Source of the DNA: Cephalotus follicularis | Taxonomy: Eukaryota > Streptophyta > Magnoliopsida > Oxalidales > Cephalotaceae | NCBI GenBank assembly: GCA_001972305.1 | Contig: BDDD01000053.1 | Span: forward strand, 442,266 to 506,265 | Reading direction: 5' to 3' | DNA length: 64,000 nt | Shown: in pieces, positions 1 to 64,000 of the stretch | Layout: every line of letters starts with the position of its first letter | Numbering within the stretch: the first letter of the stretch is position 1 | Notes under the pieces: generated by a model | Told to the model about the DNA's origin: nothing | The model's input: only the letters and a program-made list of their open reading frames with translations | The model's database searches: none | Position numbers and translations under genes: made by a program

Positions 1-598
1 CTTATCAATTAGGTCTTGCAACTGTAACTTCAATTTTCGCAACTCTGCAGGAGCCATTCGGTAAGGCACCTTAGGGATAGGAGCTACCGGGTACCAGATC
101 AATCACAAACTCCATGCTCCTCTTTGGTGGTAGAGACACCAAATCTGCAGGGAATACATCCAGAAATTCTTTCACAACTGGAACTTCCTCCCGGCTCTTA
201 CCTTTCTCCTTTCTTCTGTCAATCACATGTGCCAGAAACCCTTCACACCCTTTTTCCAGATATCTCGATGCACGAATAAATGATATAATCGGCGTCGAGA
301 ACCCTCTGTCTTCCTTGAACTGAAAAGTAGTTCCATCAGGTAAGCAAATATCCACAGTCTTGCTATAACAGTACAGGCGTGCACGATAAGCTGACAACCA
401 GTCCATACCCAAAATGACATCGAAATCATGCATGGGCAATACGATCAAATCTGCATACACTGGAATACCTGCCATAGAAATCTCGTAACCCCTATACACT
501 GAATCTGTACACATGGAACCTCCAGCAAGTGTACTCACATCGAGAACATATGGTGAGCAATCAAGAGACATCCAAACATGATGCAAATCGGGAAGCAA
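1..598 (-). pseudogene. W protease and RT-start remnant
   Basis: The retropepsin-like aspartic protease region is recognised from its C-terminal part, DVILGMDWLSAYRARLYCY, the usual plant Gypsy segment. It is followed by the linker VVKEFLDVFPADL and the RT entry motif FVIDLVPGSSYP. Protease would mature the polyprotein and RT would copy the RNA. The coding direction continues beyond base 1. Broken fossil. Confidence 0.85.
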
Positions 599-776
599 TA
601 AAAGAATGCGATGCCCCAGAATCCATCAACAATCTAGCAGAAAAACTGTAAACATATATGTACCTCCCACAACAGAAGTAGACTCTGGAACCTCTGTCTG
701 GGTGAGAATGAAAACTTTACCTTTCACGTTACCCTTGCCAGTATATCTTCACTGTAACGGTCCAGCTGCAAAACCA

Positions 777-1443
777 CTACCACTCGCTGGCCCCGTAGGT
801 GCTGTCATCTGGCCCCTCGAGTAATCTCTCGCCATGTGGCCAGATTCCCCACATCTCATGCATAACCCTTTCTTCAACCAACAGGCTCTGAATGTGACCC
901 ATACGATCGTAGGCAGAACAAGCTCCAGGTCTCATGTTACTCCCCTGACTGGCAGACTGGTTGGATCTATTCTTTGGTGACTTTGAAGGGGAACCGCTGC
1001 TTTGCCATTTCGATGACGCCGGCCTAGATTGAGTAGATGGCTGTTTACTCTGCTGTACTCGGGCCCTCTCGGCCCAGTCTTCACTCGATATACTCTCCAG
1101 TAGCCTCGCCTTCTGGGTGACCTCCACAAAAGTACCCAAATCCATAGCTCTAATCTGAGACTGAAGATCCGGTCGCAAACCCCTCAGAAACCTCCGGATC
1201 TTCTTCTTCTCATCTGCCACCAGATAGGCTAAATGCCTGGCAAGCTCCACAAATCTGGCCTGATACTTGGCCATTGTCATCTCACCCTAACGTATCTCAA
1301 AGAGCTTCGTCTCTCTCCTTTCCCGCTCTATCCGGGGTACATAAGTCATCAGGAACTCCTCGTGAAACCCCTCCCAAGTACTAGCAACTCTGGTGGCCTC
1401 CCATTTAGTTTTGACCATCTCCCACCAATGAGTGGCCTCTCCC
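777..1443 (-). pseudogene. W gag remnant (capsid and nucleocapsid region)
   Basis: The retrotransposon gag domain is recognisable by the WWEM segment near its start, TYVPRIERERRET, then ARHLAYLVADE and IRRFLRGL, followed by a Ser/Pro/Gln-rich linker. Gag forms the cytoplasmic virus-like particle. The nucleocapsid zinc-knuckle region is present but poorly preserved. Order and similarity match Y gag closely. Fossil, not expected to make a working product. Confidence 0.85.
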
Positions 1444-1445
1444 CA

Positions 1446-2907
1446 TAAGAGTTTTAGGTATATTTTTTGTCAGGATACACTGAACATGAAGCAACGAGGA
1501 TGGTTAGAATTCTTTAATGATTATGATTACAGTGTTCAGTACCACCAGGGGAAAGTGAATGTGGTCGCTGATGCCTTGAGTTGCAAGGCTATGATTGCTA
1601 GTACGATGGTGTCGCAATGGAAAATGTTAGAGGACTTCCAAGAGTGGTTTCCGTTTAATCAGTCACCTGGAGTCTTTATGGCTAGCATGAGAGTACAGCC
1701 AATTTTGCTTGACGAAATAAAGAACGCTCAAGCACACGATGCTGAATTACAAAAGATTCGAGAGAATTTGGACTCGGAGTCTGATTTTAGGGTACATGCC
1801 GATGATGTCTTAAGATTTCAGGGACGGGTGTGTCTTCCGAATGAACATGGGTTGAATAGTGAGTTACTTTATGGGGCTCATAGATCTCAGTACAGCATTC
1901 ACCCTGGCAGCACAAAAATGTACCAAGACATGAAGAGGGATTACTTGTGGCCTAGCATGAAACAAGAGATCGCCGAGTAAGTGGCAAAGTGTTTGACTTG
2001 TCAGAGAGTTAAGGCTGAGCACCAGAGACCGGCAGGGTTATTACAGCCTTTACCAATTCCAGAGTGGAATTGGGAACATGTTACGATGGATTTTGTTTCG
2101 GGTTTTCCTTTGACTCGGAACCGTCACAACGCCGTGTGGGGTTATCGTGGATAGACTCACCAAATCAGTGCACTTTTTACCTACACACGTTACTGATTCT
2201 GCGAGCAAGCTGGCTCGTTTATATGTGAAGGAGATAGTGAGGCTACACGGTGTTCCAGTCAGCATCGTATGTGATAGGGATACCATCTTCACTTCCAACT
2301 TCTGGAAGAGATTTCAGACAGCTTTCGGGATGAAGCTGAACCTGAGTACTGCCTTCCACACTCAGACCGATGGGCAGTCTGAGCGTACCATCCAGACATT
2401 GGAGGATATGCTACAGGCTTGCGTTATTGACTTTGCTGGTACATGGGAGGATCACATTCCTTTGATCGAGTTCTCTTATAATAGCAGTTATCATTCCAGT
2501 ATCGGCATGGCACCGTTTGAAGCACTGTATGGGAGGAAGTTCAGATCTCCTGTTTGTTAGGATGAGGTCGGGGAGCGACCTTTACTCGGGACTGAGTTAG
2601 TGGAAGAGACTTCAGAAAAGATCAGGATGATTAAAGAGAAGCTGCTTGCTGCTCAGAGCCGGCAGAAGAGCTATGTAGACAGTGTCAAGATGAGGCCTTT
2701 GACCTTCAGTGTAGGTGATCATGTGTTCTTAAAGGTTTCACCATGGAAGGGCATGCAAAGATTTGGGGAAAAGGGAAAGTTAGCTCCACGCTATTTTGGT
2801 CCTTTTGAGATTTTGGAAAGAGTTGGGGAGGTAGCCTACCAACTTGTCTTACCTCCAGCACTGTCAAACGTGCACAACATCTTTCATGTATCTATGCTGA
2901 GGAGATA
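1446..2907 (+). pseudogene. X RNase H end and integrase remnant
   Basis: RNase H C-terminus is seen as NMKQRGWLEFFNDYDYS followed by QYHQGKVNVVADALS. Integrase follows: the zinc-binding HHCC region around 1880-2030 (ends CLTCQRVKAEHQRP), then the catalytic core with MDFVSGFP, VCDRDTIFTSNFW and HTQTDGQSERTIQTLEDML, which carry the DDE residues. The C-terminal GPFEILERVGEVAYQL segment leads to the point where Y is inserted. Integrase would join the cDNA to host DNA in the nucleus. Fossil. Confidence 0.9.
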
Positions 2908-4405
2908 TGCAATGCCCGAGATTTTTGCACAATGTAATATTTCAATTTTGTTGAAATATTATGAGAATGGTTGAGTTTTCGACCTCAAAGATGCTTATAA
3001 ACCTTAAATATGGTTTGGAGAAAGAAATATGTGTGTTAAACTTGAAAACGACGCAGTTTTGAGGTAAACGCATCGACGTCTTTGGAAAGACGACGACGCC
3101 TTTTGTAATGGAGACACACGTAAATGCATGGGCATGCACGTCGATGTAGGGTGGTGACTTCGACAATTTCTCACGAAAGAGGAAAAGACATCGACGTCTA
3201 ATGAAAGACGTCGACGCCTTTTAAAAGAATGTCTGTCACGTTACGAACTGACAGAGTAACGTGCAGAGGGAAGGATTTAGGATCCATGCAGACACCTTGA
3301 GGCACGGGAAGGAGACGTGTTGATCATGCACAATGGCTTCCTGACCTGCATGACTGAAGATGAGTGATGTAGGTAACAAGTGTTACCATGCATGGAACCT
3401 GCAAAAGGAAAAGAGGAGAAGAAAACAAAGGAAAAATACAGAGTTCTGGGAAAGAGGGAGAGAACCCGAGAGTATCCATTGAATGCAAGGAGAAAGAGGT
3501 TGGGGGAGCCACCTGCATAAGAACAACCCCTCCCCACCTCTCTCTCTCACTTAAAACACCAAAACAAGCAAGAGGAGGAAACCAGTGAGTAAGAGCCACC
3601 ATTATCGAACTTGTTGGAGCTGGAGACTTGGAACTCGTGGGTAGCAGCTGCTAAGAGGATCTTGGAGCTGCTGTGGCCAGGACCTGGGAACTCAAAGAGG
3701 TATCTGGCTTGATGGGTCCTTAGTGACCTGATCGTTGTATTTGGCCCCTTTGGGGATATTTTCGTACTTGTACTATTGTGACCTCGGGTGATACCTGCTT
3801 GTGGATATATATATATATATTATGATCATGTATATCCTGTGTTATTTATGTACTGCATCATGAATACATTCATATCATGTCATTCATTTCTTGATTCCAA
3901 AATGTATTATATGCTTAGCCGAGTGAGGACAAAGGCTAACCCCCTACTGTTTCAGATTGACGGAGACAATCGGACAAGTGTGGTTAAGGCTATTTTGGGA
4001 GCTGCTATTTGAAGTTTGTTTAAACTGATTTCTGTATTATGTTAATCCTTCTCATGTTGGAGAGGATGATGTTTTGTACTTGTTCAATTTGGACATATTG
4101 TATTTGGTGTTTTGAAACAATGCTTTGGTAATTGACTTATATATCTGAACTTCTCTATGGGAGATGTTATGGTTTAAATGATGGTTATATCACGCTCCGT
4201 TTCTTGAGCAGTTAACAATGATGTTGTTTTGTGGTAACACGTAGTATAGGATGCGTGTTACGATTGCTAGTTCGGCTTATATTCAAAGGCTTCCGCAACT
4301 GATGTATATGTTTAAAGGGTTAAATTTTATCGTAAAAATTGATAAGCCGGATTATTTTTGTTAATTGCTACCGTTTATATGTCGTTTGGAAAACGGGGTG
4401 TGACA
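2908..4405 (+). repeat. Y 5' LTR
   Basis: 1498 bp, starting TGCAATGCCC (TGTAACGCCC in the 3' copy) and ending GGGGTGTGACA. Contains the GTCGAC-core cluster at 3070-3220, a TTAGCC/GGCTAA hairpin at 3915-3939, and a short AT microsatellite near 3808-3820. Left flank is the AGATA duplication. Confidence 0.93.
3070..3220 (+). repeat. Y 5' LTR palindrome cluster
   Basis: GTCGAC-like cores near 3072, 3092, 3140, 3159, 3190 and 3210 (steps 20, 48, 19, 31, 20), best copy GACGTCGACGCC. The cluster is repeated in the 3' LTR at 6219-6368. Confidence 0.75.
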
Positions 4406-4408
4406 TTA

Positions 4409-4420
4409 TGGTATCAGAGC
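4409..4420 (+). other. Y primer binding site (tRNA-iMet)
   Basis: TGGTATCAGAGC, complementary to the 3' end of initiator methionine tRNA, lies 4 nt after the 5' LTR end. It would prime minus-strand DNA synthesis. Confidence 0.92.
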
Positions 4421-4519
4421 ATATATCTATTATATGCTTAGCTTGGATAAGTTCCTTGGCAATTAACGGAATTGTTTCCTTGAGATGACTACTAATGACA
4501 TCTTTTCCATATAGGAACA

Positions 4520-5689
4520 ATGGACAGAAAGAGAACACGTGTGAGAGCTAGAGCCGCTGAGGCCAATGCCCCCGAGGCGGCAAATGCCCCGCGAGGAGTA
4601 AATGTTGCCCATGACGACAGAGATCCGTTGGTGCGTATTGCGGATTACTTTGAGCAGCAGATGGCCTTCTATATGGCTAGTGTTGAGGAGATGCGCCAAC
4701 ACTACGCACAAGCTCACCCTCGACATAGAGCTCCTGCTCAGTGTGACCATGAAGAAGGGAACTCTTTTGGGAGAGGCTTAGAGAGATTCATGAGGCAGAA
4801 TCCTCCTAGCTTCCGAGGAGAGCTAGATACTACTATTACAGAAAGATGGTTGCAAGATCTGGAGAAGATCTTTGAAGTTATGGATTGTACCGAAAGCCAG
4901 AAGTTGAAATTTTCTGTCTATCGGTTATGGGGCGAGGCCATCCACTGGTGGGAGATGGTCAAGGCAAAGTGGGAGTCAACCGGACTCGATAGTACATGGG
5001 AAAGACTCCAGAGAGAATTTCTTGAGACCTATGTCCCTCGTATCGAGCAAGAGCGAAGGGAGACAGAACTTCTAGAGTTGAGACAAGGAGAGCTGACTGT
5101 GGCTGAATACCAGGGCAGGTTTATGGAGCTTGCCAGACACTCTGCCTATCTAGTGGCGGATGAGGAAAAGAAAATTCGGAGGTTCCTGAGGGGTCTATGA
5201 CCGGACCTTCGGTCAAGGATTAGAGCTATGGAGTTGGGAACTTTTGTGGAGGTTGCCCAAAAGGCAAGATTGCTGGAAAGCATAGGAAGTGAAGACCGCG
5301 CCGAGAGGGCTCGTACACAAAAGAACAACCAAACTTCCAAGCAGTCTAGGCCAGCTTTATCTAAGTGGCAAAGTAGTGATTCTCTGACAAAGTCAACAAA
5401 GAATGAATCTCAGAAAACTGCTAATCAGGGCACTCCTAGTTAGGGGAGTAATGCTAGGATGGGAGTCTGTCCCCATTGTGACCGCAAGGGCCATCGACCG
5501 AAGGATTGCTGGTGGAAAAATGGAGCATGTATGAAGTGTGGAGCACCTAACCATTTAAGAAGGGATTGTCCGATGAAGCAAGTGACAGCGCCCACTGGAC
5601 CTGCAGGCGATGGTGGTGCTACAGCGGGACCTTCACAGCGGAGAGATACCGACAAGGGCATCATGAGAGGTACTTTTTACTATCTATGA
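4520..5689 (+). pseudogene. Y gag remnant
   Basis: Begins MDRKRTRVRARAAEANAPEA. The retrotransposon gag domain follows (RFMRQNPPSFRGELDTT, TERWLQDLEKIFEVMDCTE, HWWEMVKAKW, TYVPRIEQERRETELLEL). Next are a Ser/Lys-rich linker and two CCHC knuckles, CPHCDRKGHRPKDC and CMKCGAPNHLRRDC, which bind RNA. No protease is seen after the knuckles. Close kin of W gag. It is broken in about two places; whether it is ever translated cannot be judged. Confidence 0.9.
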
Positions 5690-6055
5690 TGCATTGTTTT
5701 ATCATATATTGAATTGTTCTTGATTTACTGGATGATCAAAGTCGTGTTTCAGCGAACGTTATGATGTTAAGCTAAAACCTTCAAAGACTGGACTAGTAAA
5801 TACAAGGATAAATGAACGCTGACGTAACAGTCTAATCAATGATCGAACGGTTGACCGAACAATCGAGAGAATGAACGACCATCGCTTGGGTCAAATCTCG
5901 TGAATGAACTTCGAGAGGAGTTAAGATCGTCAAGAAGGAATTAGTTGTGGCACGAAGCTGACGGAAGGGTTATGAAATGACTAAGGATGATACCCCTAAT
6001 CATCCGGAGTATACTAAGAAAATTCGAGGACGAATTTCTTTGAAGGAGGGTGGAT
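5690..6055 (+). other. Y non-coding tail with hairpin and PPT
   Basis: No ORF of note. Near its right end is a perfect 7-bp stem AAATTCG/CGAATTT with AGGA loop (6020-6037), then the tract GAAGGAGGGTGGA just before the 3' LTR. The same arrangement occurs in X, A and C. Confidence 0.8.
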
Positions 6056-7557
6056 TGTAACGCCCGAGATTTTTGCACAATGTAATATTTCAATTTTGTT
6101 GAAATATTATGAGAATGGTTGAGTTTTCGACCTCAAAGATTCTTATAAACATTAAATATGGTTTGGAGAAAGAAATATGTGTGTTAAACATGAAAACGGC
6201 GCAGTTTTGAGGTAAACGCATCGACGTCTTTGGAAAGACGTCGACGCCTTTTGGAATGGAGACGCACGTGAATGCATGGGCATGCACGTCGATGTAGGGT
6301 GGTGACATCGACACTTTCTCACGAAAGAGGAAAAGACATCGACGTCTAATGAAAGACATCGACACCTTTTAAAAGAATGTCTGTCACGTTACGAACTGAC
6401 AGAGTAACGTGCAGAGGGAAGGATTTAGGATCCATGCAGACGCCTTGAGGCACGGGAAGGAGACGTGTTGATCATGCACAATGGCTTCCTGACCTGCATG
6501 ACTGAAGATGGGTGATGTAGGTAACAAGTGTTACCATGCATGGAACCTGCAAAAGGAAAAGAGGAAAAGAAAACAAAGGAAAAATGCAGAGTTCTGGGAA
6601 AGAGGGAGAGAACCCGAGATTATCCATTGAATGCAAGGAGAAAGAGGTTGGGGGAGCCACCTGCATAAGAACAACCCCTCCCCACCTCTCTCTCTCGTTT
6701 AAAACACCAAAAGAAGCAAGAGGAAGAAACCAGTGAGTAAGAGCCACCATTGTCGAACTTGTTGGAGCTGGAGACTTGGAACTCGTGGGTAGCAGCTGCT
6801 AAGAGGATCTTGGAGCTGCTGTGGCCAGGACCTGGGAACTCAAAGAGGTGGACTCTAATCTGGCTTGATGGGTCCTTAGTGACCTGATCGTTGTATTTGG
6901 CCCCTTTGGGGATATTTTCGTACTTGTACTATTGTGACCTCGGGTGATACCTACTTGTGGATATATATATATTATGATCATGTATATCCTGTGTTATTTA
7001 TGTACTGCATCATGAATGCATTCATATCATGTCATTCATTTCTTGATTCCAAAATGTATTATAGGCTTAGCCGAGTGAGGACAAAGGCTAACCCCCTACT
7101 GTTTCAGATTGACGGAGACAATCGGACAAGTGCGGTTAAGGCTATTTTGGGAGCTGCTATTTGAAGGTTGTTTAAGCTGATTTCTGTATTATGTTAATCC
7201 TTCTCATGTTGGAGAGGATGATGTTTTGTACTTGTTCAATTTGGACATATTGTATTTGGGGTTTTGAAACAATGCTTTGGTAATTGACTTATATATCTGA
7301 ACTTCTCTATGGGAGATGTTATGGTTTAAATGATGGTTATATCACGCTCCATTTCTTGAGCAGTTAACAATGATGTTGTTTTGTGGTAACACGTAGTATG
7401 GGATACGTGTTACGATTGCTAGTTCGGCTTATATTCAAAGGCTTCCGTAACTGATTTATATGTTTAAAGGGTTAAATTTTATCATAAAAATTGATAAGCC
7501 GGATTATTTTTGTTAATTGCTACCGTTTATATGTCGTTTGGAAAACGGGGTGTGACA
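6056..7557 (+). repeat. Y 3' LTR
   Basis: 1502 bp, TGTAACGCCC to GGGGTGTGACA, colinear with the 5' LTR and a little under 3% different by eye. Hairpin copy at 7067-7091. Right flank is the AGATA duplication at 7558-7562. Confidence 0.93.
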
Positions 7558-7790
7558 AGATATATCCCGGAGCTGTCACATGTCCTGGATTATGTTACTG
7601 TTCCTGTACGAGATGATTTATCTTGTGAGGAATTGCCTGTGCGGATCATAGATTGGAAGACGCAGACCTTGAGGAACCGAACCATCTCCATGGTCAAGGT
7701 TCAATGGCAGTTCCACCGACCGGATGAGGCCACTTAGGAACATGAGGAGGATATCCGAGAGCATTACCCGCACTTGTTCTAGAAATGTTT
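7558..7790 (+). pseudogene. X chromodomain remnant, right of Y insertion
   Basis: After the right AGATA duplication, X coding sequence resumes with the plant chromovirus C-terminus: SHVLDYVTVPVRDDLSCEE, then LPVRIIDWKTQTLRNRTI, SMVKVQWQFHRPDEAT and finally HYPHLF. This is the Tekay-type chromodomain, thought to bind methylated histone H3 and guide integration. It continues the integrase C-terminus found left of 2907. Fossil; closely parallels A's chromodomain at 55567-55857. Confidence 0.88.
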
Positions 7791-7828
7791 TTAATTTCGA
7801 GGACGAAATTAATTGAAGGAGGGGTGGA
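7791..7828 (+). promoter_or_regulatory. X pre-PPT hairpin and polypurine tract
   Basis: A perfect 9-bp stem, TTAATTTCG (7791-7799) with CGAAATTAA (7804-7812) around an AGGA loop, is followed by the purine-rich tract GAAGGAGGGGTGGA. The tract abuts the TG of the 3' LTR and primes plus-strand DNA synthesis. The stem is seen directly; its function is inference. Confidence 0.8.
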
Positions 7829-8024
7829 TGTAACGCCCGGAAAGTTCATTCATTGTAATAATTTAACTTCCGATGTAACCTTATTATGGGGTTAATGAGA
7901 ATAATGAAATTTCTGACTTTGATGATGTTTTCCAAACTCTAATGATGTTGATTTTGGAGTATTAAAGGTAAAGAAAAGTTAAAAGTGTAAGATTAAGTCA
8001 AAACGACACAGTTTTGAGGCTAAA

Positions 8025-8125
8025 GTGCCGACGCCTTTAGTGGAGCATCGACGCCTAAGTAATTAAAACACGCGCTTAATTCAAACACATAAGCGTCGAC
8101 GCCTGCATGTAAATGTCGACGCTTT
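8025..8125 (+). repeat. X LTR palindrome cluster 1 (GCGTCGACGC type)
   Basis: Four copies of a GTCGAC-core palindrome, cores starting near 8027, 8047, 8095 and 8115 (steps 20, 48, 20). The best copy is AGCGTCGACGCC; the others differ mainly by CpG-decay-type changes. Element Y has the same 20-48-19 pattern at 3072-3159. Confidence 0.75.
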
Positions 8126-8400
8126 GCATCATGGTTCTCGTATACATAAACAGCAGATAGACGTGGTGCACAGAGGCATATTCATGCCACTCTTCAAGCA
8201 CCCTCACATGCATTTTGTGATGTGTTGATCATGCATTGAGATTCCCTGCCTTACTAGTACTTGAAAAGCGCTGAAGAAAGAAAGAATCTCTGAGTTCATG
8301 GCCTGTGAGGAGGAATAATGCAACACCTGTTGCGTCAGGCTTGCGTGAAGGAGAGAGACTTGAACTAGTGGGCATATGCAGATGAAACAAGGATGAAATC

Positions 8401-8410
8401 TGCATAAAAG
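8401..8410 (+). promoter_or_regulatory. X LTR TATA-like element
   Basis: TGCATAAAAG lies upstream of a CT-rich stretch, as at a plant retroelement promoter. The same string is conserved in Z on the minus strand at 12558-12567. Transcription start not determinable. Confidence 0.5.
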
Positions 8411-8907
8411 TGGAACCTCTCACCTTTCTCTCAGTTGTTACTGATAGAAGAAGAAGCCAGAGTCTGAGAGAGAGACAGAGAGTAAAAGAGAGCAGAAGAA
8501 TTAGAGAGAGAAAAGCTCAAACTCCATTGTTGAGCAAGGGAGAACTTGGAGCTGGGAAAACGACTGTGGAGCGAACCGAGGAACTTTCAGGCCGAACCTG
8601 GGGACTCAAAATGACTGACTGGGTACTAAAAGAGGTGGACTTTCGGCTTCTAACTTGAGGCTAGAGGTAGGGGAAGCCATACTTGTATTTTGTGTTCAAT
8701 ATTTATGTTTGTCCAGTGATGTTTATGCATGGATTGCATGGCCTGTTGAACTGTTTTTGGTCACTGAAATTATGCCATGTCATACTGGTGATGTAATATG
8801 ATGTTGCATGTCTGTTTTTTGGGCCTTATACATGTTGGATTGCATGCTATTGTTATGGAAATGTCACTGTTTGGTCACGTCGTGAGGAAGAAGACGACTG
8901 ATGCTTG

Positions 8908-9105
8908 AAACCATCGACGCCTTTGGTAAGCGTCGACGCTTTATACTGTGAACTGCGTTTTATATGCTGAATGCGTTTTAAACGTCGGTGCCTATGTGAG
9001 GAGACATCGACGCCTAGACACTGGAAAGCGCTAACGGTATGGGGCTGAACGTCGAAGCTTAATGGACATAAGCGTTGATGCCTAAGAAAAAAACGCCGAC
9101 GCTTT
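8908..9105 (+). repeat. X LTR palindrome cluster 2 (GCGTCGACGC type)
   Basis: Cores near 8913, 8932, 8984, 9006, 9029, 9051, 9074 and 9095. The last six are 21-23 nt apart, while intervening bases differ from copy to copy, so this is not a simple tandem repeat. Confidence 0.75.
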
Positions 9106-10415
9106 AGAGTCCTGTTTGGACAGTTATCACGATTTTGACACCCAACAACCCCGAATTCGCTTAGGACGCATCCGAGCATTTGTATGCATTGCATATGCAC
9201 TGTTTACTGCCTGTTTATTGACTAATTATAAGCTGTTGATGATTTCTAGATTACTATGTTAATTTAGAAATGCATATGTGAAACTGAAAATGATTATTTT
9301 GAATGCAATATAGATATTTGATAATAACACATTTTTGAACAACTGGGAAAGTGATTTCCACTCACTGAACTGTTTAAAAGTATTTTCCACTACTTAAAAT
9401 ACATATTTCAAATGTTTATGACTCTTGAAAACATTTTGAAATGAACTGCCTGTAGTTGATCTAACGATCATTACTGTACTGTTCACTGGACTGTTTACTG
9501 GGATTATTCACTGTTTGCTCTGTGAATTTACTGTGTTTGTGCTTGAACCACTAATTGCATGGCAGAGACTGCCAGCGCCGGCTAGTGGCAGGGTTGACCT
9601 AGGAGCCAAGAGTTCGTTGGGTAACTCACTGCACTGTACTGTTGTCTCGCTTGGTTGCCTGAAGAAGGGACCGAAGTGGGAGTGTAACGTGGGGCCAGAA
9701 GTTGGCGGCGTCACACATACTGCCTGCATGTTGTGGTCCCTTTGTAGAGTTACTGTACTGTTTACTGGTCATGTTCGGACACTACTGTGCCTGTTTGATA
9801 TAGCCCTGGCCGGGCTACCACTGTACTGTTGTTGCTTACATATATTTTTATATATGTTCCTACTGATATTTTTACCGTACAGTTAAATTATATATATATA
9901 TATATATTTTATATATATATAAAAACTAGTATTTTTACTATACTGCATCATCTATGCATACATTTCATGACATGCATGTAAGGTTGATCCCAAACTACTT
10001 TTATGACTTAGCTGAGTGAGGACAAAGGCTAACCCCTTACTTTACAAATTGATGCAGTAGATCAGCTTAGGAATCAGCATGGATGAAGTACAAGTTTTAA
10101 TAATGTTTTACTCAGGGTTATGTCCCTTTGAGTGTTGTGTATCGTATCTTTTATTTCCGGTTCACTAGACTTTTTAATGTTATTGGATAATGTATTATGG
10201 ATTACGCTCCATTTTGTGGGCTTTTAACTATGACAGACTTGTATTGAGTAGCGTGCAGTATGGGATGGAAGTTACGTGTTTTTCAGCTTATGAGTTTAAT
10301 GCTTCCGCAACTGATATCTTATTGAAAAGTTTAAATTTTATGATTTTTACATAAGCTGAATCTTAATGTTAATTGCCTTTACCACTTTATGTGTGTCTAC
10401 CTGAAACCGGGGCGT

Positions 10416-10445
10416 CACACACACACACACACACAGATATATATA

Positions 10446-10477
<32 letters not shown>
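10416..10477. repeat. Inverted CA / AT / TG microsatellite
   Basis: A CA run, then AGATATATATATCT, then a TG run: almost one perfect inverted repeat of about 60 bp. It lies exactly between the end of the X LTR and the next element and may have grown from the CACA terminus of the LTR. Confidence 0.9.
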
Positions 10478-10478
<1 letters not shown>

Positions 10479-11789
10479 CAATAGGTGCAACCACGCCGAG
10501 TGGCTATGTCGCACCCTGATTTTAGGTAGACACACATAAAGTGATAAAGTCAATTAACATTAAGATTCAGTTATGCAAATACCATAAAATTTAAACTTTT
10601 CAAATAAGATATCAGTTGCGGAAGCATTAATATCATAAGCTGAAAAATACGTAACGTGCATCCCATACTGCACGCTACTCAATACAAGTCTGTCATTGTT
10701 AAAAGCCCATAAACGAAGCGTGATCCATAATACATTAATCAGTAACATCCAATTCTAATAACTGGAAAATACAGTACACAACACCCAAAGCGGACATAAC
10801 CCCTGGTAAAACATTATTAAAAACTTGTACTTCATCCATGTTGATTCCCATGCTGGCCCACTGCATCAATCTATAAAGTAGGGGGTTAGCCTTTGTCCTC
10901 ACTCGGCTAAGTCATAACAGTAGTTTGGGATTAACATTACATGCATGTCATGAAATGTATGCGTAGATGATGCAGTGCAATAGAAAATACAATTTTTTAT
11001 ATATATGAAAATATATATAAGTTAGCATTACAGTAAAATAACAGTAGGGACATATATATGAAAATATATGTATGCAATAACAGTACACTAGTCGCCCGGC
11101 CAGGGCTACATTAACAGGCACACTAATGTCCGAATAGGACCAGTAAACAGTACAGTAAGTCCACAAAGGGACTAACAAACAGGCAGGCAGTATGTACAAC
11201 GCCGCCTACTCCTGGCCCCACGTTGCTCTCCCACTTCGGTCCCTTCTCCAGGCGACCAAGCAAGACAACAGTACAGTACAGTGAGTTACCCAGCCAACTA
11301 CTGGCTCCTAGGTCAACCCTGCCACTAGTCGGCGCTGGTAGTTCCTGCCATGCAACTAGTGGCTCAAGCACGACCACATAAAAATCACAGAGAAAATAGT
11401 GAACAGTCACAGTAAACAGTGCAGTAAACAGTACAGTAATGATCGTTAGATCAACAACAGACAGTTTATTTCAAACTGATTTCAAAAGTGATAACATTTG
11501 AAATACGTATCTTTAATAGACTTTAAACAATTCAGTCGTGGAAATCGCTTTCTCAGTTTGTTTGAAAATACATTTTTAACCAATATATATTTTCGTACTC
11601 AAAATAGTGTATTCCGAGTTCACATATGCATTTCTAAATATCGTAACTTAGAAATCATAAACTATTTATAGACAGTCAATAAACAGGCAGTAAACAGTGT
11701 ATATGCAATGCATACAAATGCTCAAATGCATCCTAATAGGAGTCGGGATCGTTTCGTATCATTAAGTAAGAAAACTTCCAAACAATACA

Positions 11790-12060
11790 AGAAGGCATCG
11801 ATGTCTATTATTAGGCGTCGATGTCTTTGTCCCGTAAACGTCGACGCTCAAGTCCTTAGCATCAGCGCTTTCCACTGTTTAAAGACGTCGATGTCCAACT
11901 TATACGCATCGATGCTCAAGGTAGGGAACCTTAAACGTTAGTGTATTTCTTAAGGCGTCGACGCGTTAAGGTAGGAACCTTAGGCGTCGACGTATAAAAT
12001 GTCAATATCCAAGCAAATAACCAAAAGGCGTCGATGTTCCTCAAAGGCGTCGACGTGTTT
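11790..12060 (-). repeat. Z palindrome cluster 2
   Basis: About ten GCGTCGACGC-like copies, for example GGCGTCGACG near 11955 and 11987 and several CpG-decayed forms. Positional counterpart of the X cluster at 8908-9105. Confidence 0.7.
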
Positions 12061-12603
12061 CGAGCACCAGTCATCTCCTTCCTCACGTCGTGACAAACAG
12101 TAATCGACACAGTCCATATACATGCAAGATAACATGTAATCAAGCTAGGAAACCAACATGCAGATACATATCACATACCCAGCATAACATGGCATTGATC
12201 CATTGATCCAAAACAGTTCAATAATCATGGAAAATATGCATAAAAACCATCGTCCAAGCATGAATATTAAGCTCAAGAATACAATTATGGATTCCCCTAC
12301 CTCTTTGTTCCAAGTTAGGAACTAGAAAGTCCTCCTCTTTTAGTATCCAGATGGTCACTTTGAGCTCCCAGGTACTGCTTGAAAGCTCCCTGGTTCGTCC
12401 CCACAGCTGCTGTCAAGCTCCAAGCTTCCACTTGCTCAACAATGGTGGTTTGAGCTTTGTGTCCCTAACCTTATGCTCTCTTTCCCTCATTGTGTTTCTC
12501 TCAAGCCTCTGGTTCTTTCTCAATCAGTAACACTCGAAGGTAAGAGGTGAAGGCCGTCTTTTATGCAACTCACATTTGTTTCTCTTTGCCAACCCACCAG
12601 TTC

Positions 12604-12645
<42 letters not shown>

Positions 12646-12864
12646 ATCACTGGATGCAATAGGTGTCATTTTCTTCTCTCTTCCCAGGCCAAGCAATAAA
12701 AAATCCACTCTATGTTCCAAGTATTTTTGTTACAGGTAATGTGGGCATCATACGCATGCAAGCCACGTCTCCAGAGAGTCTGCCCAAGTGCCGGTTAAGT
12801 GGCACAAAGTCATCTCCATGCGACACGTTCACCAGCTGTCCGTATATATCAGGGACACGACACA

Positions 12865-13150
12865 AGGCATCGACGTCTTCTTCCTCACGTCAACGTCTTT
12901 ACACGTTTACCCGAAAGGCATCGACACATATACTGTGCGTCGTTGTTTCCCTTTGCATGTTATTCAGTAGAATAACGTGCCTGACATTCGATGTTACGCA
13001 TCGACGTCTTCTTTAGACATTGACATCGTTCCCCTTTTTACATGAGGGCATCGATGTTCTCGCCTGCATCGACGTGCATGTGCATGCACTTACGTGCGCC
13101 CTTTGTCCCTATAGGCGTCGACGCTTTCCTTAGGGCGTCGACGTGCTTAG
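12865..13150 (-). repeat. Z palindrome cluster 1
   Basis: GTCGAC-core copies with mixed decay, best GGCGTCGACGC near 13115 and GGGCGTCGACG near 13133. Counterpart of the X cluster at 8025-8125 but with more copies. Confidence 0.7.
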
Positions 13151-13378
13151 CCCAAAACTGTGCCGTTTTTGACTTAACAATTGCTTTAACATTTCCTTAA
13201 CATTTTTATTCCAAAATCAATATCATTAGAGTTTGGAAAACATCATCAAAGTCGAGAAATCCATCATTTTATTAATTCCACAATAAAAGTATATTTACAT
13301 CGTGAAATTACATCATATGAAAATCTCGGGCGTTACAGGCTACAACCATAAAATCATCCACCATGTCTCAAGGGACAA

Positions 13379-13436
13379 TCAAATCAAATCAAATCAAATC
13401 AAAGCAAGTCAAATCAAATCAATTCAAATCAACTAT
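13379..13436. repeat. AAATC-type simple repeat
   Basis: Irregular run of CAAAT/CAAGT/CAATT pentamers inside L. Low-complexity sequence; the short ORFs crossing it are not genes. Confidence 0.85.
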
Positions 13437-13984
13437 ACAAAGAGCGTCTCCATCTCCTGGCCCCAACGTCGTTCTCTCACTTCGGCCCCCGACTCACGGG
13501 TCACGAAGCAATGCAACAAATCAAACTCATGATGCTCGCATACTGTGTTCAGCAATCATGGTATCCCGTGTTACTTGCACTCAGTGTTTAGTAATATTGT
13601 ATTTGGACTTCCCTAGCCATCTCCTGGCCCCTAGGAGAACATCCCGCCACCAGCCATCAGCGACACTCCGTCACCCCAGTCAGTACGGCATCAATTACAA
13701 TCAACAAATCAATTCAAATCTAATCATTTCCAAGTAATTTATAAAATACTGGAAACAATACATTTATTTTAAAATGTATTCCATCTTTGAAACCATGTTT
13801 CAATCCGTCGAAAACATACATTTATCAAAATATACATTTTCGTATCAAATAATGATTTGTATAAAATCATGTACACATTTCTAAAATGAATAAAACACTT
13901 TAAAATCATTCACATTTCAATCAGCATTTCATTTTATATCAAAATGCAATGCAAACATATGTTCAAAGTGCAGGTCAGTCCCCA

Positions 13985-14448
13985 ACCAGCCAACTGTCTC
14001 CCCTTGATAGTCGGCTATTTTCTTTCCACAGTCGGCTATCTCCTCTTGATAGTCAGCTATTTTCCTTCAACAGTCAGTGGTTGCCCCCCTTAACAGTCTG
14101 CTATCTCCTCATGACAGTCGGCTGCTTCATAAATAGTACGCGTTTTCTACATCACTACTCGCCCCAGCTTCGCCACCTCGGCGAATCCGGGTAAGGCGAC
14201 ATGTGAACAGTTGACTGTCATCCCAAACAGTCTGTTGTGCCATCTACAGTCGGCTGCCCTCACTCGGCAGTCGACTACACAACCGGCAGGAGGTGACCTC
14301 CATTAAAAAGCATGAACAATCGACTGGCTCCTTAGCACAGTCTGCTATTTCCATCGAGTAGTTGGCTGTTCTCATTGAACAGTTGGCTTGTACCCTCGAA
14401 CAGTCGGCTGTCCTGCTGGGCAGTCGGCTGCTCCTACGAGCAGTGCAC
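13985..14448 (-). repeat. L palindrome cluster 2 (CAGTCGACTG type), 21-nt phased
   Basis: Two runs. Cores start at 13989, 14010, 14031, 14052, 14073, 14096, 14117, then 14210, 14230, 14249, 14270, 14319, 14340, 14361, 14382, 14403, 14423 and 14443. Most steps are exactly 21 nt, the rest 19-23, with one wider gap. Intervening bases differ between copies, so the spacing rather than the spacer sequence is kept. Confidence 0.85.
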
Positions 14449-14940
14449 AAAAATAACATAAAATACATGCAGTTCTCAGCCCAATCCAAACACAACAAAG
14501 CATTCATCAACAATAACACATTTCATGCTCATATCACAGTCTATTGCATGGATTTCATCTATGAACATCCATTATAACTAAACTCAAACCACAATTATAA
14601 AATCCCCTACCTTTGAATTTCAAGTTAGGAATTGCAATCCACCTCTTTAAGTCCCGGATCTGAGGCGTTCAAAGCTCCCAAGTCTGTGTAACAACTCGAC
14701 CAAGCTCGATTCTTCCACTGGTTTAAACCTCCAAGCCCCTGGTTCAAGTATGGAGCATTTGTGGTTCACTTCTCTCTCTTTTCTCTCCTTTCTCCTGCAC
14801 AATCTCTCTATCTCTTTTCTCTCTTTGAAATGCTGATGGAAAGAGGAGAATAGGGTGTGTTTTTATGGACAAAACGCATCTCCCTTTCTCTCTCCTCACC
14901 TGCCAACATATCATCTCAATCACCTCTCCCTCTGCCATGA

Positions 14941-15100
14941 CAGTTCTGGCGTGCATGTTATGCTGTCTGACTCATGGCAGTCGACTGTTTTCGTTGGCAG
15001 TCTCCTGTCTCTGCCGACAGTTCCAGCCTGCTGTTTCCCCAAACAGTCGACTGGTTCCACTTAAGGGGGTCTAGTCGACTGTCTCTCTCTGACAGTGGGC
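14941..15100 (-). repeat. L palindrome cluster 1 (CAGTCGACTG type)
   Basis: Cores near 14943, 14965, 14980, 15000, 15020, 15046, 15074 and 15095. It lies about 160-310 bp from the LTR start, the same place where X, Y and Z carry the GCGTCGACGC type. Confidence 0.75.
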
Positions 15101-15263
15101 TGCCCACCCTGTTGCCACACATCCCATAATTTCCTTTATCCTTTTCGTTCAAGTCTTAGCATTACAAAGTGGGAAAAGTCATTATTCTCATTAATTCAAA
15201 GCATAGATTACATCGGGAGACACAATATTACATTTGATGAAAATTCCAGGGGTCACAATAATA

Positions 15264-15640
15264 TAGAGCAGTCACTCAGGTTTAAGGATCAGACGAGTTG
15301 GAAAACTCGCTAAGTGATTAACACTTATACACAACCGCAACAAGTAGGAGTCACTACTGACACGAGAATAGCGACTATCCAAATAGTGCCTTCTATGTGG
15401 ATCCAGTTCAGTGTACACGCTCCCAGTGCGTACCTCGTATTTGCCCTAGTGTCCCAACACAGATGGTAGTGAGAGAATCCATCCTCCAATTCCAAAAGTA
15501 GGCAACATACGCGCAAGTCTATCCGGTTCACTAATGCCCACAAAGTGAACCTATGACTTGGAACTAATTCGACATAAGGAATAAGGTAGCCCAGATTCCT
15601 TCTTCCCATTATCAATTCACATGTTAAAGCTTCTCCTTTC
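15264..15640 (-). repeat. M: Copia LTR fragment related to N
   Basis: The reverse complement contains a block beginning GTTCCAAGTCATAGGTTCAC that also occurs in N at 21123-21142. It is followed by similar TGAACC and GACTTG segments in the same order. No ends or duplications are visible, so this is only a fragment. The short ORF on the minus strand is not convincing. Confidence 0.6.
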
Positions 15641-17573
15641 CCATTACAAAATCCAGAAAAGCTTCCTTTCTTCCCCCTTTTGTCAAATCATGTCTCATCT
15701 TTACTCCTTTATTGAGTGCCATTGCCATTTTATATGATACCTCCATCATTATTACAAGTCACATCCGAATCTGCCCTATTGGTGTGCAATAATCTGCTGT
15801 GTAATTCATTCTTCAAAGTTCAAGAGGTAATCTCAACCCTTGATTGTTTCTTTTGGGTTAAATTCTCTTAGTTTGCTATGTATGTCTAAGTATGTCATGG
15901 TTTTGTATCCTTCTTTATTTGTTTTGTTCACAGCCGAATTGTGAGTGTGTACTAGTGTTTCTTCTACTGTTTTTGTATTATGGGAATCACTACAGGTCAG
16001 TAAATTCATTCCCTTTAATTATAGTTTTGATTCAATGGCATACTTTGAGTTTTTGTGCTCTTGGTATCTTAGGGTCTTTGATTTCTGCCCAAAAGTGTTA
16101 TCATTGTGTTAGTAATGTTATCTGCAAGTTTTATGCACCTATATATGTCACAAACTGAGTTTATAACATCTGTAATCAATTAGAGACAGAATCTGGACAT
16201 GTTCATGCAATGTCTTCTTGCTTCCTTTTACAAGTTAAATCATTGAAAGGTCGTTTCCTTGTCAAATTTGTGTTTGTAAGTCACCTACAAGTCATATATA
16301 ATCATACGTTTATGTCCGTATGTCTCTAGTTTAATTTAGAAACCATTTGAACCATTTTCAGTAGCAAATCGTCGGATTTCCAACTGTTCTGTCGCCCAGA
16401 ACAGTCGGCTGTCTGTGTGGACAGTCGGCTGGAATGGTTGTGTAGTCGACTGGAGGGAAGAACACAGTCGACTACCTGCATTTTTTATTGTGTAGTCGAC
16501 TGTTCATATGGTCCAGTCGACTGCCAAGCCTCCCCAGTCTACTGGATTGCTGTTTCAGTCGACTGTTTTGCCTTGGAATGTGCTGTTTTCAACTGTTTTG
16601 ATTCGTTTGATCCCCGAATCGATCCGAATCTTTCCCAAACACTTTTAAGAGTCTGTTTAATGCTTCTGATGTGTCTTAGACTCTTACATGTATGATTTTA
16701 CATGCCTTTTAGACTGTGTACTTCAAAGGATAATTTGTTTTTGATCGCCTATTCGTAAGTACTTTGCAAGTGCATAAGGTACATAATTTTTTGTTCCTTG
16801 GCTACCTGACATTCAAACTGAAACTGTTTTGATAAAACATCTTCATTTATGAAATCAACGATGTTTCATGATTTGTTTACATTTCGAATTTAAAGTTGGT
16901 TTGACATTTTAATTGATTCCGACTTTGTCTATACAATATGTTATGGTACGATATGTTAGGATACAATATGCTATGTTATAATACTGTTGTGAGCAGTTTT
17001 TGAATATGTTGTGTGAAAACATATTTATGTGATTTAAGTTGATTTTGAGAAATCAATTATTTTAAATTAAATACTGAGTATTGTAAAAAATATGCAATTG
17101 TCATTTGAATATGATTAAACTGTTGTAACTGTTTAAGATTTCTGTTACGAAGTTCATTGAAATATTACTGTTTTTAAGTTATCGTTTACTGTTTTATTTC
17201 CCTTATCCGTACTGAGGTTTGCTCAGCCGCATTTTTGTTTCCATGCGGCAGGTTTTTAGGAGCAGCGGGGGAAAGTGTGATTGAGTGATGACTACCCTTT
17301 ATGATGGATCCTTAGGAGAGTGATCCTTATGTTATGTTTAGTGGTCCGAATCATGGATTTTTATGTTTTATGTTTTAATTTGGAACTGATTTATGTTTTG
17401 AATTTTCCTCAACAACTTAATATGTTTTAATATTTTGATAAGACTGCCACGTTTTCGGCTGTTATTGGCTAAATAAAGCAAACTTATGATTTGTTAAGAA
17501 ATGTATATGCTCAGATTGTTATGTTATGTATGATACGACCCTGTGACGACTCCCGCCGTCCGGGGGTGTTACA
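15641..17573 (+). repeat. I 5' LTR (left end uncertain)
   Basis: Ends CCGTCCGGGGGTGTTACA at 17573, next to the primer site. Contains the palindrome cluster at 16400-16565 and a CCGCAT/ATGCGG hairpin (17227-17248). Full LTRs of this group (E, F) are about 3.1 kb, so the left part here is probably missing or hidden. Sequence from 15641 to 16380 shows no coding potential. Confidence 0.75.
16400..16565 (+). repeat. I palindrome cluster (CAGTCGACTG type)
   Basis: Cores at 16404, 16424, 16445, 16467, 16495, 16516, 16537 and 16558: steps 20, 21, 22, 28, 21, 21, 21. D at 40504-40637 repeats this step pattern almost exactly. Confidence 0.88.
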
Positions 17574-17578
17574 GATTT

Positions 17579-17590
17579 TGGTATCAGAGA
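17579..17590 (+). other. I primer binding site (tRNA-iMet)
   Basis: TGGTATCAGAGA, one base from the standard initiator-Met site, 5 nt after the LTR. Confidence 0.88.
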
Positions 17591-17743
17591 ATTTGGTTTT
17601 GTTTCCTTAGAAGACCTAACTAGGTTTGACCTGTGAGATTGGGTAGACACCGGGTTAGGCTGTTTCGGTTATGATTTTCTGATATGTTTTCTGCTTTCTG
17701 TTTTGTTCCTTGTGATGTTTTATGTTTAAGCGTCTTTTCGTAG

Positions 17744-19476
17744 ATGACACGTACAAGGAACGCTGCTCGGAGGACTGCACCCGTTGAGGCTCAGGAAGCT
17801 AGAAATGAGTCTACTATGGAGGAGCTTTTACGACAGGCAGTTGCTCAGGAGATACAACGCGTGTTGGGCGAGCAGAATCTGAATCAGGACCGTAGGGAGT
17901 CGGTTGTTGCTAATGATGCTCCAGCTGATGTCCAGTTGGGAAGAGATGCTGGGGACAAGACTGATACTCCCACTTATGTTTGGCTAGAGCGGTTCCAGAA
18001 GCAGAGACCGCTATCTTTTAGCTCAGCCGTGACTCCGGTGGAAGCTGAGCACTGGATTGCTAATATGGACAAGATCTTTGATGTGCTTGGTTGCAGTGAT
18101 GAACAGAAGATTAAGTTAGCTGTGTACAAGCTTGAGGGTGATGCTCAGAAATGGTGGAAAGCTGTGGTTTTGGCTAAGGGTATGCGGAGACTTTGACCTG
18201 GTTTGAGTTTTGCGAGGTCTTTTATCAGCAGTACTTTCCTACCACTGATAAGGAGGCTTACGCCAGAGAGTTTATCAATACCAGACAGAAGGATGGAGAG
18301 TCGGTGACAGAGTTCTTGACCCGTTTCACTAGGTTTGCTGGTTTTGCTGGTTCTGCGGCAGGGACAGCATTGGAGCAGGCAGAAAAGTTTAAGTGGAAGT
18401 TGCACTATCAGTTTCGGGGTAAATTGATCAACACTAGGTTTGCTGATGTATCTGAAGTGGCTAATGCGGCTAAGAACATTGAGCTGGAAAGGTTAGATTT
18501 CCAGGCTGCTCGACAGGAGTTTGACAGAAAAAGGAACAGAGGTGATTCCCAGGGGCAAGGTTCTGGACAGAATAAGTATAGGAATGGTAAGCGTGGGAAG
18601 AGAAATGATAACCGGGGACAACAATATTCCGGTAGTGACCAAAGGCAGACACAGGGAGCTGCGGATGTTCAAATTGCAAAGTGTGATGTGTGTGGTAGAC
18701 AGCATCCGGTGGGAGTATGCTATAAGGCTATCGGGGCCTGTTTTGTGTGTGGACAGAGAGGGCATTTCGTGAAGGATTGTCCTGACCCTCGTGCAAAGGA
18801 AAGGAAGGGAAACAATGCAGATCGTGGACAGCGCAACGTGGGAGGTCGTGTCTTTGCTATCACGACTCAGCAGGCAGCTAATGCACCAGGTACTGTTTCG
18901 GGCTTTATTTATGTTGGTAACCGTAGGGCTTATGTTTTGTATGATACTGGATCGACCCACTCGGTTGTAGCGAGGTCTTTTGTTCGGCATCTTGGGATGT
19001 CTCCTCAGTTGCTTGATCCAGCTTTGGTTCTTTCAAACCCTACGGGCTCTTCTGTTGTGATATCTGAGTGCTTTTATGCTTGTCCTCTTGTTTTCGATGA
19101 TCGGGTTCGTGATGCGGATCTTTTGCCTATCGATATGTACGACTTCGATATGATTCTGGGAATGAACTGGTTGGATCGTCATCGGGCTACTATCGATTGC
19201 TATGCTCGAAGGGTTCTGTTTGGGGATGTGAATAGTCCTGAGTTTGTTTTTCAGGGTTCACAACCTAGGAAAGAAGTGAAAGTTATATCCGCTTTGAAAG
19301 CTCGGAAATTAGTAGCTAAGGGCACTGAAGGTTTCTTAGCTATTGTGAAGGATGTCTCAAAGGTTGAGCCTCGCCTTGAAGACTATCCTGTGGTGCGAGA
19401 ATTTTCTAATGTGTTTCCAGAGGAGTTACCGGGTTTGCCACCGCAACGGGAAGGAATATGGCTCAGTATGTTTTAA
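17744..19476 (+). pseudogene. I gag-protease region
   Basis: Starts MTRTRNAARRTAPVEAQEA. The gag domain includes WLERFQKQRPLSFSS, HWIANMDKIFDVLGC, KWWKAVVLAKG and FYQQYFPTTDKEAYAREF. CCHC-like knuckles CDVCGRQHPVGVC and CFVCGQRGHFVKDC follow. Then comes the aspartic protease with active site VLYDTGSTHSVVA and the segment DFDMILGMNWLDRHRATIDCY, and the linker to RT, VVREFSNVFPEELPGLPP. Fossil with about two breaks. Gag differs from that of W and Y, so I is another chromovirus family. Confidence 0.88.
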
Positions 19477-19507
19477 TGAACTATGATTTATAACGTTCCG
19501 TAATTGT

Positions 19508-19999
19508 TTCAAAAAATATGCAATTGTCATTTGAATATGATTAAACTGTTGTAACTGTTTAAGATTTCTGTTACGAAGTTCATTGAAATATTACTGTTTT
19601 TAAGTTATCGTTTACTGTTTTATTTCCCTTATCCGTACTGAGGTTTGCTCAGCCGCATTTTTGTTTCCATGCGGCAGGTCTTTAGGAGCAACGGGGGAAA
19701 GTGTGATTGAGTGATGACTACCCTTTATGATGGATCCTTAGGAGAGTGATCCTTATGTTATGTTTAGTGGTCCGAATCATGGATTTTTATGTTTTATGTT
19801 TTAAATTGGAACTGATTTATGTTTTGAATTTTCCTCAACAGCTTAATATGTTTTAATATTTTGATAAGACTGCCACGTTTTCGGCTGTTATTGGCTAAAT
19901 AAAGCAAACTTATGATTTGTTAAGAAATGTATATGCTCAGATTGTTATGTTATGTATGATACGACCCTGTGACGACTCCCGCCGTCCGGGGGTGTTACA
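19508..19999 (+). repeat. I partial 3' LTR
   Basis: Matches 17088-17573 almost base for base and ends GGGGGTGTTACA. Hairpin copy CCGCAT/ATGCGG at 19653-19674. No clear duplication of the right flank (ATAGA) was found on the left of the element. Confidence 0.85.
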
Positions 20000-20140
20000 A
20001 TAGAACACAAGTGATACTGCCGTATAAAATTATAAACAAAGTAGCACATGTTATATATTAGAAATAACATTGTTTATATATATGGATAGATACAATACAA
20101 AAAACCCATCCAATGGCTTGTCGGGTCATCCTATCTAACA
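20000..20140 (-). repeat. J partial 3' LTR
   Basis: On the minus strand the LTR begins TGTTAGATAGGATGACCC at 20140, right after the purine-rich tract CATGTGGGAGAT. It stops where element I begins. AT-rich, no coding. Confidence 0.65.
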
Positions 20141-20171
20141 ATCTCCCACATGACCCTCAAGCCATGAACTC

Positions 20172-20857
20172 CTATATCCTAGACCCATCGTCCCACGATG
20201 TTTCTCCAAAAGCTTTGGTGCCCATTGCCTTAGTCAGTGGATCTGCTATGTTCTCCTTTGAGGAGACCCTCTCAAGCTGAATATCTCCCCTACCAATGAT
20301 CTCCCGGATCAAATGATAGCGTCGCTTGATGTGTTTGGATCGCTGGTGAGATCGTGGTTCATTGGCTTGTGCTACAGCCCCATTATTGTCACAGTATATA
20401 ACAACCGGACAGCTAATGGTAGGAACAACTCTAAGTTTAGTGATGAACTTGCGCATCCATACACCCTCCTTGGCGGCATCTGAGGCTGCTATGTATTTGG
20501 CTTCTGCAGTAGAATCTGTTGTAGTCCTTTGTTTTGAACTGTGTCAGCTCACAGCTCCTCCATTAAGTACAAAAACTTATCCGGAGACAGATTTGTGATC
20601 ATCAAGATTACTATCAAAACTGGAGTCTGTATAGCCCTCCAATTTTAATTCACTATCCTTTCCATAGATCAAAAAGATATCCTGAGTCCTTCTAAGGTAT
20701 TTCAGGATTCCCTTTACCATATCCTAGTGCTTCTCATCGGGATCAGACTGAAATCGGCTTACCATTCCCAAGGCATGCGCGACATTAAGCCTAGTACATA
20801 ACATGGCATACATGATTGACCCTACTGCCAAAGCATAGGGTATCCGACTCATGCGTG
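20172..20857 (-). pseudogene. J RNase H remnant (left of N)
   Basis: Copia RNase H C-terminus: VIYCDNNGAVAQANEP, then HQRSKHIKRRYHLIREII and the signature NIADPLTKAM. The more upstream RNase H sequence up to 20857 is recognisable but degraded. RNase H would remove RNA from the RNA-DNA hybrid. N separates it from the RT part at 23344. Confidence 0.88.
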
Positions 20858-22159
20858 TGTTGGATTAGGGGTGTCCCTGTATGCCACGTATGGCTCGTTT
20901 GTATATAAAAACTCTTGATTTAATATAATTATGAATTCCTTTTATATTTTGTGTATCTTTCTATAATGGCCAGTCTATGTGGCTCATCCCAACTAACCAA
21001 AAGGAACAGAATAATTATACGCAATTAACTGTATGCCACAATAGTGCCCTGTCACATCCAAAGGGTTGGATCTCTTGTCGAGAGGGCTATGAGAATGAGA
21101 TCCTTATTCCCTGTGACAAATGTTCCAAGTCATAGGTTCACTTTCTTAAGGGCCATTGATGAACCATGAAGACTTGTCACGTAAAGCTTGCTCCCGGGTT
21201 AGCAGTGGAGGTTGGTTATCTCGTAGCCAGTTGGGTTTACCCCTAAAGCTGAATGTGAGGTGTATGCTAGAGTACATGACACTGGACAGACCCACCAATA
21301 GGAAACCTATTTGGATAGTCTATACCCAATGTCAATAGGATTCCTATGGTCTTGGTAGTGTATAGTCTATGGTGACTACTAGGTCTATAGCCTGCGTTGT
21401 CTCCTTTGACCTGAGCGGCTGGCATGCATTGTGTGGTGACTGCTTGAGTTTGATTTTCGCCTTCCCCAGTACTAGCCAGATCCTGGAAAAAGGGTTGTCT
21501 TTAGGTCTAGTGGGAGCAACATTGAGATGTATGGGCGAGTGTGCAATATGGGAACGTCGCACCTGGGAAGAGGGTGACTGGCTCTATTTGTCTATGTACA
21601 TTGCAGACTTAAAAGTCCTGATCAGGCATAGGTGGACAGGGAATGAGAGGTTCCCATGGGAGATCTACCGATAGTCTTAGTGCGATCATAGATTCATAGC
21701 TATCACAGCATTACTAGGGGTGACATTCATCCAATCCCTAGGCTGTGATCGAAGCCAAGAATGATGAGGGAAACATGACACATATGACGATGATTGGATA
21801 AAGCGAATGGGTATTCAGACCATGATTGATAGACGTGGTAATACATGGATCCGGGGGGTGACTGGCGCTCACACCGGGGGTGCTCTGTTAGTCAGTGTAC
21901 TATTAGAGTACCCGTACCAGCTGACGGGGTGCACTGTGAATTTATCATCATACCGGAGAACGACATGCTTTAGGGTCCTGCCTAAATTTGAACATGTTGA
22001 TATATGGCGGGACACATATCATTTAGTGAAAGGACAACATCAAGGAAGATGTTGCTTTGCTAGGGAGTATTTCATTTGATGGATTTAGGTTCATACAATG
22101 CCACGATGAAATATTCCATGCGAAGGCTTTTGAATGTAGAAGAGATTGTTCTTTGTCTT

Positions 22160-22650
22160 GGGCGTCGACACTATGAGTTTGCGTTGATGCCTATGTCTAG
22201 TGTGGCTGCTGGGCGTTGACGCGAAGGGATTGCGTTAACACTGGAAAAACCAGTAGCTTTACACGTCAACCCCAAGAGGGCATCACGTAGATGTCTAAAC
22301 TAGAAAGTCCGCTGGGCGTTAACGTTATGGAGAGCATGGCGTTAACACTAGAAAAACCAGGGGCTTTCCGCGTTGACGCCATGGGGTTTAGGCGTTGACG
22401 CGAAGACAAATGACACTATGCACCTGTCTCAAATTATTCACGGCGTTAATGCCTTTTCGTAATGCGAGGCGCGTACACGTCGACGCCTTGCGTACACGTT
22501 GACACCAAGAGGAGAGAGAAAGTCAGCACTATAAATAGTTTGAGAGAAACTTGCTGAACACACTTGCACTCTTTCTTTCTCTCTCTTCCCTCCTATGCAA
22601 TCTCTTCTACCTGCTCTCATACGCGTCGACGCCTATTGCCTAAGCGTCGA
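22160..22650 (+). repeat. N palindrome cluster around the promoter
   Basis: GCGTCGACGC-type copies with strong CpG decay (many GCGTTGACGC and GCGTTAACAC). Cores near 22164, 22183, 22215, 22234, 22265, 22318, 22341, 22372, 22394, then copies at about 22480-22500 and 22623-22650. A larger unit of about 103 bp repeats from 22208 to 22311. The TATA box lies inside the cluster. Confidence 0.75.
22530..22537 (+). promoter_or_regulatory. N TATA box
   Basis: TATAAATA followed about 30 bp later by a CT-rich start region. Fits a plant LTR promoter. Confidence 0.75.
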
Positions 22651-23338
22651 CGCCTGTGTCACTTGATATGTTAAAGCAGCCATTTTCAAGTCTCCTTTCA
22701 CCACTCAAACATCATAATAGGTGGAGATAACTTGCACACTACTTCTTATCTTTATCTAGAGTAATTTAGACTAGGTTAAACACCTTGCCTTCTCCCATCT
22801 GTGGCTTGTGGAGGAGCTTGGAGCTTTTGGAGCTTTTGAGGATAAAGTGTAGAGGGAACTATCTTGAAGGAAGGAGTCTTCACCACCGGTAAGAATCCGT
22901 TTCTTCCTCCCCCTTTGTGGCGCCATGGCAGTGAGTGTTGATGTGGGTGCGTGAACCCTTGCCAAACCTCCATGGTTCTCTTGCTTTATTTTGTGTGTCA
23001 TTCCTTATTGTTAGGGATGATGTGGGTGAGGGTTGATTGGGCTATGGTTAGGGTTTTGTGTGTTATTCCTTGTAAGCCATTGTTAGTGTCCAATGCTAGG
23101 GTTTATGGTAACCCTAGCTTTATCAACCCCTTGTGCCCTATGCTTGGGTTTTTGGTTTCGGTTTAATTGGATGTTGATTAGAGTTCCTTGGCATTTATTG
23201 GAACCTTTTGGACTTAGATTAGCGCATCCCATTGCTTGGGGATTAACCAATTGAGACAATTTCAAAGTTAATCGGCCCTAAACCGCTAAGTCCGAATTGT
23301 AAAGTCTTTCGCTGCGCTCGGGCCGAGTGTTCCCAACA

Positions 23339-24489
23339 GCGTGTTCTCTCTTCAGATGTCTGATGAGACATCTTTCGAGAAAGATGAATTCCTTCACCTA
23401 TTGGTAATAGGCCTCTCTTGGAATTCTCCATGCTAAACCTTTTCAGTACCTTGCTGATGTACTGGCTTTGGGAAAGCCCAAACAACCTATTGGATCTATC
23501 CCTGAAGATCCTAATACCCAGTATGTAGGTGGCTTCTACCAAATCTTTCATGGAAAAGTTCTTAGGAAGCCATATCTTTGCAAACTGCAACATCCCTATA
23601 TCATTCCTAATGAGTAGAATGTCATCCACATATAGCACTAAGAAGGTGATACTAGGTCCCTCTTGCTTTCGATAAACACAAGGCTCATCTACATTTTTAA
23701 TGAAGTCAAAAGCTTTGACTGCTTCATCAAAACGTAGATTCCAGCTACGTGATGCTTGCTTAGTCCATAAATAGACCATTCGAGCTTGCACATCATGTGC
23801 GAATGTTCGGCAGATGTAAACCCCTCAGGTTGGGACATATATATGTCCTCTTCAAGATGTCCATTCAAAAATTCCATCTTGACATCCATTTGCCATATCT
23901 CATAATCATAATGAGTGGCAATTGCAAGTAAAATCTGAATGGATTTGAGCATGGCGACAAGTGAGAATGTCTCAGTATAGTCGACACCATGTCGCTGTCT
24001 ATACAGTTTCGCCACTAATCGAGCTTTATATGTCTCAATCTTTCCATCTACATTCATCTTCTTCTTGAAGATCCATTTGTAGCCAATAGGCACTATGCCT
24101 TCTGGTGCTTCAACCAAATTCCAAACTTGGTTGGAGTACATGGAATCCATTTCAGATTTCATGGCTCCTAGCCATGCTTCAGATTCAGTGCCTTGCACTG
24201 CCTCCTGATAGCTGGTAGGCTCGTCATCTTCAACGGCGTTGACCTCATCAGTACCATCAATAAGGAAATCATACCTCTCTGGTGCTAATGGGATCTGACC
24301 TGATCTCCTCAAAGGAGCTTTGCCTACTTGAGAATCATTCTCAGCTTGAGATCTAATCTCAACTGTGTCTGTTGAAGGTCCAAATCCTAACTCCTCCATA
24401 TCCTGTGTGGTTTCTACCTGTGGTAACTCCTTGAGTTCCACCTGACTCCCACTGTTTCCTTCAAGAAGGTATTCCTTCTCTAGGAACAC
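23339..24489 (-). pseudogene. J reverse transcriptase remnant
   Basis: Copia RT is seen from WNLVEAPEGIVPIGYKWIFK through KARLVAKLYRQRHGVDYTET, WQMDVKMEFLNGHLEEDIYM and SQPEGF, to the catalytic box FLVLYVDDILLI, then KDLVEATYILGIRIFRDRS. The YVDD motif is intact. It reads toward N and continues beyond it at 20857. Broken fossil. Confidence 0.9.
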
Positions 24490-24513
24490 AGCATTTCACG
24501 AAACAAATATTCT

Positions 24514-25653
24514 TTATTCGCTAGGATGGTAGAAGTAGTATCCTTTAGTTTCTTTCGAATGCCCAACAATCCTGCACTGGTCCGACCGTGCATCCAGCAT
24601 ATCTGCGTCAAGCCTCTTGACATAAGCCGGACAGCCCCAAACCTTTAAATGGTTCAGGCTGGGTTTCCTCTCTGACCATACCTGGTATGGAGTGGAGGGC
24701 ACAAATTTTGAAAGAATCTGATTTAAGATGTAGGCAGTTGTTTCTAGGGCATATCCCCAAAGATATGTGGGAAGGTCAGTAAAAGACATCATGGATCGAA
24801 CCATGTCCAACAAGGTCTGATTCCTCATTTCGGACACACCATTATGCTGTGGTGTTCCAAGAGGTGTCCATTGAGATAGAATTCCGTTATCTATAAGATA
24901 ACCTAGGAATTCAGCTGACAGGTACTTGCCACCTCGATCCGATGGAAGTATTTGAATTGACTTACCTGTCTGCTTTTCTACTTCAAGTCTGAACTCCTTA
25001 AATTTCTCAAAGGATTATGACTTGTGTCTCATCAGATACACATAACCATAACTAGATAAATCATCAGTAAAAGTTATGAAGTAGATATAACCTCCTCGTG
25101 CACTAACCGACATAGGACCACATACGTCTGTATGGACTAACCCCAGTAAGTCCATGGCCTTTTCTCCTTCACCAGAGAAGGGGGATTTGGTCATCTTTCC
25201 TAATAGGCAGGATTCACATGTTGGATAGGACTCCAAGTCCTGGATATCTAAAAAATCATCCTTAACCAACAGTGAAAATCTAGCATCACTAAGATGACAA
25301 AGTCTACAATGCCAAGTATAGGTTTTATTTAGCTCAGTTTCTCTTGGTCTTTTCTTATTACTTTGCTCTATGGATAGGACTTTAGATTGCACAGTATTTA
25401 ATACAAATAATCCATTGTTGATAAAATAATTACCGACACAAACATTGTTAGAAAATATAAAACATCTAATGTCTTGAAATTTGAGCTCCAAGCCCAATTT
25501 ACATAAGGACGAAACACTTATAATATTACTTACAACATTTGAAATAAAATAACATGGATAAAGCGTCAATACATAACCATCATTTAAAATAACATCATAA
25601 ACTCCAACAGCTTCAGCGATGATCCTAGATCCATCCCCAAGCCACAAATCCAA
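24514..25653 (-). pseudogene. J integrase remnant
   Basis: GAG-pre-integrase zinc region WHCRLCHLSDARFSLL with TCESCLLGKMTKSPFSGE. The catalytic core starts LLGLVHTDVCGPMSVSARGG and YFITFTDDLSSYGYVYLM. The C-terminal part is WGYALETTAYILNQI and HLKVWGCPAYVKRL. Integrase would insert the cDNA in the genome. Fossil, a few breaks. Confidence 0.9.
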
Positions 25654-26690
25654 GTCCCCAGCTCCAAGCTTCCTATCTTTTCTTAGCCCCTACAATGAAT
25701 TGAAAGGTTAGCTCCACATCCAATATCCAATACCCATGAGGAACTACTATTCAAAGCTAGATTGAGTTCAATTATGAACATACATGATGTACTCACACCA
25801 TGCGGGTTATCAGCAGAGACTTCATCAATAGTAACTCGATAGCCTTTATTCAAGTGTCCAACCTTGCCATACTGAAAACATACACCCTCAGCCACCATCT
25901 ACTTCATACGATTCTTGGCAACGCTCCCACTAGATCCAAGCTTTGCCTTCTTCTTCTTATTCTTCTTCTTACCCTTGCCTTTTATGTTGACAAGCATGAG
26001 CACGCCCATCCCTTTAGAGGAAGACGAGACAATGCCCTTTCCTTGGGCAGACCTAGAAGAAGGAAGAAGTAGGGAGGGGGTCTTTGACTTCCCAGAGTCA
26101 AAATCGGCCTCAACCGTCCTCAGCATAGCAATCAGCTTAGATAGAGTCACCTATATCTTGTTCATGTGGAAGTTCACCAAGAACTATGAGAACGACCTAG
26201 GAAGGGACGTAAGAATAAGATCCACATATAGATCGTGGTCCATGACAAACCCTAATTGAGCCAGCTGCTCAATCATGTCTATCATCTTCAATCCATGTTC
26301 ATGGACTGAAGCTCCCTCTTACATTTACGCCTTGAAGAGTCTACGTGAGAGATTGAACCTCTGAGTTCTAGACTCAGCCCTATCCATCTCCTGAAGAGGA
26401 AGTAGTATAGCAGATAAGGTCTTCATCTTCTCATGTTGACGTTGCAGCTCAGTTGTCATTCCCAGAAGGGCAAGACATCGAGCTTGCTTATCATCTTCTA
26501 GCCACTTGGCTAGACGCTCCGACTCCTCCAGCGTAGGAACTGCACCCAGTGCGAGAGCCCCCCTAGTCATCACATAAGCCATCTTATTGGCTGTCAGGAC
26601 GATCTTGAGGTTGTGATACCAATCGTAATAGTTTGGGCCCTCTAACTTGTTTGTCTATAGAATGCGGGACATTGAAGATTGAAAAGCCAT
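25654..26690 (-). pseudogene. J gag and protease remnant
   Basis: Gag starts at the ATG at 26690 with MAFQSS and has the Copia gag signature EGPNYYDWYHNLKIVLT (about 26600-26650). It is followed by RLAKWLEDDKQARCLAL, a Lys-rich stretch (25930-25990) and a degraded zinc knuckle CFQYGKVGHLNKG. The protease active-site region SSWVLDIGCGANL is at about 25710-25740. Fossil with several breaks. Confidence 0.85.
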
Positions 26691-28504
26691 TTTATAGCAA
26701 CCTTGATAAGAAAAAATAAAGATAAATTAGCATTTATTGCAATTTTAATATATGACTACTATAACACTTGGTCTTTTGTGCTTATGGTTCCTCCCACTAT
26801 TCTAATCGTATCCCATACCCCCATATGGAACTTGAGAAGTCCAACTTCTTAGTGGGGATTGGAATCCACCGCAATCATATTACGGCCTTAGTTAGGGCAT
26901 GACAAATCATAATATATCCAATGGGTAGGCTATCTTGCCAATCTGTATCCAATACAAGATCCAATCATAAAATTTTGGCCTTAGATTCAATATGGCCTCA
27001 ACTAGGTCATGACAAGCCATTAGAATCACGATAAATCAAACACCCATAATTTTCATTGGAATGCACTAGTTTTAACGTGTCCAAGTGCTAAAACGTAGCC
27101 ACCCTTTGCGGTGCCCAACACCGACGTTGACATAGTATTCCACAGGTTACCAGCCTCAGCTAGGGCATGACAATCTAATAACCCACGTACACCACTCAAC
27201 AAAAATTATGAAAGTCCACGGGGAACTACTCTGTGGGTTCCTACGTTCAGACTTATTATTAAATTAAGGGAATCTGCGGTCTCAAATTTTAATTACAGAG
27301 CCTTTAATTAATTCATTGGTTTCATTATGCAATTCCAATTAATTACGGCTTTGCATGCATGACGTGTATTTGGACTATCCATCTTATGCACCTTGGACTT
27401 ATTTCTAAAATAAATCAATGGAATGGGAAGGACTTTACTATGAGTAATGACTTGAGCCCAATGTCACTACTCGGTCTTCCTAGGTGCGATGATTTAATCT
27501 ATCTATTACATTCGGAACCATGCATTCATGGCCTTCAAAAGTCTTGTACTTCTTTTATCCCCTCCTCCATTTCTCCTTGCAAAGTCTTCATTTACAAAAG
27601 GAACTTCACATTTCAAAAATGAAAATTACATACAAAATATCAAGGAAAAAAAAACATAAGAGGAAAAATAAAATGGTGCACGTAAGCACCTTATTACGGA
27701 CCATTGGATAATAGATAAATTAAATCATACACAAAAGAAAAACCAAATCTAGGTCTTGTGCTTATAGGCCATCCATTGTGCATAAGAGTATTAAAATACA
27801 TATCTAATATTACTTCAAAACAACACAAAAATGCCTTATAATAACCAATTATAAAATTTAATATCAGAGGTTGTTTATAGATTAAACTCCCATTAAATCA
27901 AGCAATAATCAATTATCCTTTAAGTGCCCTTAATGAAAAAATTTCTAATTTTAGCAATATTTAAAATTCTTGTTTTAGGCATCCACGCATTCCATAAGCG
28001 TCGACGCTTAACTCCTAAGTGTCGACAATTTGCCACAAACCGTCGACGCTCAATACATCTTTCAGCGCACAGGTAATCGTCAAAGCTAACGAAACGCATT
28101 AACGCTTTAACCTTTAGCGTCAATGCTTAACCAAAACCACTGACGCCAAGTGCCTAAGCGTCGACGGTTTACCACAAACCGTTAACTCTTAGCACAGCCT
28201 CCAGGACTAAAAATACAGGTAATTTGAATAAGCGTCGACGCTTATCATAAGCGTTGACGCTTAAACCTGCTGCCAGTCCACACCACGTCACAAAACAGCA
28301 GTTTTCCAGTGTTTGGACTTTGGCATTCAAACTTTGGCAATCTAAACTGCACCATGGAGGTTCTAAACACAAGTCTCAAACATATCAAAACCAGTTTATG
28401 AATTAAATCCAATTTTTCCATTCAAAAACTTAAAACATCAAGAACCATACAAACACAATCAGTCATTATCTTAGGCATCAAAATTCAATTATGTATGATG
28501 TGGT
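26691..28504 (-). other. J leader region, non-coding, with palindrome cluster
   Basis: About 1.8 kb between primer site and gag, unusually long for Copia. It is AT-rich with phrases such as AGGGCATGACAA recurring near 26893, 27000 and 27163. It carries the GTCGAC-core cluster at 27985-28265. No protein-coding signal. An unrecognised old insertion inside it cannot be excluded. Confidence 0.6.
27985..28265 (-). repeat. J leader palindrome cluster (GCGTCGACGC type)
   Basis: Cores at 28000, 28021, 28042, 28079, 28098, 28119, 28139, 28160, 28181, 28234 and 28253. Most steps are 19-21 nt; the two larger gaps are 37 and 53. Best copies are AAGCGTCGACGCTTA near 27997 and 28231. Confidence 0.85.
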
Positions 28505-28519
28505 TGGCTCTAATACCAC
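28505..28519 (-). other. J primer binding site
   Basis: On the minus strand GTGGTATTAGAGCCA directly follows the LTR end CCAACA. This is the usual initiator-Met type site with a base or two changed. Confidence 0.75.
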
Positions 28520-28872
28520 TGTTGGATATGGTATACCAAACCATTAACCCGGATTCGGACCAAAGGGTGTTATAATGTAGAACAAAATTTTCTAAAGATA
28601 AAGCAGTGGAAAATAAAACTTAAACACCATAAAACAAAGTCCAAAATAGCGAATCCACAAGCTAAGGATCACCACAACATAAACATGATTGAATTGGCAT
28701 CACCAATGCATGCAATGGTGACACATAAACATGGAAACATGAGAGGGAGACGAGGAGTTCATACCATATGGTGATGGCTCCTTCGTTCTTTGCCGGTTCA
28801 AGCTTGCGTAGACTCCCTCGGTGTTCTCTTCCAAGTCGAGCACCTACTGCTCCAAGCAACAAGCTCCTTAGG
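28520..28872 (-). repeat. J 5' LTR, part next to primer site
   Basis: Begins on the plus strand TGTTGGATATGG (LTR end on the minus strand). It is interrupted at 28872 by A and resumes at 57767. The flanks TTAGG (28868-28872) and TCAGG (57767-57771) are the probable A duplication, one base different. Confidence 0.75.
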
Positions 28873-29109
28873 TGTAACGACCGGAATATTTCCGTTGGAT
28901 TGTTTATTTGTTGGATTGTTGTTTATTAAAGATTCATTGTTTATATGTTGTCTGGTATCTTATTTTGGATTGAAATGGGTTAAGCGTCGACGCCCAAATC
29001 AAATAGACAAGCATAATGGCTAGTTATCAGTGCAGATTAGTCCAAATGAAGAGATCGTTTCTTTTCCAGCAAGTTTAAGATCTTATTTTATTGTAATTAG
29101 GACACATGT
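28873..29109 (+). repeat. A 5' LTR, first part
   Basis: Starts TGTAACGACCGGAATATTTC; ends at the CATGT duplication where B begins. Holds a single GCGTCGACGC copy at about 28983-28993 that is absent from the matching place in the 3' LTR. Confidence 0.9.
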
Positions 29110-30714
29110 TGTAATACCCAGGTACAGTTTTGCAGAGGATTCTCTTTGTCATTTGCTTGTTAAGGCCTACTTTGGGTTTTATTATTTTCCATGAGCCATT
29201 TGGGAGTCCTCTCTTGTGCAATATGAAGGCCCAAAAGTGGCGTTTATTGGGAAGAGTCATTTATTTTGACTAAGCCCATAAGTGAAGCTTACAAGGGAAG
29301 CTAACAATTTTCAATGTGAAAGGACATATGTCAGGGAGAGTGTGTGAAGGAATATACCTGGTGCCTTGGGTAGAAGGAAAAAAAAGAGAGAAGAAGTCAG
29401 TGAGAAGTAGGTAGGAAGAAGAAGGAACAAAAGGAAGACGTTGAGTGAACTCTGCCTGGGTGAGTTGTGAGTACTCCCTGTGAGGTTCAAGCTTCCTCTT
29501 TGTTCGATCCTTACTTCTGGCGTGATCGAGCATTTCCTCTACAAGTCTTGTTTCTCTTCTTCTCCATTTCTTCTGTAGTCAAACATGGTTTGGTCTTTGA
29601 TGTCTTTACCCGAGTGTGGTATGGTGGATTCGGAGTTTCTCAGTACACTGAGCAGTGAGTTGGTATCCCTGGTGTGTTTGACATCTGAGATAGCAAAACG
29701 TGGATCCGCCGGTAGATCCGAAGCTCTAGGTGGGTTGTTCGAGTTCTGGGAATATGAAGAATCCAGTGGGGTGGATTCGGAGTTCCAAGGAACTGGTAAA
29801 CGTTGCAGGAGCTGGTCTTGAGAGACCCAGGTATGTGACATTTTACTGTGGTTTTGTTTATGTTTATACTAACTTAACCATTTTGTGTTGAGGTGTTTTG
29901 TGAGTTTGTGTTTTAGCATTTAGATTATGGGTAGACGAGGTTCCTCAGATCTTATATGACAAATACATTTGTTATGGCCATGTAAGATGCGTGTTCTTGC
30001 CAGGGAGTTAGTGCGATGTGCGTCCTGGCAGAGGAGTTAGTTTGGTGTACATCCCCTGTCGAGCAGTGCATGGTAAGCTTTCCTTGCAGAGTAGTCCACG
30101 TCGGGCATCGCTTGGTGAGCAGTGCATGTCAAGCATCTTCTTGAGCATTTACCAGTTGAAGTGTCTCCTCGGTAGTGGCTGAGCGGTGATTCGCGGGCCC
30201 CATGGACGAAACTAACACTACGTGATTGCTGACAAGGTAGATCCTCGATCGATGTTCATATGGTGTAGTGCTAAGCTCGTGATTACCGACGGGGGTGGGC
30301 TTGCGTAGCCCCTCGATCGATGTTCATGTAGTGAGGTACGCCAAACATGTGATTGTCGAGGAAGGAGTGCTCGCGTAGCCCTTCTATCGATGTTCATGCG
30401 GTGCTCTGGAAGTGGATATATATGTGCGTATATGAGGGATCTGTACAGTCCTATAGCCCATGACCACGATGATGGATCTTCAACGGAGTTGTTATTTGTG
30501 CTTGCTGAGGTGGTTCCGGCTATGGAAGTGTGAGAGTAAGAAGTTTTTCTTAGTTTTGCCCGTCCTCCCGACCTCGGACCAGCTCGGTCCCTGAAGATGT
30601 TTTGTCTGGTGAGCCCTGGTGGATCCCTTGGGTACTAGGCTGGGGTGAGATTTCATCTCCTTAGTATAAGTTGAGTATTGGAGGGACCTCGGGTAGTTGT
30701 CCCATACTTGGAGT

Positions 30715-30925
30715 TTCTCCCCGGGCATTACTGGTGTGGTGGTCTCCTCAGGCATTGCTGGTGTGATGGTTTCCTCGGGCATTGCTAGTGTGGTGGTCTC
30801 CTCGGGCATTTGCTAGTGTGGTGGTCTCCTCGGGCATTGCTAGTGTGATGGTCTCCTAGGGCATTTGCTGGTGTGGTGGTCTCTCCGGGCATCGCTTGTG
30901 TGGTGGCCTCCTCGGGCGTTGACTG
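30715..30925. repeat. 27-bp tandem repeat in B
   Basis: Seven to eight units close to GGGCATTGCTAGTGTGGTGG plus TCTCCTC, with small changes and single-base insertions. Confidence 0.85.
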
Positions 30926-31199
30926 AGCGAAGTAGCTTCTCTGGTGTTTTGTTGAAGATGCCTTCTCGGGCGTGAATCTCCTCGGGCTACTTGTTCTGTT
31001 GCTGGGAGTGGGTTGGCATCTGTGGATGGTTTGATATCCGTGAATGAGCTGTTGTTCCGTGGATGGTCTGGTACTCTGTAGTGGGCAGGTGTGTATGGCT
31101 TCTCTACGGGCAGGTGGTGGAATTGTTGTGGCATTCTACATCTTGCTGTTGTGGATGATGCCTGAAGGTAGACATGCCAACTTGTCAAACTACGTTGCA

Positions 31200-31660
31200 G
31201 GGGTGCGTACCCTTGAAGTGTCGAGCTCCTGGGCAAGCAGTGCTTGTCGTCTGGTACCTTGCAGTGCTTGTGGCTTAGTACTTGCGGAGCTTGTTGTCTG
31301 GTACTTTGCAGAGGTTGTGGTATGGATTGTTGTCTGACACCTTGCAGAAGTTGTGGTCTGGCTTGTTGTCCGGCACTTTGCAGAGGTTGTGGTCTGGCTT
31401 GTTGTCCGGCACTTGCAGAGGTTGTGGTCTGGCTTGTTGTTTGGTACCTTGCAGAGGTTGTGGTCTGGCTTGTTGTCTGGCACCTTGCAGAGGTTGTGGT
31501 CTGTCTTGTTGTTTGGCACCTTGCAGAGGTTGTGGCCTGGCTTGTGGTCCGGTACCTTGCAGTACTTATGGTCTGGTGTTGTGGTCTGACATGTTGTAGA
31601 GGTCGTCGTCTGACATACTGCAGAGGTCCTCGCCTGGCATATTGCAGAGGTGGTGATCAA
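31200..31660. repeat. 36-bp tandem repeat in B
   Basis: About ten units that read like TTGCAGAGGTTGTGGTCTGG followed by CTTGTTGTCTGGCACC. Because 36 is a multiple of three, frames stay open on both strands and give repetitive peptides; these are artefacts. Confidence 0.88.
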
Positions 31661-34039
31661 GGGTCTAGAGAGAAAAGGGTCCGTGGACGCCTAGGGGTTT
31701 CATACGATGATTGTAACACGGTGCTTGTTCGTAAGTATTTTTACGGATTTTTTATGTGTTTTGTTTTCGAGCTTTTTAAATTTTGTTTAATTTTAAAGTC
31801 CGGTTGCCCTTTGTTTTGGGCCTATGTGATTTGGGTTGACTGATACCAGCCTGAAATTTTGGGTACGTTTATATGTTAATGTACGCTGGGTTGGGCCTAT
31901 GTTATGTCTTTTTATTTTTTTTTTATCAAACTTAATTTTACAACTTTCGAAATATTAAAATAATTTCTTTTTATTATAAAATCCATTTTATCTTATCTTA
32001 TTTTATTTTATTTTATTCTTTTTCTTTTATTCTTTCCATTTCTTTCTTCTTTCCCTCTTTCTTTGTTTCCTTTCTTTCTTCCCTCTCTTTCTCCCGAACT
32101 CTCTCCTCCTCTCATCAATTTCACACGTTAACAATCTTCTTCTTTCCTTATTAATATGATTTTGTCCCATTAATTTCCTTATCTTTCCTTCTATTCTCTC
32201 TTCCTCTTCCCGTTTAAGAGTGCTTTGTCTTTGTGTGTATGTCATCCGTTGTTCCACTGCCTGGCACTGCCGAATTGCAAGTGGAAATTGCTGTGTTCTT
32301 GTGATTGTTTTGTTCTTCATCAAAATCAGGTTTGGCCGTTGTCTTTTGTTGTCTTTTGATCATATTTCTTTGGCAAGCTTTGAGTTGTGTTGTTTTCTTC
32401 CTTTGATTTCCTGTTGTTCAGCCGTTTTACAACTGCTTTTGTAAGGCCCCAAATTTTATAAATAATTACTTTACTATTGGCACAGTGTATAGCCGTATTG
32501 AGCCGATGGATCCCGAATCGATAAAAATCATCGCGTATTGGAGCCGTAAATCGTAAGGCCCAAAATGATTAATAAAGTCCATTTTTAATTCGCGACAATA
32601 AGGCCCTATGTTCGCATTTTTATTGCGATTATTTTGGTACCCATTCGGATAATTAATATTGTCGTTTGCGGATTAAATGGGACTCAGGCCTTAGTATTTT
32701 GACCAGTAAATACCAAGAACGGAAGCAAAATTTGAAAGAAGGAAGAAGAGACACACAGGCGCATAAGGCACCTGTGTGTGTTAGAAGAAGGCAGACGAGA
32801 GAAAGAGGTATCGGGAGAGAAAGCAAGAGAGAACGGGAGAGAGAGCTTGGCGCCGGAGAAGACCACGGCGTCGGACCAGGAGCTCACCGGTCAGAGCCTC
32901 CAGTGCCGACGGTAAGCCTCCTTCCTTCTTCTCTTCTATTTTCTTCTATTTTCTGCCCGTTTTCTCCTCCCCGACGCCGTCACTGTCGCGCGTTGCCGTG
33001 CGTTCCATCGCCGGTTAGCGTCCCGGGTGGGTACAGTCTTCACCCAGGAGGCCGGCTACACCTATTTCAGTGACCGATTTGGCGTCATTCGGCCGGAAAC
33101 GGCCGGATTCGAACTGGCGAGTTGACTCAGTGGAGCCAACTCGCTGCCGCCTATGACCACGCAATGTGCGCCGAGTCTCGGTGAGTTAAGGGCTTAGACG
33201 TGTTTGTCTGGTGGTTGTGATGCGTTTTATGGTGGTGGCCGGAGCTGTAGTTGACCGGTGAGTCAACTTAGTGAGTTGAACTCACTGGCCAGCCGTGACA
33301 GCGCGTTCACAAAGAGTCACGGCGAGTCTCTGGCAGTGACGCATAGAATTGATGATTGTGTGGTGATTTTGGGTGGTGACCGAAGCTGTGGGTGACCGGC
33401 GAGTTGACTTAGTGAGTTGACTCACTGTCGGCCGTGACAGCGCGTTTCACGATGAGTCACGGTGAGCCTCCGATGGTTTTGAACATATTGCCCAATGTGG
33501 AACCTGTTTTTGGGTTTCGCCGGAGCTAAATGAGTTGGCCGGAAACTGGCCGAAGCTCCGATGACGGATGTTCTTGGTTTCCGTGCATAGAGTGTAACGA
33601 AAATGCGTTGTACATGCAGGATAAAGGAAACGATCAAGGATAAGTAAAACGATCAAGGATAGAGGATGTTCGAGCTTTACGAGCTCAGTTGCTACGAGGT
33701 AGGTTATACTATTGCTTGCCTTACAGTCATGCATTTTAAATAATTATATGGATTGATGTGTACGAATTGTATTTGTGTGGATGCATGATTGTGTATATAT
33801 ACATATACATATATATACGAGCATACGGATGGATATATATACTGCATATGGCATATGATATAAAGGTTCGACGTTGAATTAAGAGGAGATGAGTTCTTGC
33901 CTTCTCTTAATTCACGGGCTATGGGATGAATTTTAAAGGGCTTTGAACTGTTTTGGACATAGTTCCTTTGGTTTGCCAACACTTTTGTAAACTGCATTTT
34001 CTATCAAAACCGTCAACACTTTATGCTTTCCAAAACCAA

Positions 34040-34220
34040 ACTCGTCGACGCTTTCATGTCTTAAACTGAGTAGTCGATGTGTTATACTTATGCTTTCTAA
34101 AATTGTCGACGCTTTTATGAGCTAAACCAAACAGTCGATGCCTTATGCTTTAAAACAAACCATTGACGCTTTATACTTGTGCTTTTTAAAACTGTTGACA
34201 CCTGGGGCTAAGCATCGACA
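34040..34220 (+). repeat. C LTR palindrome cluster
   Basis: Cores near 34044, 34073, 34105, 34134, 34162, 34194 and 34214. Steps here are mostly 28-32 rather than 21. Confidence 0.72.
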
Positions 34221-34864
34221 CTTAGTGCCCTATTCAGCCCAAACACACCGTTTTACATGGTTTTCCATCCAAAATGGTTTTATCTTCAACCGGATTCCAT
34301 AGAAAGCCTCCCTAACGCTTTGTAACCTATGGAAATCCTTATGTATCACTTTTTATTGCTAAATCGATGTTCAAGTGAAGTTTTAAGGAAAGTACTCAAT
34401 AAAAGAGTTTTACGCAAATGGTTTCTAAATGGTTTTCAAAATGGTCAGGATAGTTCCATTGGGATATCGAGACACTAATATCTTATTTGGACTTCCCTCC
34501 ATTGTTTTATGGATTTCAAAATGGTCAGCTACTTCCATTGGGACATCTCGGCACGGATACTCCCATTTGGACTCCCTTTCCATTCATTATAACTTCGATA
34601 GGGACCAACCAAATGATATATCAAAAATTGATTACAAAATGGATTATGAACACAAAAATGGCCATTGGATATGAAAAATGACTTATGATTACGAAATGAT
34701 CTTTATATGATTTGACGGATGTGGATCCTATGAGATCCTTTATGAAATGGTCCCTATCCTTTAAATGAATATATGTTATGAGTTACGAGTATTACAAAGT
34801 ACGACTATGATATATATTATTGTTTGAGACCTATGAGATAACCCATCCATAACCCACGTTTCCG

Positions 34865-34985
34865 TCGCGATGGGTTCTGACCGTTTTTACGGCTTTACCA
34901 CCATACTACGGATTCTGACCGTTTTTACGGCTTTACCACTATATTTACGAGCTATGACCGTTTTTACGGCTTAGCCATGATGTGA
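34865..34985 (+). repeat. C LTR tandem repeat with hairpin core
   Basis: Three units of about 45 bp, each containing GACCGTTTTTACGGCTT, a CCGT/ACGG stem with a TTTT loop. Confidence 0.85.
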
Positions 34986-36219
34986 TCAGCATTATCTCTT
35001 CCCCACTCGGCTATGACCTCAAAATGGTAGGTAGTCGGTGGTAGTGCTATCTCGGGCCGGAGGGGCAGAGTAGTACTCAGACCTATGGACTGATTGTCCC
35101 TATGATTGATATTGATTGTTACATGGATTGTCTGCAGGCCTATGGTCTTTTATGTGATTAGGACCAGCCCAGTATGCCTCTGCTTAGGGACAGTTGGTAT
35201 ACTGACGCCGTCCGCAATTGTCATTTGTGCACACGACATACCATACATACATATTATACCATTACACGCATATCACCATTATGCTGATGCACTACATGAC
35301 ATACATTCATATTTATTGTTACACGCATATCACTATTATACTGTTGCATGCATAGCATAGTATACCTACATCACATTATGTCGCTCACCCATTTCCCCTG
35401 TGTGCGGAATAGGTCAGGCTCAGGCACAGGTGATGGATTGCAACGAGGTAAGCTGAGAAGGACAGGTTTTCTATAACAAATTTTGTTAGCCAATTGTATA
35501 TGGAGTTGCTTGTATATGGATTTACTTACATGAATTGTATTAAAAGAGACAGGCTGAGACGGATGGATTCTTTATAGCATATTTTGTTTTGCCCTATTGT
35601 ACATGGTCTTACTTATGGTAAAGGATATGAGTTTGTTTATATGAGTTGTAAAAAGGGCCTCGAGTTATAAATGAACTGTACTGATATGTTAGACTTGTTA
35701 TGTATAAGAGACATATCTAAATATATATTAGAGATGTTTTATTTCAGCTATCGACCTGCCGACATGTGGCATTAGAGATGTTCGTTTATGATATGTGTAT
35801 TGATGTATTAAACAGGGACAAGCCCATCATTTGAGGCATTAGAATGATATGATACTGGTTTAGTTGTGATTGCTGAGGGCTGAGCCCGTATATATACATA
35901 AACTGTTGGTTCCTCCTTCGGGAGTGTTGAGCTATAAAATGTGTTTTCCTTTGCAGGGGGTTTAGTCCTATAAACGAATACTTCATGCCGAAATTTTGGG
36001 AGATTTTAGGAGTTAGTTTTTATTTGATTTGATTATTCCGCTGATGTTATTTAATGATTCTTCCGCTTATATTCTTCCGCTTATATGATTTTGATTTAAA
36101 GTTTTAAATTTATAGCACTTTTTGGAGTATGAATTATATATGATTGAATGACTGAGGAGAATGAATATCACGCGTCGGATCGTGGGGGTTTACTCTCGCG
36201 GTTCGGGGTGCGACAGACT

Positions 36220-36231
36220 TGGTATCAGAGC
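36220..36231 (+). other. C primer binding site (tRNA-iMet)
   Basis: TGGTATCAGAGC, 4 nt after the 5' LTR. Confidence 0.92.
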
Positions 36232-39200
36232 TGGTCCTATGCTGGATACGCCAGGATAGGGTCCTTGGCTATGGGAATTGAGAATGATTGATGGCAATAA
36301 AGTGCTAATTGGAGTTACTTGGAATAGCGGAATGATAAGTGTTACATGGAGTTTCTTGGAATTATGAGTATAAGAAGTCGATAGCTGAATCTTTGTCTCT
36401 TAAACAAGTAGATATGGAAGGGAAAAGGAAAGGAACTGCCATACCACATTTAGACTAGTCCCACGGTGGGGAATTACCGAGGACATACAGTTTGACCTAG
36501 TCTCACAGTTTTATGGTATGGGCTGGTTATACAGTTTTGGATGGTACGGCTTTGGACCGTACAACCATGAATTGTACGACTAGGGATCGTGCAGTTATGG
36601 TTAAGGGATAAGGTATGGATACGGATATGATATGTTTGCGGATCGCATCGTTACGGATCGTAATGATTCGGATTGTGATGGTATAGTTGGAAGACAGTCC
36701 GTGTGTTTAGTTAACCCTCCTAAGGATATCGGATGGATTGGTTGGCAGCACATTCTACCCATGTGAATGGTTACGGGAAGGTTAAGACCTTTAATATATC
36801 AAGATAGTCTCAATTCCAGTTTATTGGGACTTTGGACCATCAGTCAGTTCAGATGATATCAGACGTTCATGTTGATAGACTTATGGCACAAGGTTATAGT
36901 GGATATCTAGCATATGTGACCGATAACAGGTGACGGATACCGAGCTTTGAGGATGTTCTGGTTGTTTGTGAATACCTGGACGTGGTTCCTGGTGAGTTAA
37001 CATCCTTACCTCTAGAGAAGGGTTCAGAGTATCTGATTGATTGTTTCTAGGGGTTTGGCAGAAATTCACCTTTGTTTGTCAACCCCTCTGTCGATCAACA
37101 CATCGACGCATTGGTTCATAGCGTCGATGCCTAGAGGTGAGAAATTGACGCGATGACCATTCTTACGCGTTTTTGTGCATTAACCAGTGTTACATGTTGA
37201 CGCCTACGGTGATGACGTCGACGCCTAGAGGATGGTGTTGACGCCCAAATGTCCTGTTTTATATGAAGTTTCTGGTTTTGCTTGGGTTCTATCCTTAAAG
37301 GATTCCCTAGTAAGGCTAGCACCTAAGGCTACCGAGTAGGCCGTTTCTGAGGCCGCCGAGTAGTCTAGGCTTGCTAGGGAGGCCGACTTCGAAAAGGCAA
37401 CCCCTCCGAAACCCCATGAGATATACCAATGGTGTGACAGTGAGGGCCATGACATGTAAAGCGAACAGGTCACCGACTGAGATGACCGTGGTGGATCTGT
37501 GTGACACCGAGAGGAAGGGTCGACGAGCCCTGACTACAGGACGTATATATATACAGTTTATGGTATATGGTATGGCATGGAAGAGACACGGTTATAGACC
37601 CGGATTCGCTCAGTTCATGTATTGCCTGGTGACTTATATGTCATGCTAATGTGAAACCAGAACCTTATGGAATGTTATGTAAGTTAATACCCCAATTGGA
37701 GAATATATTCATCCTGAAGGAGTGTGTGAGTCGTGCGCTATAAAGATAGCCGACCCTATATGACGGCAAACCTCCTAGTGTTGCCGATGGATGAGTTAGA
37801 AAGTGATTACAGAGATGGATCCTTTTGGATATGTGTTATCATCGACAATCTCCAAGTCACGATATGGACCTTGTAGGTGGATCGTAGTGTCGTTAAAAGG
37901 GATGATCAATTCCTTACTACATTCACGAACTTTATGGAATGGGTGTGTAATCCATATCTTGACCATATCATCGTAGTCTCCTTCGATGATGTGTTAGTGC
38001 ATTCCAAGCTTGCGGAATGCCATGGGAAGTGGTTGTACTAAACACAGCAGGTCTTGCGAGATCGCCAATGGTATGCTAAATTCAGCAAGTATGGAGTTTT
38101 GTTATTGGAGGTAGTTTTCTTGTTCACGTCGACCAGTGCTGGTTCGTCTGTGGACCTAACAAGTATAGAAGCAGTGAAGGATTGGGAATGGCCGATAAAT
38201 GTGATAATAGTCCATGGTTTCTTAGGCTTAGCAGGTTACTATTGTCGCTTTGTCGAGGAATTTTTACGGATTACCACACCTTTGACTCGATTGACGCAGA
38301 ATGACTGGATGTAAAATATGACAGTGATAAAGGGAGCTTCCAAGAGTTAAAACATCGTCTGATATCTACGCCGATCATGGTTTACCTGAGAGCAATGATG
38401 GTTTTGTGGTATATAGTGATGCCTCAGGGAACGGTACGAATTGTGTTTTGAGATTGTTTGGGGAATGAGCTCCTATGTCGTAAGGAAAGTTGGAGCCTCA
38501 GGAGTGAGTTATTCCACTCATGACCTAGAATTTGCAGCGTTAACCGTGCGCTACGCCAATGGAGATCCTGTCTATACGGCACAAAATTAGAGGCTTTCAC
38601 ATATCACAAGGGTCCGAAACATCCTTTCTCTTAGAAGGATCTAAATATGAAAAAAAGAAGATGGATGGAGCTACTCAATGGTTACATCTGTGAGATCCAA
38701 TGTCAACCAGGCGATGCTAATATGATTGCAGACACCTTAAGTCGCCGATTAGCTTGCTTGACGGTCTCCTAAGTACAAGCATGACCATGGTTGATGGATA
38801 GAATTGAGAGGCTCAAGGATGGATGGTGAATTGCTTAAGGCTGCATTACATAATCAAGACGGATTCCAACCAGAATTCTTCATTCGTGTTGATGAGTTGA
38901 TAAAATCCCAAGGCAGAGTTGTGCCCTTTACAACGAAAAGCTGACGGAGCAGCTATAGTTACAAGCTTATTGCTCCAGTTTCTCAGGACATCCGGCGGTT
39001 AGCAAGATGTATCGAGATCTGTAATTCAATTTGGTGGAATGACATGACGAAGGAGTGGGCACAGTATCCTATAGGCTTGCCTTACCACTCAGCCTACGGG
39101 ATTGGAACCTACTATATGAGGTAGAGTATATGCCTGGATCATGGTGGCATCACAAAAGCATGATGGATAGAGATAACAGTTGGAATGGACTTCTGCCATT

Positions 39201-39552
39201 AGCAGAACTCACATGGGAAGATCATGTATTTCATAAGGTGTTCATACCTCAATACTTAGAATTTATTATCCAGATCCTTCTCACGTCCTATCATATGAGC
39301 CGTTAGAGCTAAGGACGGATACGAGTTTGAGAAGAACTCATATATATGTATATAAATATATGTTCAGAGATGGTTTTGGAATGATATGGACGCCGAAGGA
39401 TGATGAAACGAGTTATACGGTCGTGGACCAAATGGTTAAAGGAAGGACATTTCATTGATAGAAGTGTGATGGCAATGCTATGAGCTTGAGAAAGTTGTAT
39501 GAGACGCGAGAAAGAAACGAGGACATTCTACCCTCACATGATTTAACCTAGG
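36232..39552 (+). pseudogene. C degraded internal region with pol traces
   Basis: No continuous gag is seen. RT traces appear near 37930-38010 (YLDHIIVVSFDDVLVHSK), then FLGLAGYYCRFVEEFLRITT at about 38220, and RNase H traces RRWMELLNGY and ADTLSRR near 38660-38750. A GTCGAC palindrome cluster lies at 37090-37245, in sequence that should be coding. Heavily broken fossil. Confidence 0.75.
37090..37245 (+). repeat. C internal palindrome cluster
   Basis: Cores at 37103, 37123, 37144, 37196, 37217 and 37237 (steps 20, 21, 52, 21, 20), best copies GACGTCGACGCC and AGCGTCGATGCC. Unusual because it is not in an LTR. Confidence 0.8.
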
Positions 39553-39588
39553 AAATCTCGGGACGAGATTTTTCTAAGGAGGGGAGGA
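39553..39588 (+). promoter_or_regulatory. C pre-PPT hairpin and polypurine tract
   Basis: Perfect 8-bp stem AAATCTCG/CGAGATTT with GGA loop (39553-39571), then CTAAGGAGGGGAGGA next to the 3' LTR. Confidence 0.82.
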
Positions 39589-40476
39589 TGTAAGGCCCCA
39601 AATTTTATAAATAATTATTTTAATATTGGCACAGTGTATAGCCGTACTGAGCCGATGGATCCCGAATCGATAAAAATCATCGCGTATTGGAGCCGCAAAT
39701 CATAAGGCCCAAAATGATTAATAAAGCCCATTTTTAATTCGCGACAATAAGACCCTATGTTCGCATTTTTATTGCGATTATTTTGGTACCCACGGATAAT
39801 TAATATTGCCGTTTGCGGATTAAAAGGGACCCAGGCCTTAGTATTTTGACCAGTAAATACCAAGAAGGGAAGCAAAATTTAAAAGAAGGAAGAAGAGACA
39901 CACGGGCGCATAAGGCACCCGTGTGTGTTAGAAGAAGGCAGACGAGAGAGAGAGGTATTGGGAGAGAAAGCAAGAGAGAATGGGAGAGAGAGCTTGGCGT
40001 CGGAGAAGACCGGGACGTAGGACCAGGTGCTCACCGGTCAGAGACTCCACTGCTGACGGTAAGCCTCCTTCCTCCTTCTCTTCTCTTTTCTTCTCTTTTC
40101 TGCACGCTTTCTCCTCCCCGACGTCGTCACTGTCGCGCGTTGACGTGCGTTCCACCGCCGGTTAGCATCGCGGGTGGGTCCAGTCTTCACCCAGGAGGCC
40201 GGTTACACCTATTTCAGTGACCGATTTGGCGTCATTCGGCCAGAAATGGCCGGATTCGAACTGGCGAGTTGACTTAGTGGAGCCAACTCGCTGCCGCCTA
40301 TGACCACGCAATGTGCACCGAGTCTCGACGAGTTAAGGGATTATAGGTGTTTGTCTGGTGGTTGTGATGCGTTTTATGGTAGTGGCCGGAGCTGTAGTTG
40401 ACCGGCGAGTCAACTTAGTGAGTTGAACTCACTGGCCGGCCGTGACAGCTCATTCACGACGAGTCACGGCGAGTCT
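39589..40476 (+). repeat. C partial 3' LTR
   Basis: Colinear with 32440 to about 33330; similarity to the 5' LTR stops near 40476, where D sequence begins. Confidence 0.88.
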
Positions 40477-40497
40477 CAGCCCGTTCACGCCTTGTTA

Positions 40498-40645
40498 TGT
40501 ATAGTCGACTGCCCGATGAACAAGTCGACTGCCTTGTTATGCACAGTCGACTGCCTGCATTCTGGTTTGTGTAGTCGGCTGGCCCTTGTGATTAGTCGAC
40601 TGCCAAGCTTCCCCAGTCGGCTGGTGCTCTGTAACAGTCGGTTGT
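40498..40645 (+). repeat. D palindrome cluster (CAGTCGACTG type)
   Basis: Cores at 40504, 40524, 40546, 40574, 40595, 40616 and 40637: steps 20, 22, 28, 21, 21, 21. Nearly the same register as in I, with part of the spacer sequence also shared. Confidence 0.88.
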
Positions 40646-42057
40646 TTTGCCCATAAAAGTGTTGTTTTCAACTGTTTTGATTTGTTTGTTCCTCGAATCT
40701 AACCGGGTCTTTTCCAAACACTGTTGTAAGTCCTTTTAATGTCTCTAATGTTTCTTAGACCCTTATATGTATGGTTTTGGGTGTCTTTTAGATTGTTGTG
40801 CTTCTAAGGGAGTTGAGTGAACAATCTTTTTTGTAAGAGTTTTGTGAACGCATAAGGTACGGATTTCTATCGTTCCTTGGCTATCTGATTATCGAACTAA
40901 AATCAGTTTTATTCTATGTTCTCGTTTTATAGACTTGGTTATGTTTTATGGTATGTTTCAGAAAATAAAGTTGGTTTTTGACATTTTATGAATTTAAATG
41001 TTCCGACTTTATTTATATGATACGATATGTTACGATTTGTTATGATCACCTCTTTATAGCGAAGTATAAATGAGTTGATGATTTGGTTATGAAATGTACG
41101 TTATGATATCGTTTGTTAACGATTTTTGAATATGTTTCGAAAAAGCATATTTATATGTTTTTAAGTTGATTTTGATAAATCAATGTTTTCGAAATGATTG
41201 AATACTGAGTATTGTACCCACCTATGGGGCGTACCATAGGCATGTCGTAGGCCTGGCACGGGGACATGACACTTCCTTAGCGGTGTGATTAGTCTACGGC
41301 GTCTCTGAGTGTTATGAATAAATCCCACGAGGTGGATTTATGGATCCGCTATGTGATAGTGGCGTATGAATCGATTCTAGTATATGATATGTGATATGTG
41401 AGAATTGATTTGTGTAGTACCGTACACTTCAATTCTAGTGGGCATGTGGAATTAGCGCCTCCCTTGCCAAATATATGTTATGTGATATGTATGTGGCTCA
41501 GTATGACTTATGAATCGTAAATGATGTTTTGAAATGTTTCGTAAATGTTTCGAAAGTTATATGGATTTTATGAAAGTACAAATGTGACTTTACGAATGTT
41601 TTATTGTTTTTAATTGTTTAAGATTTCTGTTATGAATTTTTATTGGAATCTTACTACTTTTAAAATTTATCGTTTACTGTTTTAATTCCCTTATCCCTAC
41701 TGAGGTTTGCTCAGCCGTGTTTTTGTTTTCCATGCGGCAGGTTATCAGGAGCAGCGGGGGAATGTGTGAACGAGAGATGACCACCTTATGTTTGGATCCC
41801 CTAGGAGTGTGATTCTTATGTGTTTTTATGTCTAGTGGTCCTGAATAATAAGATACTTATGTTTTTTATGTTTTAAATTTGAAACTTGAATATGTTTAAG
41901 GTTTTCCGAAGATGCTAAATTGTTAAGTTTATTTTTAGTTTTCAGTTATGATATGACCGCCACGTTTTTGGCTGATATGTTATGTTTATGTTCAGATATG
42001 TTATGATAGAATCTGTATTATGACCTGTGACGACTCCCGCCGTCCAGGGGTGTTACA

Positions 42058-42575
42058 TTGATCGTGGTAAGAAGAGCTCCTTGTAGAAGGGCAGAGGAGA
42101 CAGTTTGTGGAGGATGTGTTTCCTCTGACCTTAGACCAAGGTGTTCAGTGATCACATGTAGAACACGAGGGTGCTGTCCTCGGGTCTAAGTGATGCGGTG
42201 CGTGTTGGTGTCTTGGAAGACAATGTTAAGTGATCACATGTAGAACACGTGGGTGCTCTCCTCGGGTCTAAGTGATACGGTGCGTGTTGATGTTTTGGAA
42301 GACAGTGTTGAGGATTTAATGAAACGATGAGTTGAGGCTCTCAACTCATTGAAGTCCTCTGCTCCTTTTCATAGTACATCCTTGGGGTGCTCTCCTCGGG
42401 TTTTGTTGAGTAGTGGCTCCTGGTTTGGCATAGCTCCCTTGAATGAATGAAGTCTGGTGTGGCTTCTTCGCTATGTATGGCCTGCGTGGCTATCCTTTCA
42501 TTCTCAGTATTTGCTAAAGCTATGTAACCCTGTATGTAATGAACTTCATACTAGTGGAACCTCATGGATGATTGA
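42058..42575 (+). repeat. B LTR, middle part with 83-bp duplication
   Basis: Between D and E. Two adjacent copies of a unit of about 83 bp begin at GTGATCACATGTAGAACAC (about 42149 and 42232). Contains several CTCTCCTCGGGT words. No coding. Confidence 0.7.
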
Positions 42576-45500
42576 TGTAACACCCCCGATTCGGGATCGG
42601 TGTGTCACACAAAACTGAACTAAAAACATATTAAAGATCTTAATCTTAATCATCATCAATACGTGGTGGTTCTAAAAATCTGAAAACATGTATAAACATG
42701 AAACATAAACTGAATCTGAAACATAATCTGAAAACTTTGTCATCAATCAAAAATCACAATACTGTTTAGATAACTGGCCTATACACGACCATAACACTAC
42801 TAAGAACATAACCGGATCAAACTCCTAGATGATCCTCTGACATAGGGTAACTCTCTCATCACACTTGCCCATGCTGTCCCTGAAAACCTGCCGCATGGAA
42901 AACAAAAAAAAAACGCGGATGAGCAAACCTCAGTACAGATATAGAGTCATAAAACAGTTTACGAACAGTTTATGAAACAAATCAGTTACAAAACAACATA
43001 ATTACGAATCAAAACAGATGCGAATCACAGAACAGTTACGAAACAAAACTGAACAGTTACGAATCATAACAGAAAGAAACAAAACTGTATCCGAAACAAA
43101 GCAGTTTACCAAAACGAAACAGTATCCGAAACAAAACAATATCATGCTCAATACAGTATCTGAAACAAACACGATACGATACAACACATTTTACGAAACG
43201 AAACACTCTACGAAACATAATAGAACAATTTACGGAACAAAAGAAAGCAGTTTCTGAACAGTACGAAACAAACAGATTACGGAACGAAACAAAGCAGTAA
43301 ACGATAAACGGTAATTTGAAAGCAGTAAGATTTCAAAGTTAACTCCAAACAGAAATCTTAAGCAATAAATAATTTTAAACATTCTTTGAAATCACATTTG
43401 AACTTTCATAAAAATCAAATCCATAACTTTCAAAACGTATGACAAATCTTTCAAAATATAAGTTCCATACTGAGCCACATATCACATATCATAACACATA
43501 TGGCAAGGGAGTAGCTAATTCCACATGCCCACTAGAATTGAAGTGTACGGCACTACACATATCAATTCTCATAACATATCATATACCTGATCACACCTCA
43601 GATCACGTAACATATACTAGAATCGATTCATACGCCTCTATCACATAGCGGATCCATAAATCCACCTCATGGGATTTATTCATAACACTCAGAGATGCCG
43701 TAGACTAATCACACCGCTACGGAAGTGTCACGTCCCCGTGCCAGGCCCACAACGTGCCTATGGTACGCCCCATAGGTGGGTACAATACTCAGTTTTAATA
43801 ATTTAGAAAACATTGATTTATCAAAATCAATTTAAAATCACATAAAATATGCTTTCACAAAATATATCAGAAAACTGCTCACAACGGTATCATAACATAC
43901 ACTTCATAACATATCGTATCATTTCATATCATATGTATAAAGTCAGAATCATTTTAAAAATGTCAAACCAACTTCATTTTTGAAACATGTCGAAACCATA
44001 AAACATTATCAATTTCATAAACGAAGAAGCATAGCAAAACTGTTTTCAGTTCGAAATTCAGATAGCCAAGGAAACGAGAGAAATCCGTACATATCCATTA
44101 GGTAATAAAACGGGTTTTATTCAATCAAAAACCGATCAATGATAACCAAGAAAGGGAATCCATACTAAATACAGAATCTGAAATTATCTCAAATAAAATC
44201 AGAAGGATATCAAAGAAAGAAGGATATCCGTACTTCATTTACTAAAACAAAACCGAATTTATCCCAACAATGCTGAAGGAGATATCAACGAACGAAACAT
44301 CCATACAAAAATAAAACCAAATTCATTTAAACAAAACCGACAGAGAAATCCAAAGCAAAGAGAATCCGTAGGAGGGTATCAAAGAAAGAGTTATCCGTAC
44401 CTCATGCGATCACCAAAACAAGCTCAAGAATATATATCGAGACTTCTCTAGACTGCTCATCGGTTGTTGCAAATATCTAACAGAAATAAAATCGTTCTCA
44501 TAAGGACTTGAAATAAAATCAGACCTCAACTCATGGGTCATTGTACACCAATCATGACCATATAAGATAACAATAGGTTTAATACGTCCAATTCGTAGAA
44601 GTCTCATCTAAACATAATTTCGGATTCACTAAGGTAAGTCCAATTTGTCCAATTCATCCAATTCCAAATCATAATACTAGTTCAGCTCATAATATCGTAA
44701 AACGATTACATAAATACATAATTCAATCGAAAATAGAATTTAACGGAGTAGGGTTAAGAGTTTACCAAAAGCAGTCGAAACAGAGCACAGAGCCATAATC
44801 ACATCACAGAACCGGAACGGATCACACCTATGCGAAGAGCGGAGTCGGAAAACTGTCCGAAAACATGCCGCCAGAGATAGCCGCGCGTGGGCTCATGCGC
44901 CTCCGCTGGCCGGCGCGTGTCTGTCACGCGTCGCCGGTCAGTAGCCGTGAGGGTCCGATCTGGAGCGTTTGGGGTCGGGGATCACATATTCAGGGCGCGT
45001 TTACCATGAAACCGCCGCGTTTGGCCGGAACGAAGACATTTGACCGCGGTTGGACTTTGCGCCGATCTATTTTTCCGACGTCGCCAATGGTCGAGGCTGG
45101 TCGGGTTCACTTCCTCTCATCGCCAGGATACCGAATATGACCTTGGCTTGTCGTGCCGATCACCGGAGCGGGAGAATCGACGCCAAACAGATGCGGGAGA
45201 GAGAAAACGTCGCGCACGCCGAAGGAGATGTCGTCCGGCGTAGGGGTTGGGTCCGGTGGACTCAGGAGCTCGTGGGGGTTCGACCGGTGCCTTCACCGGT
45301 GCCATATTGGCACTGACGCCGGTGACAGCGGGTGAGAGGGGAGAGAGAACGGGAGAGACGGTGATGGTGGCGGGAGAGAAAGAGAGTGGGAGAGAGAAAG
45401 GGAGAGAAAACAAATTTTTAACATAAAATTAGGGTTTTTGATTATTAAAAATGCAGAAAATGGTTTTTAACAAATAAATAAAAAGCCAAAATTGTTTTAT

Positions 45501-45676
45501 TTATTCATAGACTTAATATCAAAACCCACTAGGCTAAGGCCAAAACCCGCTTAGTCTAGCCAAAAGCAAAACAAACCGAAAAATGGGCAGTCCACAAACC
45601 GAAAAAAATTGACAGCCCACACGAAACAAATTGAAAAGCCCGAAAAAAAATCTACACGAAAAAACGGGATATTACA
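42576..45676 (-). mobile_element. E: solo LTR in B, minus strand
   Basis: 3101 bp. On the plus strand it runs from TGTAACACCCCCGA to GGATATTACA, with exact ATTGA duplications (42571-42575 and 45677-45681). Shares with D and F the CCGC...GCGG hairpin (42891-42918) and the structured block around CCTATGG/CCATAGG (43757-43776). It has no GTCGAC palindrome cluster. The GC-rich stretch 44860-45320 gives overlapping frames on both strands that I do not accept as genes. Confidence 0.9.
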
Positions 45677-45681
45677 ATTGA

Positions 45682-46044
45682 GGAAGTGGACGTAGGCATT
45701 TTCCGTGCTGAACCACTATAAAAATGACTGTCTCATTCTTCTCTTTCTTTTATGTTGTATGTGTGAATGCATGAAGGCTATGTCCAAGTTGTTGTAGGTC
45801 AGGTCCTCTGCCGTGGAGGAAGAGGATAGGCAAGACCTTGGCGCGTGGCGCCAGTCCGCTGCAATGGGTAGCCGAGGCGCAGGTGGACATCCAGTCCTCT
45901 GCTATCGTGGTGTACTTGGGAAAAAATATATATAAAGGAGAAAATGAGAGAAGGAACTCTATATGACTAGTTTGTGCCATGGGTTATGGTTAAAGTCAAC
46001 TCAGTTTCTTGTAACAGCTCGGGTTTCGGGAGCGGGTCGTTACA
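45682..46044 (+). repeat. B LTR, last part
   Basis: Right of E. Starts GGAAGTGGACGTAGGC and ends GGGTCGTTACA before the CATGT duplication. Short frames on the minus strand are not supported. Confidence 0.7.
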
Positions 46045-47575
46045 CATGTCATGTGAGAGAGTGTTGACTCTAGATATTTAGCAAGATTAGAATGATGAAG
46101 AGCCAAGTGTCACCAAATTAGAGAAAGAGAATATCATCACATGGGCAACTAGAATGTTAGGTGGCATGATTTTATTGAAAGTCTTGGTGACTAATCCAAG
46201 GACACTTGCTCCCCAAGCTTCAATCACATGGGGAAATATCATCACATGGGCAACTACAATACTAGGTGGCATGATTTTAATGGAAAGGCTTGGTGACTAA
46301 TCCAAGGAGACTTGCACCTCAAGCTTCAATCATCCCATATATAATTGAGTTTTTCTGAATTCATTCAAGGAAAGAGAAGGAGATCAATCTCAAGGTAAGG
46401 AAAACTTATTCCTTCATTCTAAAGTGTTAAACAATTTCCCTGATTTTTCTACTATTATGTACCAACTTGTTTTAATCATATCTTTCTCGTTTCTTAATTA
46501 AATATCAAATGGTTGACTGTTTTAGAAACTAGAAGTGTCCTCTATAACTTTTACGTTTCATGTATTTCTAAATTCTGTTGATTTATGGACGAAATATTTT
46601 GTTGAAAGTTACTGCTCATTTTATGATTACATGCAGTACCAGCAACTTTAAAAATTCATTTCAGCTTCGTTACTCATCCAAAAATTATAAATTTTACCAT
46701 TATGAAATATTTGAGATGTTAGCTATAACTTTCATGTTTTATGTTTTCTCTGTAAATGAATGTTTCTATATGAAATATTAGTTTTAAAAATGTTGTACGA
46801 TCTTGTTTTATGAATATTTTGAGATGATCACTCAAAGTATTGAGAAATGATTTATGAACTACGAAAAGTTAACGAACTGAGATGAACAACTCTTGGATTG
46901 AGATCCAAAGAGAGATGATGAAGAGCGTAGAGTGCTCGCGGACATGCATGTGATGTAAGGATAGTAATCGGAGAGTGCACAATGCCCCAATGAAGCATGG
47001 TTCAGTTGGGTTCTTTGAGTTTATATAACCCCTCAGTTATTTGAAAAGTTTCTAATTCATGAGATATGATCAGAAAAAGAAAGAAATGGAAATAAAATAA
47101 AATAAAAATGGATTTGATGAAGTATTTATTATGTAAACCCTTACTGGGCTATTTGAGCTCATTCCTCTCAATGTTTTGTTTTATAAAAAAAAAATCCAGG
47201 AAAGGGTTGAACATGGAATTTCAAGCTTTAGAATGAGTTCGTAAAAGAAGTTTTTGAAGCAATTATGTGATGTAGAAATTGTTTTATGATGTAATAAGTC
47301 AATAATTCCGTTGTGCAATGTAATATGACAAGTTATGTAAAAATGTAAAGGCATTAGAAATGATTGTTATGGTATATGGTGTTTTCAAATGAGAGTATGA
47401 TGTTTTGAAGTTTAGTGTTCAAAGTTGTAAAACATATTTGAGGTTATGAGAAATTAATGAAAGATGTTAGCAATAAGCAAGATCGTTAAATGATTAAAGG
47501 TCACCCCCCCAGTAACGCACCGAATCCTCGAAGTTCACTTTGAGCATTTAGTGAACTCGGATCGGTGGCGTTACA
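46045..47575 (+). repeat. A 5' LTR, second part
   Basis: Resumes with CATGTCATGTGAG after B and ends GGTGGCGTTACA. Contains two copies of a unit of about 105 bp (46131-46340). AT-rich, non-coding; the conserved short ORF at 46578 is not a gene. Confidence 0.9.
46131..46340 (+). repeat. A 5' LTR tandem repeat, two copies
   Basis: Two units of about 105 bp, each starting ATATCATCACATGGGCAACT and ending near CCAAGCTTCAATCA. The 3' LTR has three. Confidence 0.88.
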
Positions 47576-47579
47576 AGTA

Positions 47580-47590
47580 TGGTATCAAAG
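47580..47590 (+). other. A primer binding site
   Basis: TGGTATCAAAG, 4 nt after the LTR: the initiator-Met type site with one change. Confidence 0.8.
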
Positions 47591-47657
47591 TATTGAATAT
47601 TGCTATATTTTGAGGATATAAATTGTGTGAAAATATTTGCTGATCTGATTTCTTTAG

Positions 47658-48008
47658 ATGTCATCAAAGAGTGAGTCAGATCCTTTGGAGACTAGTACAG
47701 GATTTTCTTGCTGTGGATCATCCGAGCCCTCGGGATGGAAATTACAGGATTTAATAACTAGGAATCAGGAACTTCATGAAGAGAAAGAAATTTTAAGAGG
47801 GATCATAGCGAAGAACCGAAAAGAATTTTATACTCGCATATATAAAATGGAAGAAGTGTATAGACATGAGTTAGCAAGAAAGGACGAATGCTTTAGAGAA
47901 GTTAAGTCAGGTCTGAAGGTTCTTTTGAGGTATATTTGGAGAGTCGATGGAATAGTTATTCGAGGGGTTAGAGAAAATTTGAGGATGCTGATAAGGTATA
48001 TTCTATAA
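47658..48008 (+). CDS. A leader ORF, 116 residues, function unknown
   Basis: An open frame between primer site and gag. It starts MSSKSESDPLETSTGFSCCG. The middle (LITRNQELHEEKEILRGIIA, then KMEEVYRHELARKDECFREV) is rich in Glu, Lys and Leu and looks like a short coiled coil. The C-terminus is basic with several Arg and Ile/Leu residues. I recognise no family. It lies 210 bp before the gag ATG and is in the position where chromoviruses normally have only a leader. It could be a captured or gag-derived segment, or a chance frame. Codon use was not tested. Confidence 0.4.
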   Translation: MSSKSESDPLETSTGFSCCGSSEPSGWKLQDLITRNQELHEEKEILRGIIAKNRKEFYTRIYKMEEVYRHELARKDECFREVKSGLKVLLRYIWRVDGIVIRGVRENLRMLIRYIL

Positions 48009-48219
48009 GAGATACCATATAACACTACGTCTAGCAACGAAGATTAGAGTAGCAATGAAGAAGCTTTATGTAAGAAATGTATAGTGAATGTAAGATATGT
48101 GCAAATAAGTGTAAATGTTAGTTTCCTTGTAAGGTATTGAGTATTAGAATTTAATTGTTTTGCTTAACCAATAAATAGAATTGTCTAAGGCTAAGAACTA
48201 ACTCGTAAGTATTAACTAG

Positions 48220-49280
48220 ATGGCTGACTTAAGACGAGGTCGCAGTCAAATAAGGAATGTACCAGTCAATGAAGAAAATAACTCTCTAACTATAGTATTA
48301 AGTCAGTTAGCCCAGGCTATTGCTAATAACAATGGTAATAATCATCAAATGCCTTTGGCGATGGGGCCAACTTTAGAACAGTTTGTGACGCAAAATCCGA
48401 AGACCTTTTCGAGAGCAGTAGATCCTATGGAAGCGGAAGCATGGATTCAAGGAAACGAAAAGATCTTTCGATCCTTGAATTGTATGGATCATCAGAAAGT
48501 GGAGTTCTCGATCTATAAGTTGGAGCGAGAAGCTGATCAGTGGTGGAAGATGATAGATAGAATAAAGACACATCAGGAGTTAGAAGAGATGACATGGGAA
48601 ATGTTTAAGGAAATATTTATGGATAAATATTTTGCTCAAACGGTGAAAGATAAGATGGAGGAAGATTCCTTCGATTGGAACAAGGTGAGTCCGAATCGGT
48701 AGCTCAATACGAGGCAAATTTTGCAAGGTTGTCTCGATACGCTACTCACATGGTGTCGACAGAGCAAAGAAGAGCGAATAGGTTTTGCAAGGGTTTAAAA
48801 CCAAACATTCAAAGGTTTTTGATAGCGCAGGATCTGCAAACCTACGAAGTGGTGTTGAAGGGTGCGTTGAGGATTGAAATCGATAACCAAAGATACCAGC
48901 AAAAACGAGTGGATCAAGGACAAGGGAAGAGGAAGATGGGTGAATCCTCTAATAATGATAACAAGAAAGGAAGGTCAGATGGGGGAAGAGACCTTAAACC
49001 TTGTCAACAGTGTGGAAAGATTCATCGTGGGGAGTGCCTGCAAGGACAGGGAGTTTATTTTAAGTGTGGGAAACCGGGACATCAAGCGAGAGAATGTAGG
49101 CAAGGACAGGGTCAAACTCAGAATCAACGACCCATCAAATGCTATAATTGCGGTCAAGACGGACATATGTCTAATCAATGCACTCAACCGAGGATGGGAG
49201 GACAAAGAGAAGATAAAGCCCAACAACCTAGAGCATCGGCAAGGACCTGTGCCATGACAGCTGAAGGTGTGGAAGATCCT
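48220..49280 (+). pseudogene. A gag remnant
   Basis: Starts MADLRRGRSQIRNVPVNEE. Gag domain landmarks are FVTQNPKTFSRAVDPME, AEAWIQGNEKIFRSLNC, KLEREADQWWKMID and ETYE-like EVVLKGALRIEID. A Lys/Gly-rich stretch and CCHC knuckles CFKCGKPGHQAREC-like (KCGKPGHQAREC) and CYNCGQDGHMSNQC follow. Gag would form the particle and bind RNA. Fossil. Distinct in sequence from the gags of W, Y and I. Confidence 0.9.
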
Positions 49281-49703
49281 AACGACGTCGTGACAGGTAC
49301 TTTTCCCGTATGCTCTAAAACAGCTCATGTATTGTTTGATACGGGAGCAACACATTCATTTGTGTCCTTATCATTTGTGCAATATTTAAGTACCCTGTCA
49401 CAAAATTTGGATATAAGTTTAGCAGTTGAAACACCTAGTGGTAACACCCTGATAGCTGATCAAGTATATAGATCATGTGAAATAAATCTTTGTGATAGGA
49501 AGATGCTGGTAGACCTAGTACCTCTAGCAATCCTAATTTTTGACATAATACTAGGCATGGATTGGCTTTCGGCGAATCATGCTAGTGTTGATTGTTTCAA
49601 GAAGGAAGTTAGGTTTACTATACCTGATCAACCTGAGTTTGTTTTCCGAAGCTCAGAAGGTAGTAAACCTCTAAGCTTCATACCGACAACTCAAGCTAAA
49701 TGA
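49281..49703 (+). pseudogene. A protease remnant
   Basis: Retropepsin-like domain with the active-site motif VLFDTGATHSFVS and the C-terminal segment DIILGMDWLSANHASVDC. It directly follows gag, as in the family's usual polyprotein. Confidence 0.9.
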
Positions 49704-51185
49704 TTATTGAGAAGCGGCTGTGAAGTTTATCTTGCTAATGTGGTGGATACCGAAAGGGAAAAGATTAAGATAGAAAATGTGCGCATTTTTAAGGAGTTTA
49801 CCGATGTATTCCCTGAAGATCTACCTGGTATGCCACCTAATCGAGATGTAGAGTTTGCAATTGACTTGGTACCCGCCAATTTCAAAGAGTCCTTACCGAA
49901 TGGGGCCAACCGAGTTGAAAGAGTTAGAATCAGTTGCAAGAGCTTTTGGATAAAGGATTCGTTTGATCGAGTGTATCACCATCGGGTGCACCGGTGTTGT
50001 TTGTAAAGAAGAAGGATGGCACGATGAGACTCTGTATCGATTACCGAGAATTAAATTGAGTTACCATCAAGAATAAGTATCCATTACCAAGGATCGATGA
50101 TTTGTTTAATCAGCTTAAGAATGCTCGATATTTCTCGAAGATTGATCTTTGATCAGGTTATCATCAAGTAAAGGTGAAGAAAGATGATATACCGAAAACT
50201 GCTTTTCGAACGAGATATGGTCATTACGGGTTTTTGGTAATGTCGTTTGGATTGACAAATGCTCCAGCTGCATTTATGAATTTGATTAATAGAGTATTCA
50301 ACAAATTTTTGGACCAGTTCATGATAGTTTTTATCGATGACATATTAGTGTACTCAAAAAGTCAAGAGGAGCATGAAGAGCATTTGACCAGTGTTCTGCA
50401 AACACTGAGGAGGGAACAATTTATGCTAAGTTTAGCAAGTGCCAATTTTGGATGGAGGAGGTATCCTTCTTGGGTAATGTAATTTCACGAGAAGGTATTT
50501 GAGTGGACCATGCAAAGACAAAGGCAATAAGAGAATGGCAAAGACCAACGTCAGTAGCAGAAATACGAAATTTCCTTGGATTGGCAGGCTACTACCGAAG
50601 GTTCATTGAAAATTTCTCTCATATCACGAACCCACTAACAAGGTTAACACAGAAGAATGTTAAGTTCAAATGGTCTGATCAATGCGAAGAGAGTTTCTTG
50701 AATTGAAGGAGAGATTGATGAACGCACCAATACTAGCTTTACCATCTGAATCAGAAAGTTTTGTGGTATATAGCGATGCTTCTCGCAAAGGACTTGCTTG
50801 CGTATTGATGCAACAAGGGAAAGTGATTGCTTATGCTTCCAGACAACTTAAGGTGCACGAACAGAATTATCCTACTCACGACCTTGAATTGGCTGAGGTT
50901 ATTTTCGCACTAAAGATTTGGCGACACTATCTATATGGGGAAAAGTGCAAAATTTTCACGGATCATAAAAGTCTCAAGTATATTTTTACTCAGAAGGAGC
51001 TAAATATGAGGCAAAGAAGATGGTTTGAACTACTTAAGGATTATGACTGCACAATTCAGTATCATCCAGGAAAAGCGAATGTCGTTGGATATTTTAAGCC
51101 GCAAGAGCATGGGAAATTTGACGACGATGATTACTGCACGAGAGGATTTATTAAGGGATTTCCAAAGATTGAGCCTGGAAGTTAG
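49704..51185 (+). pseudogene. A reverse transcriptase and RNase H remnant
   Basis: RT begins with IFKEFTDVFPEDLPGMPPN. It contains FLVMSFGLTNAPAAFMNLIN and the catalytic segment FMIVFIDDILVYSKS (FIDD box), then FLGLAGYYRRFIENFSHIT. RNase H follows with [36 protein letters not shown] and [20 protein letters not shown]. The domain order RT-RNase H-integrase defines Ty3/Gypsy. Broken fossil. Confidence 0.92.
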
Positions 51186-52365
51186 AAAGCAAGGAGAATG
51201 AGCATACCTATCTCAAGTCATAGCTCGACCATCTTTAGTGGAAAGAATTAAGCTATGTCAAGGTGACAATTCGGAGCTTAAGGAGATAGGGGATGAGGTG
51301 CGGAATGGAAAAGTGTCACGTTTTAGCTTTGGGAGATGACGGTGTGTTGAGATTTGATTCAAGATTGTGCGTCCCATCCAATGCGAATTTGAAGGAGGAA
51401 GTAATGACGGAAGTACATAGTTCAAATTTTTCAGTCCACCCCAGAAGTACTAAGATGTATAGGGATTTGTGACACCTATATTGGTGGAATAACATGAAAA
51501 GATAGATTACGGACTTTGTGTCAAGATGTCTGGTTTGCCAACAGGTTAAAGTTGAGCATTAGTTGCCAAAAGGGACTTTACAATCGCTTCATATACCTGA
51601 GTGGAAATGGGAGCACATTAGCATGGATTTTGTATCCGGACTTCCGAAGACAGCTAAAGGGAATAATGCTATATGGGTAATCGTGGATCGATTGACGAAA
51701 TCTGCTCATTTCCTACCGATTAAAGATAGTGACTGTTTGTGTCAATTGGCTAGGATATGTGAGCAAGAAGTGATCATGTTATATGGCATACTTGTATCCA
51801 TTGTTTCAGATCGAGATCTGCGTTACACATCCCGATTTTGGAAAAGTCTACAACAAGCTCTGGGTACAAGATTGAATTTTAGCATGGCTTTCCACCCGCA
51901 GACCGATGGAATATCAGAGCGGACTATTCAAACATTGGAAGACATGCTAAGAGCATACGTTATAGATTTCCAAAGGAATTAGGAGCAGCATGTGACTCTT
52001 ATTGAATTCGCCTATAATAATAGCTTCCAAGCTAGTATACAGAGGGCACCTTTTGAAGCACTTTATGGATGGAGGTGTCGGACGACAATCTATTGGGAGG
52101 AAGTAGGAGAAAGGAAGTTATTAGGACCAGACATGGTACAAATAACTACGAAAAAAGTAAGGCTAATTCAAAAATGTCTATTAGCAGCCCAAAGTGGACA
52201 AAGAGCTATGCAGATAAGAGACGAAGGGAGTTACAGTTGAAGTGGGAGATCATGTTTTCTTAAAGGTATCACCTTGGAAAGGAGTAATGAGATTTGGCAA
52301 AAAGGGAAAGCTTAGTTCGCGATACATTGGACCATTTGAAATTCTGGAAAGAATTAGGGAGGTTG
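51186..52365 (+). pseudogene. A integrase remnant, left of F
   Basis: The zinc-binding region is degraded (about 51400-51560). The catalytic core shows ISMDFVSGLPKTAKGNNAIW, VDRLTKSAHFLPI, VSIVSDRDLRYTSRFW and FHPQTDGISERTIQTLEDML, covering the D, D and E residues. The C-terminal GPFEILERIREV segment reaches the GGTTG duplication of F. Confidence 0.9.
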
Positions 52366-55300
52366 TGTAACACCCCCGAACTGTGGGAGTCGTTACCGTT
52401 TCCTAATCCAAAACTAAACATAACATATACATATATATCAAAGTTTGCCATTATCTTTTATTCAAATGGGTGATGGTCTAAACATAACATTCATAGCATA
52501 TCTGATTCTAACATTCATAATCTAAAACATAGTCTGAAACTTTATTCATAATCTGAAAGTTTAAACATAAACCAAAAGCTAAAACATAATCCAAAGTCAT
52601 GAACTAAAAGGCATAACATTGTTTAAAAAGGGTCCTAACATGACCATCAAATAACTAATCATAACCGGACCAATCCCCTAGATGATCCTTAGACATAGTC
52701 GACATCTCGCTCATCACACATTGCCCGGATGCTATCCCAGAATACCTGTCGCATGGAAAACAAAAACGTGGCTGAGCAAACCTCAGTACGGATATAGAAT
52801 CATAAAACATAAAACAATACTTTAAAGGATAGAAAATACCTGAACCTTAAAATATCACATATCTCATGTATACAGTAATTCAACATTATTTCAGAAAATG
52901 AAGGGAAATAGTCACATAAACAATTCTATCAATTCCAAAACCGATATTCGTATTTCAAAACATTGAACAATTTTCAAATCGATATATGAAGACAAAATCT
53001 GAATTTCAAAGCATAATCAAAGTTTCAATGCCAATCGAAATTCCCATAACAGTATCCAAAACAATATTCAAAATTTCTTTAACATTATCCGAGTTAAAGA
53101 TTTCAAAACAAAAACTTCTTCGATTCCATAATCTCATCACGGAGATCCAAAACAAATAACAGAGACTCATCCGATTCCATAATCTCATTACCTAGATCCA
53201 AAGTACATACACATATGCATAAGTGCAATGAGTTCATGAGGCCCACATGCCAAACTGAAAGACGTGTACGACATTACACAGTCAATCCCCAGAATCCATA
53301 ACATATCACATAACATATAACTATAGTCGACTCATACGCCTCTATCATACATAGTGGATCCATAAATCCACCTCATGGGATTTATTCATAACATAGAGAG
53401 ATGCCATAGACTAATCACACCGCTACGGAAGTGTCATGTCCCCGTGTCAGGCCTACGACAAGCCTATGGTACCTCCATGGTAGGAAATATCTTTGTATAT
53501 CCTTATTCAAAGTTAACATACTTCATATGGTAAAAGTCATATTCATTTAATATACTTCGATACAAAAGTCATGTTCACTATCAAAATCATTATACTTTCA
53601 TAATCAGAAAATCATCTTATTTATTTTCACCATAAAAGACGATTGCATAACAATTGCGTAAACATTTCAGAGTCAAAATATAAAGCCAGCTAATATTCAT
53701 TTTCACAAAAATATCATACCGACTTTATTTTTAAACATATCAAAATATGGAGCAAAACGGAGTTCATAAAATCGAAGATAACATATTCATAAAGCTGAAT
53801 TTATTATGATCAGAATCAGAACGATGGTCAAAGAACGAAAGTATCCGCACATTTCATTAAAACAAAACAGATTCAATTCAGAGAAAACCGAATGTTAACC
53901 AAAACGAATAATCCATATTTTGTTCACAAAATAGAACTGAATTTATACCCTAATAAAATCAGTAAGAATGTATTAAGAAATGAAAATTCGTACTTAAAAA
54001 CATACTCACAAATTTATTTCAATAGAACCAATAGAGGGACCAAGGAAAGGAAAATTCATACTGGATACCAAAATATGAAATTATCTCAAATAAAATCAGA
54101 AAGATAGCCAAGAAAAAAGGACATTCGTACCTTAAGCGATCACAGAAATAACTTATGAGTTGATCAACAATTTTAAATGCCCCTCGAAGCACAAAAATAT
54201 AAAAGATACAATTCATTCATATAAGAATTCAAAAACCACTCCCGAACATCAAACAACAATTTAACAGTGTCTAAAACAGACTCCAAATCATTAGAAGAAC
54301 AAACGAATAACAAAACTTGAAACCAGAAATTTACTGGACAAAATCAGCCGACTGTTACTAATCCAGTCGATTGTTTGGGGCATGGCAGTCGACTGTATCA
54401 CATGGCCAACTGACTACACAAGCAAAACAGCAGCCAGTCGATTGGTATAGGGGTCCAATCGACTGTGCAAGGTAACCAGCCGATTGTTTCTTAAGACAGC
54501 TGACTACTCAAAGCGCAACAACCGACTGTTCATAGAAATAGTCGACTGTACTGGGCGACAGAAAACAAAACATGGTAGTTCAATGCAATTTTTTTTGCTA
54601 TCAAAACTCCAATGTTACAATACCAGAAGATCATAAACACTTAAATAAGACTTATGTGACATAATAGTTGCATTTAAACACAGAAAATCATGCAATGGTG
54701 ATCTTACTTTAAGGAGAAGCAAATTCTAATTCATTGCATACTTAGTCATATGGCCAATTTACTGTCCAAATTTCTAACCATTGATTATTAACACCTGATT
54801 ACAGCCTATATAAGACACCTCAGGACTTGCAAGCAGTCTCAAAAACAATAACAAAATATGCATGGCAGGAATCAAAATTGAATTCTATCAGTTTATGCAT
54901 ACAAACAAAATCATAACAAAACAGGATAGCCATCCATAACTTAAACCATGATGCACAAAGGAAAACAAACATGATTTCGTGAAACAAATAAGAACAAAAC
55001 AGATTCCAAGCTTTGCAGATTCGGCTACCAGTCTCAAGAAAATAGTGGAGGCATAAACAATAAGCAATAGCATACATAATAGGAAAATAAGAGGCAATAT
55101 CGGCTTGGATAAGGTAAGAAAACAGAATTTGGGTAGGATAAGGAATTGGGCAGTGATTTTCGGTAGAGATAGGGAGAAAAAGAGAGGGAATCAATGACAA
55201 TAAGGTAAAGAGAGATATTCATACGGGAGAGGGAGAGGAAAGCTTAAGGAAAAAAAAAACTTTTAACCAAAATAAAAGGATTTTATGTTCCAATTAAAAC

Positions 55301-55547
55301 AATTTTGCCATATTACATTATTTTATTTCCAAATACCACACTTTTATCACATTCTTATTTAAAACTAATAAAATACAAAACAATTAATTTTACTTTTCCC
55401 ATAATCATTATTCCAACAATCATCAAAAGCCCAAAGAACATATTATATAGCCCAAAACACAAGAGCCCAAAAGAAAATAGGCCAACATAATATAACAAAT
55501 TAAATTAAATGTCCGAAAATATGCACATGAATAAGCGGGGTATTATA
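52366..55547 (-). mobile_element. F: solo LTR in A pol, minus strand
   Basis: 3182 bp, TGTAACACCCCCGA to GGGGTATTATA, with exact GGTTG duplications (52361-52365 and 55548-55552). Same group as D, E and I. Palindrome cluster at 54345-54550. AT-rich elsewhere, no coding; the frames near 54820-55220 overlap on the minus strand and show no domain. Confidence 0.92.
54345..54550 (-). repeat. F palindrome cluster (CAGTCGACTG type)
   Basis: Cores near 54347, 54366, 54388, 54405, 54437, 54458, 54479, 54499, 54521 and 54541. Most steps 19-22. More copies than D or I, in the same order where they align. Confidence 0.85.
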
Positions 55548-55857
55548 GGTTGCGTATAGGCTTGCGTTGATACCAAATCTCTCTCATGTGCACAATGTAT
55601 TCAATGTGTTTCTACTTCGGAAATATATGGCCAACCCATCTCATGTTATGAGAGTTGAAACGATACAAGTGCATAAAGACTTATCATATGACGAGCAACC
55701 AGTAAGAATTTTGGATTATAAAGAGAAAATTCTGCGGACCAAGACAATTCCATTAGTGAAAGTTTTATGGCGAAATCATGGAGTTAAAAAGGCTACTTGG
55801 GAATTGGAAGAAATGATGAGACAAGAATATCCTCATCTTTTTGAATCTGCAGTGTAG
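55548..55857 (+). pseudogene. A chromodomain remnant, right of F
   Basis: Resumes after F with NLSHVHNVFNVFLLRKYM, then LSYDEQPVRILDYKEKILRT, IPLVKVLWRNHGVKKATWEL and EYPHLFE. This is the classic Tekay-type chromodomain end of plant chromovirus integrase. Confidence 0.92.
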
Positions 55858-55858
55858 C

Positions 55859-55895
55859 AAATTTTGAGGACAAAATTTTTGTAAGGAGGGTAGAA
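55859..55895 (+). promoter_or_regulatory. A pre-PPT hairpin and polypurine tract
   Basis: Perfect 8-bp stem AAATTTTG/CAAAATTT with AGGA loop (55859-55878), then GTAAGGAGGGTAGAA next to the 3' LTR. The stem sequence differs from X, Y and C but pairing is kept. Confidence 0.82.
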
Positions 55896-57766
55896 TATAA
55901 CGACTGGAATATTTCCATTGGATTGTTGATTTGTTGGATTGTTATTTATTAAAGATTCGTTGTTTATATGTTGTTTGGTATCTTATTGGATTGAAATGTC
56001 AAACAGACAAGCATAACGGCTAGTTATCAGTGCAAATTAGTCCAAATGAAGAGATCGTTTCTTTTCCAGGAAGTTTCAGATCTTATTTTATTTTAATTAA
56101 GGGCATGTGTCATGTGAGGGAGTGATGACTCTAGATATTTATCAAGATTAGAATGATGAAGATCCAAGTGTCACCAAATTAGAGAAAGAGAACATCATCA
56201 CATGGGCAACTAGAATGCTAGGTGGCATGATTTTAATGGCAAGGCTTGGTGACTAATCCAAGGAGACTTGCTCCCCAAGCTTCAATCACATGGGGAAATA
56301 TCATCACATGGGCAACTAGAATGCTAGGTGGCATGATTTTAATGGAAAGGCTTGGTGAATAATCCAAGGAGACTTGCTCCCCAAGCTTCAATCACATAGG
56401 GAAATATCATCACATGGGCAACTAGAATGCTAGGTGGCATGATTTTAATGGAAAGACTTGGTGACTAATCCAAGGAGACTTGCACCCTAAGCTTCAATCA
56501 TCATTTATATATATGACCTTAGAATAATTGAGTTTTTCTGAATTCATTCAAGGAAAGAGAAGGAGATCAATCTCAAGGTAAGGAAAACTTATTCCTTCAT
56601 TCTAAAGTGTTAAACAATTTCCCTGATTTTTCCACTATTATGTAACAACTTGTTTTAATCATATCTTTCTCGTTTCTTAATTAAATTTCAAATGGTTGAC
56701 TGTTTTAGAAACTAAAAGTGTCCTCTATAACTTTTACATTTCATGTATTTCTAAATTCTGTTGATTTATGGACGAAATATTTTGTTGAAAGTTACTGCTC
56801 ATTTTCTGATTACATGCAGTACCAGCAACTTTAAAAATTCATTTCAGCTTCGTTACTCATCTAAAAATTATAAATTTTACCATTATGAAATATTTGAGAT
56901 GTTAGCTATAACTTTAATGTTTTATGTTTTCTCTGTAAATGAATGTTTCTATATGAAATATTAGTTTTAAAAATGTTGTACGATCCTGTTTTATGAATAT
57001 TTTGAGATGATCACTCAAAGTATTGAGAAATGATTTATGAACTACGAAAAGTTAACGAACTGAGATGAACAACTCTTGGATTGAGATCCAAAGAGGGATG
57101 ATGAAGTGCGTAGAGTGCTCACGGACATGCATGTGATGTAAGGATAGTAATTGAAGAGTGCACAATGCTCCGGTGAAGCATGGTTCAGTTAGGTTCTTTG
57201 AGTTTATATAACCCCTCAGTTATTTGAAAAGTTTTTGATTCATGAGATATGATCAGAAAAAGAAAGAAATGAAAATAAAGAAAATAAAAATGGATTTCAT
57301 GAAGTATTTATTATGTAAACCCTTACTGGGCTATTTGATCTCATTCCTTTCAATGTTTTGTTTTATAAAAAAAAATTTCCAGGAAATAGTTGAACATGGA
57401 ATTTTGAGCTTTAGAAGGAGTTCGTAAAAGAAGTTTTTGAAGCAATTATGTGATGTAGAAAATTTTTTATGATGTAACAAGTCAATAATTCCGTTGTGCA
57501 ATGTAATATGACATGTCATGTATAAATGTAAAGGCATTAGAAATGATTGTTATGGTATATGGTGTTTTCAAATGAGAGTATGATGTTTTGAAGTTTAGTG
57601 TTCAAAGTTATAAAACATATTTGAGGTTATGAGAAATTAATGGAAGATGTTAGCAATAAGCAAGATCGTTAAATGATTAAATGATTAAAGGTCACCCCCC
57701 CAGTAACGCACCGAATCCTTGAAGTTCACTTTAAGCATTTAGTGAACTCGGATCAGGGGCGTTATA
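55896..57766 (+). repeat. A 3' LTR
   Basis: 1871 bp from TATAACGACTGG to GGGGCGTTATA (both ends one base changed from TG and CA). Three units of about 106 bp at 56191-56505 against two in the 5' LTR. No GTCGAC motif at the place where the 5' LTR has one. Confidence 0.92.
56191..56505 (+). repeat. A 3' LTR tandem repeat, three copies
   Basis: Units start near 56191, 56297 and 56403. One more copy than in the 5' LTR, so the LTRs differ by a whole unit. Confidence 0.9.
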
Positions 57767-57803
57767 TCAGGACAGCAAGAAACACAGTCACTGTTATATT
57801 CCC
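57767..57803 (-). repeat. J 5' LTR, remainder right of A
   Basis: Thirty-seven bases between the A 3' LTR and the start of H. Orientation and content fit continuation of the J LTR, which then stops at H. Confidence 0.5.
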
Positions 57804-58987
57804 TGTTGGGTTTTGTCTAACAATCCTAGTTTTGATGAAAACAAAGCAGCTAACTTGTTTGTTGATGTGAAGAAATGATTAAACAAAACAAAACAAGAAT
57901 GTGCATAAATAGGACAGAGTGCCGACAGTTTGTATGTAAGCGGAAACACTTAAGGGAAAACCGACGAAGGTCTTAGTCAAAGCGTCAACAGTTGAAGTGT
58001 TTCAAAGAATGAACAAACTGCTTAAAGCACTAATGGTCTCATGGAAAGCGTTAGCGGTTTGGACCAAGGCATCAACGCTTAAAGAGCACATATCAGAGCT
58101 TTATTCCAGAGACTTGTAGAACCAATTAAGGAACTCAAAGTGGCGACGGTCATAAAGAAAGCATCAGCGGTTTCTCTAAGGCGTCAATGCTTAGAACAAA
58201 GAGTCAGCGGATTGAGCAAGAAATTCAAATTCATACACATAACGGTAACATAAGCGTCGACGCTAAGTGTTACTCTGTCGATGCTTTGCACGCTAAAAAC
58301 TTTCATTAAAGTCATTTTACAAATCCGTCTTTACAATAACAACTTCCAAGAAAACACCAACGGTTATATTACTTTTACAACGGCCATAAACTGAAGATAA
58401 CTATAAATTGAAGCCAAGAATCAAGATTAAAAATGAGACACTCACAAGAGAACAACTTGAAGTTCTTCATCAACTTAAAAAAAGACTTTCATCATCTTAG
58501 AAGAGAAGAACATCAAGAAGAGCAAAGCTTCCACTTTGAAATATATCAAAGCTTGTGTCAAGCACTTTATCATTTTCATATCACACCTTTGAGAGGTCAT
58601 TTGTGAACACAAAAACTTTCTTACAATCTTTGAGTGTAAAAAGGGGAGCGAACCCTTATTAGGATTATCACGGGGAGTGAACCAGGTGGGGTGTGAACCC
58701 TTGTAATGTGTTTCTTTGATTTGCACCCGTAACCCAAAATCAAAGGGTACTAGTAGGTTTCTAGTGGAATCTCAAGGAGGTCCTTGGGAAAAGTGGACGT
58801 AGGCAAGAGTTAGCAGAACCACAATAAACCGTGTTTGCAATCTCTCTAACCCTATCTCTCTTTACTTACTATTGTTTGCATCTTTAAATTATTGTTAAGT
58901 GTTCTTGAGTATTTTTTTTATTTTCATAGTTAATTTGTTTTTTCGCAATCCCCTTTATCTATTAAAGGTTTCCATATAGGACTTTCA
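57804..58987 (+). repeat. H 5' LTR
   Basis: 1184 bp, TGTTGGGTTTTG to GGACTTTCA. Carries decayed GCGTCGACGC-type copies from 57915 to 58285; pairs and triplets are 20-21 nt apart (58050/58071, 58163/58183/58203, 58256/58277). Confidence 0.82.
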
Positions 58988-58989
58988 GT

Positions 58990-59001
58990 TGGTATCAGAG
59001 A
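58990..59001 (+). other. H primer binding site (tRNA-iMet)
   Basis: TGGTATCAGAGA, 2 nt after the LTR end. Confidence 0.85.
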
Positions 59002-59042
59002 GATAGATTCATTATTCTTAATTGTTAGAATCTTAAAGATCC

Positions 59043-59407
59043 ATGGCAACTTCTATGAATCTAAATGTAGGATTGGAAGGTTATTCCATATCTAGACCTC
59101 CTTTCTTTGACGGAAGTAATTATAGTTTTTGGTGAACTAGAATGACCATTGTTTTACAATCCTTAGATTATCAATTGTGGCACATTATTGTTAATGGTCC
59201 TAAGATTCCCACAAAAATTATAGAAGGAGTAGTTTCCATAAAACCCGAAGATGAATTTGACAATAATGATTTTAGAATGCTTCAATTAAATTCAAAGGCT
59301 AACCATGTGTTATTTTGTGATATGGGTCCAAATGAGTTTAATCGTATTTCTTCATGTGATTCAGCTAATCAAATGTGGGACTTATTAGAAATTACATATA
59401 AAGGTAC
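59043..59407 (+). pseudogene. H gag N-terminal part
   Basis: Starts MATSMNLNVGLEGYSISRPP. Copia gag landmarks are FFDGSNYSFW, LDYQLWHIIVNGPKIP, LNSKANHVLFCDMGPNEFNR and SSCDSANQMWDLLEITYKGT. It ends where K begins. Confidence 0.88.
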
Positions 59408-60277
59408 TGTTGATGTAGAAATCCTTCCCTCAATAGTACCCCACGTGTAAGGGCTTGATTTGTTTAGGGAACGCTGTTTCAATGCTCCGAGAAGAAAGTT
59501 GAGGATAACTAGTGTGTGTTCTCCCTGCACAGAAAAGCAAACACGTTGAAGGTCCAGGAGGTTGTTCTCCCGGGGACACTCCGACGCTCAAGTTAGGCTT
59601 TGCACAGAGAAAACAAGGTTCTTCCAAAGGTCAAAATGGCTGACCTGAGATATATCTTTGATTCTGGTATTTATAGTGCTGATTTGTAACTGTTTGAGCT
59701 TGAAATGCGGAGGTGATAGCTGTCCCCTAGGGAAATGCCGAGGATCTCGGGATTTCCCTTATCTCTACCTGATTTGTCGCCACTTTCCTTATAGGTAGTT
59801 TATTATATCTCAACTTCCTTATTTGGAAGAGGTGAATCCCTAGAAAGTAGGAAAACTTAATGGCCTGATTCCATAAATGAAGAGGATATCCTCTGCAACG
59901 GGGCTGCCGAGGAGGCGAACCATGGTACTGCTGCCGAGGTGACGAGCCTCTCGCTTCTCTGTCACTTCAAGGTCTTCAACGTCTGGAAACTGTGCCTGGG
60001 ACACTGGGTTCTCTACCATACTACCGAGGAGGAGGTTTCATTTGATACGGCCGGAGAGGAGGTCCCCGGCACAGGTGTCTCGAGGGATGTCCTCGGCCCC
60101 ATAAACACTCATCGACTCTAGAGTCAGGTGAGGGTCTTTTCGCTTGCTTCTTTGACTCGCCTTACTAAGCCTCCTCTGATCCATGTCTATGTGAGCTTCA
60201 AAAAACCCCTTGAACACATGGCTTAATCCGAGGAGGACACGTGTCCTTCTTAGTATAAACAGATTTTCTCCATATCA
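59408..60277 (-). repeat. K 3' LTR
   Basis: On the minus strand TGATATGGAG to TACATCAACA, 870 bp. Contains TATAAATA on the minus strand (about 59667-59674) and the phrase GAGCGTCGGAGTG, which I associate with plant Gypsy LTRs. GC-rich words with GAGG and CCTC are frequent. The short plus-strand frame at 59939 is not supported. Confidence 0.65.
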
Positions 60278-60290
60278 TATGCCCCCCTAG
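60278..60290 (-). other. K polypurine tract
   Basis: CTAGGGGGGCATA on the minus strand, abutting the TG of the 3' LTR. Supports minus orientation. Confidence 0.6.
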
Positions 60291-60895
60291 TCCTTCTTCT
60301 CTGACCTTTGTCAGAGGAGGAGGATCAGAGCTGAGAGCCGTGGGTCAGGCTGGGTTCCTCTGCAGAGCTTTACACTAGCTTTTCCACGTGTGAATGAGCC
60401 GAGGTCTAAGGTATTGCTTTTGATGATCCTCTGACACAGGACTGAGCTCGCCTTAGCAGAGGATTGAAGCTTGTCTTTTGTTTGGATCTATCTCTTCCAG
60501 TAGGCCTCGTGTCGCGAGCCCAAATCATTTGCATTTAAGTTGCGTGTTGAAAATGACTTACACGTGGCATAAACTGAGCGTTTCCCGCCTCTGTCTCTTC
60601 GTCTCCCACGTCTGATTTGATGGTTCATTCCTCAGCCATTGGATCTGTACGATGTGAAGGGCCAAAATCCGAGCTACAAGTCTATAAAAGGTTATCTTTT
60701 ACTCAAAGAAAACCTTTCACTCCTTCAATCTCCAGTATTCGTATTGTCGTTGAGAGCTTCCCAAATTCGCAGTGCCTTCGAAACCTTGTTTCATCACTTT
60801 TTTATCAAAATTTTTGGTAAGTTTCCATCATCTTCTTGCTGTTCTAGGTTGTTCTAGGATTTCTTTAGCTATTTCTTCTTCTTCGTTTAAAGCTA
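60291..60895 (+). promoter_or_regulatory. Promoter region of the K antisense ORF
   Basis: TATAAAAG at 60683-60690 is followed by a CT-rich start region. A splice-donor-like GGTAAGTTTCC at 60816 lies in the presumed 5' UTR, with AG acceptor candidates up to 60892 just before the ATG. GAGG/CCTC words are dense upstream. No ORF in this stretch is convincing. Confidence 0.5.
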
Positions 60896-61357
60896 ATGGT
60901 TAGTCAAGAACAATCCAGTGGGTCTTATTCTTCTTCTCCCTTAGCGGTCGAACCCTTGCCCATGGTGGTTCCCACCGCCGAGAGACCACTTGGTGTTGAA
61001 GGTAGCCTGGGGGCTGCCGTGGGTGACCCTATTGCTCCCACCGTCGGGGCTAAACCCCCACCTTCCGAAAGTTGTTTCGTGGCGAGCACCCTTACTCATT
61101 TTGAGGTGAAAAAACTCTCCGAGAAGTATAACTTTCCTCGTGGGCTGACGTACGGCCTTCCCTCGGATCCTTGGATGCTTACCATGAGCAGAGAGGGCCT
61201 TTTTGTGATCTTTGAAGGGGCGCCCTCTCATGGCTTGAGGGTTCCAATTCCCTCCTTCGCCATCTTGGTCTTGGAACACTTTAGTCTTCATCCTTCACTT
61301 CTTCAACCTCAGCCTTGGAGCTTCATAGTCGGCTTCCTCATCAAATGCATTAAGTGA
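60896..61357 (+). CDS. K extra ORF, segment 1: Transposase_28-like (PF04195)
   Basis: 153 residues. A Ser/Pro/Val-rich start (about residues 1-60) is followed by KLSEKYNFPRGLTYGLPS, FVIFEGAPSHGLRVPIPSF and ILVLEHFSLHPSLLQPQPW ending FIVGFLIKC. This pattern matches the plant family named putative gypsy-type transposon (PF04195) from memory; no search was run. The biochemical role of the family is unknown. It is read opposite to the K element and has its own TATA box. It may be an element-borne extra ORF or a captured plant gene. Confidence 0.6.
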   Translation: MVSQEQSSGSYSSSPLAVEPLPMVVPTAERPLGVEGSLGAAVGDPIAPTVGAKPPPSESCFVASTLTHFEVKKLSEKYNFPRGLTYGLPSDPWMLTMSREGLFVIFEGAPSHGLRVPIPSFAILVLEHFSLHPSLLQPQPWSFIVGFLIKCIK

Positions 61358-61365
61358 GAGGTGGA

Positions 61366-61566
61366 AGTGACAGTGAATCTTTTCAAGAGTTCCACGTCCT
61401 CTCGGCTACGTCGAAGAAGAGTGGATACTTTTTCAAGTCCCGCTCTGGCGTAAAAAAGCTCCTCCTCAACCCTACCAAGTCCATTAAAAACTGGAGGAGG
61501 AGATATTTCTTGATAAAAGACTTCGAAGGGTTCACTCCCTCTCCCTGGTGGACACGACATCTCTGA
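61366..61566 (+). CDS. K extra ORF, segment 2
   Basis: Carries SFQEFHVLSATSKKSGYFF, then KKLLLNPTKSIKNWRRRYFL and IKDFEGF. This resembles the second half of PF04195 proteins (a glycine-tyrosine-phenylalanine step followed by KNWRRRYF). It lies just after segment 1. Whether the two are used together is not decided here. Confidence 0.5.
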   Translation, partial: SDSESFQEFHVLSATSKKSGYFFKSRSGVKKLLLNPTKSIKNWRRRYFLIKDFEGFTPSPWWTRHL

Positions 61567-61811
61567 ATAAGAGGTCCCGCTTGACCTCGACGGAGAAGAT
61601 AAGCTTCAATAAACTCCTGGCCCTTGATCCAGATGAGGTGAACTCCACCGTTCATGAGGATTGTCTACTCCAGGCAGGGCTGAGCATGGTCCTCGGCCAA
61701 GGATCACAAGTTGTATAAAGCCTTTGTCTCCTCCATTGTTTAGTTTGGTGTCATTTTCATTTTTCTTGTATTTTGAATCTCTGACTTTAATCTTCATGTT
61801 TTCTTTCAGCG

Positions 61812-62273
61812 ATGGCTCCTCGTCGTGACTTCTCTACCATTTTGAAGGCTACTGACAAGAGGAAGGTGCCCGCTGCAGGTGGGCCAAAACCTAAGGGAAA
61901 AAGCGTCGCAGCCGAGGGATCCGGGTCACAGACCAAGACTCCTCCACCCATTAGGGTGCCTTCTGTTGCTGCTGAGAAGAGGAGAGAGGTAGGGAAGAGG
62001 ACCGTAGACGAGACCTCTCCCGCCGACGAGCACGTTCCTATGATGAAGAAGAGCAGGAAGGGGAAGGGTGCTGAGGGAGCAAGAAAGGGGAAGGAGGTCG
62101 AGGATGTCGCTGCCCTTGGAGCGAGTTCTCAAGATCATATCATTATACCTCAGACTAGGGAGGCAGAGGACATGCTCAACGATTTTGAGGACATGGACTG
62201 CTCCAAACTACATTTGAATGCACCTGGGGTCCCTCAGGCGGTCAGTCGTCTGTCTTCTTTCCCTTGGAGATAG
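61812..62273 (+). CDS. K extra ORF, segment 3: basic low-complexity region
   Basis: Preceded by an acceptor-like TTTTCTTTCAG ending at 61809. Starts MAPRRDFSTILKATDKRKVP and is rich in Lys, Arg, Gly and Pro, with KKSRKGKGAEGARKGKE, a likely nuclear-localisation-type basic stretch. Ends in an acidic patch EAEDMLNDFEDMDC. No recognised domain. Confidence 0.45.
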   Translation: MAPRRDFSTILKATDKRKVPAAGGPKPKGKSVAAEGSGSQTKTPPPIRVPSVAAEKRREVGKRTVDETSPADEHVPMMKKSRKGKGAEGARKGKEVEDVAALGASSQDHIIIPQTREAEDMLNDFEDMDCSKLHLNAPGVPQAVSRLSSFPWR

Positions 62274-62463
62274 AGGCAGGGGAGAAATGGTCCAACGAGC
62301 AGTTGGTAACCCATTGTATTCGAATCAACTTGAGGGTACATAAATTCTTCCTCTGCTACCCCAATTTTTCTTGTGTCTTTTCTCTTCACACTTACTGACA
62401 TATATGCTCCTCTGACAGGCTCTGAACAACACTCAACTGCTGGTCGATAACTTCTCAGCTGTT

Positions 62464-63246
62464 GTGGCAAGGGACAGGGAGCTGAGGGCGAACATGGCAA
62501 CACTGGAGGAGACTGCCCGCTCCACCCAAGCCCAACTAAACGAGGTTCTCAAGGTTCAGGAGTCTTTGGTTGAGGAGAAGAAGCAAGCGATTGAGGATTT
62601 GGAGGAGGAAAAGGCCGATAGGAAGGAGCTGGAGGCAGAGCTGGACCGCACTAAGGAAAGGTGCCTGGATCTGGAAGCAAAACTTGAGTGCCAGCAGAGG
62701 AAGGACGAGGAACAGCTGAGGAGGGAACGACACAAAGCCGTGGCTGACTTCAAGTCCTCGGATGAATTCAAGGAGCTTATGAGATCCTCCGTGGAGGAGT
62801 TCAAGGCCTCAGATGAGTTTGAGGAGGCAGTGTTTGAGGAAGTGGCCGAGTACTTCCGTCGGGGCTTCTATGCCTGCAGGAACTGGATCTCCTCCCTTCA
62901 TCCCGATGTTCCTCTGGATGGAGTAGTATATGGTCCCTCGGCCAAAACATTTGACTTCTATCTAGAGGGAGTTGATGAGGAGGAAGAAAAGCTTCGTCTT
63001 GAATTGGAGGAGGGGGTCTCGTCTGCTATGGGAGATGACCTGACAATAATAATAACTGGTTCGCCAGACTTGGTTATCCCTCCCATGGATCCTGCCTTGG
63101 CCTCGGTCCCTGCATTGGACTCTTCCGTCATTCCTTCTTCTTCAACTCTCGTGGACCTTTCCTCTAGGCTTGAAGTTCCTCCTCTTCCCTCTGCCGAAGC
63201 TTTTATTGCTTCTCTGCCCGAGCACGAAGATGCTCCTGAACCCTAG
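62464..63246 (+). CDS. K extra ORF, segment 4: coiled-coil protein
   Basis: 260 residues. Residues about 8-110 form a strong coiled coil (VQESLVEEKKQAIEDLEEE, KELEAELDRTKERCLDLEAK). Then come two FKASDEFEE-like repeats and FRRGFYACRNWISSLHPDV, and an acidic and Ser/Pro-rich C-terminus. An acceptor-like CTCCTCTGACAG lies at about 62408-62419. Plant PF04195 proteins often have such a coiled-coil tail. Ends at a TAG followed by AT-rich sequence. Confidence 0.55.
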   Translation: MARDRELRANMATLEETARSTQAQLNEVLKVQESLVEEKKQAIEDLEEEKADRKELEAELDRTKERCLDLEAKLECQQRKDEEQLRRERHKAVADFKSSDEFKELMRSSVEEFKASDEFEEAVFEEVAEYFRRGFYACRNWISSLHPDVPLDGVVYGPSAKTFDFYLEGVDEEEEKLRLELEEGVSSAMGDDLTIIITGSPDLVIPPMDPALASVPALDSSVIPSSSTLVDLSSRLEVPPLPSAEAFIASLPEHEDAPEP

Positions 63247-63780
63247 TTTTTATTTGCTGCTTCGATTTTGTAATAGTTTACTTTAGTGAACTTGTAATTT
63301 TTCCAAACTATAAAAAAAGAAAGACTTTTTTGCATTCTCGGATTTTGCCTTTGATTAACTTTTTATATTGTATGCTTGAGCTCTGCGTATATGCTTGTGT
63401 TGACAATTCCCTTAGGAATTTTAACTTAGCCCAAGTCATTGACTCCTCGTATATGAAATTGCTTAAGCTTGGTAGTCCTCGTAGGACACTTTGTTTCAAA
63501 AGTGCTTAAGTAATTGTAACTTAGTCTTTATGAATTCTGTTGTATTCGTAGACTAAGTTCTTGGTCTGCTCGGACAAGTTCCTATGGGTTTGTCGAGCAG
63601 AGTATCGTCTGACCCATTAGGTTTTAGGATAGGTCGGTTGAGCTTGCAATCCACATGGGGGCACTTGCATTAAAGTGCATAGTCTGACGAGCTTGATCGT
63701 TGCGAGTTCCCATGGATTCGCCTTTCAAGTCACGATTTTAGGTCTGGTTGGTCAAGTTCCTATGGTGTTGCCGACCAGTG
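63247..63780. other. K region after the extra ORF, non-coding
   Basis: AT-rich sequence that looks like a 3' UTR (63250-63330), then GTTCCTATGG-type words repeated near 63579, 63697 and 63750 (TTCCTATGG, TTCCCATGG). No coding potential on either strand that I trust. Confidence 0.5.
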
Positions 63781-64000
63781 TTTGCTCCCTGGGGAGTCTT
63801 AGTGCTTCCTTGGAAGTCTTTTAGTGCTCCTCGGAAGGAGTCTTTGGGTGCTCCTCGGAAGGAGTCTTTGTTGATAAGTATATAGATGCTCCACGGAGGG
63901 AGTCTTTAGGGTGCTTCTCGGAAGGAGGCTTTTATGTGCTCCTCAGAAGGAGTATTTAGGGTGCTCCTCGGAAGGAGGCTTTTATGTGCTCCTCGGAGGG
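63781..64000. repeat. K tandem array with hairpin unit
   Basis: At least seven units of about 25-40 bp built on GTGCTCCTCGGAAGGAGTCTT. Each unit contains CTCCT-CGGA-AGGAG, a perfect 5-bp stem. The array continues past the window edge. Confidence 0.88.

Follow-up and report, generated by a model that had tools for sequence, protein, structure and literature searches.

Long terminal repeats (LTRs) of Ty3/gypsy retrotransposons in a 64,000-nt stretch of Cephalotus follicularis DNA (the window) harbor arrays of short palindromes that share a GTC-GAC center and usually follow one another at a distance of about 21 nt. Two different palindromes are used, which take up homologous places in related LTRs, and in one group of LTRs the palindrome cores are conserved better than the sequence around them. 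The arrays are real, are more complex than first described, and probably represent a dyad binding-site system in Gypsy LTRs. On balance, we lean toward reading them as clusters of predicted dyad-symmetric binding sites for one or several homodimeric proteins that act on Ty3/gypsy LTRs.

In such a system, one or more homodimeric DNA-binding proteins would bind to the arrays, which could either serve as enhancers or keep silencing off. The sites would be kept in source elements and lost in inserted copies. Neighboring sites would usually lie two helix turns apart, so that adjacent dimers could touch, and whole arrays would not be presented on one face of the helix. Related LTRs would carry either CAGTCGACTG or GCGTCGACGC at homologous array positions with the GTC-GAC center in common, and some arrays (e.g., L1/L2) would have spread their units by block duplication.

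Two palindromes in Gypsy LTRs

The two palindromes are separated by a weight-matrix search. Type A is CAGTCGACTG, with 47 matches, and type B is GCGTCGACGC, which sits within a longer dyad, with 65 matches; the matches of both types include isolated ones that are probably due to chance. The GTC-GAC center is common to both types, and the flanking bases differ. Type A is found in the LTRs L, I, D, and F, and type B in E1, X, X′, and elsewhere. The arrays and the elements that harbor them are listed by window coordinates and strand:

2908–4405, + strand: 5′ LTR of the Gypsy element E1, type B sites at 3069–3218
6056–7557, + strand: 3′ LTR of E1, type B sites at 6217–6366
7829–10419, + strand: X, apparently a solo LTR, type B sites at 8024–8123 and 8910–9103
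10507–13337, − strand: X′, apparently a solo LTR, type B sites at 12866–13145 and 11794–12057
13338–15257, − strand: LTR L, truncated; starts at about 15257 and abuts X′ at 13337; homologous to the X and X′ LTRs with cores masked
13987–14124, − strand: L1, type A array of 7 units, spacings 21, 21, 21, 21, 23, 21; duplicated spacers
14247–14430, − strand: L2, type A array that in part duplicates L1
14978–15102, − strand: L3, type A array near the LTR start
16402–16565, + strand: I, type A array of 8 units, spacings 20, 21, 22, 28, 21, 21, 21
17574–19510, + strand: internal part of Gypsy element I with a PBS-like site at 17579, gag, and RVP_2 protease
22161–22654, no strand assigned: type B sites, flanked by pieces of a Copia pol gene (RT on one side, RNase H-like on the other)
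27997–28261, − strand: J, type B sites; a Copia gag-like piece follows about 1.3 kb downstream
37099–37245, no strand assigned: C, type B sites
40502–40644, + strand: D, type A array of 7 units, spacings 20, 22, 28, 21, 21, 21; near the E3 junction at about 40478–40494
54345–54548, − strand: F, type A array of 10 units, homologous to I and D

The window is packed with nested LTR retrotransposons. The LTRs of E1 enclose a PBS-like site and a Retrotrans_gag match, and the LTR of element I ends at about 17573, followed by a PBS-like site, gag, and an RVP_2 protease. D and F are homologous to the LTR of I, X, X′, and L are homologous to each other, and E1 is homologous to X/X′. The coding contexts of E1 and I together with these homologies thus place both palindromes in Gypsy LTRs. 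A first-pass annotation of this DNA had assigned the arrays to both Gypsy and Copia elements and had envisaged many families. The Gypsy context stands, and no Copia LTR with an array could be established. The arrays with a placeable element form two groups of Gypsy LTRs (I/D/F and L/X/X′/E1) and hence fewer independent cases than listed.

The sites of J and of 22161–22654 were considered as Copia LTRs, which could not be shown: the stretch at 22161–22654 interrupts a Copia gene, and the ranges tried yielded no insertion bounded by TG..CA with an exact 5-bp target duplication. The gag-like piece near J scores 16.2 bits, below the Pfam cut-off of 27, and belongs to the same element as a clear Copia RT. 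Cop2 (58068–58264) was dropped as an array, having three sites without a pitch. It may be a Copia LTR with type B sites, given that a PBS-like site (58990) and a Copia gag match (59136–59447) lie downstream. Periodic coding sequence was rejected as well: the scanned ORF pieces with a Gypsy or Copia Pfam match overlap no array, and the sole scanned piece that overlaps one (8856–9203, X2) has only an HTH_51 match far below cut-off.

Several further arrangements are seen in the window. X (+) and X′ (−) are related LTRs that lie tail to tail at 7829–13337, with about 90 bp including a TG repeat between them. Element E3, with LTRs at 32440–33346 and 39589–40494 (93%), lies inside LTR D, the left part of which matches F at about 31744–32439; the D array may have been joined to the end of E3 by a deletion, at about 40478–40494. 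LTR F lies on the opposite strand inside an element at 46047–57766, which has LTRs of about 1.5 kb (94%) with 106-bp tandem repeats at the LTR start. Dense 27-, 36-, and 24-bp tandem repeats occupy open frames on both strands at 30716–31651, where two scanned pieces gave no Pfam match.

Number and spacing of the sites

GTCGAC with at most one mismatch occurs at 250 sites in the whole window, compared to 171±13 in 200 dinucleotide shuffles. Forty-one core pairs are 19 to 22 nt apart (shuffles 1.8±1.4, largest 6) and nine chains of at least three cores are formed (shuffle mean 0.035, largest 1), which rules out a chance origin of the arrays. Ranked by observed over expected pairs at this distance, GTCGAC is second among the 64 six-base palindromes (41 vs 3.9, at most one mismatch), after ACGCGT (19 vs 1.6); GACGTC, which can overlap the type B site, is fourth (22 vs 2.9). 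The pair counts and the ranking are independent of the curated site lists described below.

For L, 14 GTCGAC cores at a 21-nt pitch had been reported in the first-pass annotation. A core is recognizable at the reported positions (weakly at 14073 and 14443), but none of the 14 is an exact GTCGAC: six deviate by one mismatch, seven by two, and one by three. GTCGGC is the commonest form (exact in 5 of 14), and the single exact GTCGAC of the interval is found at 14270. The array L3 was absent from the earlier list. The pitch itself is confirmed in L, where the whole-sequence match at lag 21 (0.56 in L1, 0.50 in L2) beats 500 of 500 shuffles. These values and that of I (0.43) exceed those of all 500 composition shuffles at every lag between 10 and 60. 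Elsewhere, the same test gives a significant pitch in I, a borderline one in D (P 0.058), and no significant one in F, X2, J, and C. X, C, and J, which the earlier annotation listed for the same type of spacing, carry a different palindrome, type B.

Curated site lists were used for the analyses of spacing, folding (spacer shuffle), identity and CpG, spacer similarity, and strand variants. Weak sites that keep the register, detected by walking or by eye, were included in these lists (14071, 14359, 14380, 14998, 54407, 54497, 28018, and 37193), and isolated matrix matches were omitted. With counts that lean toward regularity because of this curation, 34 of 40 type A spacings between neighbors (21 of them exactly 21) and 23 of 46 type B spacings fall at 19 to 23 nt. 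The six remaining type A spacings comprise four of 28, one of 49 (21+28), and one of 26, and the remaining type B spacings spread from 18 to 112 with random helical phase (coherence 0.17). A step of 28 nt equals 2.67 helix turns and breaks the helical phase. Because of these steps and the random phase of type B, the two-turn spacing holds from neighbor to neighbor and not along whole arrays. Dimer sites on one helix face, as proposed earlier, are thereby retained for neighbors, and strict single-face phasing is not supported. The 28-nt step is located at the corresponding place in three homologous arrays (16402–16565, 40502–40644, and 54345–54548) and is found once in L3.

Positional information is high over about 10 bp in type A and over 14 to 16 bp in type B. 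It is low in the spacers of I/D/F and of type B, and the spacers of L keep up to 0.8 bits. These conserved dyads between low-information spacers agree in part with the earlier notion of arrayed dimer sites. The observed/expected ratio of CpG is 1.07–1.84 in type B, 0.39–0.79 in type A, and 0.70 in the whole window.

Signs of constraint on the cores

The cores of I, D, and F outlast their surroundings and keep their CpGs, which are signs of constraint. In five aligned units, core identity is 43/50 (I-D), 42/50 (I-F), and 43/50 (D-F), and spacer identity is 34/50, 32/49, and 35/46, respectively, with 0.56–0.58 for shuffled spacers; the 400-nt downstream flanks in this comparison are identical at 0.75, 0.69, and 0.74. 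MAFFT alignments of longer LTR pieces give 59/70 vs 419/593, 67/80 vs 308/568, and 59/70 vs 309/563 for core vs rest in the three pairs, i.e., 0.84 in the cores and 0.54–0.71 in the rest. The excess depends on the alignment, as spacers reach up to 0.76 with the other aligner and flanks 0.69–0.75, compared to 0.84–0.86 for cores, whose identity is raised because the sites were chosen by motif similarity. CpGs are kept at 12/13, 10/13, and 10/12 in the cores and at 8/25, 2/18, and 4/22 outside, with effective numbers of about half because each shared CpG is counted in both directions. I, D, and F are copies of a single family, all three from this window, and the three pairs are not independent.

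Between X and X′, the cores are no more alike than the rest (105/144 vs 1814/2396), and the CpG excess in the cores is weak (32/50 vs 46/99, P 0.056). In the two LTRs of E1, the cores differ more than the rest (55/60 vs 1402/1434 identical, P 0.014); CpG transitions account for two of the five differences within cores and for seven of the 32 elsewhere. Such a divergence, here of only five differences, is what one would expect of a constraint that applies to copies while they replicate and ends once they are inserted.

Origin of the units

The arrays could also be old minisatellites, in which units of 21 bp (or 42 bp) arose by slippage and the cores are alike through duplication or gene conversion instead of function. 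This origin fits L1 and L2. Their spacers are alike (0.47 vs 0.08±0.04 shuffled, with 0 of 200 shuffles as high), which indicates that units were copied in blocks; the two arrays align with each other at 68.5% and show lag-42 structure. It is also compatible with the 10 units of F vs 8 in I. The LTRs of F and I align downstream of the last unit, and TCTGTCGCCCAG directly precedes the first unit in both (by eye). With flanks that match on both sides and unit numbers that differ, units were gained or lost in between. Against minisatellites stands the absence of spacer excess over shuffles in L3 (P 0.20), I (0.69), D (0.22), F (0.18), X′ (0.26), and X (0.20), although the cores are kept, since duplication would have copied the spacers too. 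The spacers are thus copied with the cores, as in a simple tandem repeat, in L1 and L2 but not in these six, and in I, D, F, X, and X′ the spacers were randomized around cores that persisted. The earlier statement that this is not an ordinary tandem repeat consequently fails for L1/L2 and holds for I, D, F, X, and X′, and a minisatellite origin of the arrays is unlikely. When I and D are pooled, spacers find alike partners (0.19 vs −0.02±0.05), as would be expected for arrays that were inherited as such.

Folding of the arrays

Instead of binding a protein, the arrays might act as hairpin templates, the transcripts of which fold and give rise to small RNAs for silencing. A precedent exists in the palindromes of maize Sireviruses, which have been argued to be small-RNA hotspots (Bousios et al. 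2016, cited in PMC10760457). Folding is indeed strong: of 30 strand-regions, 22 surpass (z below −3.15) even the strongest of 54 control stretches. In a spacer-shuffle test of 12 arrays (L2, L3, X1, and Cop2 left out), 6 of 16 type B strand-arrays lose at least 3 SD of energy, an excess that may be explained by type B palindromes being longer than the fixed core. L1 folds somewhat better than its shuffled versions (z −2.5 and −2.1). In I, D, and F, the fold energy is left unchanged by shuffling (z −1.1 to +1.2), and no selected pairing is seen beyond the cores; the folding is hence a by-product of having palindromes.

In I/D/F, the GTCGGC variant, which in RNA can still pair with itself through G-U, occurs on the sense strand (G at position 7 in 10/25), and in L it occurs on the antisense strand (C at position 4 in 14/21). 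The G-U compatible form is therefore not consistently on the sense strand and follows no common RNA rule; DNA sites that function in both orientations would be compatible with this. An RNA hairpin as the selected feature is unsupported in I/D/F by both the spacer shuffles and the GTCGGC strand. The link to 21-nt small RNAs that had been raised earlier finds no support: it is the cores alone that make the I, D, and F arrays fold strongly. Hairpin templates are quite unlikely to explain the arrays. The GCCGAC form in L may be related to DRE-type sites, which are bound by DREB factors. An association of DREB1D sites with LTRs has been described (PMC11656987).

Palindrome difference between related LTRs

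L was compared to X and X′ with every listed core masked. The LTR start matches at 71% (L 15257–15158 with X 7829–7929), the sequence between the arrays at 63% (L 14465–14933 with X′ 12156–12625) and 60% (L 14445–14956 with X 8824–8318), and the sequence beyond the second array at 58% (L 13441–13972 with X′ 11196–11730). Where these matches leave gaps, the matrix thresholds used give type A alone in L and type B alone in X and X′. Homologous places of these LTRs have the GTC-GAC center in common and differ in the flanking bases. The palindromes may have been switched by unit-by-unit change, by array replacement, or by recombination with an I/D/F-type LTR, and the direction of the switch can only be inferred.

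If L had obtained its type A arrays from an I/D/F-like LTR, through recombination or template switching, as opposed to a change of its own units, this would account for the palindrome common to L and I/D/F and for a weak similarity of L 13797–13970 to D 41078–41202 and 43792–43962 (about 62%, E about 1e-4). The similar segment, however, is 433 nt away from the array in D and 55 nt in L, type A is present at both array positions of L, and the flanks on both sides match X/X′, which renders this acquisition improbable. The binding-site reading can be extended to a co-evolving recognition system, in which a dimeric host or element protein would read the palindrome arrays in Ty3/gypsy LTRs and lineages would have switched their palindromes together at homologous sites, thereby escaping or attracting a different partner. 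We put this extension forward tentatively, as conceivable rather than probable.

Comparison with known systems

The repeated motifs (RM boxes) of Sirevirus LTRs (Bousios et al. 2010, PMC2829016) resemble the arrays in that many palindrome copies are clustered in the LTR, that they are CpG-rich in most cases, and that different elements use different palindromes. The Vitis RM CGGTCGACCG (Table 3 in PMC2829016) even has the GTCGAC center. Clusters of RMs make up CpG islands; the CpG ratios of the arrays here exceed the window value in type B and range from 0.39 to 0.79 in type A. The CGG-CCG core signature of 12 of the 13 published RMs is absent from CAGTCGACTG and ACGTCGACGC, the flanking bases of which are CA..TG or GC..GC. 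RMs are hosted by Ty1/copia Sireviruses, whereas the arrays lie in Ty3/gypsy elements where the coding context is established (E1 and I, with gag enclosed in both and RVP_2 protease in I). The sections of PMC2829016 covered state no pitch for RMs, compared to usually about 21 nt here, and they call RMs Sirevirus-specific with Ty1/copia as the comparison set. The maize Sirevirus palindromes (PMC10760457) are likewise clustered in the cis-region of the LTR and predicted to fold strongly; they differ in lineage and motif, and the arrays are known from sequence alone. Sirevirus RM boxes are the nearest known feature to the arrays.

VANDALs are Mutator-like DNA transposons. The target motifs of their VANC proteins (Hosaka et al. 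2017, PMC5735166) are short and arrayed in non-coding regions, are gained and lost by tandem repetition, as in the block duplication of L1/L2, and differ between related elements and change together, which is paralleled by L vs X/X′. As printed, the VANC motifs YAGTATTAY and AGTTGTCC/AGTTGTAC are not palindromes, in contrast to the palindromic motifs here. A Pfam scan of 38 ORF pieces, made up of 37 of the 196 that reach 70 aa and one shorter piece, found no VANC-type protein. VANC targets are the nearest evolutionary model for the arrays.

Two pattern scans of viral_contigs gave four loci. The inspected stretches of three loci (L001, L002, and L004) contain no comparable array, L001 and L002 having short tandem repeats, and L003 was scanned for sites only. 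Palindrome arrays at a 21-nt pitch in Gypsy LTRs are not described in the titles and opening abstract lines of the literature matches listed, outside of which most of the subscription literature lies. Palindrome boxes have been described as a Sirevirus feature (PMC2829016) and are found here in Ty3/gypsy LTRs. Together with the signs of core constraint and the use of one or the other palindrome at homologous LTR positions, their presence there would suggest that plant retrotransposons have a control code that is more general and can change.
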